Shown here in pieces: positions 1 to 64,000 of a stretch of 64,000 nucleotides of DNA. Each line of letters opens with the position of its first letter. Within the stretch, counting starts at the first letter, position 1. The notes under the pieces were generated by a model. The model was not told the origin of the DNA and did no database searches. It was given only the letters and a program-made list of their open reading frames with translations. The DNA lies in assembly GCA_014905825.1 (NCBI GenBank), contig JACGCN010000021.1, positions 620,001 to 684,000 of the forward strand. The letters are read 5' to 3'. The stretch is from Lyophyllum atratum. Lineage: Eukaryota > Basidiomycota > Agaricomycetes > Agaricales > Lyophyllaceae. The position numbers and the translations under genes were made by a program.

Positions 1-1076
1 GATTTCCTGCCGCAGACAACTCAATAAAAAGTCTACCCGGGAACTAAGTACACTTCTGCTTACCACCAAGACATCAATCCCCCGCTAGATGCAAGTAAGC
101 AGGTGTATCATGACAGTAGATCGAAAGGTAAAAAAAGATGTACGTACCGCTCCAGCATACGACACGATGTCTTTAACATCAGCTGTGCTGTAGATCTCGC
201 TGGAAGAGTATGCGCCCTTCGCAGCCAACTCCGGGAACGCAGGAATAACAAGAGGGAAGCTTTGGGAGTCGGTAACATGCCAATGGAACGTGTTGATCTG
301 CAAATAGACTGTGTTCGTAGAGCGTTCAGACAACTGGATTGGGATCGCAAACTCGCCTTCACCCAGCTCATGGCATTGAGAGTCCGTTTTATATCAGCAA
401 CTGGGAAGCTAAAACACGTTATACCAGCTCCAAATATGCCAACGAAAAACAGCCTCACAAGTTCCTTGCGGTATCAAGCATGAACCCTCGGTACGGCTGC
501 CAGCATAGAGAGGATCAGTCGCAGGATAGAAACTCTCATCTAGTAACTCACGTAGGCAGGAGCATCGTTAACAATCTTAACCGGAGCCTGATACGTATAC
601 GTGACACCCCCAACGTCATACCAAAGTTGTCCAAACGTCGTAAGGCCCCTGAACAGCCCAAGCGTAGAATTCGCCGTCAAAGCAGCCCCCGTCCCATCAC
701 TCGGGACGGTGAGAGAGTACCCTTCACTGCGTGTCCCAATAGGCAGGACAGCTTCGACTGCAATCGAGCGAGGCGTGGCGGAATTCAACAAGGAGATGGA
801 GAGGCTGGGCAGAGTGTGTGCTTTTCCTAACGCTGCGGTATCGTTCGCACCACGTCCGACAGCAAGCCGTTGGAGTTTGTCCGTACGGAGGTACGATTTC
901 GCTTGCTTGACTGCATCAAGCAGATCCTGGGGCGGGTTGTCGATCTTGACGTTGATATCGAAGTTCGAGCCGAGCTTCACGAGCGTTGTCCCTGTATGAA
1001 GATTCCTGGGGATGGGCCAGAGGCCGAGTACGCTACACGGGGCAATAGCAATGCAGATGAGAAGGATGGGCAGCAT
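1..1076 (-). CDS. GH20 beta-N-acetylhexosaminidase, N-terminal part (runs off left edge)
   Basis: Secreted glycoside hydrolase family 20 enzyme that removes terminal GlcNAc from chitin oligomers and glycans. The start at 1076 gives a signal peptide (MLPILLICIAIAPCSVLG), then the fungal GH20 N-terminal domain (LWPIPR, DKLQRLAVGRG, EGYSLTVPSDGTGAALTANS, GLFRGLTTFGQLWYD). The catalytic domain opens with PYRGFMLDTARN, FHWHVTDSQSFPL and RGIDVLVEI. Proposed exons are 1076-552, 496-459, 408-357, 297-148, 84-64 and 6-1; phases agree at every junction. The window ends just before the expected DTPGH motif, so the catalytic Asp-Glu pair is outside. The intron 356-298 appears to start with GC (GCGAGT). 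An upstream in-frame start at 1127 would bury the signal peptide and overlap the TATA box, so 1076 is preferred. Confidence 0.93.
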
Positions 1077-1109
1077 CGTGGCGAAGAGTGACTCCGATGC
1101 TTGCGCTGT

Positions 1110-1118
1110 TTTTATATA
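1110..1118 (-). promoter_or_regulatory. TATA box of the GH20 gene
   Basis: On the minus strand this reads TATATAAAA, about 35-40 bp upstream of the chosen ATG at 1076. The close spacing implies a very short 5' leader. Confidence 0.6.
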
Positions 1119-1518
1119 GAGCTGCACTCCAGGAGAGAAGATATACTAGCTCAGCGGGTAGGTAATCATGGGGCAGGCACCGCATGGACCGTGGATATTT
1201 TGGTTCGGAGTCGGGGCAGGTTTCTATTACATGGAAGATGCGAAGTCTAAGACATTCATGAGCCATGTGGCACGGCTGTGGGGAGAAATTGATAATCCTG
1301 ATCGACACTGTCACTGACACCTCTTGATCAGATACCGCTATTGATACAGGTGGAAGTACAACAAACACAAGTCGACGATGCTCCTATCGACATACACATA
1401 GCTCGTGGTGGACTACGCAGCATAGCTAGGCCTGCTGGGAGGAGTAAGATCCGTAGGACAATACGAGCACACGGACAATACAGAATGCCATGCCTCCGGA
1501 CAGTGGATACAAGGGAGC
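1119..1518. other. Intergenic spacer, GH20 promoter side
   Basis: About 400 bp between the 3' end of the lipase and the TATA box of the hexosaminidase gene, both on the minus strand. It should hold the lipase 3' UTR and the upstream promoter of the GH20 gene. I see no coding frame with splice support and no repeat. Confidence 0.5.
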
Positions 1519-3691
1519 TCACAAGCCCTCATCGTACAGCTTCCTCGATAACGCCACATAAAACGTTTCCAAGTCCTTCTTGGACGCCAACTCATTCTTC
1601 ATCCGACTCTTCCCCTCCTGATCCATATGTTTCTGCATCTCAGAACGGACGCCATCCTCACCATGCGTCTCCGCAACACTCACAGCCACCTGCGCCTTCA
1701 CCTGCGCCATAACTTTGCTCTTCCCACCAATGATCGAGGGTGACGGTACCTGGTCCGTCAGCCAGTCAAAGACAGCGGACAGCCTGTCGGTGGTCGACTT
1801 GATGATCGCATCGTCTCTGGCACTCTCCCGCTTTCGTTCCTCGTCGCGGCTTGTTGACTTGGGCTGGTCGCCGCTCGCTTCTGCAGCTTTCGCCTCAGCA
1901 TCGCGCTGGATCTTCTCCTCCTTCTTCCACGCCCCAACGAAACGCCCCCAATCCGGGAGTCCCCACCCATCGCCATTAATAGTCCGATGCCCTGCCGTGC
2001 TAACGCCTAACCCGATGGCAGGAATGGCAGGTAGGTCCACGCCAAATTCAATACCTCGAGCACCCCTCATCTCCCAATCTATAACATATGATGAGAGAGT
2101 TCGATGAGAACTGAGAGTAAACGACTTACGATCACAACCCTCCATGATCCCCAAGAACTCCCCCCATCGCGCGCTCTGTACCGTCACCAACCCATCGTTA
2201 CCCCACTCCCGTTCCTGTGCCCACAGCGGCGTGCCGGCCGACGTTCCAGACCCCATTTCCTGCTCCCAAAGCGCTTTCATCTTGCCCCGGTGCTTCTCTT
2301 CCATCCCATCCAGCACCATCTTCGGCAACCAAAACGGATGCCAAATGCTGACGCCTGCCATCCGACCCGCGACGCTGAAATACTTGACGGTGGGGTCATC
2401 GGGCGTGTTGGGGTTGAAGACCTCGTTTAGATAATGGGATGTGAGGTTGGCGTATGCAGGAGAGTCTACTATGGATAGCAGGAGAGTCGTGAAAGATGAG
2501 GGAAGAGATGAGAGAGACAGGGAGAAAGGCGTGTCAGGCTTGGCCCCCGATACATCGTCACTTGATGGTGGTGGCACCGCTACATGAGTCTTTGCCATTT
2601 CTAGCTCTTGTTGACGTAGTTTACCAATCCCGATGTTTTCCTTGGGAAAGGTGAGTCCCGAACGCGAAAGGAAGAAACGGCGACTTACAGTACACCAATC
2701 CATGAACGGACTTCCTCGATGGGGAGTACTGATAGTGGTCAGCGACAACGGAGCGTATTCTTCCGGTTTTATATGTGTGATGAGATGTCGACAGTCAAGG
2801 CCCCCCATGGAATGGGCCAAGAAGTTGACGCCTCGGCCGCGAGCTTTGTGCTGAAGTTGTCGATCCAACATATCAGCGCGCGAAGTGATAGAACCAGTTC
2901 TGCCAGTAATACGAGTCAGTTAGGTAGTGACGATGGGCTATGGGTGACTGACCCAGGGACGGATGTGACTATTACCTCTGCTCGAACAGTGTCGCGCAAT
3001 ACATTCAGGACATTGGACCAGTAGTGCATCCTCATACTGGGGAATTTGAGTGGCCCCCGGGAATCAAACCCATAAAGCCCTGAGTAGTGTCAGTACACGT
3101 TTGTAGTGAACCTTCAAGCACATACCATGACAGAGGACTATAGGATATCGGGGAGTGCGAAGAGGATCACGCAGGGCAGGGTTCTGGATCAGCTGATGGA
3201 TCGTATCAAGAGGAGCCGGAGCTTGCGGTGGTTCTGGCGGCGGCAAGTTGGTCGGTGTGTCTGATCGCCTGCTCTTCTGCGGTTTCGGAGGCGGGGGTGG
3301 GTCCTCTGCGTGGATTGGCGAGTCTTGTTGAGTAAACGTAGACAGTAGGGCAGGCCATGACCAGCGCCTGCCGTGCCAAGGTAGTGACCCTGAGTCTGTT
3401 ATCGTCAACTACAGCGGTATGAGATTCAAAGACAGAGATACCATGTAGGGTAGATGCTGTGGCATCCGAGCGAACAAGTCTATGCCAGTCCCAAGTGGTT
3501 CGTGAGGTCCGCCGCGGCCATTCGTGCCCTGCGAGGTCGTCGAAAGGAACTCCAAGGTTTCTTGGGCGTTCGTCGTCTAGTTTGGCCTGCTTGAGAAGAA
3601 GATATTGATTGGAGATGGAGAGGGTAGAGATTACATTGACGATTCGGCGGAGGACGAGGACGACATGGGCTGGAAAGTACACACTGTTCAT
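1519..3691 (-). CDS. TGL2-like alpha/beta-hydrolase lipase
   Basis: Putative triacylglycerol lipase or serine esterase of the yeast Tgl2 type (mitochondrial in yeast; location here is inferred). Six exons (3691-3442, 3395-3126, 3079-2953, 2899-2689, 2640-2130, 2078-1519) give 642 aa with consistent phases. Visible motifs are the oxyanion-hole strand PRYPIVLCHGLYGFD, the nucleophile elbow AHSMGG (Ser), STPHRGSPFMDWC, and GNDGLVTV (candidate catalytic Asp). The charge-relay His lies in CDHWEMRGARG; its codon is completed only when the intron 2129-2079 is removed. The N-terminus has a moderately hydrophobic stretch that could be a membrane or targeting segment. A proline-rich linker (EDPPPPPKPQK) precedes the hydrolase domain. 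The C-terminal 150 or so residues are charged and poorly conserved. The first exon is the least certain part; the ATG at 3691 is the first in frame. Confidence 0.88.
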
Positions 3692-3999
3692 CGTCAGCGT
3701 CAAAAGCAAACCTTGGGAATCTGTTTTTGACGCGCTGTGGCACGTGACATGCTGTAATTAACGATATCATTCAGAAGGATGTCTCATGGACATTAGACAA
3801 GCCTGGACGGGCTGCACCCTGGTTTTGTGCATGCTCACTGGAAGCGCATGCACTGGCAGTGGTAGGTGCATCGACAGATCCGGGTGATTTACAGTGGTCC
3901 ATCTTTCCAATGAGGCCGATAAGCTTGGAAAGGTCACATGATCTATTACAATTTTTGGAATCGTCGTCCTTGCATCCATTCGGTCTTGTTAAAGTTTCA
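3692..3999. promoter_or_regulatory. Divergent promoter between lipase and UTP7
   Basis: A 308-bp spacer separates two divergent start codons (lipase leftward, UTP7 rightward), so it probably acts as a shared bidirectional promoter. No clear TATA box was seen. This is inference from gene orientation. Confidence 0.45.
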
Positions 4000-6159
4000 A
4001 TGGACGCCCTCATCGCCAAAGCGGACGCAGTCCAACCACATGGCAAGAAACGAAAGCTCTCTCGCAAACAATCCTCCTCGACCGACCGAACCCTGCACTC
4101 CGTTGCAAAGCACACCGCCGTCCCAAAATCTTTCAGCAAATTACCCGATGCCCCCGCGACCTACTCACACATTGCTAACAAAAAGCTGCGCGCTGAGCTG
4201 AACAGGCACACCGCACAGGCCAGTCGAGCAAAGGCTCTTTTGGAGGATGCAGAGATGTTGTTAGCAGATGAGGCGGGGAAGATCGAGGTCGAAGGAGAGA
4301 TGGAGCGCACATGGCGCGTTGGACAGAATGAGATTGCGGAAGGGGCGGGCCAGGAGGCTGCTAAAGGTCGCAAAGAGTGGAAGCTAGACGGTGGCCCATA
4401 CCGGTCACGATACACCAGAAACGGAAGGTCTGTCGGTGTATCACCTTCTGGTGGCGTAACCTGACCTCCTACTAGACATCTCGCTATAGCTGGACGATCC
4501 GGGCATGTAGCGACATTCGACTGGCTAACTGGAAATTTACACTCGGAACTTCAACTACAAGAGACATGTAGAGACATCACGTATGTTCCTCGGTCAAATT
4601 CCTACCAACTCAAACTGATCTTCGACGTCCATAGCTTCCTTCATGACCAATCTCACTACGCAGTTGCTCAAAAGAAGTACGTCTTCATCTATGATCGCGA
4701 CGGCGTGGAGCTACATTGCCTCAAATCCCACATCGAGCCCACCCGCCTCGAATTCCTCCCCTACCACTGGTTGCTCGCCAGCACCGTACGTACACCCTAT
4801 TCTTCCATTCTCACAATCTAACATCCACATCTCAGGGCAACTCCGGCCACCTCAAATACCAAGACACCTCCACCGGCCAGCTTCTCATCGAACACCGGAC
4901 CAAGCTCGGCGCATGCACAACAATGGCGCAAAACGCACACAACGCCGTCATCCACCTAGGACACCAGAACGGGTGCGTCACACTCTGGACACCGAATCTC
5001 CCGCACCCCGCTGTGCAGCTCCTAGCCCATCTGGGTCCAGTGGTGAGCGTCAGCGTGGACCCGAGTCAAGGCGGGCGCTACATGGCCACTGCAGGAAAAG
5101 ACGGGACAGTGAAAGTGTGGGATTGCCGGAATTGGAAGGGGGCGGTGAGGGACTGGAGCGTGCGGAGTGGAGGTGATGTAGAATTGGATTGGAGTGCCCG
5201 AGGATCGTTGGCCGTGGCCAGTGGTGGAGGAGTGAACGCAAGTGAAACCTCCATCTTTTCTCGAATCCCGCTAACGCAAAGGTCATATTATAGGTTTACA
5301 CCAGGCCATCGATACACACACCTATGCACACAAAAGCGCCGCCACCGCTCTACCTCACCCACCCAATTCCACACCGACCACTCACATCAGTTCGCTTTGC
5401 GCCGTTCCAAGATATCCTGACCATTGGTCATTCAGGCGGTCTATCGAGCATCATCGTGCCCGGTGCCGGTGAGCCCAACTTTGACAGCGCAGAGGCCGAT
5501 CCCTTCGAGAACACCAAGGCTCGTCGGGAGAAGGAGGTCAAGGCTCTCTTGGACAAGGTCTGTCTCCCCTACAACTCTACTTTTGTCCCTCCTGACTGGT
5601 CCTGTCATAGATCCAACCGGATATGATCACCCTCGATCCTGATCTCATCGGATCACTCGCCCCGCCCTCAAAACTCACGACCGTGACAACAATAGACGGG
5701 AAACCCCCGGTAGAGATACCCTTTGCGCGGCTGCCTCGTCTCGAGCGTTTGAAGGCATCCGGGAAGGCGGACACGACGGAGGACCACAGTGACGAGGAAG
5801 GATTGGACGAGAATGGGAAAAAGGAGTCGAGGGAAGAGAGGGAACGACGGAAGCAGCGTGGAAAGGGGAAGAGTCTCAAGAGGTACGTTCCATCCGTTTT
5901 TTGTTCTTTATACATAGCTGATGGTCGTGCTAGATACCTGCGGAAGCAACGCAAGAACGTCATTGATCCCACAGCGGCATGTCTTTCATTCGATCGTTCT
6001 GCGGAGAGATTCTAATCAATTACAATTTTGCAGGTCGCGATTCGGCAAAAACTGGAGAAGCAGCGGGAGGAGAAGGAGCGAATGCGGAAAGCTGCCAAAA
6101 ATGGGGGCGAGGAACCCCGGAAACCCTCTGCGTTGGATCGCTTCAAGCGCGCACCCTGA
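4000..6159 (+). CDS. UTP7: U3 snoRNP / SSU-processome WD-repeat protein UTP7 (WDR46)
   Basis: Nucleolar WD40 protein of the small-subunit processome, needed for 18S rRNA maturation. Eight exons (4000-4427, 4476-4580, 4635-4785, 4836-5237, 5294-5557, 5611-5882, 5934-5976, 6034-6159) join in phase to 596 aa. Diagnostic segments are GRKEWKLDGGPYRSRYTRNG, HSELQLQETCRDITFLHDQS, KKYVFIYDRDGVELHCL, GTVKVWDCRNW, PLTSVRFAPFQDILTIGHS, PGAGEPNFDSAEADPFENTK, and the C-terminal basic coiled segment RQKLEKQREEKERMRKA ending LDRFKRAP. The N-terminus is basic, as expected of a nucleolar protein. Two introns appear to use GC donors: 5977-6033 starts GCATGT, and only this donor keeps the conserved tail in frame; 5238-5293 probably starts GCAAGT. 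Single copy, outside the amplified array. Confidence 0.95.
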
Positions 6160-6341
6160 TATTCTCTTTAGGAGGACACATTGAATACTATTTACAGCGC
6201 ATAGTTTGAGCGTTCGTTATCTACACTGGGAACGAGAGAGAACATGTGGAACGCTCATGTTGGTCATCTGAGAATAGAACTGAATTATTGTGAGTTCGAG
6301 GTGAACTTATGAATACACATTACCCCTTCCATCATGCCCAG

Positions 6342-6569
6342 CTATATGCGCTCTCCTTCGAATTCATCTGCAGGTTGTTGCCGATGCGGGCTCATGTTAT
6401 TGACGGACCTTGGGGTACGAGATGATTGTGCTGTGGTGGGGACAACGCCTTCTCGATACTTTCGGTGATTGTAGTATGTTCCTTTGGAGACTTGTTTCTT
6501 GCGCTTGCAGTACCTGGCGCAGTCGCAAAAATAGCGTAGTGTTACACCGGGGCCTGCAGCTACGGGCAT
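6342..6569 (-). CDS. Small cysteine-cluster ORF resembling the N-terminus of an agaric transposon protein
   Basis: A 75-aa frame with a C-x-C-x3-C cluster (FCDCARYC) followed by VSKGTYYNHRKYR. This resembles the N-terminal zinc-binding module I associate with large Agaricomycete transposon proteins, where it precedes several hundred more residues. Here it stops after 75 aa, so it is probably a relic or a truncated first exon. TE1 inserted about 58 bp upstream of its ATG, separating it from its original promoter; the DNA formerly adjacent now lies beyond 13865. The family link rests on the motif alone. Confidence 0.4.
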   Translation of the reverse strand: MPVAAGPGVTLRYFCDCARYCKRKKQVSKGTYYNHRKYREGVVPTTAQSSRTPRSVNNMSPHRQQPADEFEGERI

Positions 6570-6627
6570 ATTGACGGGAGAGAAACTTGGCGGCGCTGCA
6601 ACTTGGGTGGGTAGGACGGAGCACGAT

Positions 6628-9600
6628 AGGACCCCCGCATATGCCGCATAATGTCCGATCCGAACTCCTCAAATTTAGCCCAATGTGTCCGCAACATTTT
6701 GGGCCAAATGTGTGCGCACCAGGATCCGACCTCGTCATTTTTTTTTCCAGTGTACGCAACATAGATCGGACATTGGTACAGGCGGCATATGTACGCACCA
6801 TCGGATCGGACATCAGGGCGAGCAGGATGTGTACGCATTTAGGATCGGGGTCCGTACGCGAGGGGGAGATGTCCGCATTCCAGATCGGACATCTGGGATA
6901 ATAGAATATGTCCGCATTGCAGACTAGTATAGTACTAATAGTAATAGACAAGACATAGATATTATAGTAAGGAGGTCCATACGTATTAGCGAGGGAGTGA
7001 GCTACACTCGATTCTCATCGTCGTCAGAGACATCTTCGTCTTCATGGTCTTCATCAGCCTCCGGCTCTACAAGAGGAACATCCTGCTTCGCCGCTTTCTT
7101 CCAGGCCTTGACCTCCTTAACGAGATCCTTCACTAATAGAGCTATAAGGACGGACTGAGCTTTGAGTTTCTGCATCATTTCGAATGAAAAATTGCAGAGA
7201 TGAAGCAGCGAAACGGGGTGATCATCGGTTGTCGAGATATCCTGGCGTGTAACGCCGGAACAAGACGCAAGTGAAAAGAGAATGTGTGTTGCCGGGATTT
7301 GTAGGAATGTTGAACAGTGTAGAGGAGCCCCGCAAGATAGTGATGAGTATATGTGGCCAGAGAACGGGCGATACACCCGGATGTTGATATACGATGGCGC
7401 GCCCACACTATCGATGCTCGGTACCCATTCATGCGGAGCGCTTTTATAGTTTGCTTGAGAATAAATGGTGATAACTACGAGTGAAATTCGCATTAGGATA
7501 TGGCTGGAAAAAGATTCAATGATTACTGACCTTCACCGAAGATAATTTCGGTTGTCTTGGGATGGCGAACCAAAACAAAATGGCCAGGCAACAACGGATT
7601 GAAGCTACTTATGTTTGCTGTCATTATGTTATCATGGATACCCGTGCGATGAAGGGCAAGGAGTACACGTTGTCGAATAGTAACCATTGCCTATTGCAAT
7701 CCAGATCAGTTAAGATGCCGATGGAATTGTCAGGGTTAGGACTCACTGATGCGTGTACATTCCTTAGCGCTGCCTTATTCCTGGCCCGTGTTCCGCCATT
7801 GATGCTTGCAGCAACAAAAGTACCTGTGTGACGTACACGTCGATCGGCACCAGTGGTCGCATTGAGCTTCTCATTCTCAGGAACAAGGTTTGCCAGCCGC
7901 ATGAGAAGGGCTTCACGGATGGAACGTTCTGGCGGAGGTGGGTTGTGAAACTCGCGTCCGTGTTCTCGAACTGCCTTAGCAGTTGATTTGGTCTGGTGGC
8001 GGATTCGTTCGGCAACCAAGCTTTCGCGCAAAAGTTGACTGTTCTCGACCAAGATAAGTGGCTGATGCACAGGAGTCGTCGTTACCTGGCCAGCGATGTG
8101 AATGAAGGATGGAAAGAAAACTCGAAAGCTTGGCATACCTTGGAAGATAGTTGAACCTGGAGGGCTTCAGCAATGTTCTGGCGGACTTCTTCAAAGCAAT
8201 TTTCGGGTGTGTCCGGGAGATTTTCGCTGCAAAAGTGGAAGATAAAGTAACACGACTGTCACTTGAAGAAGTGCTCACTTACATGGATAGAGACCTCTCG
8301 ACGTCATCAGCAGCGATGGCGAGCTCGCATGTCTCGAAGGCATCCTCGTCAGCACCAGTCTTGAATGATACTGATTCATAGAGGGTAAGAAGCTGAGCGA
8401 GCGTCCGTGGGCCTTGAGACATCGGTGGTTTCATCTTCTTCTTCTTGGCATCTGAAAGGACGGGGTGAGCGTACTCGGAAAGCATGAGCTCCGCATCGAT
8501 GCCAACTGCTGCAAGAAGTTGCTTTGCTTCTTTGAAAGCATGGTCCGAGGCACGCGCCAAGTCAGCATCGCTGGGATACCGCATCAGCTCTTGAAGATCC
8601 AGGTCATCGGCATTGAAATATGTGTGGTGATAACCAGCGGCGGTCTGCTGGGTCTGCTCGTCATGCGTCAAGTCTTGAAAATCGCCCATAATGATGATCT
8701 GTAACTTCGGATTCATGTGGAGAACATCGGCGTAGTTGAAGTCTTTCTTCTGTGTACGCATGACACCGAAAAAATGTTCGCAAGCCTCCGTCGAGTGAAG
8801 CCAAGGACATAAAGGGTATTGGGAATAGTATTTTCGATAGATGGAGATAAGCGACAGAAGGCTGTCGCAGCAGATGAGGAAGATGTCGTATGACTCTCGG
8901 GAGATGAACTGGACATTGACATTGTAATCTGGATGTTTGACAACGTGCGTGTGCCACGCCATGAGGAAAAATCGGGCGCGCATAACCATCTTGGCACGTT
9001 GGAAGTGACTAATGTTTCTGTTCTGCCATGCGTCGATGAGCTCGCCAAAGATGAAGAGGTAAACGGAGAGTGCACGATTTTCCGGATATGTTGAAAGGTT
9101 GAAATCAAGCGCTGCAGCCGACAGCAATCGTGCTGCAGCACGGTCATCCTGCTTGTCGACATTCTCGACGTCACGCCTAAAAAGAGGTCCGAGGGTATTC
9201 GCGGCCAGTTCGCGCACTTGCGCAAAAAAGATGACGAAGTTGGACAACACAATATTTCGCGCCCCTGTCAACAACTGATTTCGAGATGTCTTTGCCGCAT
9301 GCTTGCTATCTTGGACTTTAACAAAAGGGTAACGTCCACGTGCGAGCGGGACTTTGAGGTAAATGTTGCAGCCAGGGTTGGGATTGGGAATTGAGAAAAC
9401 TAGATGTTCGGGCGCTGAGTCGCAAATGATGTCCTGGATTTTACGCTCTGTCTCTGTCCCGTCACTTGCTTGTGATACTGTGTGAATGCCCTGGTCGTGC
9501 AACATCTCGTCAAGTTTGAAATGCAATTGAGACAAAGCTTCAGCTGAGTCTTTAGAGCCGCGCGCTACAGCCGCTACGATAATGGGCGGGATGCGTGGCA

Positions 9601-12600
9601 GCGGAATTGTAAGGAGCCATAGACGTAGCTATGTTGAAATAGCATTAGTGCTTTGAAAATAGTGTAAGGTTGATATATCACCTTATCGGCTTGATCGACC
9701 TTGGCATCCGCAAACACTCTGTCAACTTCGTCGAGCGACGAGACGCGAATCGGCTCGAGGTCGGTAGTTCCGAGAATGAGAAAAATCGATTTTGATTCTT
9801 CGTAGAGAGCAAGCGCTGGCTCAAGTGCTGTGTCATCCCAAGACAATGCCAGTGGACCGGTGTAGGAATACTTTTCAAGAACTGCTCTAATGGCCTTCAT
9901 GTTCTCGACGGAGAAGCCAGGGCGGAACTTGGGTTGTCGTGCTCGGATTTGCCTAAAACATTGCTCAATATATGCAAGACAAGAAATAAAGAATGTTACG
10001 CACTGCATGCTGCGAATTCCGCGGCCCCCAAAGTGCTTCCTGAAGCTTTTGTAGGCACGGTTCGATGTCGAAGCGAGAACATTACAGAATTGATTGAAGC
10101 CGCTTGCATACTTCATGTTCTTCAGAGACTTCCCTTGCGTGATACGCGTTGTTTTTAAAACCAAGGCTTCAATCATCCCTAGGGCAACATCGTACTTTGC
10201 GTACGTGCCATCAACAGCCCCGCGCGCAAACTTGAGCCACGGAGAATTGCCATCTTCCTAGAAACACACTGAAATTCAGCATTTATCGAAGGAATGAGTT
10301 GAATCTGCATACCTCTTCAACCAGCTGGCGTACACCTTTGTATTTGAGATAGATAACTCCGAGTTCTGGACAACGATTCACTTTCGGCACATACTTCATA
10401 TTCTCTTCTGATGGCATCTGGCGGTTCAACGCGACTTGGAACGTATGAAGCTGGCGAAGAGCGGAGCAGTTCTCGCACGGTTGAGGTTCCAAGACATCGT
10501 CAATGGCTTCGACGAGCTTCTCGCAAGCTGTGGAATAGACTGCAGCTACGGCACCTCGGACAATTCTCCACCTAAAAGTTGCCTCCTCGCGACGAAGGAC
10601 TGCCCGCTGCTTCTTCGGGGAGAGATCACGCCATAAAAGATCAGTCTCGCTTCCTGGCCATAATTCTTTGATGATAGCTGCACGTCCACGTGCACCACCA
10701 CCCAAGGCAGACACACGGCAAAGGTATCGGTCGATGCGGGGGTCCAAGTCCTTGGTCAGGCCAGGGCATGGGACCTGAGGCAACGGAGTGAACACAAGCG
10801 CGGGAGATCTTAAAGTAGAGCCGGGTGCGGACACGGCGGTTTTCTTTGCGAAGAAGTCGGTGATGGACTTCGTGGTAAGACCCTTCATCGCTTTTTGCCT
10901 CTTTTGACACTTGTCTCCCTGTCGATGCTTAGACCATCGCCCAATATCATACATGCAGCGCATCCTTATCCATTCCATGCAAACAGAGCAGTGGACCATG
11001 CGCAAGTCGTCATCTTGGAACATTGCTTTGGGATCGACGTCAAGGACTTTATCGCGAAAAACCTGCAATGCGCTGTGGTTCGGAACGAAATCAGGACCAC
11101 CGGCGGCCCGATTAAGCTGCTTGTGGTGTGCCCAGGAAGAGCCGCGCTTCGGTCCTGCCTTTCTGACGAGGCGGCGGCGGCGATTGGCCTCTTTGGACTC
11201 ACGGGAGTCGGAGACGTCATCATCAGAATCATCTGTACGCGGTCGCTTTTTGGCTGTCTTGGGGACGATGGGCTGTGCTGGTGACGGATGAGGTGATGGT
11301 GAGGGCGCCATTTCATCTGCTAGCAAAGGTGATGGTGGCGAGGATGGGCGTATACCGAAATCAACACCATCAATTTCCATGGAGGTATTTTCCAAAGAGC
11401 CGGTGCATGGTAAAGGCAAAGAGCATGTTTCTGAAGCGCTCGTAGGATTGTCAATAGTACTCTGTTGGATTAATGTCAGGAGTGAAAATAACGGTAGTGA
11501 ATTTGCTGCCCACCTCGTCCTCATTGTCCTTGATCGTGTCGGAAAGATGTAGAAAACCATTCCATTCGTGCAATGACTGCAGTCCGCGCTGTCCATGCTT
11601 CGTGGGCGAGTAACACTGTTGCCAAATAACACAAGACTATGACACCGCATGAGAAGCTGTCGGATTGGAGTGGGATAGGAAGTGATTGGCCAAGCTTGAA
11701 AGAAGCGCCGTCATAGCCAAATGACTCGAGCCACCACTGGAGTAAATCAAGCTGGTCTGTTGGTGGTAGCTTCTCATGACCGAGAGAGTCTCCGTACATG
11801 AAAGTACGATTCACAATATCTATCTTCAGGAGTGCCCAATGACACCTCGAAACATTGAGAGGGACGTAAATATCATCGACACTCCTGTCACGGAGCATCT
11901 TCTCTGTGGGAGAAAATGAAGCTGGGGAATAGGTGGTCTGACGTTGCTTTGCAACATCGAGTGTGCAGATCAGCTGGCAATTGGTGATTCGGACGCGGCT
12001 GTTGCTCTTGAGACGCCGGAGGATGAAGCTGACACCAGAATCGATGAGGTCGTCATTGAGCCAATCATTGCTCAGCATGAGTGAAAGGTCCCGCGTGCTA
12101 AGTTGCACAGTGCGACTAAGGCTCGGTACTATTCCATCCCATGGAACATGCTCGAGGCGATCACGACAAGCTTCGACAATATCGGGAGTATGCTTGAAAA
12201 GACTGCCGGGCGCGTCATCAACAACGTTACTGAGCCAAGCCACCGCCTGCTCCCAGCGTTGGCGAGTGTTTGTGTAATAGGTGAAGTCACCCAGAAGCCG
12301 CTCCGCCCATAATGGGTATCGAGCTGCAGGATTCCCGGGGAGGCTGATGGAAAGATGGCCTGAAAGCCATGATTGATTAAAGGCGTTTCGTATAGCAGAA
12401 AGGAATGGTTTGGCGGCGAAAAAATGTGATCGATGAGTCGAGGCGTCGCTGCTATCGCCAAGGACGTTCGGTATCTCTTTCGTGTACTGACAATCTTCCG
12501 CGACGGCGAGCTCAGTCATCATCTCGTTTGGGGAGAAATCATGTAGCAGCTTAGCAACAGAAAATGAGCGTGAAGATGGTATTAATCCTGCTCGAATACT

Positions 12601-13857
12601 AGGTGGGACCTGGCGAGCATGATTGCGCGCCTCACGAACGACCGACGGCATGGGGTCCTTCCACTCGTGTCCACGCCCTATCCAGTCTCCAGCCACAAAG
12701 TCTTGAGGTAGCTGGTCATCCCATTCGGATTCCGAGTCGATAGTGATGGATGAGGAGGTGCCCTCGCCACCGCCCCAGAGCTGAAATCTTGGACGTAACG
12801 AGGATTTATCATCGTACTCGCCTTCGGAGCTCGAGCAGGGCTGCGTCTCGGGCATCTCGTAGTTGTCGAGGGTGCGAGTGCTGGGAATGGACTCCAAGCG
12901 ATGCAGGGCGTCGTCGACAGGCTTGATCAAGGTCATGTCATAATTGTGCGACTTCGGTTTTGTGGTTGAGGATTCGAGAACGGGACGACAAGGTCGTACT
13001 ATCACGAGGTGAGCATCACTAAGACTTCATACGTTTTGCTGAAGCACTTACTGCGCTCTTTCATTGGGATGCTTCGGTTTCTCTCTCGCAAGAAGATTCG
13101 ATATTGATAGACACGAAGTTGAGGGGATTTCAGCAAGTCGTCTATTTATCAACCGCACTAGTGTCCGGAAAAAAACCTGTAGAGCAGTCAAATTAACTGA
13201 GATGTAGGAACGAATTGAGATCATACGTGTTTCATGACACCCAAATTTATTCCTTCAGGAATAGCCCAAGCTTTAAGCGTTAAGACTAGATCGTCATTGA
13301 GGATCGGGGTGGGGCAAACATGGCGTGTATATTGGACAGATACTGCCAGAATCCATCGTGGGACTCCAGATCAAATGAAAAACCATAGGCGTGAGCAGCG
13401 CAGAGGGCACAGACAAAGAGTAGCTGGCTATCGTGAAGGTTGTGGATAACATCGAAGCTCAAGTTTGTTGGTTTACCACGATTCGGATCTGGCCGATTTC
13501 GTCAACCATGTGATCACAGCGCTTAAAGTTTATTAGTTAAAGAGGCCCTCGACCAAAAGCAGATGATTTCACTCCTATCTAATTTATTGAACTTCGAGCA
13601 CTAAGTAGTATAAGGGAAGATGCAATATGGACCGGTGTGGTATGGAAAGGGAAAAAATATCTGGCCAAAAAACAATTAACCATCTCGCCTGTGTCCGCAC
13701 CCGGATCGGACGTTCAGGCGACGGTGCGTCATTTGGATCGGACATGGGCATGAATTTGGTCCAAAAGTACGCAAGTTTGGATCGGACCTAGGTCGATTTT
13801 GACACCCCAAAATGTCCGCACCAGGATCGGACCTTATGCGGCATATGCGGGGGTCCT
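6628..13857 (-). mobile_element. TE1: 7.23-kb TIR transposon, copy 1
   Basis: Complete element. The left terminus begins AGGACCCCCGCATATGCCGC and the right end carries its inverse; the TIRs are 34 bp with one mismatch at position 25. The 8-bp target duplication AGCACGAT flanks it on both sides (6620-6627 and 13858-13865), so this is an original insertion at this site. Subterminal arrays of GGATCGGAC-type words lie inside both ends. The single gene runs right to left and fills the element apart from a 374-bp left arm and a roughly 790-bp right arm. It differs from TE4 by one extra A in the Ulp1 exon and by an E-to-K codon difference. Confidence 0.95.
7002..13064 (-). pseudogene. Ulp1-transposase fusion gene, TE1 copy (one frameshift)
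   Basis: Same nine-exon structure as the intact TE4 copy (53752-59813). Every exon is open except exon 2. There the A run at 11553-11556 has four A where the other copies have three, which shifts the frame after the Ulp1 catalytic Cys and ends the frame at 11521. The protease and transposase motifs are otherwise unchanged. Exon 3 carries Glu (GAG codon, base C at 10522) where TE2 and TE4 carry Lys. A single homopolymer difference may be a sequencing error; if so this copy is functional. Confidence 0.8.
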
Positions 13858-14055
13858 AGCACGATCACAAGATTGAAGCAAGACAAGGCGAGATAAAACA
13901 CGGCGACTTGAATTCAACTGAAACTAGAGAAGTACATAGACAGGAAGTCGATAGGCGGATTCTGTCGACGTCACTGGTTCGTCGTCGCTGTCTACTTCGA
14001 TGTCGCTTGATTACCTCTATTTGGCTTGAATCTCCTCGTTCCCGCCCGACCTGGG

Positions 14056-14069
14056 GTTCAACGTTGAAC
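14056..14069. repeat. 14-bp perfect palindrome
   Basis: GTTCAACGTTGAAC is a perfect palindrome about 550 bp upstream of gene A. It is kept in S3 (45222-45235) and in S2. It could be a site for a dimeric regulator or chance; nothing else supports a function. Confidence 0.3.
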
Positions 14070-14533
14070 GTTCAGGCCTTCCTTGGATCATCCACTATCC
14101 AGCCTTGCGCATCCTGACTGTCGCGATGCTGCGCATCGATGTTGTATATCACGGCCACGGCGCAAAGCGGAGGTGTCAAGAAACTGCAAGGATCCAGATA
14201 ATAGATATCGCCATTTCAGGCTGGTGACTTCCCTTTTGTACTCTATTTCTGTCAAATGGGCTTGACCCCCAGCTTGGACATCCCGGCTCGATACTCAGTA
14301 CTCAGTACTCATCCATGGACATGCTATTGGGGAACTGAGCCCTACGAAACGTCAAAGCGCAATGTATAGCGATCACCTCGAAATGGCTATTGTATGGCCA
14401 ATAAAGTTACAAGACCGTTGATCTGGAGCTTTGACACCGTGCGGTTGCCATTCTATTTCTTGGCACAATTGGTTGCCTCGCTGGTAGGGCCTTGTTCTGG
14501 TCTTTGTTAAGTCAAAGCGTCGACAACAAGATG

Positions 14534-14541
14534 TATAAAAG
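14534..14541 (+). promoter_or_regulatory. TATA box of gene A (S1)
   Basis: TATAAAAG, 77 bp upstream of the ATG at 14618. Conserved in all three S copies (30136-30143 and 45700-45707). Confidence 0.65.
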
Positions 14542-14617
14542 GTCCCCTCCTCACACCACTCCGGTCATCAAGTTATCCAATCCACCAACAAACGCCCTTC
14601 TCGCTTAGATTTCCACA

Positions 14618-15877
14618 ATGTCCTCAGCGCATCGGATCGGCCGCCATACTATTTTCCGTTCATACTCCCTCTTCACATCCGCCCAGATACCAACAGGTCC
14701 GCGTCGGGAACACCAACGGAACTTTGTATTCCACTCCCTCCTCCCCAACCACCTCCAGCAGCACGCTAGCCTTAGAAGACGACCAAATTAAGCTCGTATT
14801 TGCCGCTGAAAAACCAAACGACGCCACTCCCCACGATCCCTATCTTACGTACTATGCAGGATCCAGCCCTGATCTCTCCTCGTTAAACAATCCCCTACCA
14901 GAAACCGAACTCAACCCCTGCGCAGTCCCATTCATCCCTCAGCTGCCCCCAAAATCCCGACGGCTCGTTCGCCCAGAACCCGGAACCATGCTCAAGCCCC
15001 GCATGCGCAAGTGGCTGAGGACTTTCGGACTGGCTACGCGGGCACCGATAGACCCCAAAGAAGTGTACTCGATGATCATCGTGGGCGCTGAGGACTGGGA
15101 CCCCGAGCCCATGGCCGAGCTGGCGCAGGAGTTTTGCTGGCGCCTTGCAGAGGCTTTGCCCGAGGATCTTGAAGCTGCCCTTGCATTTCTGATGAAGCTC
15201 CACTCGCAGTTCAGGATGATGAAGAGCCAGGAAGCTGGGGAGTCCTTTGAGTGGCATCTCAAGGAGTTTATCCTGGGGACTTTCATCAGCGTCTGGAATG
15301 CGGTAAGCTTGCTACTTTATGTTATCTAGTACATGATCTAACGCCGCGAGAGCAGAACAGCAACCCCGAAGCCGTGTCGTATAACTTCGTGCCTAAACCG
15401 CAATATCCCAAAGCGGCTATTCAACTCGCAGGCGTCATCGGAAAGCTCTATGCAAGGGGCTTCCTCGACAGCAAGAACGTCACCGACTGCTTAGAGGCGC
15501 TCGTCGCCAATTTCGTCTCTGTCGAGCATGCCGACGCAATCGCTGCCTTGGTCCACAGCGCTGGTTCTTCATACTGGTTCAACCACCCCAACGGCCTCCC
15601 CCACCTTCATCGCTTCGGATCGGCGTTCACCACCGTTGCAAGTAAGTTGCGGGGCGAGATGAGCGTGCTCAACCAGCGTCGACCAGATGCGGAACTGCAG
15701 AATGTCCTTAGAAGCGTAGACGGCTGCTGCATGGTGTGGTCTGCCGAGATGAATGCCCATATGGCAGCAACAACGCAGATGCAGATGTCACCTCCTAGGC
15801 GCCATGACGGGTATTCCTCAGATCAACACTCGCATCGCCCGCCACTTGGGTCCAGGATGCGGGGTGGAAGCTACTGA
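14618..15877 (+). pseudogene. Hypothetical protein A, S1 copy (one N-terminal frameshift)
   Basis: Matches the intact 401-aa S3 gene (45784-47042), with the same intron near 15303-15355. One extra T in the run at about 14650 shifts the frame some ten codons after the ATG; downstream the frame is open to the stop at 15877. If the extra T is a consensus error the gene is intact. See the S3 entry for the protein description. Confidence 0.7.
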
Positions 15878-16093
15878 GTATTGTAACTAATAATTATAAT
15901 CTGAACATTCATTCACGCATGTATTATATATCGCATTTTCATATTCAACCTTACTAGCATGGTCCCACATGAAATCCGATGACGCCCATGAACTCTGAGA
16001 ACATGCTTACCTTTGGCGAGAAAAAAACTTTTGATAGATAGCTTCTTTCATCGGTCACCGAGCCTTCGTCAGCCCTTGACAAGCTTAGTGAGC

Positions 16094-16834
16094 TTAGTGA
16101 TAATATGATATCGACGTATTCTCCCTCGGGCTTGGTGTGACTGCTGCCGCATTACGCGTGTGTGCCGCTCCATAGTACTCTAGCATCACCCGGCTAGGCG
16201 TGTACACAAACCACTCAATAGAAGCATAGCACCAAGAAAAGGAAGCAGCGCTGCCAACATCCTGGCAGCGCAGACTATTACATATTGGCGAAGAGGACGA
16301 CTGGTGGGAGACATAGTCTATTTCTGAGGTGCTTGTTCTCCAACGGTGGGAGTTGAAGGATGCGGGTCCGCGAAGAAGAAGATCTAGAGGACCTACTGAT
16401 GTGGGTATTTGTTGCCAGATTATGTGCCACCACACGGCCGTCGTTGTTATATCGTCAACATGCGGAATGTGGTTAAATTTGACGGCAGTCCGCGGGAATC
16501 GTGGTTGGTTGTGGGTGTTGAAGTCAAGGAGTAACCGCCGGCTATTGGCGTACACCATCCAGTCGGCACGCTCGTATCTGCTCGTATACAGATGTCGCTC
16601 ACTCTTATGCGAGGCCTGGACAGAGACATTTCTTCGTCGATGGTTGAAGGAGTTCATCGTTAAAGCACAAACAGATAGCTTAGAGAGGGTCATGGGATCG
16701 CAGATAGCCTGGGAGGTCGAAGTCAGGATCAGACTTCGATTGACGAGAAGCCGTGCGAAAAAGGCAAAGGCTCTACATCTGATCGCGAGTGTGAGATTGT
16801 CGGTTCGCGAAGGCAACTGCTGCATCCACCTCAT
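16094..16834 (-). CDS. Unrecognised 246-aa ORF, S1 copy
   Basis: Open frame identical in extent to the S3 copy (47259-47999); broken in S2. I recognise no family. It lies antisense to another open frame of 187 aa, and I cannot tell which strand, if either, is coding. Described further under S3. Confidence 0.3.
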   Translation of the reverse strand: MRWMQQLPSRTDNLTLAIRCRAFAFFARLLVNRSLILTSTSQAICDPMTLSKLSVCALTMNSFNHRRRNVSVQASHKSERHLYTSRYERADWMVYANSRRLLLDFNTHNQPRFPRTAVKFNHIPHVDDITTTAVWWHIIWQQIPTSVGPLDLLLRGPASFNSHRWRTSTSEIDYVSHQSSSSPICNSLRCQDVGSAASFSWCYASIEWFVYTPSRVMLEYYGAAHTRNAAAVTPSPRENTSISYYH

Positions 16835-17099
16835 GAATCCCCTATGGCCTCTTATTTCTTCTCCTCACTCCATACCATCATCCCATTCCTAGCACCGTAT
16901 CCCTCACGGCTACCCCATTGCTAGCTCACCTCGTCCACAGGTCCTTCAATGTCCTCGGTGCGAGTCGTCACTTACTAATTTTTTCCGATAGCGTTCTTAT
17001 GACTAGCATATCCGCGGCCAGCTTCATACTCACCGATGGTCAACCTTACCTCACACCCATTCTTCTGCCCACGCACAAGAACCACCTTACGATCCCTCG

Positions 17100-18915
17100 A
17101 TGCACCGTTACTCTTTCCGACCTGTTGGCATCTATTCCTTGCCCGTGGAGCTGCTACGCCGTGTGTTCACGCTCGGCGCAGGTTATGACTTTCCTTACGC
17201 CGAGTCTCCATTCCTGCTTAAAAACCGGATCAGGACTACTACGCTATTCCGTCGTCCAGTTTCCAGCTGCTAGTGTCCCATGTCTGCCACCATTGGCGGC
17301 AAATCGCTCTCCTGACGTCATCACTCTGGAATGTCCTCCACTTCCGTGAACCTGCACACCTTCCAAGGGCGAAGGAGTACCTCACTCGTTGCTCGGCCTC
17401 AGGTCATCTCCTTGACATCCTTGTCGACACGGTCGCGGAGAGCGACCATATCCCCGGTGTTACCCTTTGCAGAGAAGAATTACACCAAGTCTTCGACATC
17501 ATTCGCCCTCATGTGAAGCGATGGCGGTGCCTTCCATCTCAAAATACGAGGACCACGAGTGCAAGGCCACCGCTCGTCAGCATCTCAGTAGTTGCGGTCC
17601 CGCGCCGAACCTCGAAACACTCCGTTGTATCATTTTGAGGCTTACCGCACGTCACAGAACCTGTATCTCGCGACGTACAGACCACCAGTAATGGTTTTTT
17701 AGTAATGAGCTACCTCTTTTAAAGAATGTCTCTTTAATCGGGGTCAACCTGCCGTGGTCACGAAGTCCGTACCTTGCCCGTCTTCACACCCTGGAGCTTG
17801 CCCTCCATCCGGAGACCATTCGACCTCCATACGAGGATTGGGAGACATGCTGCGTAGCCCAGACCTGCAAACGCTCTCCTTGCATTACTCTGGACCACGC
17901 GTCGCGGACGGCGATACAAAACTAGTTTGGCCGGCCAGCAAGGAAAGGATCTACATCGAGTCACTCCAGAACCTCAGCCTGACCGACCTTGAACCCCCGA
18001 CTATCTCTGTAGGCTCATGGGCCGCCTTGTCCTACCCAGGATAAAGCAACTAAGCCTAGATCTACCCCGACCAGGACTTTACGCCCTTCGTAGAACTCAT
18101 TGCCCGCCCGTCACCCTCTACACAATCCCCCATCTCACCCAACTCCCTACCCCGCCTTATCCACATGCCTTCTCCCATCTCCCACTCCCCGCGCTCTCCC
18201 GGCTCGAGACACTCGTCCTTACCCGCTCTCGAAACCAGCCCTGAGAGTCTTCGTAACCTGCTACGCGCGCTTCAAGAGCTCCGCGCACTTGAAGTCAATT
18301 TTGCCTGCATCAGCGACGCTTTGCCCGGCCTTCTCGTGGAGGGAATGGACGTCACCGAAGACGAGGATAGCCCCTCCTCTGAAGTGACGCTCATGGCTAT
18401 TCGTCCCAAATCAGGGACAAAATCCCTTCCTTCATCTTGCCCCACCTTACCATGCAACGCCCGGACCCCCGTTCGTGTAAACATGTTCCTTTGTTAGCCC
18501 CCCCCGTTTGGAGACGTTCAAGATGGCAGGCCTATCAGGTCAAAAGGTGGAAAAAACTCATTCGTTATAGGGAATGCCAGGACACTGGATTGGCGCGCCG
18601 ATGCGGAGAGGCTCAGCGGTCCTGTGGTAGATATGGCGTCTGTAGGTGGATCGTGAAGTGGAGCGAGAGGCAGAGAGGAGAAGACAAGGTCTTGGATCGT
18701 CTGGTGGACGACGGATGGGTAGGAGAGAATGGAAGGAGGGTGTATGTGGAAACTTACAACGAAGATGGAGGAGATGAGGAGATGGACGATGATGACGACG
18801 AAGGGCAAGCAGAAGATGATGGATTGGACGACGAGGGCCGCACAGCAGGTGGAAGATGATGGCGACGATGACGAAGATGAAGAATGAAGATGACGCCGAC
18901 GATGCCACAGTTTGA
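17100..18915 (+). pseudogene. F-box-like protein gene, S1 copy (many frameshifts)
   Basis: Aligns along its whole length with the intact 599-aa S3 gene but has about ten or more 1-2-nt indels. Examples are an extra A at about 17221-17224, an extra G near 17527, a lost CA near 17622, an extra T near 17696-17701, a lost A near 17847, extra C in several C runs around 17990-18070, and a longer C run at about 18497-18507. Most lie in or next to homopolymers and substitutions are few. That pattern fits uncorrected sequencing error at least as well as real decay. Confidence 0.75.
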
Positions 18916-19695
18916 AAATGCCCACATATCTATCGCCTACGACCTGCAATGGGATACCCTCTATCACGCAATACCCTCCTTGCGATGCACCTCTTTATTC
19001 GTATCTGATACGCGCATTCCTACCGAAGCGGAAACTGGTATGTCGTTCATTATATGTACGGACTTCCATCATGGCACTATATATATTTGCATACTTTTAC
19101 TTTTTACCCTCGTCAATTTGGATCATGTATACTGGTATATCTGTAGGGTTTACGTGGAAGTGCGGCAATTGTATTCTTACAGCTTGGTGTTTCTTGTTTT
19201 TAACTGGTTTAAATTACGTTCCAGCAATGCGTCCTGGGCTCGAACCCAGTTGCCTTGTCGGTTATCGCAATGTTTTATTATCTGAATGAGAGTGCGCAAC
19301 GTCTACTCAGAAAAAATGGGGTGTTCCGTTTTAGTATTGTGCGAGGGGGGTTTATAACTTCCAAGGCATCATATACACCCAACAGTGTACCAAATCCGTA
19401 ACGGCTGGTGTCGAGACTAAATGCGTCCTGAAGATCCTGGTACCTTATCTCCAATTTTATGAGTTGGGCTTAACATACATTATTGCGACTAACTATACTC
19501 ATACGCGCAAAGACAGGTTGCAGTACAATAAACATAACAGCTATAAATGATGATCGGTCTAATGATAACGTTTAGCATGTCCAGTGCTCCCCGAATCTAA
19601 GGAGAGGTCCTCGATTAAAAAGGATGTCTACTCACTGAACCCGATAAAGAAAGCAGCGGTCAAGTGGGCATCAACCATAAGAACAAAGCAACAAT

Positions 19696-20865
19696 TCATA
19701 GGACACTCCTCCACTCTGCACCCGCACTCTTGCCTGTTCCACAGCGCGCAGCAGATCGGCGCAGCGCTTGAGCCTAGTCCAAAGATATTGAGGATAGCCG
19801 GGACAGCGTCGCGAGTTAGCAGAACTTCGTGCTGCAGGGGTTTAGACTCGGGCTTGGAGGTGGCTTCGTTTTTGTCGTTCTCTAGTGATTCCGCTGAGGT
19901 TATCAGGTGGTGATTTGAGAGAATTCTTTGTATACACCATCCAGTGCTTCGCTTGCCTCAGGGACAATGACACCACTATCCAAGAGACCTTGAGATATTG
20001 CGAGGCTCTATAGGCTGTTTTGGTTATGATAAATGGCTGAAACCATGTAGGAAGGGGTGGGCACACCTTTGTAGTGTGACCATGATCGCCATGCGCAGAG
20101 AAGAAGGGAAGGTTCGGAATTATTGCTAATGTTATAATAGGTCTAAGTCAACGGTTGCGAGGCAGGAAGCGTTTTCCACAACGCACGGATAATCATGAAT
20201 GGGGCCATAAATGGTGCGATAACCATCCACATGTAAAAGCCCTTTCTATGTCGAGGTGTCCGGTATGCAACCAGTGTTGCGTAGCTCATCCAAAGTAACG
20301 GAGTCAGTGGTTATTGATGGTGGGTATATAAGAGGGATCTGGGGTGGTTGTTTGGAAATTCAGAGACGCGAAACGCGGTACAGATGAACATACCTAGTTC
20401 CTGCTTGTTTTTCTTGGCCGGACACGTCAGCGATGCTGGGCCCGAGAGCGGGGTTGATGCCCTTTAATGCAAGTTCTTCAAACTCTAAGCGGTCTACTAG
20501 ACGCTCGCCACTTGAAACACTTTTAACTGCATTTCGGGATTGAGTTTAAAATAAGTACATGAGAACGCGACGCGAATAAGAGGAGATCGACCTTCCAACC
20601 ACCTCCGCCTTCCCAAAGCCTGCCCATGTGTCCCCCGCCTTCGTGGATACCCAATTGACAATACCCCCTTCTGGTATCCATCGTGATCGGGATCCCTCGC
20701 CCTCGGAAGGTTGGGGTGTTGGCGGTGTTGGAGGAGATATTTGAAACTGATAATATGTTAAGAGGTCGAGCAGCTGCCGTACTGGGGTGAAGCCTTGATT
20801 TTCGGCCGGGTGAGGGGTATGGCGATGATGCGCAAATTTGCGCAAGCTTTAGGAGCTATTGACAT
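19696..20865 (-). pseudogene. Mitochondrial K+/H+-exchange-related gene, S1 copy (frameshifted)
   Basis: Counterpart of the intact five-exon S3 gene (50838-52011). It keeps the start, splice signals and stop but has scattered single-base gains and losses, for example near 20730-20790 and in the second and last exons. No continuous protein results without correcting them. The indel pattern is the same kind as in the neighbouring F-box copy. Confidence 0.75.
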
Positions 20866-21109
20866 GGGTTGGAAGAGAATACGGGGGTAGGCCCAGTGGA
20901 CAGCGTAGTGGAAAGAAGTAGGTGACTAGAAACGCGAACTGTATCCGAGTCCTGAGAAAAACATTGGTCGGAAACTCATGGCTCGGCGGCAGGTCTGTTT
21001 GTCTTTGGGCTTAGATTCAATACCAAGCACGTATTACGCCACCCTCTGCTGATGCTGGTAAGGTAGATAGAAGTACTACACAAGTAGAAAGATAAGATAT
21101 ATGTAGCGA

Positions 21110-21966
21110 CTATTCAGAAGACCCGTTACCAGTCCAGATGAGGGGGTAATTTCTCTCCGTGGCCATTGGAGTGAGGTATACCGGCTCTCCGCAACCTCCC
21201 GGCCGCGTTTCATCTCCCTCCGGCTCAATGCCTGGGTTTGCCTTTCGAGGTAGGCACCCACCCATCCCAATAAATGAGAAGAACAAAGAAGACCCAAGTG
21301 AGCAACGCGCGGGATGCCCTTCAGGCTCCAAATAGTGTCGTTTTCTCGAGTAATAGAATGGCCGAATACGCAATGATTGGGATGCTCGGAATCCTCATCA
21401 GGGCGTACACCCAGATGTTAATCACTCGAAGTTTTTCCTTTCGCCCCTGCCACACTTGATTCCCGATAAAACCGACGTCCATCTCCTGATGAGCAGCCAG
21501 AATCCACATGAAGTCCCCCGGGATTCCACTAACGAGAGTCGTGAACGGGATGTACAGAAGTTCGAGGGTGTTGAGATAGAATGCGGAGAGAAGCATAGCG
21601 AGGGATCCTAAGTGATGGTACATGTAGCCGGGGTATAGATCCAGGCGGTTGAGCTCTGAAACCCACAAAACCCCACGCAGGTGATGCATATTTCGGCGGA
21701 AAGGGAAAGTGGCTGGCCATAAGGCTCATGGCAGCGAATGGGGAAGTCGTGTAATGCTTCCAAAGCGAATTGGCGCAAAATGGAAACGAGGAAAGGGAGA
21801 TGAAGGCCCCTAAAAGCATGCCAAAATATACGGTCTCTTTTGCGAGAGCTCGCATGCGCGGCGGAAGTCGATGCGGTGGAGGTACACGGAAACGAAGTAG
21901 CCAAGGAATTTTTCGACGAGATAAAACGGTGAGCGCAGCAAAAAGGTTGAACGAGTCGGAAGGCAT
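21110..21966 (-). pseudogene. Multipass membrane protein gene, S1 copy (frameshifted)
   Basis: Counterpart of the intact 287-aa gene in S2 and S3. Small indels, for example near 21668-21690 (a short loss in the CACGCGAGG region), 21745 and 21925 (two bases of ATAATAGACGG missing), break it into short frames. Gene order and spacing to TE2 are unchanged. Confidence 0.75.
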
Positions 21967-22223
21967 GATGACTACGTCCTGTCCGCAGAGACGGTCGTTT
22001 GTGTCGCATTGTGGGCAATTTTATGCAAGTTCTGTGCACGTTTCAAATTAACCCATTCCAACGGTGTGAGTTGTCATCGATACACGGGCTTGAAGGGATA
22101 CATCGGTGCAACGCGTTCGAAACGCTGTCACAATAGGCATTGGCTTCCTGGACGTTGAGAGCAAACTCGTTTCAACCCGAATTGTAAAGGTGGGAACCAG
22201 AGAAGTTGAAGGCTGGTGTGAGG

Positions 22224-25200
22224 AGGACCCCCGCATATGCCGCATAATGTCCGATCCGAACTCCTCAAATTTAGCCCAATGTGTCCGCAACATTTTGGGC
22301 CAAATGTGTGCGCACCAGGATCCGACCTCGTCATTTTTTTTTTCCAGTGTACGCAACATAGATCGGACATTGGTACAGGCGGCATATGTACGCACCATCG
22401 GATCGGACATCAGGGCGAGCAGGATGTGTACGCATTTAGGATCGGGGTCCGTACGCGAGGGGGAGATGTCCGCATTCCAGATCGGACATCTGGGATAATA
22501 GAATATGTCCGCATTGCAGACTAGTATAGTACTAATAGTAATAGACAAGACATAGATATTATAGTAAGGAGGTCCATACGTATTAGCGAGGGAGTGAGCT
22601 ACACTCGATTCTCATCGTCGTCAGAGACATCTTCGTCTTCATGGTCTTCATCAGCCTCCGGCTCTACAAGAGGAACATCCTGCTTCGCCGCTTTCTTCCA
22701 GGCCTTGACCTCCTTAACGAGATCCTTCACTAATAGAGCTATAAGGACGGACTGAGCTTTGAGTTTCTGCATCATTTCGAATGAAAAATTGCAGAGATGA
22801 AGCAGCGAAACGGGGTGATCATCGGTTGTCGAGATATCCTGGCGTGTAACGCCGGAACAAGACGCAAGTGAAAAGAGAATGTGTGTTGCCGGGATTTGTA
22901 GGAATGTTGAACAGTGTAGAGGAGCCCCGCAAGATAGTGATGAGTATATGTGGCCAGAGAACGGGCGATACACCCGGATGTTGATATACGATGGCGCGCC
23001 CACACTATCGATGCTCGGTACCCATTCATGCGGAGCGCTTTTATAGTTTGCTTGAGAATAAATGGTGATAACTACGAGTGAAATTCGCATTAGGATATGG
23101 CTGGAAAAAGATTCAATGATTACTGACCTTCACCGAAGATAATTTCGGTTGTCTTGGGATGGCGAACCAAAACAAAATGGCCAGGCAACAACGGATTGAA
23201 GCTACTTATGTTTTGCTGTCATTATGTTATCATGGATACCCGTGCGATGAAGGGCAAGGAGTACACGTTGTCGAATAGTAACCATTGCCTATTGCAATCC
23301 AGATCAGTTAAGATGCCGATGGAATTGTCAGGGTTAGGACTCACTGATGCGTGTACATTCCTTAGCGCTGCCTTATTCCTGGCCCGTGTTCCGCCATTGA
23401 TGCTTGCAGCAACAAAAGTACCTGTGTGACGTACACGTCGATCGGCACCAGTGGTCGCATTGAGCTTCTCATTCTCAGGAACAAGGTTTGCCAGCCGCAT
23501 GAGAAGGGCTTCACGGATGGAACGTTCTGGCGGAGGTGGGTTGTGAAACTCGCGTCCGTGTTCTCGAACTGCCTTAGCAGTTGATTTGGTCTGGTGGCGG
23601 ATTCGTTCGGCAACCAAGCTTTCGCGCAAAAGTTGACTGTTCTCGACCAAGATAAGTGGCTGATGCACAGGAGTCGTCGTTACCTGGCCAGCGATGTGAA
23701 TGAAGGATGGAAAGAAAACTCGAAAGCTTGGCATACCTTGGAAGATAGTTGAACCTGGAGGGCTTCAGCAATGTTCTGGCGGACTTCTTCAAGCAATTTT
23801 CGGGTGTGTCCGGGAGATTTTCGCTGCAAAAGTGGAAGATAAAGTAACACGACTGTCACTTGAAGAAGTGCTCACTTACATGGATAGAGACCTCTCGACG
23901 TCATCAGCAGCGATGGCGAGCTCGCATGTCTCGAAGGCATCCTCGTCAGCACCAGTCTTGAATGATACTGATTCATAGAGGGTAAGAAGCTGAGCGAGCG
24001 TCCGTGGGCCTTGAGACATCGGTGGTTTCATCTTCTTCTTCTGGCATCTGAAAGGACGGGGTGAGCGTACTCGGAAAGCATGAGCTCCGCATCGATGCCA
24101 ACTGCTGCAAGAAGTTGCTTTGCTTCTTTGAAAGCATGGTCCGAGGCACGCGCCAAGTCAGCATCGCTGGGATACCGCATCAGCTCTTGAAGATCCAGGT
24201 CATCGGCATTGAAATATGTGTGGTGATAACCAGCGGCGGTCTGCTGGGTCTGCTCGTCATGCGTCAAGTCTTGAAAATCGCCCATAATGATGATCTGTAA
24301 CTTCGGATTCATGTGGAGAACATCGGCGTAGTTGAAGTCTTTCTTCTGTGTACGCATGACACCGAAAAAATGTTCGCAAGCCTCCGTCGAGTGAAGCCAA
24401 GGACATAAAGGGTATTGGGAATAGTATTTTCGATAGATGGAGATAAGCGACAGAAGGCTGTCGCAGCAGATGAGGAAGATGTCGTATGACTCTCGGGAGA
24501 TGAACTGGACATTGACATTGTAATCTGGATGTTTGACAACGTGCGTGTGCCACGCCATGAGGAAAAATCGGGCGCGCATAACCATCTTGGCACGTTGGAA
24601 GTGACTAATGTTTCTGTTCTGCCATGCGTCGATGAGCTCGCCAAAGATGAAGAGGTAAACGGAGAGTGCACGATTTTCCGGATATGTTGAAAGGTTGAAA
24701 TCAAGCGCTGCAGCCGACAGCAATCGTGCTGCAGCACGGTCATCCTGCTTGTCGACATTCTCGACGTCACGCCTAAAAAGAGGTCCGAGGGTATTCGCGG
24801 CCAGTTCGCGCACTTGCGCAAAAAGATGACGAAGTTGGACAACACAATATTTCGCGCCCCTGTCAACAACTGATTTCGAGATGTCTTTGCCGCATGCTTG
24901 CTATCTTGGACTTTAACAAAAGGGTAACGTCCACGTGCGAGCGGGACTTTGAGGTAAATGTTGCAGCCAGGGTTGGGATTGGGAATTGAGAAAACTAGAT
25001 GTTCGGGCGCTGAGTCGCAAATGATGTCCTGGATTTTACGCTCTGTCTCTGTCCCGTCACTTGCTTGTGATACTGTGTGAATGCCCTGGTCGTGCAACAT
25101 CTCGTCAAGTTTGAAATGCAATTGAGACAAAGCTTCAGCTGAGTCTTTAGAGCCGCGCGCTACAGCCGCTACGATAATGGGCGGGATGCGTGGCAGCGGA

Positions 25201-28200
25201 ATTGTAAGGAGCCATAGACGTAGCTATGTTGAAATAGCATTAGTGCTTTGAAAATAGTGTAAGGTTGATATATCACCTTATCGGCTTGATCGACCTTGGC
25301 ATCCGCAAACACTCTGTCAACTTCGTCGAGCGACGAGACGCGAATCGGCTCGAGGTCGGTAGTTCCGAGAATGAGAAAAATCGATTTTGATTCTTCGTAG
25401 AGAGCAAGCGCTGGCTCAAGTGCTGTGTCATCCCAAGACAATGCCAGTGGACCGGTGTAGGAATACTTTTCAAGAACTGCTCTAATGGCCTTCATGTTCT
25501 CGACGGAGAAGCCAGGGCGGAACTTGGGTTGTCGTGCTCGGATTTGCCTAAAACATTGCTCAATATATGCAAGACAAGAAATAAAGAATGTTACGCACTG
25601 CATGCTGCGAATTCCGCGGCCCCCAAAGTGCTTCCTGAAGCTTTTGTAGGCACGGTTCGATGTCGAAGCGAGAACATTACAGAATTGATTGAAGCCGCTT
25701 GCATACTTCATGTTCTTCAGAGACTTCCCTTGCGTGATACGCGTTGTTTTTAAAACCAAGGCTTCAATCATCCCTAGGGCAACATCGTACTTTGCGTACG
25801 TGCCATCAACAGCCCCGCGCGCAAACTTGAGCCACGGAGAATTGCCATCTTCCTAGAAACACACTGAAATTCAGCATTTATCGAAGGAATGAGTTGAATC
25901 TGCATACCTCTTCAACCAGCTGGCGTACACCTTTGTATTTGAGATAGATAACTCCGAGTTCTGGACAACGATTCACTTTCGGCACATACTTCATATTCTC
26001 TTCTGATGGCATCTGGCGGTTCAACGCGACTTGGAACGTATGAAGCTGGCGAAGAGCGGAGCAGTTCTCGCACGGTTGAGGTTCCAAGACATCGTCAATG
26101 GCTTCGACGAGCTTCTTGCAAGCTGTGGAATAGACTGCAGCTACGGCACCTCGGACAATTCTCCACCTAAAAGTTGCCTCCTCGCGACGAAGGACTGCCC
26201 GCTGCTTCTTCGGGGAGAGATCACGCCATAAAAGATCAGTCTCGCTTCCTGGCCATAATTCTTTGATGATAGCTGCACGTCCACGTGCACCACCACCCAA
26301 GGCAGACACACGGCAAAGGTATCGGTCGATGCGGGGGTCCAAGTCCTTGGTCAGGCCAGGGCATGGGACCTGAGGCAACGGAGTGAACACAAGCGCGGGA
26401 GATCTTAAAGTAGAGCCGGGTGCGGACACGGCGGTTTTCTTTGCGAAGAAGTCGGTGATGGACTTCGTGGTAAGACCCTTCATCGCTTTTTGCCTCTTTT
26501 GACACTTGTCTCCCTGTCGATGCTTAGACCATCGCCCAATATCATACATGCAGCGCATCCTTATCCATTCCATGCAAACAGAGCAGTGGACCATGCGCAA
26601 GTCGTCATCTTGGAACATTGCTTTGGGATCGACGTCAAGGACTTTATCGCGAAAAACCTGCAATGCGCTGTGGTTCGGAACGAAATCAGGACCACCGGCG
26701 GCCCGATTAAGCTGCTTGTGGTGTGCCCAGGAAGAGCCGCGCTTCGGTCCTGCCTTTCTGACGAGGCGGCGGCGGCGATTGGCCTCTTTGGACTCACGGG
26801 AGTCGGAGACGTCATCATCAGAATCATCTGTACGCGGTCGCTTTTTGGCTGTCTTGGGGACGATGGGCTGTGCTGGTGACGGATGAGGTGATGGTGAGGG
26901 CGCCATTTCATCTGCTAGCAAAGGTGATGGTGGCGAGGATGGGCGTATACCGAAATCAACACCATCAATTTCCATGGAGGTATTTTCCAAAGAGCCGGTG
27001 CATGGTAAAGGCAAAGAGCATGTTTCTGAAGCGCTCGTAGGATTGTCAATAGTACTCTGTTGGATTAATGTCAGGAGTGAAAATAACGGTAGTGAATTTG
27101 CTGCCCACCTCGTCCTCATTGTCCTTGATCGTGTCGGAAAGATGTAGAAACCATTCCATTCGTGCAATGACTGCAGTCCGCGCTGTCCATGCTTCGTGGG
27201 CGAGTAACACTGTTGCCAAATAACACAAGACTATGACACCGCATGAGAAGCTGTCGGATTGGAGTGGGATAGGAAGTGATTGGCCAAGCTTGAAAGAAGC
27301 GCCGTCATAGCCAAATGACTCGAGCCACCACTGGAGTAAATCAAGCTGGTCTGTTGGTGGTAGCTTCTCATGACCGAGAGAGTCTCCGTACATGAAAGTA
27401 CGATTCACAATATCTATCTTCAGGAGTGCCCAATGACACCTCGAAACATTGAGAGGGACGTAAATATCATCGACACTCCTGTCACGGAGCATCTTCTCTG
27501 TGGGAGAAAATGAAGCTGGGGAATAGGTGGTCTGACGTTGCTTTGCAACATCGAGTGTGCAGATCAGCTGGCAATTGGTGATTCGGACGCGGCTGTTGCT
27601 CTTGAGACGCCGGAGGATGAAGCTGACACCAGAATCGATGAGGTCGTCATTGAGCCAATCATTGCTCAGCATGAGTGAAAGGTCCCGCGTGCTAAGTTGC
27701 ACAGTGCGACTAAGGCTCGGTACTATTCCATCCCATGGAACATGCTCGAGGCGATCACGACAAGCTTCGACAATATCGGGAGTATGCTTGAAAAGACTGC
27801 CGGGCGCGTCATCAACAACGTTACTGAGCCAAGCCACCGCCTGCTCCCAGCGTTGGCGAGTGTTTGTGTAATAGGTGAAGTCACCCAGAAGCCGCTCCGC
27901 CCATAATGGGTATCGAGCTGCAGGATTCCCGGGGAGGCTGATGGAAAGATGGCCTGAAAGCCATGATTGATTAAAGGCGTTTCGTATAGCAGAAAGGAAT
28001 GGTTTGGCGGCGAAAAAATGTGATCGATGAGTCGAGGCGTCGCTGCTATCGCCAAGGACGTTCGGTATCTCTTTCGTGTACTGACAATCTTCCGCGACGG
28101 CGAGCTCAGTCATCATCTCGTTTGGGGAGAAATCATGTAGCAGCTTAGCAACAGAAAATGAGCGTGAAGATGGTATTAATCCTGCTCGAATACTAGGTGG

Positions 28201-29451
28201 GACCTGGCGAGCATGATTGCGCGCCTCACGAACGACCGACGGCATGGGGTCCTTCCACTCGTGTCCACGCCCTATCCAGTCTCCAGCCACAAAGTCTTGA
28301 GGTAGCTGGTCATCCCATTCGGATTCCGAGTCGATAGTGATGGATGAGGAGGTGCCCTCGCCACCGCCCCAGAGCTGAAATCTTGGACGTAACGAGGATT
28401 TATCATCGTACTCGCCTTCGGAGCTCGAGCGGGCTGCGTCTCGGGCATCTCGTAGTTGTCGAGGGTGCGAGTGCTGGGAATGGACTCCAAGCGATGCAGG
28501 GCGTCGTCGACAGGCTTGATCAAGGTCATGTCATAATTGTGCGACTTCGGTTTTGTGGTTGAGGATTCGAGAACGGGACGACAAGGTCGTACTATCACGA
28601 GGTGAGCATCACTAAGACTTCATACGTTTTGCTGAAGCACTTACTGCGCTCTTTCATTGGGATGCTTCGGTTTCTCTCTCGCAAGAAGATTCGATATTGA
28701 TAGACACGAAGTTGAGGGGATTTCAGCAAGTCGTCTATTTATCAACCGCACTAGTGTCCGGAAAAAAACCTGTAGAGCAGTCAAATTAACTGAGATGTAG
28801 GAACGAATTGAGATCATACGTGTTTCATGACACCCAAATTTATTCCTTCAGGAATAGCCCAAGCTTTAAGCGTTAAGACTAGATCGTCATTGAGGATCGG
28901 GGTGGGGCAAACATGGCGTGTATATTGGACAGATACTGCCAGAATCCATCGTGGGACTCCAGATCAAATGAAAAACCATAGGCGTGAGCAGCGCAGAGGG
29001 CACAGACAAAGAGTAGCTGGCTATCGTGAAGGTTGTGGATAACATCGAAGCTCAAGTTTGTTGGTTTACCACGATTCGGATCTGGCCGATTTCGTCAACC
29101 ATGTGATCACAGCGCTTAAAGTTTATTAGTTAAAGAGGCCCTCGACCAAAAGCAGATGATTTCACTCCTATCTAATTTATTGAACTTCGAGCACTAAGTA
29201 GTATAAGGGAAGATGCAATATGGACCGGTGTGGTATGGAAAGGGAAAAAATATCTGGCCAAAAAACAATTAACCATCTCGCCTGTGTCCGCACCCGGATC
29301 GGACGTTCAGGCGACGGTGCGTCATTTGGATCGGACATGGGCATGAATTTGGTCCAAAAGTACGCAAGTTTGGATCGGACCTAGGTCGATTTTGACAACC
29401 CCAAAATGTCCGCACCAGGATCGGACCTTATGCGGCATATGCGGGGGTCCT
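22224..29451 (-). mobile_element. TE2: 7.23-kb TIR transposon, copy 2
   Basis: Same termini and subterminal repeats as TE1. It is flanked by GTGTGAGG on both sides (22216-22223 and 29452-29459), the target octamer of the second insertion site. It shares the T allele (Lys codon, 26117) with TE4 rather than the C allele of TE1, fitting descent from the right-hand insertion. It carries about five coding indels. Confidence 0.95.
22599..28657 (-). pseudogene. Ulp1-transposase fusion gene, TE2 copy (about five frameshifts)
   Basis: Nine-exon structure as in TE4. Frameshifts relative to TE4: one base lost near 28428 (N-terminal region), one A lost in the run near 24820 (transposase exon), one T lost in a CTT repeat near 24040, one A lost near 23792, and one extra T near 23212 (exon 8). 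Exon 3 and exon 4 are open and the Ulp1 catalytic domain is open in its own frame. As given, this copy cannot make the full protein. Confidence 0.8.
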
Positions 29452-29559
29452 GTGTGAGGTTTAGAGGCCCTAACGGAGGAGGATGCCAATTATCTCCGGC
29501 ATCATACATATTACGGACAAATTTTCTCAAGCAGGGCTGAGCACGGACATCGATATCTC
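29452..29559. repeat. Displaced copy of the DNA right of TE4
   Basis: These 108 bp match 60607-60711 (from the GTGTGAGG octamer to ...GATATCTC), apart from one 3-bp GGA gain. In the single-copy locus this sequence continues into unique DNA. Here it stops and joins the interior of S (matching from about 13956). Only about 1 bp is shared at the joint, so this is an end-joining breakpoint. Confidence 0.9.
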
Positions 29560-30135
29560 GGATTCTGTCGACGTCACTGGTTCGTCGTCGCTGTCTACTT
29601 CGATGTCGCTTGATTACCTCTATTTGGCTTGAATCTCCTCGTTCCCGCCCGACCTGGGGTTCAACGTTGAACGTTCAGGCCTTCCTTGGATCATCCACTA
29701 TCCAGCCTTGCGCATCCTGACTGTCGCGATGCTGCGCATCGATGTTGTATATCACGGCCACGGCGCAAAGCGGAGGTGTCAAGAAACTGCAAGGATCCAG
29801 ATAATAGATATCGCCATTTCAGGCTGGTGACTTCCCTTTTGTACTCTATTTCTGTCAAATGGGCTTGACCCCCAGCTTGGACATCCCGGCTCGATACTCA
29901 GTACTCAGTACTCATCCATGGACATGCTATTGGGGAACTGAGCCCTACGAAACGTCAAAGCGCAATGTATAGCGATCACCTCGAAATGGCTATTGTATGG
30001 CCAATAAAGTTACAAGACCGTTGATCTGGAGCTTTGACACCGTGCGGTTGCCATTCTATTTCTTGCACAATTGGTTGCCTCGCTGGTAGGGCCTTGTTCT
30101 GGTCTTTGTTAAGTCAAAGCGTCGACAACAAGATG

Positions 30136-30143
30136 TATAAAAG
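30136..30143 (+). promoter_or_regulatory. TATA box of gene A (S2)
   Basis: TATAAAAG upstream of the S2 gene A copy, at the same spacing as in S1 and S3. Confidence 0.55.
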
Positions 30144-30216
30144 GTCCCCTCCTCACACCATTCCGGTCATCAAGTTATCCACCACCAACAAACGCCCTTC
30201 TCGCTTAGATTCCACA

Positions 30217-31454
30217 ATGTCCTCAGCGCAACGGATCGGCCGCCATACTATTTCCGTTCATACTCCCTCTCACATCCGCCCAGATACCAACAGGTCCGCG
30301 TCGGGAACACCAACGGAACTTTGTATTCCACTCCTCCTCCCCCACCACCTCCAGCAGCACGCTAGCTTTAGAAGACGACCAGATTAAACTCGTATTGCCG
30401 CTGAAAAACCAAACGACGCCACTCCCCACGATCCCTATCTCACGTACTATGCAGGATCCAGTCCTGATCTCTCCTCGTTAAACAATCCCCTACCAGAAAC
30501 CGAACTTAACCCCTGCGCAGTCCCATTCATCCCTCAGCTGCCCCCAAATCTCGTCGACTCGTTCGCCCAGAACCCGGAACCATGCTCAAGCCCCGCATGC
30601 GCAAGTGGCTGAGGACTTTCGGACTGGCTACGCGAGCACCCATAGACCCCAAAGAAGTTTACTCGATGATCATCGTGGGCGCTGAGGATGGGACCCAGAG
30701 CCCATGGCGGAGCTGGCGCAGGAGTTTTGCTGGCGCCTGGCGAGGCTTCGCCCGAGGATCTCGAAGCTGCCCTTGCCTTCTGATGAAGCTCCACTCGCAG
30801 TTCAAAACGATGAAGAGCCGGAAGCTGGGGAGTCCTTTGAGTGGCATCTCAAAGAGTTTATCCTGGGGACTTTTATCAGCGTCTGGATGCGGTAAGTTGC
30901 TACGTTATTATCTAGTACTGATCTAACGCCGCGAGAGCAGAACAGCAACCCCGAAGCCGTGTCATATAACTTCGTGCCTAAACCGCAATATCCCAAAGCG
31001 GCTATTCAACTCGCAGGCGTCATTGGAAAACTTATGCAAGGGGCTTCCTCGACAGCAAGAACGTCACCGATTGCTGAGGCGCTCGTCGCCAATTTCGTCT
31101 CTGTCGAGCATGCCGACGCCATCGCTGCCTTGGTCCACAGCGCTGGTTCTTCATACTGGTTCAACCACCCCAACGGCCTCCCCCACCTTCATCGCTTCGG
31201 ATCGGCGTTCACCACCGTTGCAGCTAAGTTGCGAGGCGAGATGAGCGTGCTCAACCAGCGTCGACCAGATGCGGAGCTGCAGATGTCTTAGAAGCGTAGA
31301 CGGCTGCTGCATGGTGTGGTCTGCCGAGATGAATGCCCATATGGCAGCAACGACGCAGATGCAGATGTCACCCCTAGACGCCATGACGGGTATCCTCAGG
31401 TCAAAACTGCGCAGCCCGCCACTTGGGTCCAGGATTCGGGGTGGAAGCTACTGA
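30217..31454 (+). pseudogene. Hypothetical protein A, S2 copy (many frameshifts)
   Basis: Counterpart of the S3 gene at 45784-47042, with numerous single-base losses (for example near 30396, 30546, 30690, 30740, 30890, 31030 and 31284) and several substitutions. It is the most degraded gene copy in the window. Unlike S1, it also has base changes, so real decay is more plausible here. Confidence 0.75.
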
Positions 31455-32669
31455 GTATGGAACTAATAATTATAACTGAACATTCATTCATCACGCATGT
31501 ATTATATATCGCATTTTCATATTCAACCTTACTAGCATGGTCCCACATGAAATCCGATGACGCCCATGAACTCTGAGAACATGCTTACCTTTGGCGAGAA
31601 AAAAACTTTTGATAGATAGCTTCTTTCATCGGTCACCGAGCCTTCGTCAGCCCTTGACAAGCTTAGTGAGCTTAGTGATGATATGATATCGACGTATTCT
31701 CCCTCGGGCTTGGTGTGATTGCTGCCGCATTACGCGTGTGTGCCGCTCCATAGTACTCTAGCATCACCCGGCTAGGCGTGTACACAAACCACTCAATAGA
31801 AGCATAGCACCAAGAAAAGGAAGCAGCGCTGCCAACATCCTGGCAGCGCAGACTATTATTTGGCGAAGAGGACGACTGGTGGGAGACATAGTCTATTTCT
31901 GAGGCGCTTGTTCCTCCAAGGTGGAGTTGAAGGATTCGGGTCCGCGAAGAAGAAGATCCAGAGGACCTACTGATGTGGGTATTTGTTGCCAGATTATGTG
32001 CCACCACACCGGCCGTCGTTGTTATATCGTCAACATGCGCAATGTGGTTAAATTTGACGGCAGTCCGCGGGAATCGTGGTTGGTTGTTGTGGGGGTCAAG
32101 TCAAGTAGTAACCGCCGGCTATTGGCGTACACCATCCAGTCGGCACGCTCGTATCTGCTCGTATACAGATGTCGCTCACTCTTATGCGAGGCCTGGACAG
32201 AGACATTTCTTCGTAGATGGTTGAAGGAGTTCATCGTTAAAGCACAAACAGATAGCTTAGAGAGGGTCATGGGATCGCAGATGCCTGGGAGGTCGAAGGC
32301 AGGATCAGACTTCGATTGACGAGAAGCCGTGCGAAAAAGGCAAAGGCTCTACATCTGATCGCGAGTGTGAGATTGTCGGTTCGCGAAGGCAGCTGTTGCA
32401 TCCACCTCATGAATCCCCTATGGCCTCTTATTTCTTCTCCTCACTCCATACCATCATCCCATTCCTAGCACCGTATCCCTCACGGCTACCCCATTGCTAG
32501 CTCACCTCGTCCAGTCCTTCAATGTCCTCGGTGCGAGTCGTCACTTACTCATTTTCCGATAGCGTTCTTATGACTAGCATATCCGCGGCCAGCTTCATAC
32601 TCACCGATGGCAACCTTACCTCACACCCATTCTTCTGCCACGCACAAGAACCACCTTACGATCCCCTCG

Positions 32670-34480
32670 ATGCACCGTTACTCTTTCCACTCTTTCCGAC
32701 CTGTTGGCATCTATTCCTTCCCCCGTGGAGCTGCTACGCCGTGTGTTCACGCTCGGCGCAGGTTATGACTTTCCTTACGCCGAGTCTCCATTCCTGCTTA
32801 AACCGGATCAGGACTACTACGCTATTCCGTCGTCCAGTTTCCAGCTGCTAGTGTCCCATGTCTGCCACCATTGGCGGCAAATCGCTCTCCTGACGTCATC
32901 ACTCTGGAATGTCCTCCACTTCCGTGAACCTGCACACCTTCCAAGGGCGAAGGAGTACCTCACTCGTTGCTCGGCCTCAGGTCATCTCCTTGACATCCTT
33001 GTCGACACGGTCGCGGAGAGCGGACCATATCCCCGGTGTTACCCTTTGCAGAGAAGAATTACACCAAGTCTTCGACATCATTCGCCCTCATGTGAAGCGA
33101 TGGCGTGCCTTCCATCTCAAAATACGAGACCACGAGTGCAAGGCCACCGCTCGTCAGCATCTCAGTAGTTGCGGTCCCGCGCCGAACCTCGAAACACTCC
33201 AGTTGTATCATTTTGAGGATTACCGCACGTCACAGAACCTGTATCTCGCGACGTACAGACCACCAGTAATGGTTTTTAGTAATGAGCTACCTCTTTTAAA
33301 GAATGTCTCTTTAATCGGGGTCAACCTGCCGTGGTCACGAAGTCCGTACCTTGCCCGTCTTCACACCCTGGAGCTTGCCCTCCATCCGGAGACCATTCGA
33401 CCTCCATACGAGGATTGGGAGAACATGCTGCGTAGCCCAGACCTGCAAACGCTCTCCTTGCATTACTCTGGACCACGCGTCGCGGACGGCGATACAAAAC
33501 TAGTTTGGCCGGCCAGCAAGGAAAGGATCTACATCGAGTCACTCCAGAACCTCAGCCTGACCGACCTTGACCCCGACTATCTCTGTAGGCTCATGGGCCG
33601 CCTTGTCCTACCCAGGATAAAGCAACTAAGCCTAGATCTACCCGACCAGGACTTTACGCCCTTCGTAGAACTCATTGCCCGCCCGTCACCCTCTACACAA
33701 TCCCCCATCTCACCCAACTCCCCTACCCCGCCTTATCCACATGCCTTCTCCCATCTCCCACTCCCCGCGCTCTCCCGGCTCGAGACACTCGTCCTTACCG
33801 CTCTCGAAACCAGCCCTGAGAGTCTTCGTAACCTGCTACGCGCGCTTCAAGAGCTCCGCGCACTTGAAGTCAATTTTGCCTGCATCAGCGACGCTTTGCC
33901 CGGCCTTCTCGTGGAGGGAATGGACGTCACCGAAGACGAGGATAGCCCCTCCTCTGAAGTGACGCTCATGGCTATTCGTCCCAAATCAGGGACAAAATCC
34001 CTTCCTTCATCTTGCCCCACCTTACCATGCAACGCCCGGACCCCCGTTCGTGTAAAACATGTTCCTTTGTTACCCCCGTTTGGAGACGTTCAAGATGGCA
34101 GGCCTATCAGGTCAAAAGGTGGAAAAACTCATTCGTTATAGGGAATGCCAGGACACTGGATTGGCGCGCCGATGCGGAGAGGCTCAGCGGTCCTGTGGTA
34201 GATATGGCGTCTGTAGGTGGATCGTGAAGTGGAGCGAGAGGCAGAGAGGAGAAGACAAGGTCTTGGATCGTCTGGTGGACGACGGATGGGTAGGAGAGAA
34301 TGGAAGGAGGGTGTATGTGGAAACTTACAACGAAGATGGAGATGAGGAGATGGACGATGATGACGACGAAGGGCAAGCAGAAGATGATGGATTGGACGAC
34401 GAGGCCGCACAGCAGGTGGAAGATGATGGCGACGATGACGAAGATGAAGATGAGATGACGCCGACGATGCCACAGTTTGA
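32670..34480 (+). pseudogene. F-box-like protein gene, S2 copy (few frameshifts)
   Basis: Nearly intact relative to S3. Differences include a 9-bp duplication of ACTCTTTCC shortly after the start (32680-32697; frame-preserving), an extra G near 33022 that shifts frame, one extra C near 34075, and a short loss in the acidic tail near 34452. The LRR-like middle and tail are open in long frames (32909-34141 and 34059 onward). Confidence 0.8.
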
Positions 34481-35252
34481 AATGCCCACATATCTATCGC
34501 CTACGACCTGCAATGGGATACCCTCTATCACGCAATACCCTCCTTGCGATGCACCTCTTTATTCGTATCTGATACGCGCATTCTACCGAAGCGGAAACTG
34601 GTATGTCGTTCATTATATGTACGGACTTCCATCATGGCACTATATATATTTGCATACTTTTACTTTTTACCTCGTCAATTTGGATCATGTATACTGGTAT
34701 ATCTGTAGGGTTTACGTGGAAGTGCGGCAATTGTATTTCTTACAGCTTGGTGTTTCTTGTTTAACTGGTTTAAATTACGTTCCAGCAATGCGTCCTGGGC
34801 TCGAACCCAGTTGCCTTGTCGGTTATCGCAATGTTTTATCTGAATGAGAGTGCGCAACGTCTACTCAGAAAAATGGGGTGTTCCGTTTTAGTATTGTGCG
34901 AGGGGGGTTTATAACTTCCAAGGCATCATTACACCCCAACAGTGTACCAAATCCGTAACGGCTGGTGTCGAGACTAAATGCGTCCTGAAGAATCCTGGTA
35001 CCTTATCTCCAATTTTATGAGTTGGGCTTAACATACATTATTGCGACTAACTATACTCATACGCGCAAAGACAGGTTGCAGTACAATAAACATAACAGCT
35101 ATAAATGATGATCGGTCTAATGATAACGTTTAGCATGTCCAGTGCTCCCGAATCTAAGGAGAGGTCCTCGATTAAAAAGGATGTCTACTCACTGAACCCG
35201 ATAAAAGAAAGCAGCGGTCAAGTGGCATCAACCATAAGAACAAAGCAACAAT

Positions 35253-36427
35253 TCATAGGACACTCCTCCCACTCTGCACCCGCACTCTTGCCTGTTCCAC
35301 AGCGCGCAGCAGATCGGCGCCAGCGCTTGAGCCTAGTCCAAAGATATTGAGGATAGCCGGGACAGCGTCGCGAGTTAGCAGAACTTCGTGCTGCAGGGGT
35401 TTAGACTCGGGCTTGGAGGTGGCTTCGTTTTTGTCGTTCTCTAGTGATTCCGCTGAGGTTATCAGGTGGTGATTTGGAGAGAATTCTTTGTATACACCAT
35501 CCAGTGCTTCGCTTGCCTCAGGGACAATGACACCACTATCCAAGAGACCTTGGAGATATTGCGAGGCTCTATAGGCTGTTTTGGTTATGATAAATGGCTG
35601 AAACACATGTAGGAAGGGGTGGGCACACCTTTGTAGTGTGACCATGATCGCCATGCGCAGAAGAAGAAGGGAAGGTTCGGAATTATTGCTAATGTTATAT
35701 AGGTCTAAGTCAACGGTTGCGAGGCAGGAAGCGTTTTCCACAACGCACGGATAATCATGAATGGGGCCAGAAATGGTGCGATAACCATCCACATGGTAAA
35801 AGCCCTTTCTATGTCGAGGTGTCCGGTATGCAACCAGTGTGCGTAGCTCATCCAAAGTAACGGAGTCAGTGGTTATTGATGGTGGGTATATAAGAGGGAT
35901 CTGGGGTGGTTGTTTGGAAATTCAGAGACGCGAAACGCGGTACAGATGAACATACCCTAGTTCCTGCTTGTTTTCTTGGCCGGACACGTTCAGCGATGCT
36001 GGGCCCGAGAGCGGGGTTGATGCCCTTTAATGCAAGTTCTTCAAACTCTAAGCGGTCTACTAGACGCTCGCCAACTTGAAACACTTTTAACTGCATTTCG
36101 GGATTGAGTTAAAATAAGTACATGAGAACGCGACGCGAATAAGAGGAGATCGACCTTCCAACCACCTTCCGCCTTCCCAAAGCCTGCCCCATGTGTCCCC
36201 CGCCTTCGTGGATACCCAATTGACAATACCCCCTTCTGGTATCCATCGTGATCGGGATCCCTCGCCCTCGGAAGGTTGGGGTGTTGGCGGTGTTGGAGGA
36301 GATATTTGAAACTGATAATATGTTAGAGGTCGAGCATCTGCCGTACTGGGTGAAGCCTTGATTTTCGGCCGGTGAGGGGTATGGCGATGATGCGCAATTT
36401 GCGCAAAGCTTTAGGAGCGATTGACAT
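35253..36427 (-). pseudogene. Mitochondrial K+/H+-exchange-related gene, S2 copy (frameshifted)
   Basis: Counterpart of the S3 gene. The three last exons are essentially intact except for an extra G near 35795. The first exons have small losses and gains near 36190, 36330 and 36370. It may be functional if these are consensus errors. Confidence 0.75.
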
Positions 36428-36672
36428 GGGTTGGAAGAGAATACGGGGTAGGCCCAGTGGACAGCGTAGTGGAAAGAGTAGGTGACTAGAAACGCGAACT
36501 GTAATCCGAGTCCTGAGAAAAACATTGGTCGGAAACGTCATGGCTCGGCGGCAGGTCTGTTTGTCTTTGGGCTTAGATTCAAATACCAAGCACGTATTAC
36601 GCCACCCTCTGCTGATGCTGGTAAGGTAGATAGAAGTACTACACAAGTAGAAAGATAAGATATATGTAGCGA

Positions 36673-37536
36673 CTATTCAGAAGACCCGTTACACAGTCCA
36701 GATGAGGGGGGTAATTTCTCTCCGTGGCCATTGGAGTGAGGTATACCGGCTCTCCGCAACTCCCGGCCGCGTTTCATCTCCCTCCGGCTCAATGCCTGGG
36801 TTTGCCTTTCGAGGTAGGCAACCACCCATCCCAAATAAATGAGAAGAACAAAGAAGACCCAAGTGAGCAACGCGCGGGATGCCTTCAGGCTCCAAATAGT
36901 GTCGTTTTCTCGAGTAAATAGAATGGCCGAATACGCAATGATTGGGATGCTCGGAATCCTCATCAGGGCGTACACCCAGATGTTAATCACTCGAAGTTTT
37001 TCCTTTCGCCCCTGCCACACTTGATTCCCGATAAAACCGACGTCCATCTCCTGATGAGCAGCCAGAATCCACATGAAGTCCCCCGGGATTCCACTAACGA
37101 GAGTCGTGAACGGGATGTACAGAAGTTCGAGGGTGTTGAGATAGAATGCGGAGAGAAGCATAGCGAGGGATCCTAGGTGATGGTACATGTAGCCGGGGTA
37201 TAGATCCAGGCGGTTGAGCTCTGAAACCCACAAAACCCCACGCGAGGTGATGCATATTTCGGCGGAAAGGGAAAGTGGCTGGCCATAAGGCTCATGGGCA
37301 GCGAATGGGGAGAGTCGTGTATGCTTCCAAAGCGAATTGGCGCAAAATGGAAACGAGGAAAGGGAGATGAAGGCCCCTAAAAGCATGCCAAAATATACGG
37401 TCTCTTTGCGAGAGGCTCGCAATGCGCGGCGGAAGTCGATGCGGTGGAGGTACACGGAAACGAAGTAGCCAAGGAATTTTTCGACGAGATAATAGACGGT
37501 GAGCGCAGCAAAAAGGTTGAACGAGTCGGAAGGCAT
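36673..37536 (-). CDS. Multipass membrane protein, S2 copy (intact)
   Basis: An uninterrupted 287-aa frame identical to the S3 copy at 52257-53120; see that entry for features. An open frame kept in two of three copies supports this being a real gene. Confidence 0.75.
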   Translation of the reverse strand: MPSDSFNLFAALTVYYLVEKFLGYFVSVYLHRIDFRRALRASRKETVYFGMLLGAFISLSSFPFCANSLWKHTRLSPFAAHEPYGQPLSLSAEICITSRGVLWVSELNRLDLYPGYMYHHLGSLAMLLSAFYLNTLELLYIPFTTLVSGIPGDFMWILAAHQEMDVGFIGNQVWQGRKEKLRVINIWVYALMRIPSIPIIAYSAILFTRENDTIWSLKASRALLTWVFFVLLIYLGWVVAYLERQTQALSRREMKRGRELRRAGIPHSNGHGEKLPPSSGLCNGSSE

Positions 37537-37793
37537 GATGACTACGTCCTGTCCGCAGAGACGGTCGTTTGTGTCGCATTGTGGGCAATTTTATGCAAGT
37601 TCTGTGCACGTTTCAAATTAACCCATTCCAACGGTGTGAGTTGTCATCGATACACGGGCTTGAAGGGATACATCGGTGCAACGCGTTCGAAACGCTGTCA
37701 CAATAGGCATTGGCTTCCTGGACGTTGAGAGCAAACTCGTTTCAACCCGAATTGTAAAGGTGGGAACCAGAGAAGTTGAAGGCTGGTGTGAGG

Positions 37794-40700
37794 AGGACCC
37801 CCGCATATGCCGCATAATGTCCGATCCGAACTCCTCAAATTTAGCCCAATGTGTCCGCAACATTTTGGGCCAAATGTGTGCGCACCAGGATCCGACCTCG
37901 TCATTTTTTTTTCCAGTGTACGCAACATAGATCGGACATTGGTACAGGCGGCATATGTACGCACCATCGGATCGGACATCAGGGCGAGCAGGATGTGTAC
38001 GCATTTAGGATCGGGGTCCGTACGCGAGGGGGAGATGTCCGCATTCCAGATCGGACATCTGGGATAATAGAATATGTCCGCATTGCAGACTAGTATAGTA
38101 CTAATAGTAATAGACAAGACATAGATATTATAGTAAGGAGGTCCATACGTATTAGCGAGGGAGTGAGCTACACTCGATTCTCATCGTCGTCAGAGACATC
38201 TTCGTCTTCATGGTCTTCATCAGCCTCCGGCTCTACAAGAGGAACATCCTGCTTCGCCGCTTTCTTCCAGGCCTTGACCTCCTTAACGAGATCCTTCACT
38301 AATAGAGCTATAAGGACGGACTGAGCTTTGAGTTTCTGCATCATTTCGAATGAAAAATTGCAGAGATGAAGCAGCGAAACGGGGTGATCATCGGTTGTCG
38401 AGATATCCTGGCGTGTAACGCCGGAACAAGACGCAAGTGAAAAGAGAATGTGTGTTGCCGGGATTTGTAGGAATGTTGAACAGTGTAGAGGAGCCCCGCA
38501 AGATAGTGATGAGTATATGTGGCCAGAGAACGGGCGATACACCCGGATGTTGATATACGATGGCGCGCCCACACTATCGATGCTCGGTACCCATTCATGC
38601 GGAGCGCTTTTATAGTTTGCTTGAGAATAAATGGTGATAACTACGAGTGAAATTCGCATTAGGATATGGCTGGAAAAAGATTCAATGATTACTGACCTTC
38701 ACCGAAGATAATTTCGGTTGTCTTGGGATGGCGAACCAAAACAAAATGGCCAGGCAACAACGGATTGAAGCTACTTATGTTTGCTGTCATTATGTTATCA
38801 TGGATACCCGTGCGATGAAGGGCAAGGAGTACACGTTGTCGAATAGTAACCATTGCCTATTGCAATCCAGATCAGTTAAGATGCCGATGGAATTGTCAGG
38901 GTTAGGACTCACTGATGCGTGTACATTCCTTAGCGCTGCCTTATTCCTGGCCCGTGTTCCGCCATTGATGCTTGCAGCAACAAAAGTACCTGTGTGACGT
39001 ACACGTCGATCGGCACCAGTGGTCGCATTGAGCTTCTCATTCTCAGGAACAAGGTTTGCCAGCCGCATGAGAAGGGCTTCACGGATGGAACGTTCTGGCG
39101 GAGGTGGGTTGTGAAACTCGCGTCCGTGTTCTCGAACTGCCTTAGCAGTTGATTTGGTCTGGTGGCGGATTCGTTCGGCAACCAAGCTTTCGCGCAAAAG
39201 TTGACTGTTCTCGACCAAGATAAGTGGCTGATGCACAGGAGTCGTCGTTACCTGGCCAGCGATGTGAATGAAGGATGGAAAGAAAACTCGAAAGCTTGGC
39301 ATACCTTGGAAGATAGTTGAACCTGGAGGGCTTCAGCAATGTTCTGGCGGACTTCTTCAAAGCAATTTTCGGGTGTGTCCGGGAGATTTTCGCTGCAAAA
39401 GTGGAAGATAAAGTAACACGACTGTCACTTGAAGAAGTGCTCACTTACATGGATAGAGACCTCTCGACGTCATCAGCAGCGATGGCGAGCTCGCATGTCT
39501 CGAAGGCATCCTCGTCAGCACCAGTCTTGAATGATACTGATTCATAGAGGGTAAGAAGCTGAGCGAGCGTCCGTGGGCCTTGAGACATCGGTGGTTTCAT
39601 CTTCTTCTTCTTGGCATCTGAAAGGACGGGGTGAGCGTACTCGGAAAGCATGAGCTCCGCATCGATGCCAACTGCTGCAAGAAGTTGCTTTGCTTCTTTG
39701 AAAGCATGGTCCGAGGCACGCGCCAAGTCAGCATCGCTGGGATACCGCATCAGCTCTTGAAGATCCAGGTCATCGGCATTGAAATATGTGTGGTGATAAC
39801 CAGCGGCGGTCTGCTGGGTCTGCTCGTCATGCGTCAAGTCTTGAAAATCGCCCATAATGATGATCTGTAACTTCGGATTCATGTGGAGAACATCGGCGTA
39901 GTTGAAGTCTTTCTTCTGTGTACGCATGACACCGAAAAAATGTTCGCAAGCCTCCGTCGAGTGAAGCCAAGGACATAAAGGGTATTGGGAATAGTATTTT
40001 CGATAGATGGAGATAAGCGACAGAAGGCTGTCGCAGCAGATGAGGAAGATGTCGTATGACTCTCGGGAGATGAACTGGACATTGACATTGTAATCTGGAT
40101 GTTTGACAACGTGCGTGTGCCACGCCATGAGGAAAAATCGGGCGCGCATAACCATCTTGGCACGTTGGAAGTGACTAATGTTTCTGTTCTGCCATGCGTC
40201 GATGAGCTCGCCAAAGATGAAGAGGTAAACGGAGAGTGCACGATTTTCCGGATATGTTGAAAGGTTGAAATCAAGCGCTGCAGCCCGACAGCAATCGTGC
40301 TGCAGCACGGTCATCCTGCTTGTCGACATTCTCGACGTCACGCCTAAAAAGAGGTCCGAGGGTATTCGCGGCCAGTTCGCGCACTTGCGCAAAAAAGATG
40401 ACGAAGTTGGACAACACAATATTTCGCGCCCCTGTCAACAACTGATTTCGAGATGTCTTTGCCGCATGCTTGCTATCTTGGACTTTAACAAAAGGGTAAC
40501 GTCCACGTGCGAGCGGGACTTTGAGGTAAATGTTGCAGCCAGGGTTGGGATTGGGAATTGAGAAAACTAGATGTTCGGGCGCTGAGTCGCAAATGATGTC
40601 CTGGATTTTACGCTCTGTCTCTGTCCCGTCACTTGCTTGTGATACTGTGTGAATGCCCTGGTCGTGCAACATCTCGTCAAGTTTGAAATGCAATTGAGAC

Positions 40701-43700
40701 AAAGCTTCAGCTGAGTCTTTAGAGCCGCGCGCTACAGCCGCTACGATAATGGGCGGGATGCGTGGCAGCGGAATTGTAAGGAGCCATAGACGTAGCTATG
40801 TTGAAATAGCATTAGTGCTTTGAAAATAGTGTAAGGTTGATATATCACCTTATCGGCTTGATCGACCTTGGCATCCGCAAACACTCTGTCAACTTCGTCG
40901 AGCGACGAGACGCGAATCGGCTCGAGGTCGGTAGTTCCGAGAATGAGAAAAATCGATTTGATTCTTCGTAGAGAGCAAGCGCTGGCTCAAGTGCTGTGTC
41001 ATCCCAAGACAATGCCAGTGGACCGGTGTAAGGAATACTTTTCAAGAACTGCTCTAATGGCCTTCATGTTCTCGACGGAGAAGCCAGGGCTGAACTTGGG
41101 TTGTCGTGCTCGGATTTTGCCTAAAACATTGCTCAATATATGCAAGACAAGAATAAAGAATGTTACGCACTGCATGCTGCGAATTCCGCGGCCCCCAAAG
41201 TGCTTCCTGAAGCTTTGTAGGCACGGTTCGATGTCGAAGCGAGAACATTACAGAATTGATTGAAGCCGCTTGCATACTTCATGTTCTTCAGAGACTTCCC
41301 TTGCGTGATACGCGTTGTTTTTTAAAACCAAGGCTTCATCATCCCTAGGGCAACATCGTACTTTGCGTACGTGCATCAACAGCCCCGCGCGCAAACTTGA
41401 GCCACGGAGAATTGCCATCTTCCTAGAAACACACTGAAATTCAGCATTTATCGAAGGAATGAGTTGAATCTGCATACCTCTTCAACCAGCTGGCGTACAC
41501 CTTTGTATTTGAGATAGATAACTCCGAGTTCTGGACAACGATTCACTTTCGGCACATACTTCATATTCTCTTCTGATGGCATCTGGCGGTTCATAACGCG
41601 ACTTGGAACGTATGAAGCTTGCGAAGAGCGGAGCAGTTCTCGCACGGTTGAGGTTCCAAGACATCGTCAATGGCTTCGACGAGCTTCTTCGCAAGCTGTG
41701 GAATAGACTGCAGCTACGGCACCTCGGACAATTCTCCACCTAAAAGTTGCCTCCTCGCGACGAAGGACTGCCCGCTGCTTCTTCGGGGAGAGATCACGCC
41801 ATAAAAGATCAGTCTCGCTTCCTGGCCATAATTCTTTGATGATAGCTGCACGTCCACGTGCACCACCACCCAAGGCAGACACACGGCAAAGGTATCGGTC
41901 GATGCGGGGGTCCAAGTCCTTGGTCAGGCAGGCATGGGACCTGAGGCAACGGAGTGAACACAAGCGCGGGAGATCTTAAAGTAGAGCCGGGTGCGGACAC
42001 GGCGGTTTTCTTTGCGAAGAAGTCGGTGATGGACTTCGTGGTAAGACCCTTCATCGCTTTTTGCCTCTTTTGACACTTGTCTCCCTGTCGATGCTTAGAC
42101 CATCGCCCAATATCATACATGCAGCGCATCCTTATCCATTCCATGCAAACAGAGCAGTGGACCATGCGCAAGTCGTCATCTTGGAACATTGCTTTGGGAT
42201 CGACGTCAAGGACTTTATCGCGAAAAACCTGCAATGCGCTGTGGTTCGGAACGAAATCAGGACCACCGGCGGCCCGATTAAGCTGCTTGTGGTGTGCCCA
42301 GGAAGAGCCGCGCTTCGGTCCTGCCTTTCTGACGAGGCGGCGGCGGCGATTGGCCTCTTTGGACTCACGGGAGTCGGAGACGTCATCATCAGAATCATCT
42401 GTACGCGGTCGCTTTTTGGCTGTCTTGGGGACGATGGGCTGTGCTGGTGACGGATGAGGTGATGGTGAGGGCGCCATTTCATCTGCTAGCAAAGGTGATG
42501 GTGGCGAGGATGGGCGTATACCGAAATCAACACCATCAATTTCCATGGAGGTATTTTTCCAAAGAGCCGGTGCATGGTAAAGGCAAAGAGCATGTTTCTG
42601 AAGCGCTCGTAGGATTGTCAATAGTACTCTGTTGGATTAATGTCAGGAGTGAAAATAACGGTAGTGAATTTGCTGCCCACCTCGTCCTCATTGTCCTTGA
42701 TCGTGTCGGAAAGATGTAGAAACCATTCCATTCGTGCAATGACTGCAGTCCGCGCTGTCCATGCTTCGTGGGCGAGTAACACTGTTGCCAAATAACACAA
42801 GACTATGACACCGCATGAGAAGCTGTCGGATTGGAGTGGGATAGGAAGTGATTGGCCAAGCTTGAAAGAAGCGCCGTCATAGCCAAATGACTCGAGCCAC
42901 CACTGGAGTAAATCAAGCTGGTCTGTTGGTGGTAGCTTCTCATGACCGAGAGAGTCTCCGTACATGAAAGTACGATTCACAATATCTATCTTCAGGAGTG
43001 CCCAATGACACCTCGAAACATTGAGAGGGACGTAAATATCATCGACACTCCTGTCACGGAGCATCTTCTCTGTGGGAGAAAATGAAGCTGGGGAATAGGT
43101 GGTCTGACGTTGCTTTGCAACATCGAGTGTGCAGATCAGCTGGCAATTGGTGATTCGGACGCGGCTGTTGCTCTTGAGACGCCGGAGGATGAAGCTGACA
43201 CCAGAATCGATGAGGTCGTCATTGAGCCAATCATTGCTCAGCATGAGTGAAAGGTCCCGCGTGCTAAGTTGCACAGTGCGACTAAGGCTCGGTACTATTC
43301 CATCCCATGGAACATGCTCGAGGCGATCACGACAAGCTTCGACAATATCGGGAGTATGCTTGAAAAGACTGCCGGGCGCGTCATCAACAACGTTACTGAG
43401 CCAAGCCACCGCCTGCTCCCAGCGTTGGCGAGTGTTTGTGTAATAGGTGAAGTCACCCAGAAGCCGCTCCGCCCATAATGGGTATCGAGCTGCAGGATTC
43501 CCGGGGAGGCTGATGGAAAGATGGCCTGAAAGCCATGATTGATTAAAGGCGTTTCGTATAGCAGAAAGGAATGGTTTGGCGGCGAAAAAATGTGATCGAT
43601 GAGTCGAGGCGTCGCTGCTATCGCCAAGGACGTTCGGTATCTCTTTCGTGTACTGACAATCTTCCGCGACGGCGAGCTCAGTCATCATCTCGTTTGGGGA

Positions 43701-45023
43701 GAAATCATGTAGCAGCTTAGCAACAGAAAATGAGCGTGAAGATGGTATTAATCCTGCTCGAATACTAGGTGGGACCTGGCGAGCATGATTGCGCGCCTCA
43801 CGAACGACCGACGGCATGGGGTCCTTCCACTCGTGTCCACGCCCTATCCAGTCTCCAGCCACAAAGTCTTGAGGTAGCTGGTCATCCCATTCGGATTCCG
43901 AGTCGATAGTGATGGATGAGGAGGTGCCCTCGCCACCGCCCCAGAGCTGAAATCTTGGACGTAACGAGGATTTATCATCGTACTCGCCTTCGGAGCTCGA
44001 GCAGGGCTGCGTCTCGGGCATCTCGTAGTTGTCGAGGGTGCGAGTGCTGGGAATGGACTCCAAGCGATGCAGGGCGTCGTCGACAGGCTTGATCAAGGTC
44101 ATGTCATAATTGTGCGACTTCGGTTTTGTGGTTGAGGATTCGAGAACGGGACGACAAGGTCGTACTATCACGAGGTGAGCATCACTAAGACTTCATACGT
44201 TTTGCTGAAGCACTTACTGCGCTCTTTCATTGGGATGCTTCGGTTTCTCTCTCGCAAGAAGATTCGATATTGATAGACACGAAGTTGAGGGGATTTCAGC
44301 AAGTCGTCTATTTATCAACCGCACTAGTGTCCGGAAAAAAACCTGTAGAGCAGTCAAATTAACTGAGATGTAGGAACGAATTGAGATCATACGTGTTTCA
44401 TGACACCCAAATTTATTCCTTCAGGAATAGCCCAAGCTTTAAGCGTTAAGACTAGATCGTCATTGAGGATCGGGGTGGGGCAAACATGGCGTGTATATTG
44501 GACAGATACTGCCAGAATCCATCGTGGGACTCCAGATCAAATGAAAAACCATAGGCGTGAGCAGCGCAGAGGGCACAGACAAAGAGTAGCTGGCTATCGT
44601 GAAGGTTGTGGATAACATCGAAGCTCAAGTTTGTTGGTTTACCACGATTCGGATCTGGCCGATTTCGTCAACCATGTGATCACAGCGCTTAAAGTTTATT
44701 AGTTAAAGAGGCCCTCGACCAAAAGCAGATGATTTCACTCCTATCTAATTTATTGAACTTCGAGCACTAAGTAGTATAAGGGAAGATGCAATATGGACCG
44801 GTGTGGTATGGAAAGGGAAAAAATATCTGGCCAAAAAACAATTAACCATCTCGCCTGTGTCCGCACCCGGATCGGACGTTCAGGCGACGGTGCGTCATTT
44901 GGATCGGACATGGGCATGAATTTGGTCCAAAAGTACGCAAGTTTGGATCGGACCTAGGTCGATTTTGACACCCCAAAATGTCCGCACCAGGATCGGACCT
45001 TATGCGGCATATGCGGGGGTCCT
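37794..45023 (-). mobile_element. TE3: 7.23-kb TIR transposon, copy 3 (recombinant flanks)
   Basis: Full-length element with the same termini, but its flanks do not match: GTGTGAGG on the left (37786-37793) and AGCACGAT on the right (45024-45031). Both octamers belong to other copies, so TE3 arose by crossing-over between a right-locus and a left-locus element, not by insertion here. It is near-identical to the others outside 40.28-42.56 kb, where about fifteen small indels cluster. Confidence 0.95.
38168..44230 (-). pseudogene. Ulp1-transposase fusion gene, TE3 copy (indel cluster in the middle)
   Basis: Exons 1-2 (protease) and 6-9 match TE4 exactly in frame. Exons 3, 4 and part of 5 carry small indels, for example an extra C near 40285, a lost T near 40957, an extra A near 41030, an extra T near 41117, losses near 41152, 41214, 41337 and 41373, and changes near 41594, 41689 and 41928. 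At 41689-41691 it has an extra T but otherwise the C allele of TE1. As given it encodes an intact Ulp1 exon but no continuous transposase. Confidence 0.8.
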
Positions 45024-45699
45024 AGCACGATCACAAGATTGAAGCAAGACAAGGCGAGATAAAACACGGCGACTTGAATTCAACTGAAACTAGAGAAGTA
45101 CATAGACAGGAAGTCGATAGGCGGATTCTGTCGACGTCACTGGTTCGTCGTCGCTGTCTACTTCGATGTCGCTTGATTACCTCTATTTGGCTTGAATCTC
45201 CTCGTTCCCGCCCGACCTGGGGTTCAACGTTGAACGTTCAGGCCTTCCTTGGATCATCCACTATCCAGCCTTGCGCATCCTGACTGTCGCGATGCTGCGC
45301 ATCGATGTTGTATATCACGGCCACGGCGCAAAGCGGAGGTGTCAAGAAACTGCAAGGATCCAGATAATAGATATCGCCATTTCAGGCTGGTGACTTCCCT
45401 TTTGTACTCTATTTCTGTCAAATGGGCTTGACCCCCAGCTTGGACATCCCGGCTCGATACTCAGTACTCAGTACTCATCCATGGACATGCTATTGGGGAA
45501 CTGAGCCCTACGAAACGTCAAAGCGCAATGTATAGCGATCACCTCGAAATGGCTATTGTATGGCCAATAAAGTTACAAGACCGTTGATCTGGAGCTTTGA
45601 CACCGTGCGGTTGCCATTCTATTTCTTGGCACAATTGGTTGCCTCGCTGGTAGGGCCTTGTTCTGGTCTTTGTTAAGTCAAAGCGTCGACAACAAGATG

Positions 45700-45707
45700 T
45701 ATAAAAG
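45700..45707 (+). promoter_or_regulatory. TATA box of gene A (S3)
   Basis: TATAAAAG, 77 bp upstream of the ATG at 45784. The leader between them is pyrimidine-rich, as is common for expressed fungal genes. Confidence 0.7.
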
Positions 45708-45783
45708 GTCCCCTCCTCACACCACTCCGGTCATCAAGTTATCCAATCCACCAACAAACGCCCTTCTCGCTTAGATTTCCACA

Positions 45784-47042
45784 ATGTCCTCAGCGCATCG
45801 GATCGGCCGCCATACTATTTCCGTTCATACTCCCTCTTCACATCCGCCCAGATACCAACAGGTCCGCGTCGGGAACACCAACGGAACTTTGTATTCCACT
45901 CCCTCCTCCCCAACCACCTCCAGCAGCACGCTAGCCTTAGAAGACGACCAAATTAAGCTCGTATTTGCCGCTGAAAAACCAAACGACGCCACTCCCCACG
46001 ATCCCTATCTTACGTACTATGCAGGATCCAGCCCTGATCTCTCCTCGTTAAACAATCCCCTACCAGAAACCGAACTCAACCCCTGCGCAGTCCCATTCAT
46101 CCCTCAGCTGCCCCCAAAATCCCGACGGCTCGTTCGCCCAGAACCCGGAACCATGCTCAAGCCCCGCATGCGCAAGTGGCTGAGGACTTTCGGACTGGCT
46201 ACGCGGGCACCGATAGACCCCAAAGAAGTGTACTCGATGATCATCGTGGGCGCTGAGGACTGGGACCCCGAGCCCATGGCCGAGCTGGCGCAGGAGTTTT
46301 GCTGGCGCCTTGCAGAGGCTTTGCCCGAGGATCTTGAAGCTGCCCTTGCATTTCTGATGAAGCTCCACTCGCAGTTCAGGATGATGAAGAGCCAGGAAGC
46401 TGGGGAGTCCTTTGAGTGGCATCTCAAGGAGTTTATCCTGGGGACTTTCATCAGCGTCTGGAATGCGGTAAGCTTGCTACTTTATGTTATCTAGTACATG
46501 ATCTAACGCCGCGAGAGCAGAACAGCAACCCCGAAGCCGTGTCGTATAACTTCGTGCCTAAACCGCAATATCCCAAAGCGGCTATTCAACTCGCAGGCGT
46601 CATCGGAAAGCTCTATGCAAGGGGCTTCCTCGACAGCAAGAACGTCACCGACTGCTTAGAGGCGCTCGTCGCCAATTTCGTCTCTGTCGAGCATGCCGAC
46701 GCAATCGCTGCCTTGGTCCACAGCGCTGGTTCTTCATACTGGTTCAACCACCCCAACGGCCTCCCCCACCTTCATCGCTTCGGATCGGCGTTCACCACCG
46801 TTGCAAGTAAGTTGCGGGGCGAGATGAGCGTGCTCAACCAGCGTCGACCAGATGCGGAACTGCAGAATGTCCTTAGAAGCGTAGACGGCTGCTGCATGGT
46901 GTGGTCTGCCGAGATGAATGCCCATATGGCAGCAACAACGCAGATGCAGATGTCACCTCCTAGGCGCCATGACGGGTATTCCTCAGATCAACACTCGCAT
47001 CGCCCGCCACTTGGGTCCAGGATGCGGGGTGGAAGCTACTGA
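45784..47042 (+). CDS. Hypothetical protein A (401 aa, unrecognised family)
   Basis: Two exons (45784-46467 and 46521-47042) join in phase to 401 aa; the 53-nt intron is GT-AG. The N-terminal 125 or so residues are Ser/Thr/Pro-rich and look disordered. From about residue 130 it becomes a mostly helical domain (LKPRMRKWLRTFGLATRAP, EPMAELAQEFCWRLAEALPE, KLHSQFRMMKS, AIQLAGVIGKLYARGFL, CLEALVANFVSVEHADAIAAL). The repeated helix pairs recall MIF4G/HEAT-type folds, but that is only an impression. The C-terminus is Met/Gln- then Arg/Gly-rich (GSRMRGGSY). No signal peptide or membrane segment. A good TATA box and consensus intron suggest an expressed gene. Its function is unknown to me. Confidence 0.8.
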
Positions 47043-47258
47043 GTATTGTAACTAATAATTATAATCTGAACATTCATTCACGCATGTATTATATATCGCA
47101 TTTTCATATTCAACCTTACTAGCATGGTCCCACATGAAATCCGATGACGCCCATGAACTCTGAGAACATGCTTACCTTTGGCGAGAAAAAAACTTTTGAT
47201 AGATAGCTTCTTTCATCGGTCACCGAGCCTTCGTCAGCCCTTGACAAGCTTAGTGAGC

Positions 47259-47999
47259 TTAGTGATAATATGATATCGACGTATTCTCCCTCGGGCTTGG
47301 TGTGACTGCTGCCGCATTACGCGTGTGTGCCGCTCCATAGTACTCTAGCATCACCCGGCTAGGCGTGTACACAAACCACTCAATAGAAGCATAGCACCAA
47401 GAAAAGGAAGCAGCGCTGCCAACATCCTGGCAGCGCAGACTATTACATATTGGCGAAGAGGACGACTGGTGGGAGACATAGTCTATTTCTGAGGTGCTTG
47501 TTCTCCAACGGTGGGAGTTGAAGGATGCGGGTCCGCGAAGAAGAAGATCTAGAGGACCTACTGATGTGGGTATTTGTTGCCAGATTATGTGCCACCACAC
47601 GGCCGTCGTTGTTATATCGTCAACATGCGGAATGTGGTTAAATTTGACGGCAGTCCGCGGGAATCGTGGTTGGTTGTGGGTGTTGAAGTCAAGGAGTAAC
47701 CGCCGGCTATTGGCGTACACCATCCAGTCGGCACGCTCGTATCTGCTCGTATACAGATGTCGCTCACTCTTATGCGAGGCCTGGACAGAGACATTTCTTC
47801 GTCGATGGTTGAAGGAGTTCATCGTTAAAGCACAAACAGATAGCTTAGAGAGGGTCATGGGATCGCAGATAGCCTGGGAGGTCGAAGTCAGGATCAGACT
47901 TCGATTGACGAGAAGCCGTGCGAAAAAGGCAAAGGCTCTACATCTGATCGCGAGTGTGAGATTGTCGGTTCGCGAAGGCAACTGCTGCATCCACCTCAT
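47259..47999 (-). CDS. Unrecognised 246-aa ORF
   Basis: Open frame on the minus strand between gene A and the F-box gene, kept in S1 and S3 but broken in S2. It has no signal peptide, no repeats and no motif I recognise. It is rich in Ser, Arg and aromatic residues, with a moderately hydrophobic C-terminal stretch (AASFSWCYASIEWFVYTP). A 187-aa frame overlaps on the other strand (47494-48057). Either could be coding, or the stretch could be spacer. Low confidence. Confidence 0.3.
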   Translation of the reverse strand: MRWMQQLPSRTDNLTLAIRCRAFAFFARLLVNRSLILTSTSQAICDPMTLSKLSVCALTMNSFNHRRRNVSVQASHKSERHLYTSRYERADWMVYANSRRLLLDFNTHNQPRFPRTAVKFNHIPHVDDITTTAVWWHIIWQQIPTSVGPLDLLLRGPASFNSHRWRTSTSEIDYVSHQSSSSPICNSLRCQDVGSAASFSWCYASIEWFVYTPSRVMLEYYGAAHTRNAAAVTPSPRENTSISYYH

Positions 48000-48263
48000 G
48001 AATCCCCTATGGCCTCTTATTTCTTCTCCTCACTCCATACCATCATCCCATTCCTAGCACCGTATCCCTCACGGCTACCCCATTGCTAGCTCACCTCGTC
48101 CACAGGTCCTTCAATGTCCTCGGTGCGAGTCGTCACTTACTCATTTTTCCGATAGCGTTCTTATGACTAGCATATCCGCGGCCAGCTTCATACTCACCGA
48201 TGGTCAACCTTACCTCACACCCATTCTTCTGCCCACGCACAAGAACCACCTTACGATCCCTCG

Positions 48264-50063
48264 ATGCACCGTTACTCTTTCCGACCTGTTGGCATCTATT
48301 CCTTGCCCGTGGAGCTGCTACGCCGTGTGTTCACGCTCGGCGCAGGTTATGACTTTCCTTACGCCGAGTCTCCATTCCTGCTTAAACCGGATCAGGACTA
48401 CTACGCTATTCCGTCGTCCAGTTTCCAGCTGCTAGTGTCCCATGTCTGCCACCATTGGCGGCAAATCGCTCTCCTGACGTCATCACTCTGGAATGTCCTC
48501 CACTTCCGTGAACCTGCACACCTTCCAAGGGCGAAGGAGTACCTCACTCGTTGCTCGGCCTCAGGTCATCTCCTTGACATCCTTGTCGACACGGTCGCGG
48601 AGAGCGACCATATCCCCGGTGTTACCCTTTGCAGAGAAGAATTACACCAAGTCTTCGACATCATTCGCCCTCATGTGAAGCGATGGCGTGCCTTCCATCT
48701 CAAAATACGAGACCACGAGTGCAAGGCCACCGCTCGTCAGCATCTCAGTAGTTGCGGTCCCGCGCCGAACCTCGAAACACTCCAGTTGTATCATTTTGAG
48801 GATTACCGCACGTCACAGAACCTGTATCTCGCGACGTACAGACCACCAGTAATGGTTTTTAGTAATGAGCTACCTCTTTTAAAGAATGTCTCTTTAATCG
48901 GGGTCAACCTGCCGTGGTCACGAAGTCCGTACCTTGCCCGTCTTCACACCCTGGAGCTTGCCCTCCATCCGGAGACCATTCGACCTCCATACGAGGATTG
49001 GGAGAACATGCTGCGTAGCCCAGACCTGCAAACGCTCTCCTTGCATTACTCTGGACCACGCGTCGCGGACGGCGATACAAAACTAGTTTGGCCGGCCAGC
49101 AAGGAAAGGATCTACATCGAGTCACTCCAGAACCTCAGCCTGACCGACCTTGACCCCGACTATCTCTGTAGGCTCATGGGCCGCCTTGTCCTACCCAGGA
49201 TAAAGCAACTAAGCCTAGATCTACCCGACCAGGACTTTACGCCCTTCGTAGAACTCATTGCCCGCCCGTCACCCTCTACACAATCCCCCATCTCACCCAA
49301 CTCCCCTACCCCGCCTTATCCACATGCCTTCTCCCATCTCCCACTCCCCGCGCTCTCCCGGCTCGAGACACTCGTCCTTACCGCTCTCGAAACCAGCCCT
49401 GAGAGTCTTCGTAACCTGCTACGCGCGCTTCAAGAGCTCCGCGCACTTGAAGTCAATTTTGCCTGCATCAGCGACGCTTTGCCCGGCCTTCTCGTGGAGG
49501 GAATGGACGTCACCGAAGACGAGGATAGCCCCTCCTCTGAAGTGACGCTCATGGCTATTCGTCCCAAATCAGGGACAAAATCCCTTCCTTCATCTTGCCC
49601 CACCTTACCATGCAACGCCCGGACCCCCGTTCGTGTAAAACATGTTCCTTTGTTACCCCGTTTGGAGACGTTCAAGATGGCAGGCCTATCAGGTCAAAAG
49701 GTGGAAAAACTCATTCGTTATAGGGAATGCCAGGACACTGGATTGGCGCGCCGATGCGGAGAGGCTCAGCGGTCCTGTGGTAGATATGGCGTCTGTAGGT
49801 GGATCGTGAAGTGGAGCGAGAGGCAGAGAGGAGAAGACAAGGTCTTGGATCGTCTGGTGGACGACGGATGGGTAGGAGAGAATGGAAGGAGGGTGTATGT
49901 GGAAACTTACAACGAAGATGGAGATGAGGAGATGGACGATGATGACGACGAAGGGCAAGCAGAAGATGATGGATTGGACGACGAGGCCGCACAGCAGGTG
50001 GAAGATGATGGCGACGATGACGAAGATGAAGATGAAGATGACGCCGACGATGCCACAGTTTGA
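48264..50063 (+). CDS. F-box-like leucine-rich protein with acidic tail
   Basis: Intronless 599-aa protein. The N-terminus fits the agaric F-box-like domain (SLPVELLRRVF, then VSHVCHHWRQIALLTSSLWNVLHF), predicting recruitment to a Skp1-cullin ubiquitin ligase. Residues from about 150 to 430 form irregular leucine-rich units (NLETLQLYHFEDY, LHTLELALHPETI, LQTLSLHYSG, RLETLVLTALETS, ELRALEVNFACIS) that would bind a substrate. The last 50 or so residues are almost all Asp/Glu (EEMDDDDDEGQAEDDGLDDE). F-box-LRR proteins are heavily expanded in Agaricomycetes and most lack known targets. The start at 48264 places the F-box about 14 residues in. S1 and S2 copies are frameshifted. Confidence 0.85.
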   Translation: MHRYSFRPVGIYSLPVELLRRVFTLGAGYDFPYAESPFLLKPDQDYYAIPSSSFQLLVSHVCHHWRQIALLTSSLWNVLHFREPAHLPRAKEYLTRCSASGHLLDILVDTVAESDHIPGVTLCREELHQVFDIIRPHVKRWRAFHLKIRDHECKATARQHLSSCGPAPNLETLQLYHFEDYRTSQNLYLATYRPPVMVFSNELPLLKNVSLIGVNLPWSRSPYLARLHTLELALHPETIRPPYEDWENMLRSPDLQTLSLHYSGPRVADGDTKLVWPASKERIYIESLQNLSLTDLDPDYLCRLMGRLVLPRIKQLSLDLPDQDFTPFVELIARPSPSTQSPISPNSPTPPYPHAFSHLPLPALSRLETLVLTALETSPESLRNLLRALQELRALEVNFACISDALPGLLVEGMDVTEDEDSPSSEVTLMAIRPKSGTKSLPSSCPTLPCNARTPVRVKHVPLLPRLETFKMAGLSGQKVEKLIRYRECQDTGLARRCGEAQRSCGRYGVCRWIVKWSERQRGEDKVLDRLVDDGWVGENGRRVYVETYNEDGDEEMDDDDDEGQAEDDGLDDEAAQQVEDDGDDDEDEDEDDADDATV

Positions 50064-50837
50064 AAATGCCCACATATCTATCGCCTACGACCTGCAATGG
50101 GATACCCTCTATCACGCAATACCCTCCTTGCGATGCACCTCTTTATTCGTATCTGATACGCGCATTCTACCGAAGCGGAAACTGGTATGTCGTTCATTAT
50201 ATGTACGGACTTCCATCATGGCACTATATATATTTGCATACTTTTACTTTTTACCTCGTCAATTTGGATCATGTATACTGGTATATCTGTAGGGTTTACG
50301 TGGAAGTGCGGCAATTGTATTTCTTACAGCTTGGTGTTTCTTGTTTAACTGGTTTAAATTACGTTCCAGCAATGCGTCCTGGGCTCGAACCCAGTTGCCT
50401 TGTCGGTTATCGCAATGTTTTATCTGAATGAGAGTGCGCAACGTCTACTCAGAAAAATGGGGTGTTCCGTTTTAGTATTGTGCGAGGGGGGTTTATAACT
50501 TCCAAGGCATCATTACACCCCAACAGTGTACCAAATCCGTAACGGCTGGTGTCGAGACTAAATGCGTCCTGAAGAATCCTGGTACCTTATCTCCAATTTT
50601 ATGAGTTGGGCTTAACATACATTATTGCGACTAACTATACTCATACGCGCAAAGACAGGTTGCAGTACAATAAACATAACAGCTATAAATGATGATCGGT
50701 CTAATGATAACGTTTAGCATGTCCAGTGCTCCCCGAATCTAAGGAGAGGTCCTCGATTAAAAAGGATGTCTACTCACTGAACCCGATAAAAGAAAGCAGC
50801 GGTCAAGTGGCATCAACCATAAGAACAAAGCAACAAT
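50064..50837. other. Convergent intergenic spacer
   Basis: About 770 bp between the 3' ends of the F-box gene and the K+/H+-exchange-related gene. Present in all three S copies. It is AT-rich and holds the 3' UTRs and a 16-nt hairpin (CTGGGCTCGAACCCAG) near 50379-50394. No gene or RNA gene could be supported. Confidence 0.45.
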
Positions 50838-52011
50838 TCATAGGACACTCCTCCCACTCTGCACCCGCACTCTTGCCTGTTCCACAGCGCGCAGCAGATC
50901 GGCGCCAGCGCTTGAGCCTAGTCCAAAGATATTGAGGATAGCCGGGACAGCGTCGCGAGTTAGCAGAACTTCGTGCTGCAGGGGTTTAGACTCGGGCTTG
51001 GAGGTGGCTTCGTTTTTGTCGTTCTCTAGTGATTCCGCTGAGGTTATCAGGTGGTGATTTGGAGAGAATTCTTTGTATACACCATCCAGTGCTTCGCTTG
51101 CCTCAGGGACAATGACACCACTATCCAAGAGACCTTGGAGATATTGCGAGGCTCTATAGGCTGTTTTGGTTATGATAAATGGCTGAAACACATGTAGGAA
51201 GGGGTGGGCACACCTTTGTAGTGTGACCATGATCGCCATGCGCAGAAGAAGAAGGGAAGGTTCGGAATTATTGCTAATGTTATATAGGTCTAAGTCAACG
51301 GTTGCGAGGCAGGAAGCGTTTTCCACAACGCACGGATAATCATGAATGGGGCCATAAATGGTGCGATAACCATCCACATGTAAAAGCCCTTTCTATGTCG
51401 AGGTGTCCGGTATGCAACCAGTGTGCGTAGCTCATCCAAAGTAACGGAGTCAGTGGTTATTGATGGTGGGTATATAAGAGGGATCTGGGGTGGTTGTTTG
51501 GAAATTCAGAGACGCGAAACGCGGTACAGATGAACATACCCTAGTTCCTGCTTGTTTTTCTTGGCCGGACACGTCAGCGATGCTGGGCCCGAGAGCGGGG
51601 TTGATGCCCTTTAATGCAAGTTCTTCAAACTCTAAGCGGTCTACTAGACGCTCGCCAACTTGAAACACTTTTAACTGCATTTCGGGATTGAGTTAAAATA
51701 AGTACATGAGAACGCGACGCGAATAAGAGGAGATCGACCTTCCAACCACCTTCCGCCTTCCCAAAGCCTGCCCATGTGTCCCCCGCCTTCGTGGATACCC
51801 AATTGACAATACCCCCTTCTGGTATCCATCGTGATCGGGATCCCTCGCCCTCGGAAGGTTGGGGTGTTGGCGGTGTTGGAGGAGATATTTGAAACTGATA
51901 ATATGTTAGAGGTCGAGCAGCTGCCGTACTGGGTGAAGCCTTGATTTTCGGCCGGGTGAGGGGTATGGCGATGATGCGCAATTTGCGCAAAGCTTTAGGA
52001 GCTATTGACAT
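50838..52011 (-). CDS. Mitochondrial K+/H+-exchange-related protein
   Basis: Member of the fungal mitochondrial K+-H+ exchange-related family (yeast YDL183C type), inner-membrane proteins linked to potassium/proton exchange and matrix volume. Five exons (52011-51739, 51674-51573, 51484-51334, 51273-51214, 51160-50838) join in phase to 302 aa. Recognisable blocks are the N-terminal LRKLRIIAIPLT, STKAGDTWAGFGKAEGGWK, LKVFQVGERLVDRLEFEELA, IPLIYPPSITTDSVTLDELR, HRKGFYMWMVIAPFMAPFMI leading into IIPNLPFFFCAWRSWSHYK (two hydrophobic membrane segments), and AYRASQYLQGLL followed by a soluble C-terminus. Only this splicing preserves the PFFFCAWR block. Amplified to three copies here; S1 and S2 versions are frameshifted. 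Confidence 0.88.
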
Positions 52012-52256
52012 GGGTTGGAAGAGAATACGGGGTAGGCCCAGTGGACAGCGTAGTGGAAAGAAGTAGGTGACTAGAAACGCGAACTGTATCCGAGTCCTGA
52101 GAAAAACATTGGTCGGAAACGTCATGGCTCGGCGGCAGGTCTGTTTGTCTTTGGGCTTAGATTCAAATACCAAGCACGTATTACGCCACCCTCTGCTGAT
52201 GCTGGTAAGGTAGATAGAAGTACTACACAAGTAGAAAGATAAGATATATGTAGCGA

Positions 52257-53120
52257 CTATTCAGAAGACCCGTTACACAGTCCAGATGAGGGGGGTAATT
52301 TCTCTCCGTGGCCATTGGAGTGAGGTATACCGGCTCTCCGCAACTCCCGGCCGCGTTTCATCTCCCTCCGGCTCAATGCCTGGGTTTGCCTTTCGAGGTA
52401 GGCAACCACCCATCCCAAATAAATGAGAAGAACAAAGAAGACCCAAGTGAGCAACGCGCGGGATGCCTTCAGGCTCCAAATAGTGTCGTTTTCTCGAGTA
52501 AATAGAATGGCCGAATACGCAATGATTGGGATGCTCGGAATCCTCATCAGGGCGTACACCCAGATGTTAATCACTCGAAGTTTTTCCTTTCGCCCCTGCC
52601 ACACTTGATTCCCGATAAAACCGACGTCCATCTCCTGATGAGCAGCCAGAATCCACATGAAGTCCCCCGGGATTCCACTAACGAGAGTCGTGAACGGGAT
52701 GTACAGAAGTTCGAGGGTGTTGAGATAGAATGCGGAGAGAAGCATAGCGAGGGATCCTAGGTGATGGTACATGTAGCCGGGGTATAGATCCAGGCGGTTG
52801 AGCTCTGAAACCCACAAAACCCCACGCGAGGTGATGCATATTTCGGCGGAAAGGGAAAGTGGCTGGCCATAAGGCTCATGGGCAGCGAATGGGGAGAGTC
52901 GTGTATGCTTCCAAAGCGAATTGGCGCAAAATGGAAACGAGGAAAGGGAGATGAAGGCCCCTAAAAGCATGCCAAAATATACGGTCTCTTTGCGAGAGGC
53001 TCGCAATGCGCGGCGGAAGTCGATGCGGTGGAGGTACACGGAAACGAAGTAGCCAAGGAATTTTTCGACGAGATAATAGACGGTGAGCGCAGCAAAAAGG
53101 TTGAACGAGTCGGAAGGCAT
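52257..53120 (-). CDS. Multipass membrane protein, possibly TLC-like
   Basis: An intronless 287-aa frame with about six or seven hydrophobic segments (for example FGMLLGAFISLSSFPFCANS, LGSLAMLLSAFYLNTLELLY, ALMRIPSIPIIAYSAIL, LLTWVFFVLLIYLGWVVAYL). A YPGYMYHHLGSLAML stretch with paired histidines recalls the conserved HH of TLC-domain lipid-handling proteins. The C-terminal 40 residues are basic and polar. I am confident it is a membrane protein and unsure of the family. Its ATG lies about 257 bp from the end of TE4, so the GTGTGAGG insertion cut into its promoter region; what was upstream is now beyond 60614. Identical in S2; frameshifted in S1. Confidence 0.75.
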   Translation of the reverse strand: MPSDSFNLFAALTVYYLVEKFLGYFVSVYLHRIDFRRALRASRKETVYFGMLLGAFISLSSFPFCANSLWKHTRLSPFAAHEPYGQPLSLSAEICITSRGVLWVSELNRLDLYPGYMYHHLGSLAMLLSAFYLNTLELLYIPFTTLVSGIPGDFMWILAAHQEMDVGFIGNQVWQGRKEKLRVINIWVYALMRIPSIPIIAYSAILFTRENDTIWSLKASRALLTWVFFVLLIYLGWVVAYLERQTQALSRREMKRGRELRRAGIPHSNGHGEKLPPSSGLCNGSSE

Positions 53121-53377
53121 GATGACTACGTCCTGTCCGCAGAGACGGTCGTTTGTGTCGCATTGTGGGCAATTTTATGCAAGTTCTGTGCACGTTTCAA
53201 ATTAACCCATTCCAACGGTGTGAGTTGTCATCGATACACGGGCTTGAAGGGATACATCGGTGCAACGCGTTCGAAACGCTGTCACAATAGGCATTGGCTT
53301 CCTGGACGTTGAGAGCAAACTCGTTTCAACCCGAATTGTAAAGGTGGGAACCAGAGAAGTTGAAGGCTGGTGTGAGG
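53121..53377. promoter_or_regulatory. Residual promoter region of the membrane protein gene, cut by TE4
   Basis: The 257 bp between the membrane-protein ATG and the left end of TE4 must hold its leader and proximal promoter. The same fragment lies before TE2 and TE3, so in every copy this gene has transposon DNA immediately upstream. No TATA box is obvious. Confidence 0.4.
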
Positions 53378-53674
53378 AGGACCCCCGCATATGCCGCATA
53401 ATGTCCGATCCGAACTCCTCAAATTTAGCCCAATGTGTCCGCAACATTTTGGGCCAAATGTGTGCGCACCAGGATCCGACCTCGTCATTTTTTTTTCCAG
53501 TGTACGCAACATAGATCGGACATTGGTACAGGCGGCATATGTACGCACCATCGGATCGGACATCAGGGCGAGCAGGATGTGTACGCATTTAGGATCGGGG
53601 TCCGTACGCGAGGGGGAGATGTCCGCATTCCAGATCGGACATCTGGGATAATAGAATATGTCCGCATTGCAGAC
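53378..53674. repeat. Left TIR and subterminal repeat array of TE4
   Basis: After the 34-bp TIR, several copies of a word related to ATCGGACAT or its inverse follow, for example at 53515-53523, near 53554, and near 53632-53642, interspersed with GTGTACGCA/GTCCGCA words. Matching arrays occur at the same place in TE1-TE3. Clustered subterminal words of this kind are typical transposase-binding sites. Confidence 0.75.
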
Positions 53675-53751
53675 TAGTATAGTACTAATAGTAATAGACA
53701 AGACATAGATATTATAGTAAGGAGGTCCATACGTATTAGCGAGGGAGTGAG

Positions 53752-56700
53752 CTACACTCGATTCTCATCGTCGTCAGAGACATCTTCGTCTTCATGGTCT
53801 TCATCAGCCTCCGGCTCTACAAGAGGAACATCCTGCTTCGCCGCTTTCTTCCAGGCCTTGACCTCCTTAACGAGATCCTTCACTAATAGAGCTATAAGGA
53901 CGGACTGAGCTTTGAGTTTCTGCATCATTTCGAATGAAAAATTGCAGAGATGAAGCAGCGAAACGGGGTGATCATCGGTTGTCGAGATATCCTGGCGTGT
54001 AACGCCGGAACAAGACGCAAGTGAAAAGAGAATGTGTGTTGCCGGGATTTGTAGGAATGTTGAACAGTGTAGAGGAGCCCCGCAAGATAGTGATGAGTAT
54101 ATGTGGCCAGAGAACGGGCGATACACCCGGATGTTGATATACGATGGCGCGCCCACACTATCGATGCTCGGTACCCATTCATGCGGAGCGCTTTTATAGT
54201 TTGCTTGAGAATAAATGGTGATAACTACGAGTGAAATTCGCATTAGGATATGGCTGGAAAAAGATTCAATGATTACTGACCTTCACCGAAGATAATTTCG
54301 GTTGTCTTGGGATGGCGAACCAAAACAAAATGGCCAGGCAACAACGGATTGAAGCTACTTATGTTTGCTGTCATTATGTTATCATGGATACCCGTGCGAT
54401 GAAGGGCAAGGAGTACACGTTGTCGAATAGTAACCATTGCCTATTGCAATCCAGATCAGTTAAGATGCCGATGGAATTGTCAGGGTTAGGACTCACTGAT
54501 GCGTGTACATTCCTTAGCGCTGCCTTATTCCTGGCCCGTGTTCCGCCATTGATGCTTGCAGCAACAAAAGTACCTGTGTGACGTACACGTCGATCGGCAC
54601 CAGTGGTCGCATTGAGCTTCTCATTCTCAGGAACAAGGTTTGCCAGCCGCATGAGAAGGGCTTCACGGATGGAACGTTCTGGCGGAGGTGGGTTGTGAAA
54701 CTCGCGTCCGTGTTCTCGAACTGCCTTAGCAGTTGATTTGGTCTGGTGGCGGATTCGTTCGGCAACCAAGCTTTCGCGCAAAAGTTGACTGTTCTCGACC
54801 AAGATAAGTGGCTGATGCACAGGAGTCGTCGTTACCTGGCCAGCGATGTGAATGAAGGATGGAAAGAAAACTCGAAAGCTTGGCATACCTTGGAAGATAG
54901 TTGAACCTGGAGGGCTTCAGCAATGTTCTGGCGGACTTCTTCAAAGCAATTTTCGGGTGTGTCCGGGAGATTTTCGCTGCAAAAGTGGAAGATAAAGTAA
55001 CACGACTGTCACTTGAAGAAGTGCTCACTTACATGGATAGAGACCTCTCGACGTCATCAGCAGCGATGGCGAGCTCGCATGTCTCGAAGGCATCCTCGTC
55101 AGCACCAGTCTTGAATGATACTGATTCATAGAGGGTAAGAAGCTGAGCGAGCGTCCGTGGGCCTTGAGACATCGGTGGTTTCATCTTCTTCTTCTTGGCA
55201 TCTGAAAGGACGGGGTGAGCGTACTCGGAAAGCATGAGCTCCGCATCGATGCCAACTGCTGCAAGAAGTTGCTTTGCTTCTTTGAAAGCATGGTCCGAGG
55301 CACGCGCCAAGTCAGCATCGCTGGGATACCGCATCAGCTCTTGAAGATCCAGGTCATCGGCATTGAAATATGTGTGGTGATAACCAGCGGCGGTCTGCTG
55401 GGTCTGCTCGTCATGCGTCAAGTCTTGAAAATCGCCCATAATGATGATCTGTAACTTCGGATTCATGTGGAGAACATCGGCGTAGTTGAAGTCTTTCTTC
55501 TGTGTACGCATGACACCGAAAAAATGTTCGCAAGCCTCCGTCGAGTGAAGCCAAGGACATAAAGGGTATTGGGAATAGTATTTTCGATAGATGGAGATAA
55601 GCGACAGAAGGCTGTCGCAGCAGATGAGGAAGATGTCGTATGACTCTCGGGAGATGAACTGGACATTGACATTGTAATCTGGATGTTTGACAACGTGCGT
55701 GTGCCACGCCATGAGGAAAAATCGGGCGCGCATAACCATCTTGGCACGTTGGAAGTGACTAATGTTTCTGTTCTGCCATGCGTCGATGAGCTCGCCAAAG
55801 ATGAAGAGGTAAACGGAGAGTGCACGATTTTCCGGATATGTTGAAAGGTTGAAATCAAGCGCTGCAGCCGACAGCAATCGTGCTGCAGCACGGTCATCCT
55901 GCTTGTCGACATTCTCGACGTCACGCCTAAAAAGAGGTCCGAGGGTATTCGCGGCCAGTTCGCGCACTTGCGCAAAAAAGATGACGAAGTTGGACAACAC
56001 AATATTTCGCGCCCCTGTCAACAACTGATTTCGAGATGTCTTTGCCGCATGCTTGCTATCTTGGACTTTAACAAAAGGGTAACGTCCACGTGCGAGCGGG
56101 ACTTTGAGGTAAATGTTGCAGCCAGGGTTGGGATTGGGAATTGAGAAAACTAGATGTTCGGGCGCTGAGTCGCAAATGATGTCCTGGATTTTACGCTCTG
56201 TCTCTGTCCCGTCACTTGCTTGTGATACTGTGTGAATGCCCTGGTCGTGCAACATCTCGTCAAGTTTGAAATGCAATTGAGACAAAGCTTCAGCTGAGTC
56301 TTTAGAGCCGCGCGCTACAGCCGCTACGATAATGGGCGGGATGCGTGGCAGCGGAATTGTAAGGAGCCATAGACGTAGCTATGTTGAAATAGCATTAGTG
56401 CTTTGAAAATAGTGTAAGGTTGATATATCACCTTATCGGCTTGATCGACCTTGGCATCCGCAAACACTCTGTCAACTTCGTCGAGCGACGAGACGCGAAT
56501 CGGCTCGAGGTCGGTAGTTCCGAGAATGAGAAAAATCGATTTTGATTCTTCGTAGAGAGCAAGCGCTGGCTCAAGTGCTGTGTCATCCCAAGACAATGCC
56601 AGTGGACCGGTGTAGGAATACTTTTCAAGAACTGCTCTAATGGCCTTCATGTTCTCGACGGAGAAGCCAGGGCGGAACTTGGGTTGTCGTGCTCGGATTT

Positions 56701-59700
56701 GCCTAAAACATTGCTCAATATATGCAAGACAAGAAATAAAGAATGTTACGCACTGCATGCTGCGAATTCCGCGGCCCCCAAAGTGCTTCCTGAAGCTTTT
56801 GTAGGCACGGTTCGATGTCGAAGCGAGAACATTACAGAATTGATTGAAGCCGCTTGCATACTTCATGTTCTTCAGAGACTTCCCTTGCGTGATACGCGTT
56901 GTTTTTAAAACCAAGGCTTCAATCATCCCTAGGGCAACATCGTACTTTGCGTACGTGCCATCAACAGCCCCGCGCGCAAACTTGAGCCACGGAGAATTGC
57001 CATCTTCCTAGAAACACACTGAAATTCAGCATTTATCGAAGGAATGAGTTGAATCTGCATACCTCTTCAACCAGCTGGCGTACACCTTTGTATTTGAGAT
57101 AGATAACTCCGAGTTCTGGACAACGATTCACTTTCGGCACATACTTCATATTCTCTTCTGATGGCATCTGGCGGTTCAACGCGACTTGGAACGTATGAAG
57201 CTGGCGAAGAGCGGAGCAGTTCTCGCACGGTTGAGGTTCCAAGACATCGTCAATGGCTTCGACGAGCTTCTTGCAAGCTGTGGAATAGACTGCAGCTACG
57301 GCACCTCGGACAATTCTCCACCTAAAAGTTGCCTCCTCGCGACGAAGGACTGCCCGCTGCTTCTTCGGGGAGAGATCACGCCATAAAAGATCAGTCTCGC
57401 TTCCTGGCCATAATTCTTTGATGATAGCTGCACGTCCACGTGCACCACCACCCAAGGCAGACACACGGCAAAGGTATCGGTCGATGCGGGGGTCCAAGTC
57501 CTTGGTCAGGCCAGGGCATGGGACCTGAGGCAACGGAGTGAACACAAGCGCGGGAGATCTTAAAGTAGAGCCGGGTGCGGACACGGCGGTTTTCTTTGCG
57601 AAGAAGTCGGTGATGGACTTCGTGGTAAGACCCTTCATCGCTTTTTGCCTCTTTTGACACTTGTCTCCCTGTCGATGCTTAGACCATCGCCCAATATCAT
57701 ACATGCAGCGCATCCTTATCCATTCCATGCAAACAGAGCAGTGGACCATGCGCAAGTCGTCATCTTGGAACATTGCTTTGGGATCGACGTCAAGGACTTT
57801 ATCGCGAAAAACCTGCAATGCGCTGTGGTTCGGAACGAAATCAGGACCACCGGCGGCCCGATTAAGCTGCTTGTGGTGTGCCCAGGAAGAGCCGCGCTTC
57901 GGTCCTGCCTTTCTGACGAGGCGGCGGCGGCGATTGGCCTCTTTGGACTCACGGGAGTCGGAGACGTCATCATCAGAATCATCTGTACGCGGTCGCTTTT
58001 TGGCTGTCTTGGGGACGATGGGCTGTGCTGGTGACGGATGAGGTGATGGTGAGGGCGCCATTTCATCTGCTAGCAAAGGTGATGGTGGCGAGGATGGGCG
58101 TATACCGAAATCAACACCATCAATTTCCATGGAGGTATTTTCCAAAGAGCCGGTGCATGGTAAAGGCAAAGAGCATGTTTCTGAAGCGCTCGTAGGATTG
58201 TCAATAGTACTCTGTTGGATTAATGTCAGGAGTGAAAATAACGGTAGTGAATTTGCTGCCCACCTCGTCCTCATTGTCCTTGATCGTGTCGGAAAGATGT
58301 AGAAACCATTCCATTCGTGCAATGACTGCAGTCCGCGCTGTCCATGCTTCGTGGGCGAGTAACACTGTTGCCAAATAACACAAGACTATGACACCGCATG
58401 AGAAGCTGTCGGATTGGAGTGGGATAGGAAGTGATTGGCCAAGCTTGAAAGAAGCGCCGTCATAGCCAAATGACTCGAGCCACCACTGGAGTAAATCAAG
58501 CTGGTCTGTTGGTGGTAGCTTCTCATGACCGAGAGAGTCTCCGTACATGAAAGTACGATTCACAATATCTATCTTCAGGAGTGCCCAATGACACCTCGAA
58601 ACATTGAGAGGGACGTAAATATCATCGACACTCCTGTCACGGAGCATCTTCTCTGTGGGAGAAAATGAAGCTGGGGAATAGGTGGTCTGACGTTGCTTTG
58701 CAACATCGAGTGTGCAGATCAGCTGGCAATTGGTGATTCGGACGCGGCTGTTGCTCTTGAGACGCCGGAGGATGAAGCTGACACCAGAATCGATGAGGTC
58801 GTCATTGAGCCAATCATTGCTCAGCATGAGTGAAAGGTCCCGCGTGCTAAGTTGCACAGTGCGACTAAGGCTCGGTACTATTCCATCCCATGGAACATGC
58901 TCGAGGCGATCACGACAAGCTTCGACAATATCGGGAGTATGCTTGAAAAGACTGCCGGGCGCGTCATCAACAACGTTACTGAGCCAAGCCACCGCCTGCT
59001 CCCAGCGTTGGCGAGTGTTTGTGTAATAGGTGAAGTCACCCAGAAGCCGCTCCGCCCATAATGGGTATCGAGCTGCAGGATTCCCGGGGAGGCTGATGGA
59101 AAGATGGCCTGAAAGCCATGATTGATTAAAGGCGTTTCGTATAGCAGAAAGGAATGGTTTGGCGGCGAAAAAATGTGATCGATGAGTCGAGGCGTCGCTG
59201 CTATCGCCAAGGACGTTCGGTATCTCTTTCGTGTACTGACAATCTTCCGCGACGGCGAGCTCAGTCATCATCTCGTTTGGGGAGAAATCATGTAGCAGCT
59301 TAGCAACAGAAAATGAGCGTGAAGATGGTATTAATCCTGCTCGAATACTAGGTGGGACCTGGCGAGCATGATTGCGCGCCTCACGAACGACCGACGGCAT
59401 GGGGTCCTTCCACTCGTGTCCACGCCCTATCCAGTCTCCAGCCACAAAGTCTTGAGGTAGCTGGTCATCCCATTCGGATTCCGAGTCGATAGTGATGGAT
59501 GAGGAGGTGCCCTCGCCACCGCCCCAGAGCTGAAATCTTGGACGTAACGAGGATTTATCATCGTACTCGCCTTCGGAGCTCGAGCAGGGCTGCGTCTCGG
59601 GCATCTCGTAGTTGTCGAGGGTGCGAGTGCTGGGAATGGACTCCAAGCGATGCAGGGCGTCGTCGACAGGCTTGATCAAGGTCATGTCATAATTGTGCGA

Positions 59701-59813
59701 CTTCGGTTTTGTGGTTGAGGATTCGAGAACGGGACGACAAGGTCGTACTATCACGAGGTGAGCATCACTAAGACTTCATACGTTTTGCTGAAGCACTTAC
59801 TGCGCTCTTTCAT
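53752..59813 (-). CDS. Ulp1 SUMO-protease / DDE-transposase fusion protein (1,875 aa)
   Basis: Nine exons (59813-59801, 59747-58264, 58211-57063, 57007-56432, 56378-55033, 54976-54889, 54835-54497, 54440-54281, 54224-53752), with eight GT-AG introns of 52-57 nt, join in phase to one frame. Domains: disordered N-terminus; Ulp1/C48 protease around residues 300-490 with WLND and catalytic His391 (CHWALLKID), Asp408 (YGDSLG), Gln449 and Cys455 (QSDSFSCGV); basic NLS near 570-605; BED-like C-x2-C-x17-H-x5-C at 657-684; PIP-box-like TKSITDFF at 696-703; candidate DDE core with Asp1023/1024 (LSWDDTAL), Asp1130 (ASDGTETER) and Glu1355 or Glu1358 (STEACEHFFGVMR); then a C-terminal domain (GHFVLVRHPKTTEIIFGEV) and acidic tail. 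The last Asp/Glu motifs resemble P/THAP9-type transposases. Ulp1 peptidases are known in some transposons, but this order in one protein is not one I know. An extra 5' exon cannot be excluded. Confidence 0.9.
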
Positions 59814-60440
59814 TGGGATGCTTCGGTTTCTCTCTCGCAAGAAGATTCGATATTGATAGACACGAAGTTGAGGGGATTTCAGCAAGTCGTCTATTTATCA
59901 ACCGCACTAGTGTCCGGAAAAAAACCTGTAGAGCAGTCAAATTAACTGAGATGTAGGAACGAATTGAGATCATACGTGTTTCATGACACCCAAATTTATT
60001 CCTTCAGGAATAGCCCAAGCTTTAAGCGTTAAGACTAGATCGTCATTGAGGATCGGGGTGGGGCAAACATGGCGTGTATATTGGACAGATACTGCCAGAA
60101 TCCATCGTGGGACTCCAGATCAAATGAAAAACCATAGGCGTGAGCAGCGCAGAGGGCACAGACAAAGAGTAGCTGGCTATCGTGAAGGTTGTGGATAACA
60201 TCGAAGCTCAAGTTTGTTGGTTTACCACGATTCGGATCTGGCCGATTTCGTCAACCATGTGATCACAGCGCTTAAAGTTTATTAGTTAAAGAGGCCCTCG
60301 ACCAAAAGCAGATGATTTCACTCCTATCTAATTTATTGAACTTCGAGCACTAAGTAGTATAAGGGAAGATGCAATATGGACCGGTGTGGTATGGAAAGGG
60401 AAAAAATATCTGGCCAAAAAACAATTAACCATCTCGCCTG
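59814..60440. other. Right arm of TE4: leader/promoter of the transposase gene
   Basis: About 630 bp upstream of the transposase ATG, conserved in all four copies. It should hold the promoter and 5' leader. In-frame sequence just upstream of the ATG is open for about 27 codons back to a TAA with no further ATG, so a spliced upstream exon is possible but not supported. No clear TATA box was seen. Confidence 0.45.
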
Positions 60441-60606
60441 TGTCCGCACCCGGATCGGACGTTCAGGCGACGGTGCGTCATTTGGATCGGACATGGGCAT
60501 GAATTTGGTCCAAAAGTACGCAAGTTTGGATCGGACCTAGGTCGATTTTGACACCCCAAAATGTCCGCACCAGGATCGGACCTTATGCGGCATATGCGGG
60601 GGTCCT
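60441..60606. repeat. Right subterminal repeat array and TIR of TE4
   Basis: Four copies of GGATCGGAC in direct order (60452-60460, 60484-60492, and near 60527 and 60572), spaced about 32-45 bp, the last one part of the TIR. Each is preceded by a GTCCGCA, GTGCGTC or GTACGCA word. The same array is present in TE1-TE3. Confidence 0.8.
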
Positions 60607-61659
60607 GTGTGAGGTTTAGAGGCCCTAACGGAGGATGCCAATTATCTCCGGCATCATACATATTACGGACAAATTTTCTCAAGCAGGGCTGAGCACGGAC
60701 ATCGATATCTCTGTGAGAGAGAGTCAGGACGGATCATGATCGAAAATCACTGAAACAATACCATCATACAGAATGACAAGAACGAGACGCGATGACTGGG
60801 ATATTTGGCACCTTCGCCGTGGCACATCTCTTCCTCAGACATCATGCATCAGGAGCGGGTCGAGCTGAGGAAAGTTTGAGTAAAGTCTCCATCGATTGCT
60901 GCCAACTGCTTTGGCCGACTAAGGACTTGTTGTGGGTACTGGCAGCGCACGGTTGATTCAAACTCCGATAGCAGCGGTCCCACACGCCAAAAGACACGAT
61001 TTTTTGGCTAGCCACGGCAGAGCACAATCAAGTAACATTGAGGGGAAGTTTGTATGGTGGATTTGGTTAGAAACTTCATTCTACATGTATTCTAGATTGC
61101 AGAACTCAAAAAAATGTCACGATGATGGTTATCCTGTTTTCACTTTTGTCATTACACAATATTTTGGCCCCAGAAACTTAATTTTGTAATCTAGAATACA
61201 AATAGAATGCCATTTGACGCGTGCTACAGGAATTGATTAGGTCCTAAATGACCTGGAACAGGCTGCCACGGGGTCGTCGAATTGTTGGGCAAACGCACGC
61301 TTATGTCATCAAATTAACGCGTCGAGCGCGCCTCGCCGTTGCTGGTTACCCCGCGCTGAAAGTTTTTGCTCACAAAACACGTCCCTGCCACTTAGTTCAT
61401 ATAGAGACATAGTTTCGAGTATGATTGGTGTGCCGGAGCATTGTCAGGAGGTGGTGCACGTCGATATCCAGGATTTGCCACGAAATCATCAGAAATGCCA
61501 TTACATAAGCTCACACATTTCGGATCGGCTTTGCCAGTACCCACTTGTTGAACTGAAGTTGGTAACTGGTTCAAGCGGACCGGGGTTTGCCGGTTTCATT
61601 GCACGTGATTAAGCGCAGCTTGTCGTCGTCAACAGGCCTCCTCCTCGTTACTCCACACG
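60607..61659. other. Unique intergenic region right of the array
   Basis: About 1.05 kb from the TE4 target duplication to the syntaxin ATG. Its first 105 bp also occur displaced after TE2. It holds a small inverted-repeat element (61077-61209) and presumably the syntaxin promoter. No frame has splice or motif support. Confidence 0.5.
61077..61209. repeat. 133-bp inverted-repeat (MITE-like) element
   Basis: The left arm 61077-61100 and right arm 61186-61209 are inverted copies over 24 nt with about three mismatches (shared core TGTATTCTAGATT). The interior is 85 nt and AT-rich. It could be a small MITE or a chance hairpin. I see no convincing target duplication. Confidence 0.45.
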
Positions 61660-62738
61660 ATGAGCTTCCAGGATATCGAAGCTGGCATAACCCACCCATC
61701 TCGGCCATCAGTGGCATCCAGCCCGCAAGATGCGGCATTCCTTTCACTTCAATCGTCGCTCTCGCTCCAGGTTTTCAAGATGAATGCAAATGTCCAAGGA
61801 ATCCTCAAACTTGTCGATCAGCTCGGGACGGCGAAGGATTCTGCGACGCTAAGGAAATCGCTGTGCGCGTTTCACCTACAAAACTCGCGGCCCCTTATGC
61901 CCAAACTAATATGATCTAGACATGACTTAACGGAGAGCACGCGTGCGATGGCCAAACGGGGGTCGGAAGATTTGAAGAAGTTGTCGGCACTCCAGGGCTC
62001 ACTTGTAGGAACCTCTAACTGATCTCTTGATGACCCTACTCATGATTTTTCCGACAGCCGCACCAGAAAACGGCCCTCCAGAAAACATCGCATGACCTCC
62101 AGCTGTCTCTGGTAGCGTTCCAACGCGCACAACAAGTCAGTGCTGAGAGACAAAGGACAGTTGTGCAAGGCGTCAAACTAGCTGTCGAAGATGATCAACC
62201 ATTATCCTCTCCGTGATTATCTCCCACCCACGTCCAAGTGCGGTCGAAATCTAACGCTATGCAGATCTCACGAGGATTCCGACCCTACGACTCTGCGACA
62301 AGCCCAAATTCTCCAATCCCAGCTCTCCCCTCATGAGCTTGCCTACCAAGAATCTCTCATTCAGGAGCGCGAAGCGGAAATACAGGAGATAGAGAGTGGC
62401 ATGCATGAGCTTGCAGAAATATTCAGAGACTTGGGAACGCTTGTTGGGGAGCAGGGCCAAATGATTGGTGAGTGCTCATCCCCTTACCTCTGTATACCTC
62501 GACCGATACCCTGCTCTCAGATGTTGTAGGAAACAACATCTTCTCGGTGGCGAACGACACAGCGGACGCCGCACAAGAGCTTACTACAGCACATGAATAC
62601 CAAAGGAAAGCGGGCCGACGTGCAGCTTGCCTTATGTTGGTTCTAGCCGTTGTCGTCGCTGTAGTTCTGCTTGCTGTGGGTTTTTCCTGCAACTTCTTGG
62701 GCTTATGTACTTACCATGCCCTACAGATATTATCATGA
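61660..62738 (+). CDS. Qa-SNARE, Pep12 / syntaxin-7-like
   Basis: Membrane-fusion t-SNARE of the endosomal/vacuolar Pep12 type. Six exons (61660-61862, 61920-62004, 62058-62212, 62265-62467, 62521-62675, 62727-62738) join in phase to 270 aa. The N-terminal Habc region shows SLSLQVFKMNANVQGILKL, HDLTESTRAMAKRGSEDLKK and SLVAFQRAQQVSAERQRTV. The SNARE helix runs from IQEREAEIQEIESGMHELAEI through FRDLGTLVGEQGQMIDVVGNN, with the zero-layer Gln in GEQGQM. A single C-terminal transmembrane segment (ACLMLVLAVVVAVVLLA) ends LS at the stop. No signal peptide, as expected for a tail-anchored SNARE. Two acceptors are possible before exon 5; the one used preserves the heptad spacing. Single copy. Confidence 0.92.
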
Positions 62739-63475
62739 TACCCCATTTTTCTTTTGTGGAATTATATACTAACTATAATGGTAATTATCTTTCGTGACTT
62801 CTATCGCTGCCTTTCTGTTTTCAAGTCCCCGTATCATTAAGTCTACGAACTCTTAGCCTGAGCGATCAGGTCCCGTGAACGTTTGTATCATTATTTGAAT
62901 GGACATTGGTTGACATTTTCTCCTAAATGAAAGTTGGACACCTTCGGCGGTGAGCAGTATCTCGGAACCAAAACCCAACATGATGATAACAAGCGTTGTG
63001 CTATTTTTAGATACAGTAGGGGCTGCAAACAAGCACAAAGTTCAACCCTGGGCAACTTCAGCGAATCGGCTGCTTCTGTTTGGCGGACAGGCGGACCGGC
63101 AGCAGAATGAACACTTGTATGTTATGCCGCCCGGAGCTTCCTTCTACTGGTCATCTGGAGTCTCGCAACGGCTATACATCGGTAAGCATTGGATCCCAAT
63201 TCCCCTATGTGAGTTTTAATCGAACTCCATGGCAACATCTGAGTGCCCCATGCCCAAAATGTCGAAATTCTGAGTTACTCGAAGGCTTATCAGTCGCGTC
63301 TTCCGCAATGTCGTCTGACTGCGTGCTTAATCGTCGGACCTATGAAATTCCGGATACTCTCCAGCTCGTACTCATGACGACTTACCGAAAACGGACTCCA
63401 GCCGACTGGCAAGACTTTAAAGCAAAGACGCTTTCTTGGCTGTGACTTCACACTTCACGTCCTTTAAAGCAATTG
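62739..63475. other. Unassigned stretch between syntaxin and AA9 genes
   Basis: About 740 bp with two overlapping plus-strand frames (62950-63219 and 63080-63445). The first could splice at a GT near 63181 (LLLFGGQADR, FYWSSGVSQRLYIG), but I recognise no domain and no clear start or promoter. It may be a relic, a small unknown gene, or only the AA9 promoter. Confidence 0.35.
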
Positions 63476-64000
63476 ATGCGTGTCTTCTTCGCGTTCCTCA
63501 TAGCAGTGTCGACGCAGCTTGTAGCGGCGCATTGTAAGTTTGACTTATCCCAGCCTCTTAGCACTCTGTTGATTTTCATCCCTTCCCCAATAATTGTAGA
63601 TACCTTCCCTGATCTCATTGTCAATGGCACAACGACAACCGACTGGCAATACGTCCGAATTACCGCAAACCATTACTCCAATGGACCTGTAAGTGCGGGA
63701 CTACCAGAGCTTCCGAGAAGAAGCTCAATGCAATTTCAGGTGACCGACGTTACGAGCTCCGCGATCCGGTGCTACGAGCTGGATTCGACAGCTGCGACCT
63801 CCGCTGGAATTGCAACTGTCGCTGCAGGTTCGACGGTTGGGTTCAAAGCTGACAACACCATGGGCCATCCTGGGGTAGCGTATCACTGTCACATGTGAGA
63901 CGGCCGTCATTTGATATCACCACCCACAGTACTTCTCTGCCTATTTGAGTCCCGCAAGTCCCGCCGCCAACTCTAACAGCGCTGGACTAGGCAAAACATG
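63476..64000 (+). CDS. AA9 lytic polysaccharide monooxygenase, N-terminal part (runs off right edge)
   Basis: Secreted copper-dependent enzyme (formerly GH61) that oxidatively cleaves cellulose. The start at 63476 gives signal peptide MRVFFAFLIAVSTQLVAA; the next residue is the His that becomes the mature N-terminus and half of the copper histidine brace (HYTFPDLIVNGT). That His-Tyr junction forms only after removal of the intron 63534-63599. Further exons are 63600-63688, 63740-63874 and 63930-64000. They give WQYVRITANHYSNGPV, IRCYELDSTAAT, VAAGSTVGFKADNTMGHPGYFSAYLSP, ending GLGKT at the window edge. The second copper His lies in the MGHPG motif. Catalytic Tyr and any cellulose-binding module are outside the window. 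Confidence 0.93.

Follow-up and report, generated by a model that had tools for sequence, protein, structure and literature searches.

The DNA that we analysed, a 64,000-nucleotide stretch of a Lyophyllum atratum contig that we call the window, contains a tandem array of four full-length copies of one transposable element (window 6628-60614, units of about 15.6 kb). Its parts are given below, with the strand where one applies; TIR and TSD stand for terminal inverted repeat and target-site duplication.

6628..13857, minus strand: copy 1, an insertion event of its own, TSD AGCACGAT on both sides (copy and TSD comparison)
13956..22223: host segment separating the two insertions, with further copies at 29559-37793 and 45122-53377
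22224..29451, minus strand: copy 2, TSD GTGTGAGG on both sides (copy and TSD comparison)
37794..45023, minus strand: copy 3, presumed recombinant, with GTGTGAGG at its left end and AGCACGAT at its right end (copy and TSD comparison)
53378..60606, minus strand: copy 4, complete DNA transposon of 7,229 bp (TIR, TSD and copy comparison)
53370..53377: left 8-bp TSD GTGTGAGG, directly outside the left end
60607..60614: right 8-bp TSD GTGTGAGG, directly outside the right end
53378..53411: left TIR, 34 nt, beginning AGGACCC, 97% complementary to the right end
60573..60606: right TIR, 34 nt, 97% complementary to the left end
53378..53707: left subterminal region with four GATCGGAC repeats on either strand (repeat count)
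60277..60606: right subterminal region with four GATCGGAC repeats (repeat count)

The initial annotation had proposed a transposon from the coding sequence, without noting the intact ends or the four copies, and the ends agree with it: besides the inverted repeats, we found perfect 8-bp duplications at 7/7 sites where both ends were located. Four short copies with the same ends, 410-501 bp in length, lie on contigs C75, C1, C35 and C70, each between perfect 8-bp TSDs (ATCCCATC, AGGAACAG, TAATAGGT and GCGTCAAC). A second, distantly related element of 6,183 bp on contig C61 also begins with AGGACCC and has CGTGTTCC on both sides. Ends were looked for at the relatives on C86 and C130, and none were found. 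The GATCGGAC motif occurs eight times in the element, four times in each terminal 330 bp and never in the middle, and it is absent from the 18.4 kb of host sequence in the window (the repeated host segment counted once). In the P superfamily, the TIRs are accompanied by internal repeats to which the transposase binds, and we regard the repeats of this element as candidate transposase-binding sites.

The flanks of the four copies, AGCACGAT twice at copy 1, GTGTGAGG twice at copies 2 and 4 and one of each at copy 3, point to two insertion events about 8.4 kb apart, with copy 3 arising by recombination between them and further tandem duplication producing the array. No further full-length insertion was present among the matches listed for the 64.8-Mb assembly. 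Since the two insertions are close together and in the same orientation, local transposition of the element is suggested; P elements also transpose locally, over about 50-150 kb (PMC7776569). An alignment of the four copies contains 21 indel and 12 substitution columns, with private indels in copies 1-3 and no private differences in copy 4. As most of the indels concern a single base, sequencing error is possible; the private indels of copies 1-3 are perhaps assembly errors, and the array itself could contain one. About 200 bp from the insertion site, at window 52257-53174, there is also an ORF for a membrane-protein-like product of 305 aa, for which Pfam gave no match at E <= 0.01.

All features of the transposase gene of copy 4 lie on the minus strand:

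53752..59813: transposase gene, nine introns, 1,858 aa (GT-AG splicing and homologs)
59801..59813: exon 1, 13 nt, uncertain (splice model)
58264..59747: exon 2, with the Ulp1 domain (splice model)
58339..58815: Ulp1/C48 peptidase domain, residues 316-474 (Pfam and conserved residues)
57063..58211: exon 3, with the zinc motif (splice model)
57657..57740: BED-like C-x2-C-x17-H-x5-C zinc motif, residues 657-684 (homolog alignment)
56754..57007: exon 4, with the segment (about residues 924-958) that aligns with the weak P-type helix-turn-helix (HTH) match of relative P0001 (splice model; sub-threshold PF12017 in relatives)
56703..56753: 51-nt intron kept as coding in the earlier model (splice model and homologs)
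56432..56702: exon 5, Asp1006 codon at 56585-56587 (splice model and homolog alignment)
55033..56378: exon 6, most of the RNase H fold and the helical insertion domain (splice model and structure model)
Codons in exon 6: Asp1113 56211-56213; Asp1164 56058-56060; His1167 56049-56051; Asp1256 55782-55784; Glu1341 55527-55529
54889..54976: exon 7 (splice model)
54497..54835: exon 8 (splice model)
54281..54440: exon 9 (splice model)
53752..54224: exon 10, C-terminal region (splice model)

The position assigned to the gene in the initial annotation, 53752..59813, was correct, and the gene reads from 59813 down to 53752. That it is a single spliced gene also stood, insofar as GT-AG splicing yields one frame throughout, but the model needed revision from eight introns and nine exons to nine introns of 51-56 nt and ten exons, and from 1,875 to 1,858 aa. 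The 17 surplus residues come from an unspliced in-frame segment of 51 nt (56753-56703), which we take to be an intron because the 17-aa insert is absent from 9/9 homologs compared side by side with the window protein. Exon 1, of 13 nt, is unsupported by homologs, and Met26 is an alternative start. The only Pfam domain found in the window protein is Peptidase_C48. For the C-terminal region, the model of relative P0062 gave no convincing fold match, with strands modelled at P0062 residues 1034-1080.

Three protein searches returned at least 115 distinct proteins (47, then 7 new, then 61 new). This number is a lower bound, as scoring in the two mushroom searches was confined to the candidates with the most words in common, and more family members therefore exist. 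By search and similarity, we assigned 43 proteins to clade A, to which the window protein belongs, 63 to clade B and nine to a Rhizophagus set. In a FastTree phylogeny of the core (115 rows), clade A and the window protein form one group with a support of 0.991, clade B forms one group with weak support (0.309), and all mushroom sequences fall into one group of 106 with a support of 1.0. The claim that protease and core are fused held beyond this locus: single annotated proteins align over both parts in about 30 species from the first search alone, and the fusion is thus no local accident. The names given to these proteins in the search lists are limited to hypothetical, uncharacterized, unnamed and Ulp1 or ubiquitin-like protease family; genes annotated as proteases may thus conceal transposons. 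Two gene models carry additional domains, a Pre-SET motif in P0028 (Amylocystis lapponica) and GNAT acetyltransferase domains in P0086 (Mycena galericulata); either could reflect capture by the element or gene-model fusion.

The protease domain is recognized by Pfam, with a Peptidase_C48 match at residues 316-474 (E 1.3e-7, above cut-off). The complete Ulp1 catalytic set noted earlier, His391, Asp408, Gln449 and Cys455, is in place and is conserved in homologs. Among proteins that have a residue in the respective column, His is present in 42/42 clade A and 45/46 clade B proteins, Asp in 42/42 and 44/46, Gln in 39/39 and 49/50, and Cys in 39/40 and 47/49; the clade B gaps at these columns (13-17 of 63) include short gene models such as P0062. 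In all nine Rhizophagus proteins, on the other hand, the His, Asp and Cys columns are gapped. The zinc motif at residues 657-684 had likewise been proposed and is conserved: among 92 mushroom proteins with all four ligands aligned, 91 show the spacing C-x2-C-x17-21-H-x3-5-C. Pfam zf-BED did not match, and "BED-like" is a label that we presume to be apt for this C2HC motif from its ligand spacing. PF12017, the P-type HTH, was seen below threshold in 5/84 scanned homologs (1/26, 4/27 and 0/31), among them P0001, where it covers residues 1097-1131 directly ahead of the core; it had no match in the window protein.

We then come to the core, for which a D-D-E arrangement resembling that of P had been suggested. 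Its acidic residues are strongly conserved among homologs with a letter at the column: D1006 is kept in 113/114, D1113 in 111/113 and E1341 in 109/110, and so are D1164 (112/113) and H1167 (113/114). Modelling was used to look for an RNase-H-like fold containing them, and in the models of P0062 and of window exon 6 the acidic core indeed lies in an RNase H domain. For the initial strand, which contains Asp1006, and for what precedes it, only the P0062 model is available; P0062 and the window protein share 28% identity in exon 6. The arrangement follows the pattern of the P superfamily, with Asp on beta-1, Asp at beta-4, D(2)H at the border of the insertion and Glu on alpha-4, these positions being read from modelled secondary structure with no residue-level superposition. 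Structure comparison of the two models assigned the core to the P type and thus upheld the suggested likeness, with 11-13% identity in the structural alignments with P transposase. No Pfam P model matched above cut-off, and the Pfam model of KDZ (Kyakuja-Dileera-Zisupton) elements did not match. At the level of sequence, nothing relating to known P transposases was found beyond the sub-threshold PF12017 matches. When the PDB was searched with sequence profiles from alignments A1 and A5, it yielded C48 proteases but not the P element, and the P assignment therefore depends on structure. Neither a THAP domain nor a hAT C-terminal dimerisation domain was listed by Pfam for the window protein (E up to 10 in the case of THAP) or the 84 homologs.

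Compared with the Drosophila P transposase (PDB 6P5A/6PE2) and THAP9, the mushroom protein has acidic residues spaced like D444 and D528 of P, but it is fungal, has 1,858 aa with an N-terminal Ulp1 domain, and has a BED-like C2HC motif where animal P carries THAP. With hAT (Hermes) it has in common the 8-bp TSD and an RNase H fold with a helical insertion. We consider it highly probable that the element is an autonomous cut-and-paste DNA transposon, in whose single protein a transposase of the P-element type is combined with a SUMO-protease-like (Ulp1) domain at the N-terminus and a BED-like zinc motif. It could instead belong to a superfamily of its own, sister to P or to P plus hAT, which combines the P fold with 8-bp duplications and merits a separate name. 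The lack of an above-cut-off match to any Pfam P model would fit such a placement, as would the zinc motif unlike THAP, the TIR beginning with AGGACCC in both families of this genome, and PF21787, which was unmatched in the genome, an uninformative result since no positive control matched either. We find a separate superfamily rather unlikely.

For a transposon with a P-type transposase, the parts described above suggest a course of events. The zinc motif and the HTH would bind the terminal and subterminal repeats, while D1006, D1113 and E1341, placed and conserved as described, would hold metals in the RNase H fold and presumably catalyse the reaction; D1164-x2-H1167 borders the helical insertion domain. 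Excision and insertion would take place with a stagger of 8 bp, whose footprint is observed at the insertion sites. Provided that the P-type reading is right, chances seem about even that the Ulp1 domain acts in cis to strip SUMO off the transposase itself or off chromatin and repair proteins at the element, thereby relieving SUMO-dependent silencing or aiding repair. The missing Ulp1 domain in the Rhizophagus proteins suggests that Ulp1 is accessory to the core transposition reaction and, if these relatives are active, SUMO cleavage is not required across the whole lineage. These proteins (P0046-P0054, with 40 member sequences for P0046) have the same core and are candidates for a further mobile family.

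Ulp1 enzymes cleave after Gly-Gly, and protease and transposase share one chain. One might thus imagine that the protease processes itself, cutting its own chain, for example near the conserved Gly-Gly after the zinc motif, to free the transposase. This Gly-Gly is indeed invariant in the 27 clade A proteins compared. In the P0062 model, however, it (residues 40-41) sits between two helices in a block with pLDDT over 80 and so looks structural, and the Rhizophagus relatives lack Ulp1, making self-processing very improbable.

A further question raised by the P-type core is that of GTP, the cofactor of the P superfamily, whose cleavage is staggered by 17 nt. P transposase binds GTP via residues including F443, D444, N447 and D528, and it is described as unique among transposases in its use of GTP (PMC7776569). 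In the fungal proteins, a conserved motif, Leu-(Phe/Ile/Val)-(Asp/Glu)-Ala-Trp-x-(Asn/Ser), surrounds D1256, which lies 85 residues ahead of E1341, compared to the 87 residues between D444 and E531 in P; the Asn of the motif follows four residues after the Asp, as opposed to three in P (N447). Similarly, E1338 precedes E1341 by three residues, as D528 precedes E531. Position 1338 is acidic in 41/42 clade A and at least 54/63 clade B proteins, and acidic residues are thus kept in the mushroom clades at two spacings resembling GTP contacts, from which GTP dependence of the mushroom transposase appears possible. In Rhizophagus, by contrast with Asp528 of P, the position is Ala in all seven proteins with a letter there and, if these are active, the D528-like contact is not needed by the whole lineage. 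The most far-reaching proposal, a GTP-dependent fungal P-type lineage in which, in mushrooms, the SUMO protease on the same chain would strip SUMO-dependent silencing or repair control from the chromatin being cut, is a tentative one that we would put well short of an even chance.

Ulp1 domains occur with other transposons as well. The transposase proteins of Ginger1 and Mutator-like elements carry or accompany an Ulp1 peptidase, and the authors of the Ginger paper suggested that repair factors may be activated by domains of this kind while transposition proceeds or afterwards; the Ulp1 of Ginger1 is C-terminal and attached to a core resembling the Gypsy integrase (PMC2836005). The shared feature is thus a transposon protein with, or beside, an Ulp1 peptidase. 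A KDZ element that captured Ulp1 is another candidate, as KDZ elements are also mushroom transposons with 7-8-bp TSDs (8 bp in Dileera), and KDZ matches are abundant in this genome, some of them adjoining an Ulp1 match. Yet none of the 109 matches of the Pfam KDZ model in the genome (not all above cut-off) falls on this element, hhalign detected no similarity (with a thin KDZ profile of four sequences, and thus weakly), and the core has D(2)H and a P-type fold, KDZ itself having been compared by sequence models. We have rejected KDZ membership on the unmatched model and the null hhalign result, and give it almost no credence. It is equally hard to believe in a host gene or a gene-model fusion that is not mobile, for which the finding of only two full-length insertion events in the genome and the private indels in three of the four copies might speak. 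Against it, the TIRs and TSDs are intact, short copies have been mobilised, about 30 species from the first search share the fusion, and seven target sites are duplicated.

The supposition that the element is undescribed agrees with the openly licensed literature (a scope outside which Repbase falls), where no P-type fungal transposon with Ulp1 was described in the titles and abstract openings of the matches listed. What we report would then be known parts in a combination not found in print within that scope: a transposon that is of the P type, or belongs to a lineage sister to P, and carries a SUMO protease. P elements are a classic animal transposon, and a match in mushrooms at the level of the fold extends the type far outside the fly, offering another lineage in which the use of GTP can be examined. 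The conserved SUMO-protease domain bears on why unrelated transposons (Ginger, Mutator-like, KDZ-linked and mushroom P-type) hold SUMO or ubiquitin proteases; on the tentative proposal of a GTP-dependent lineage, this would be a transposase carrying its own anti-silencing enzyme.

Lastly, two observations concern Ulp1 elsewhere in the genome. At three places, C69:616096-618919, C77:63202-66025 and C87:302760-305583, a KDZ match and an Ulp1 (C48) match are separated by about 2 kb, with equal scores at the three places, and the KDZ elements of this genome thus also seem to carry Ulp1. At C61:769890-770102, outside the elements described here, there is an Ulp1-like ORF of 316 aa that by eye resembles the clade A protease and perhaps belongs to another transposon.
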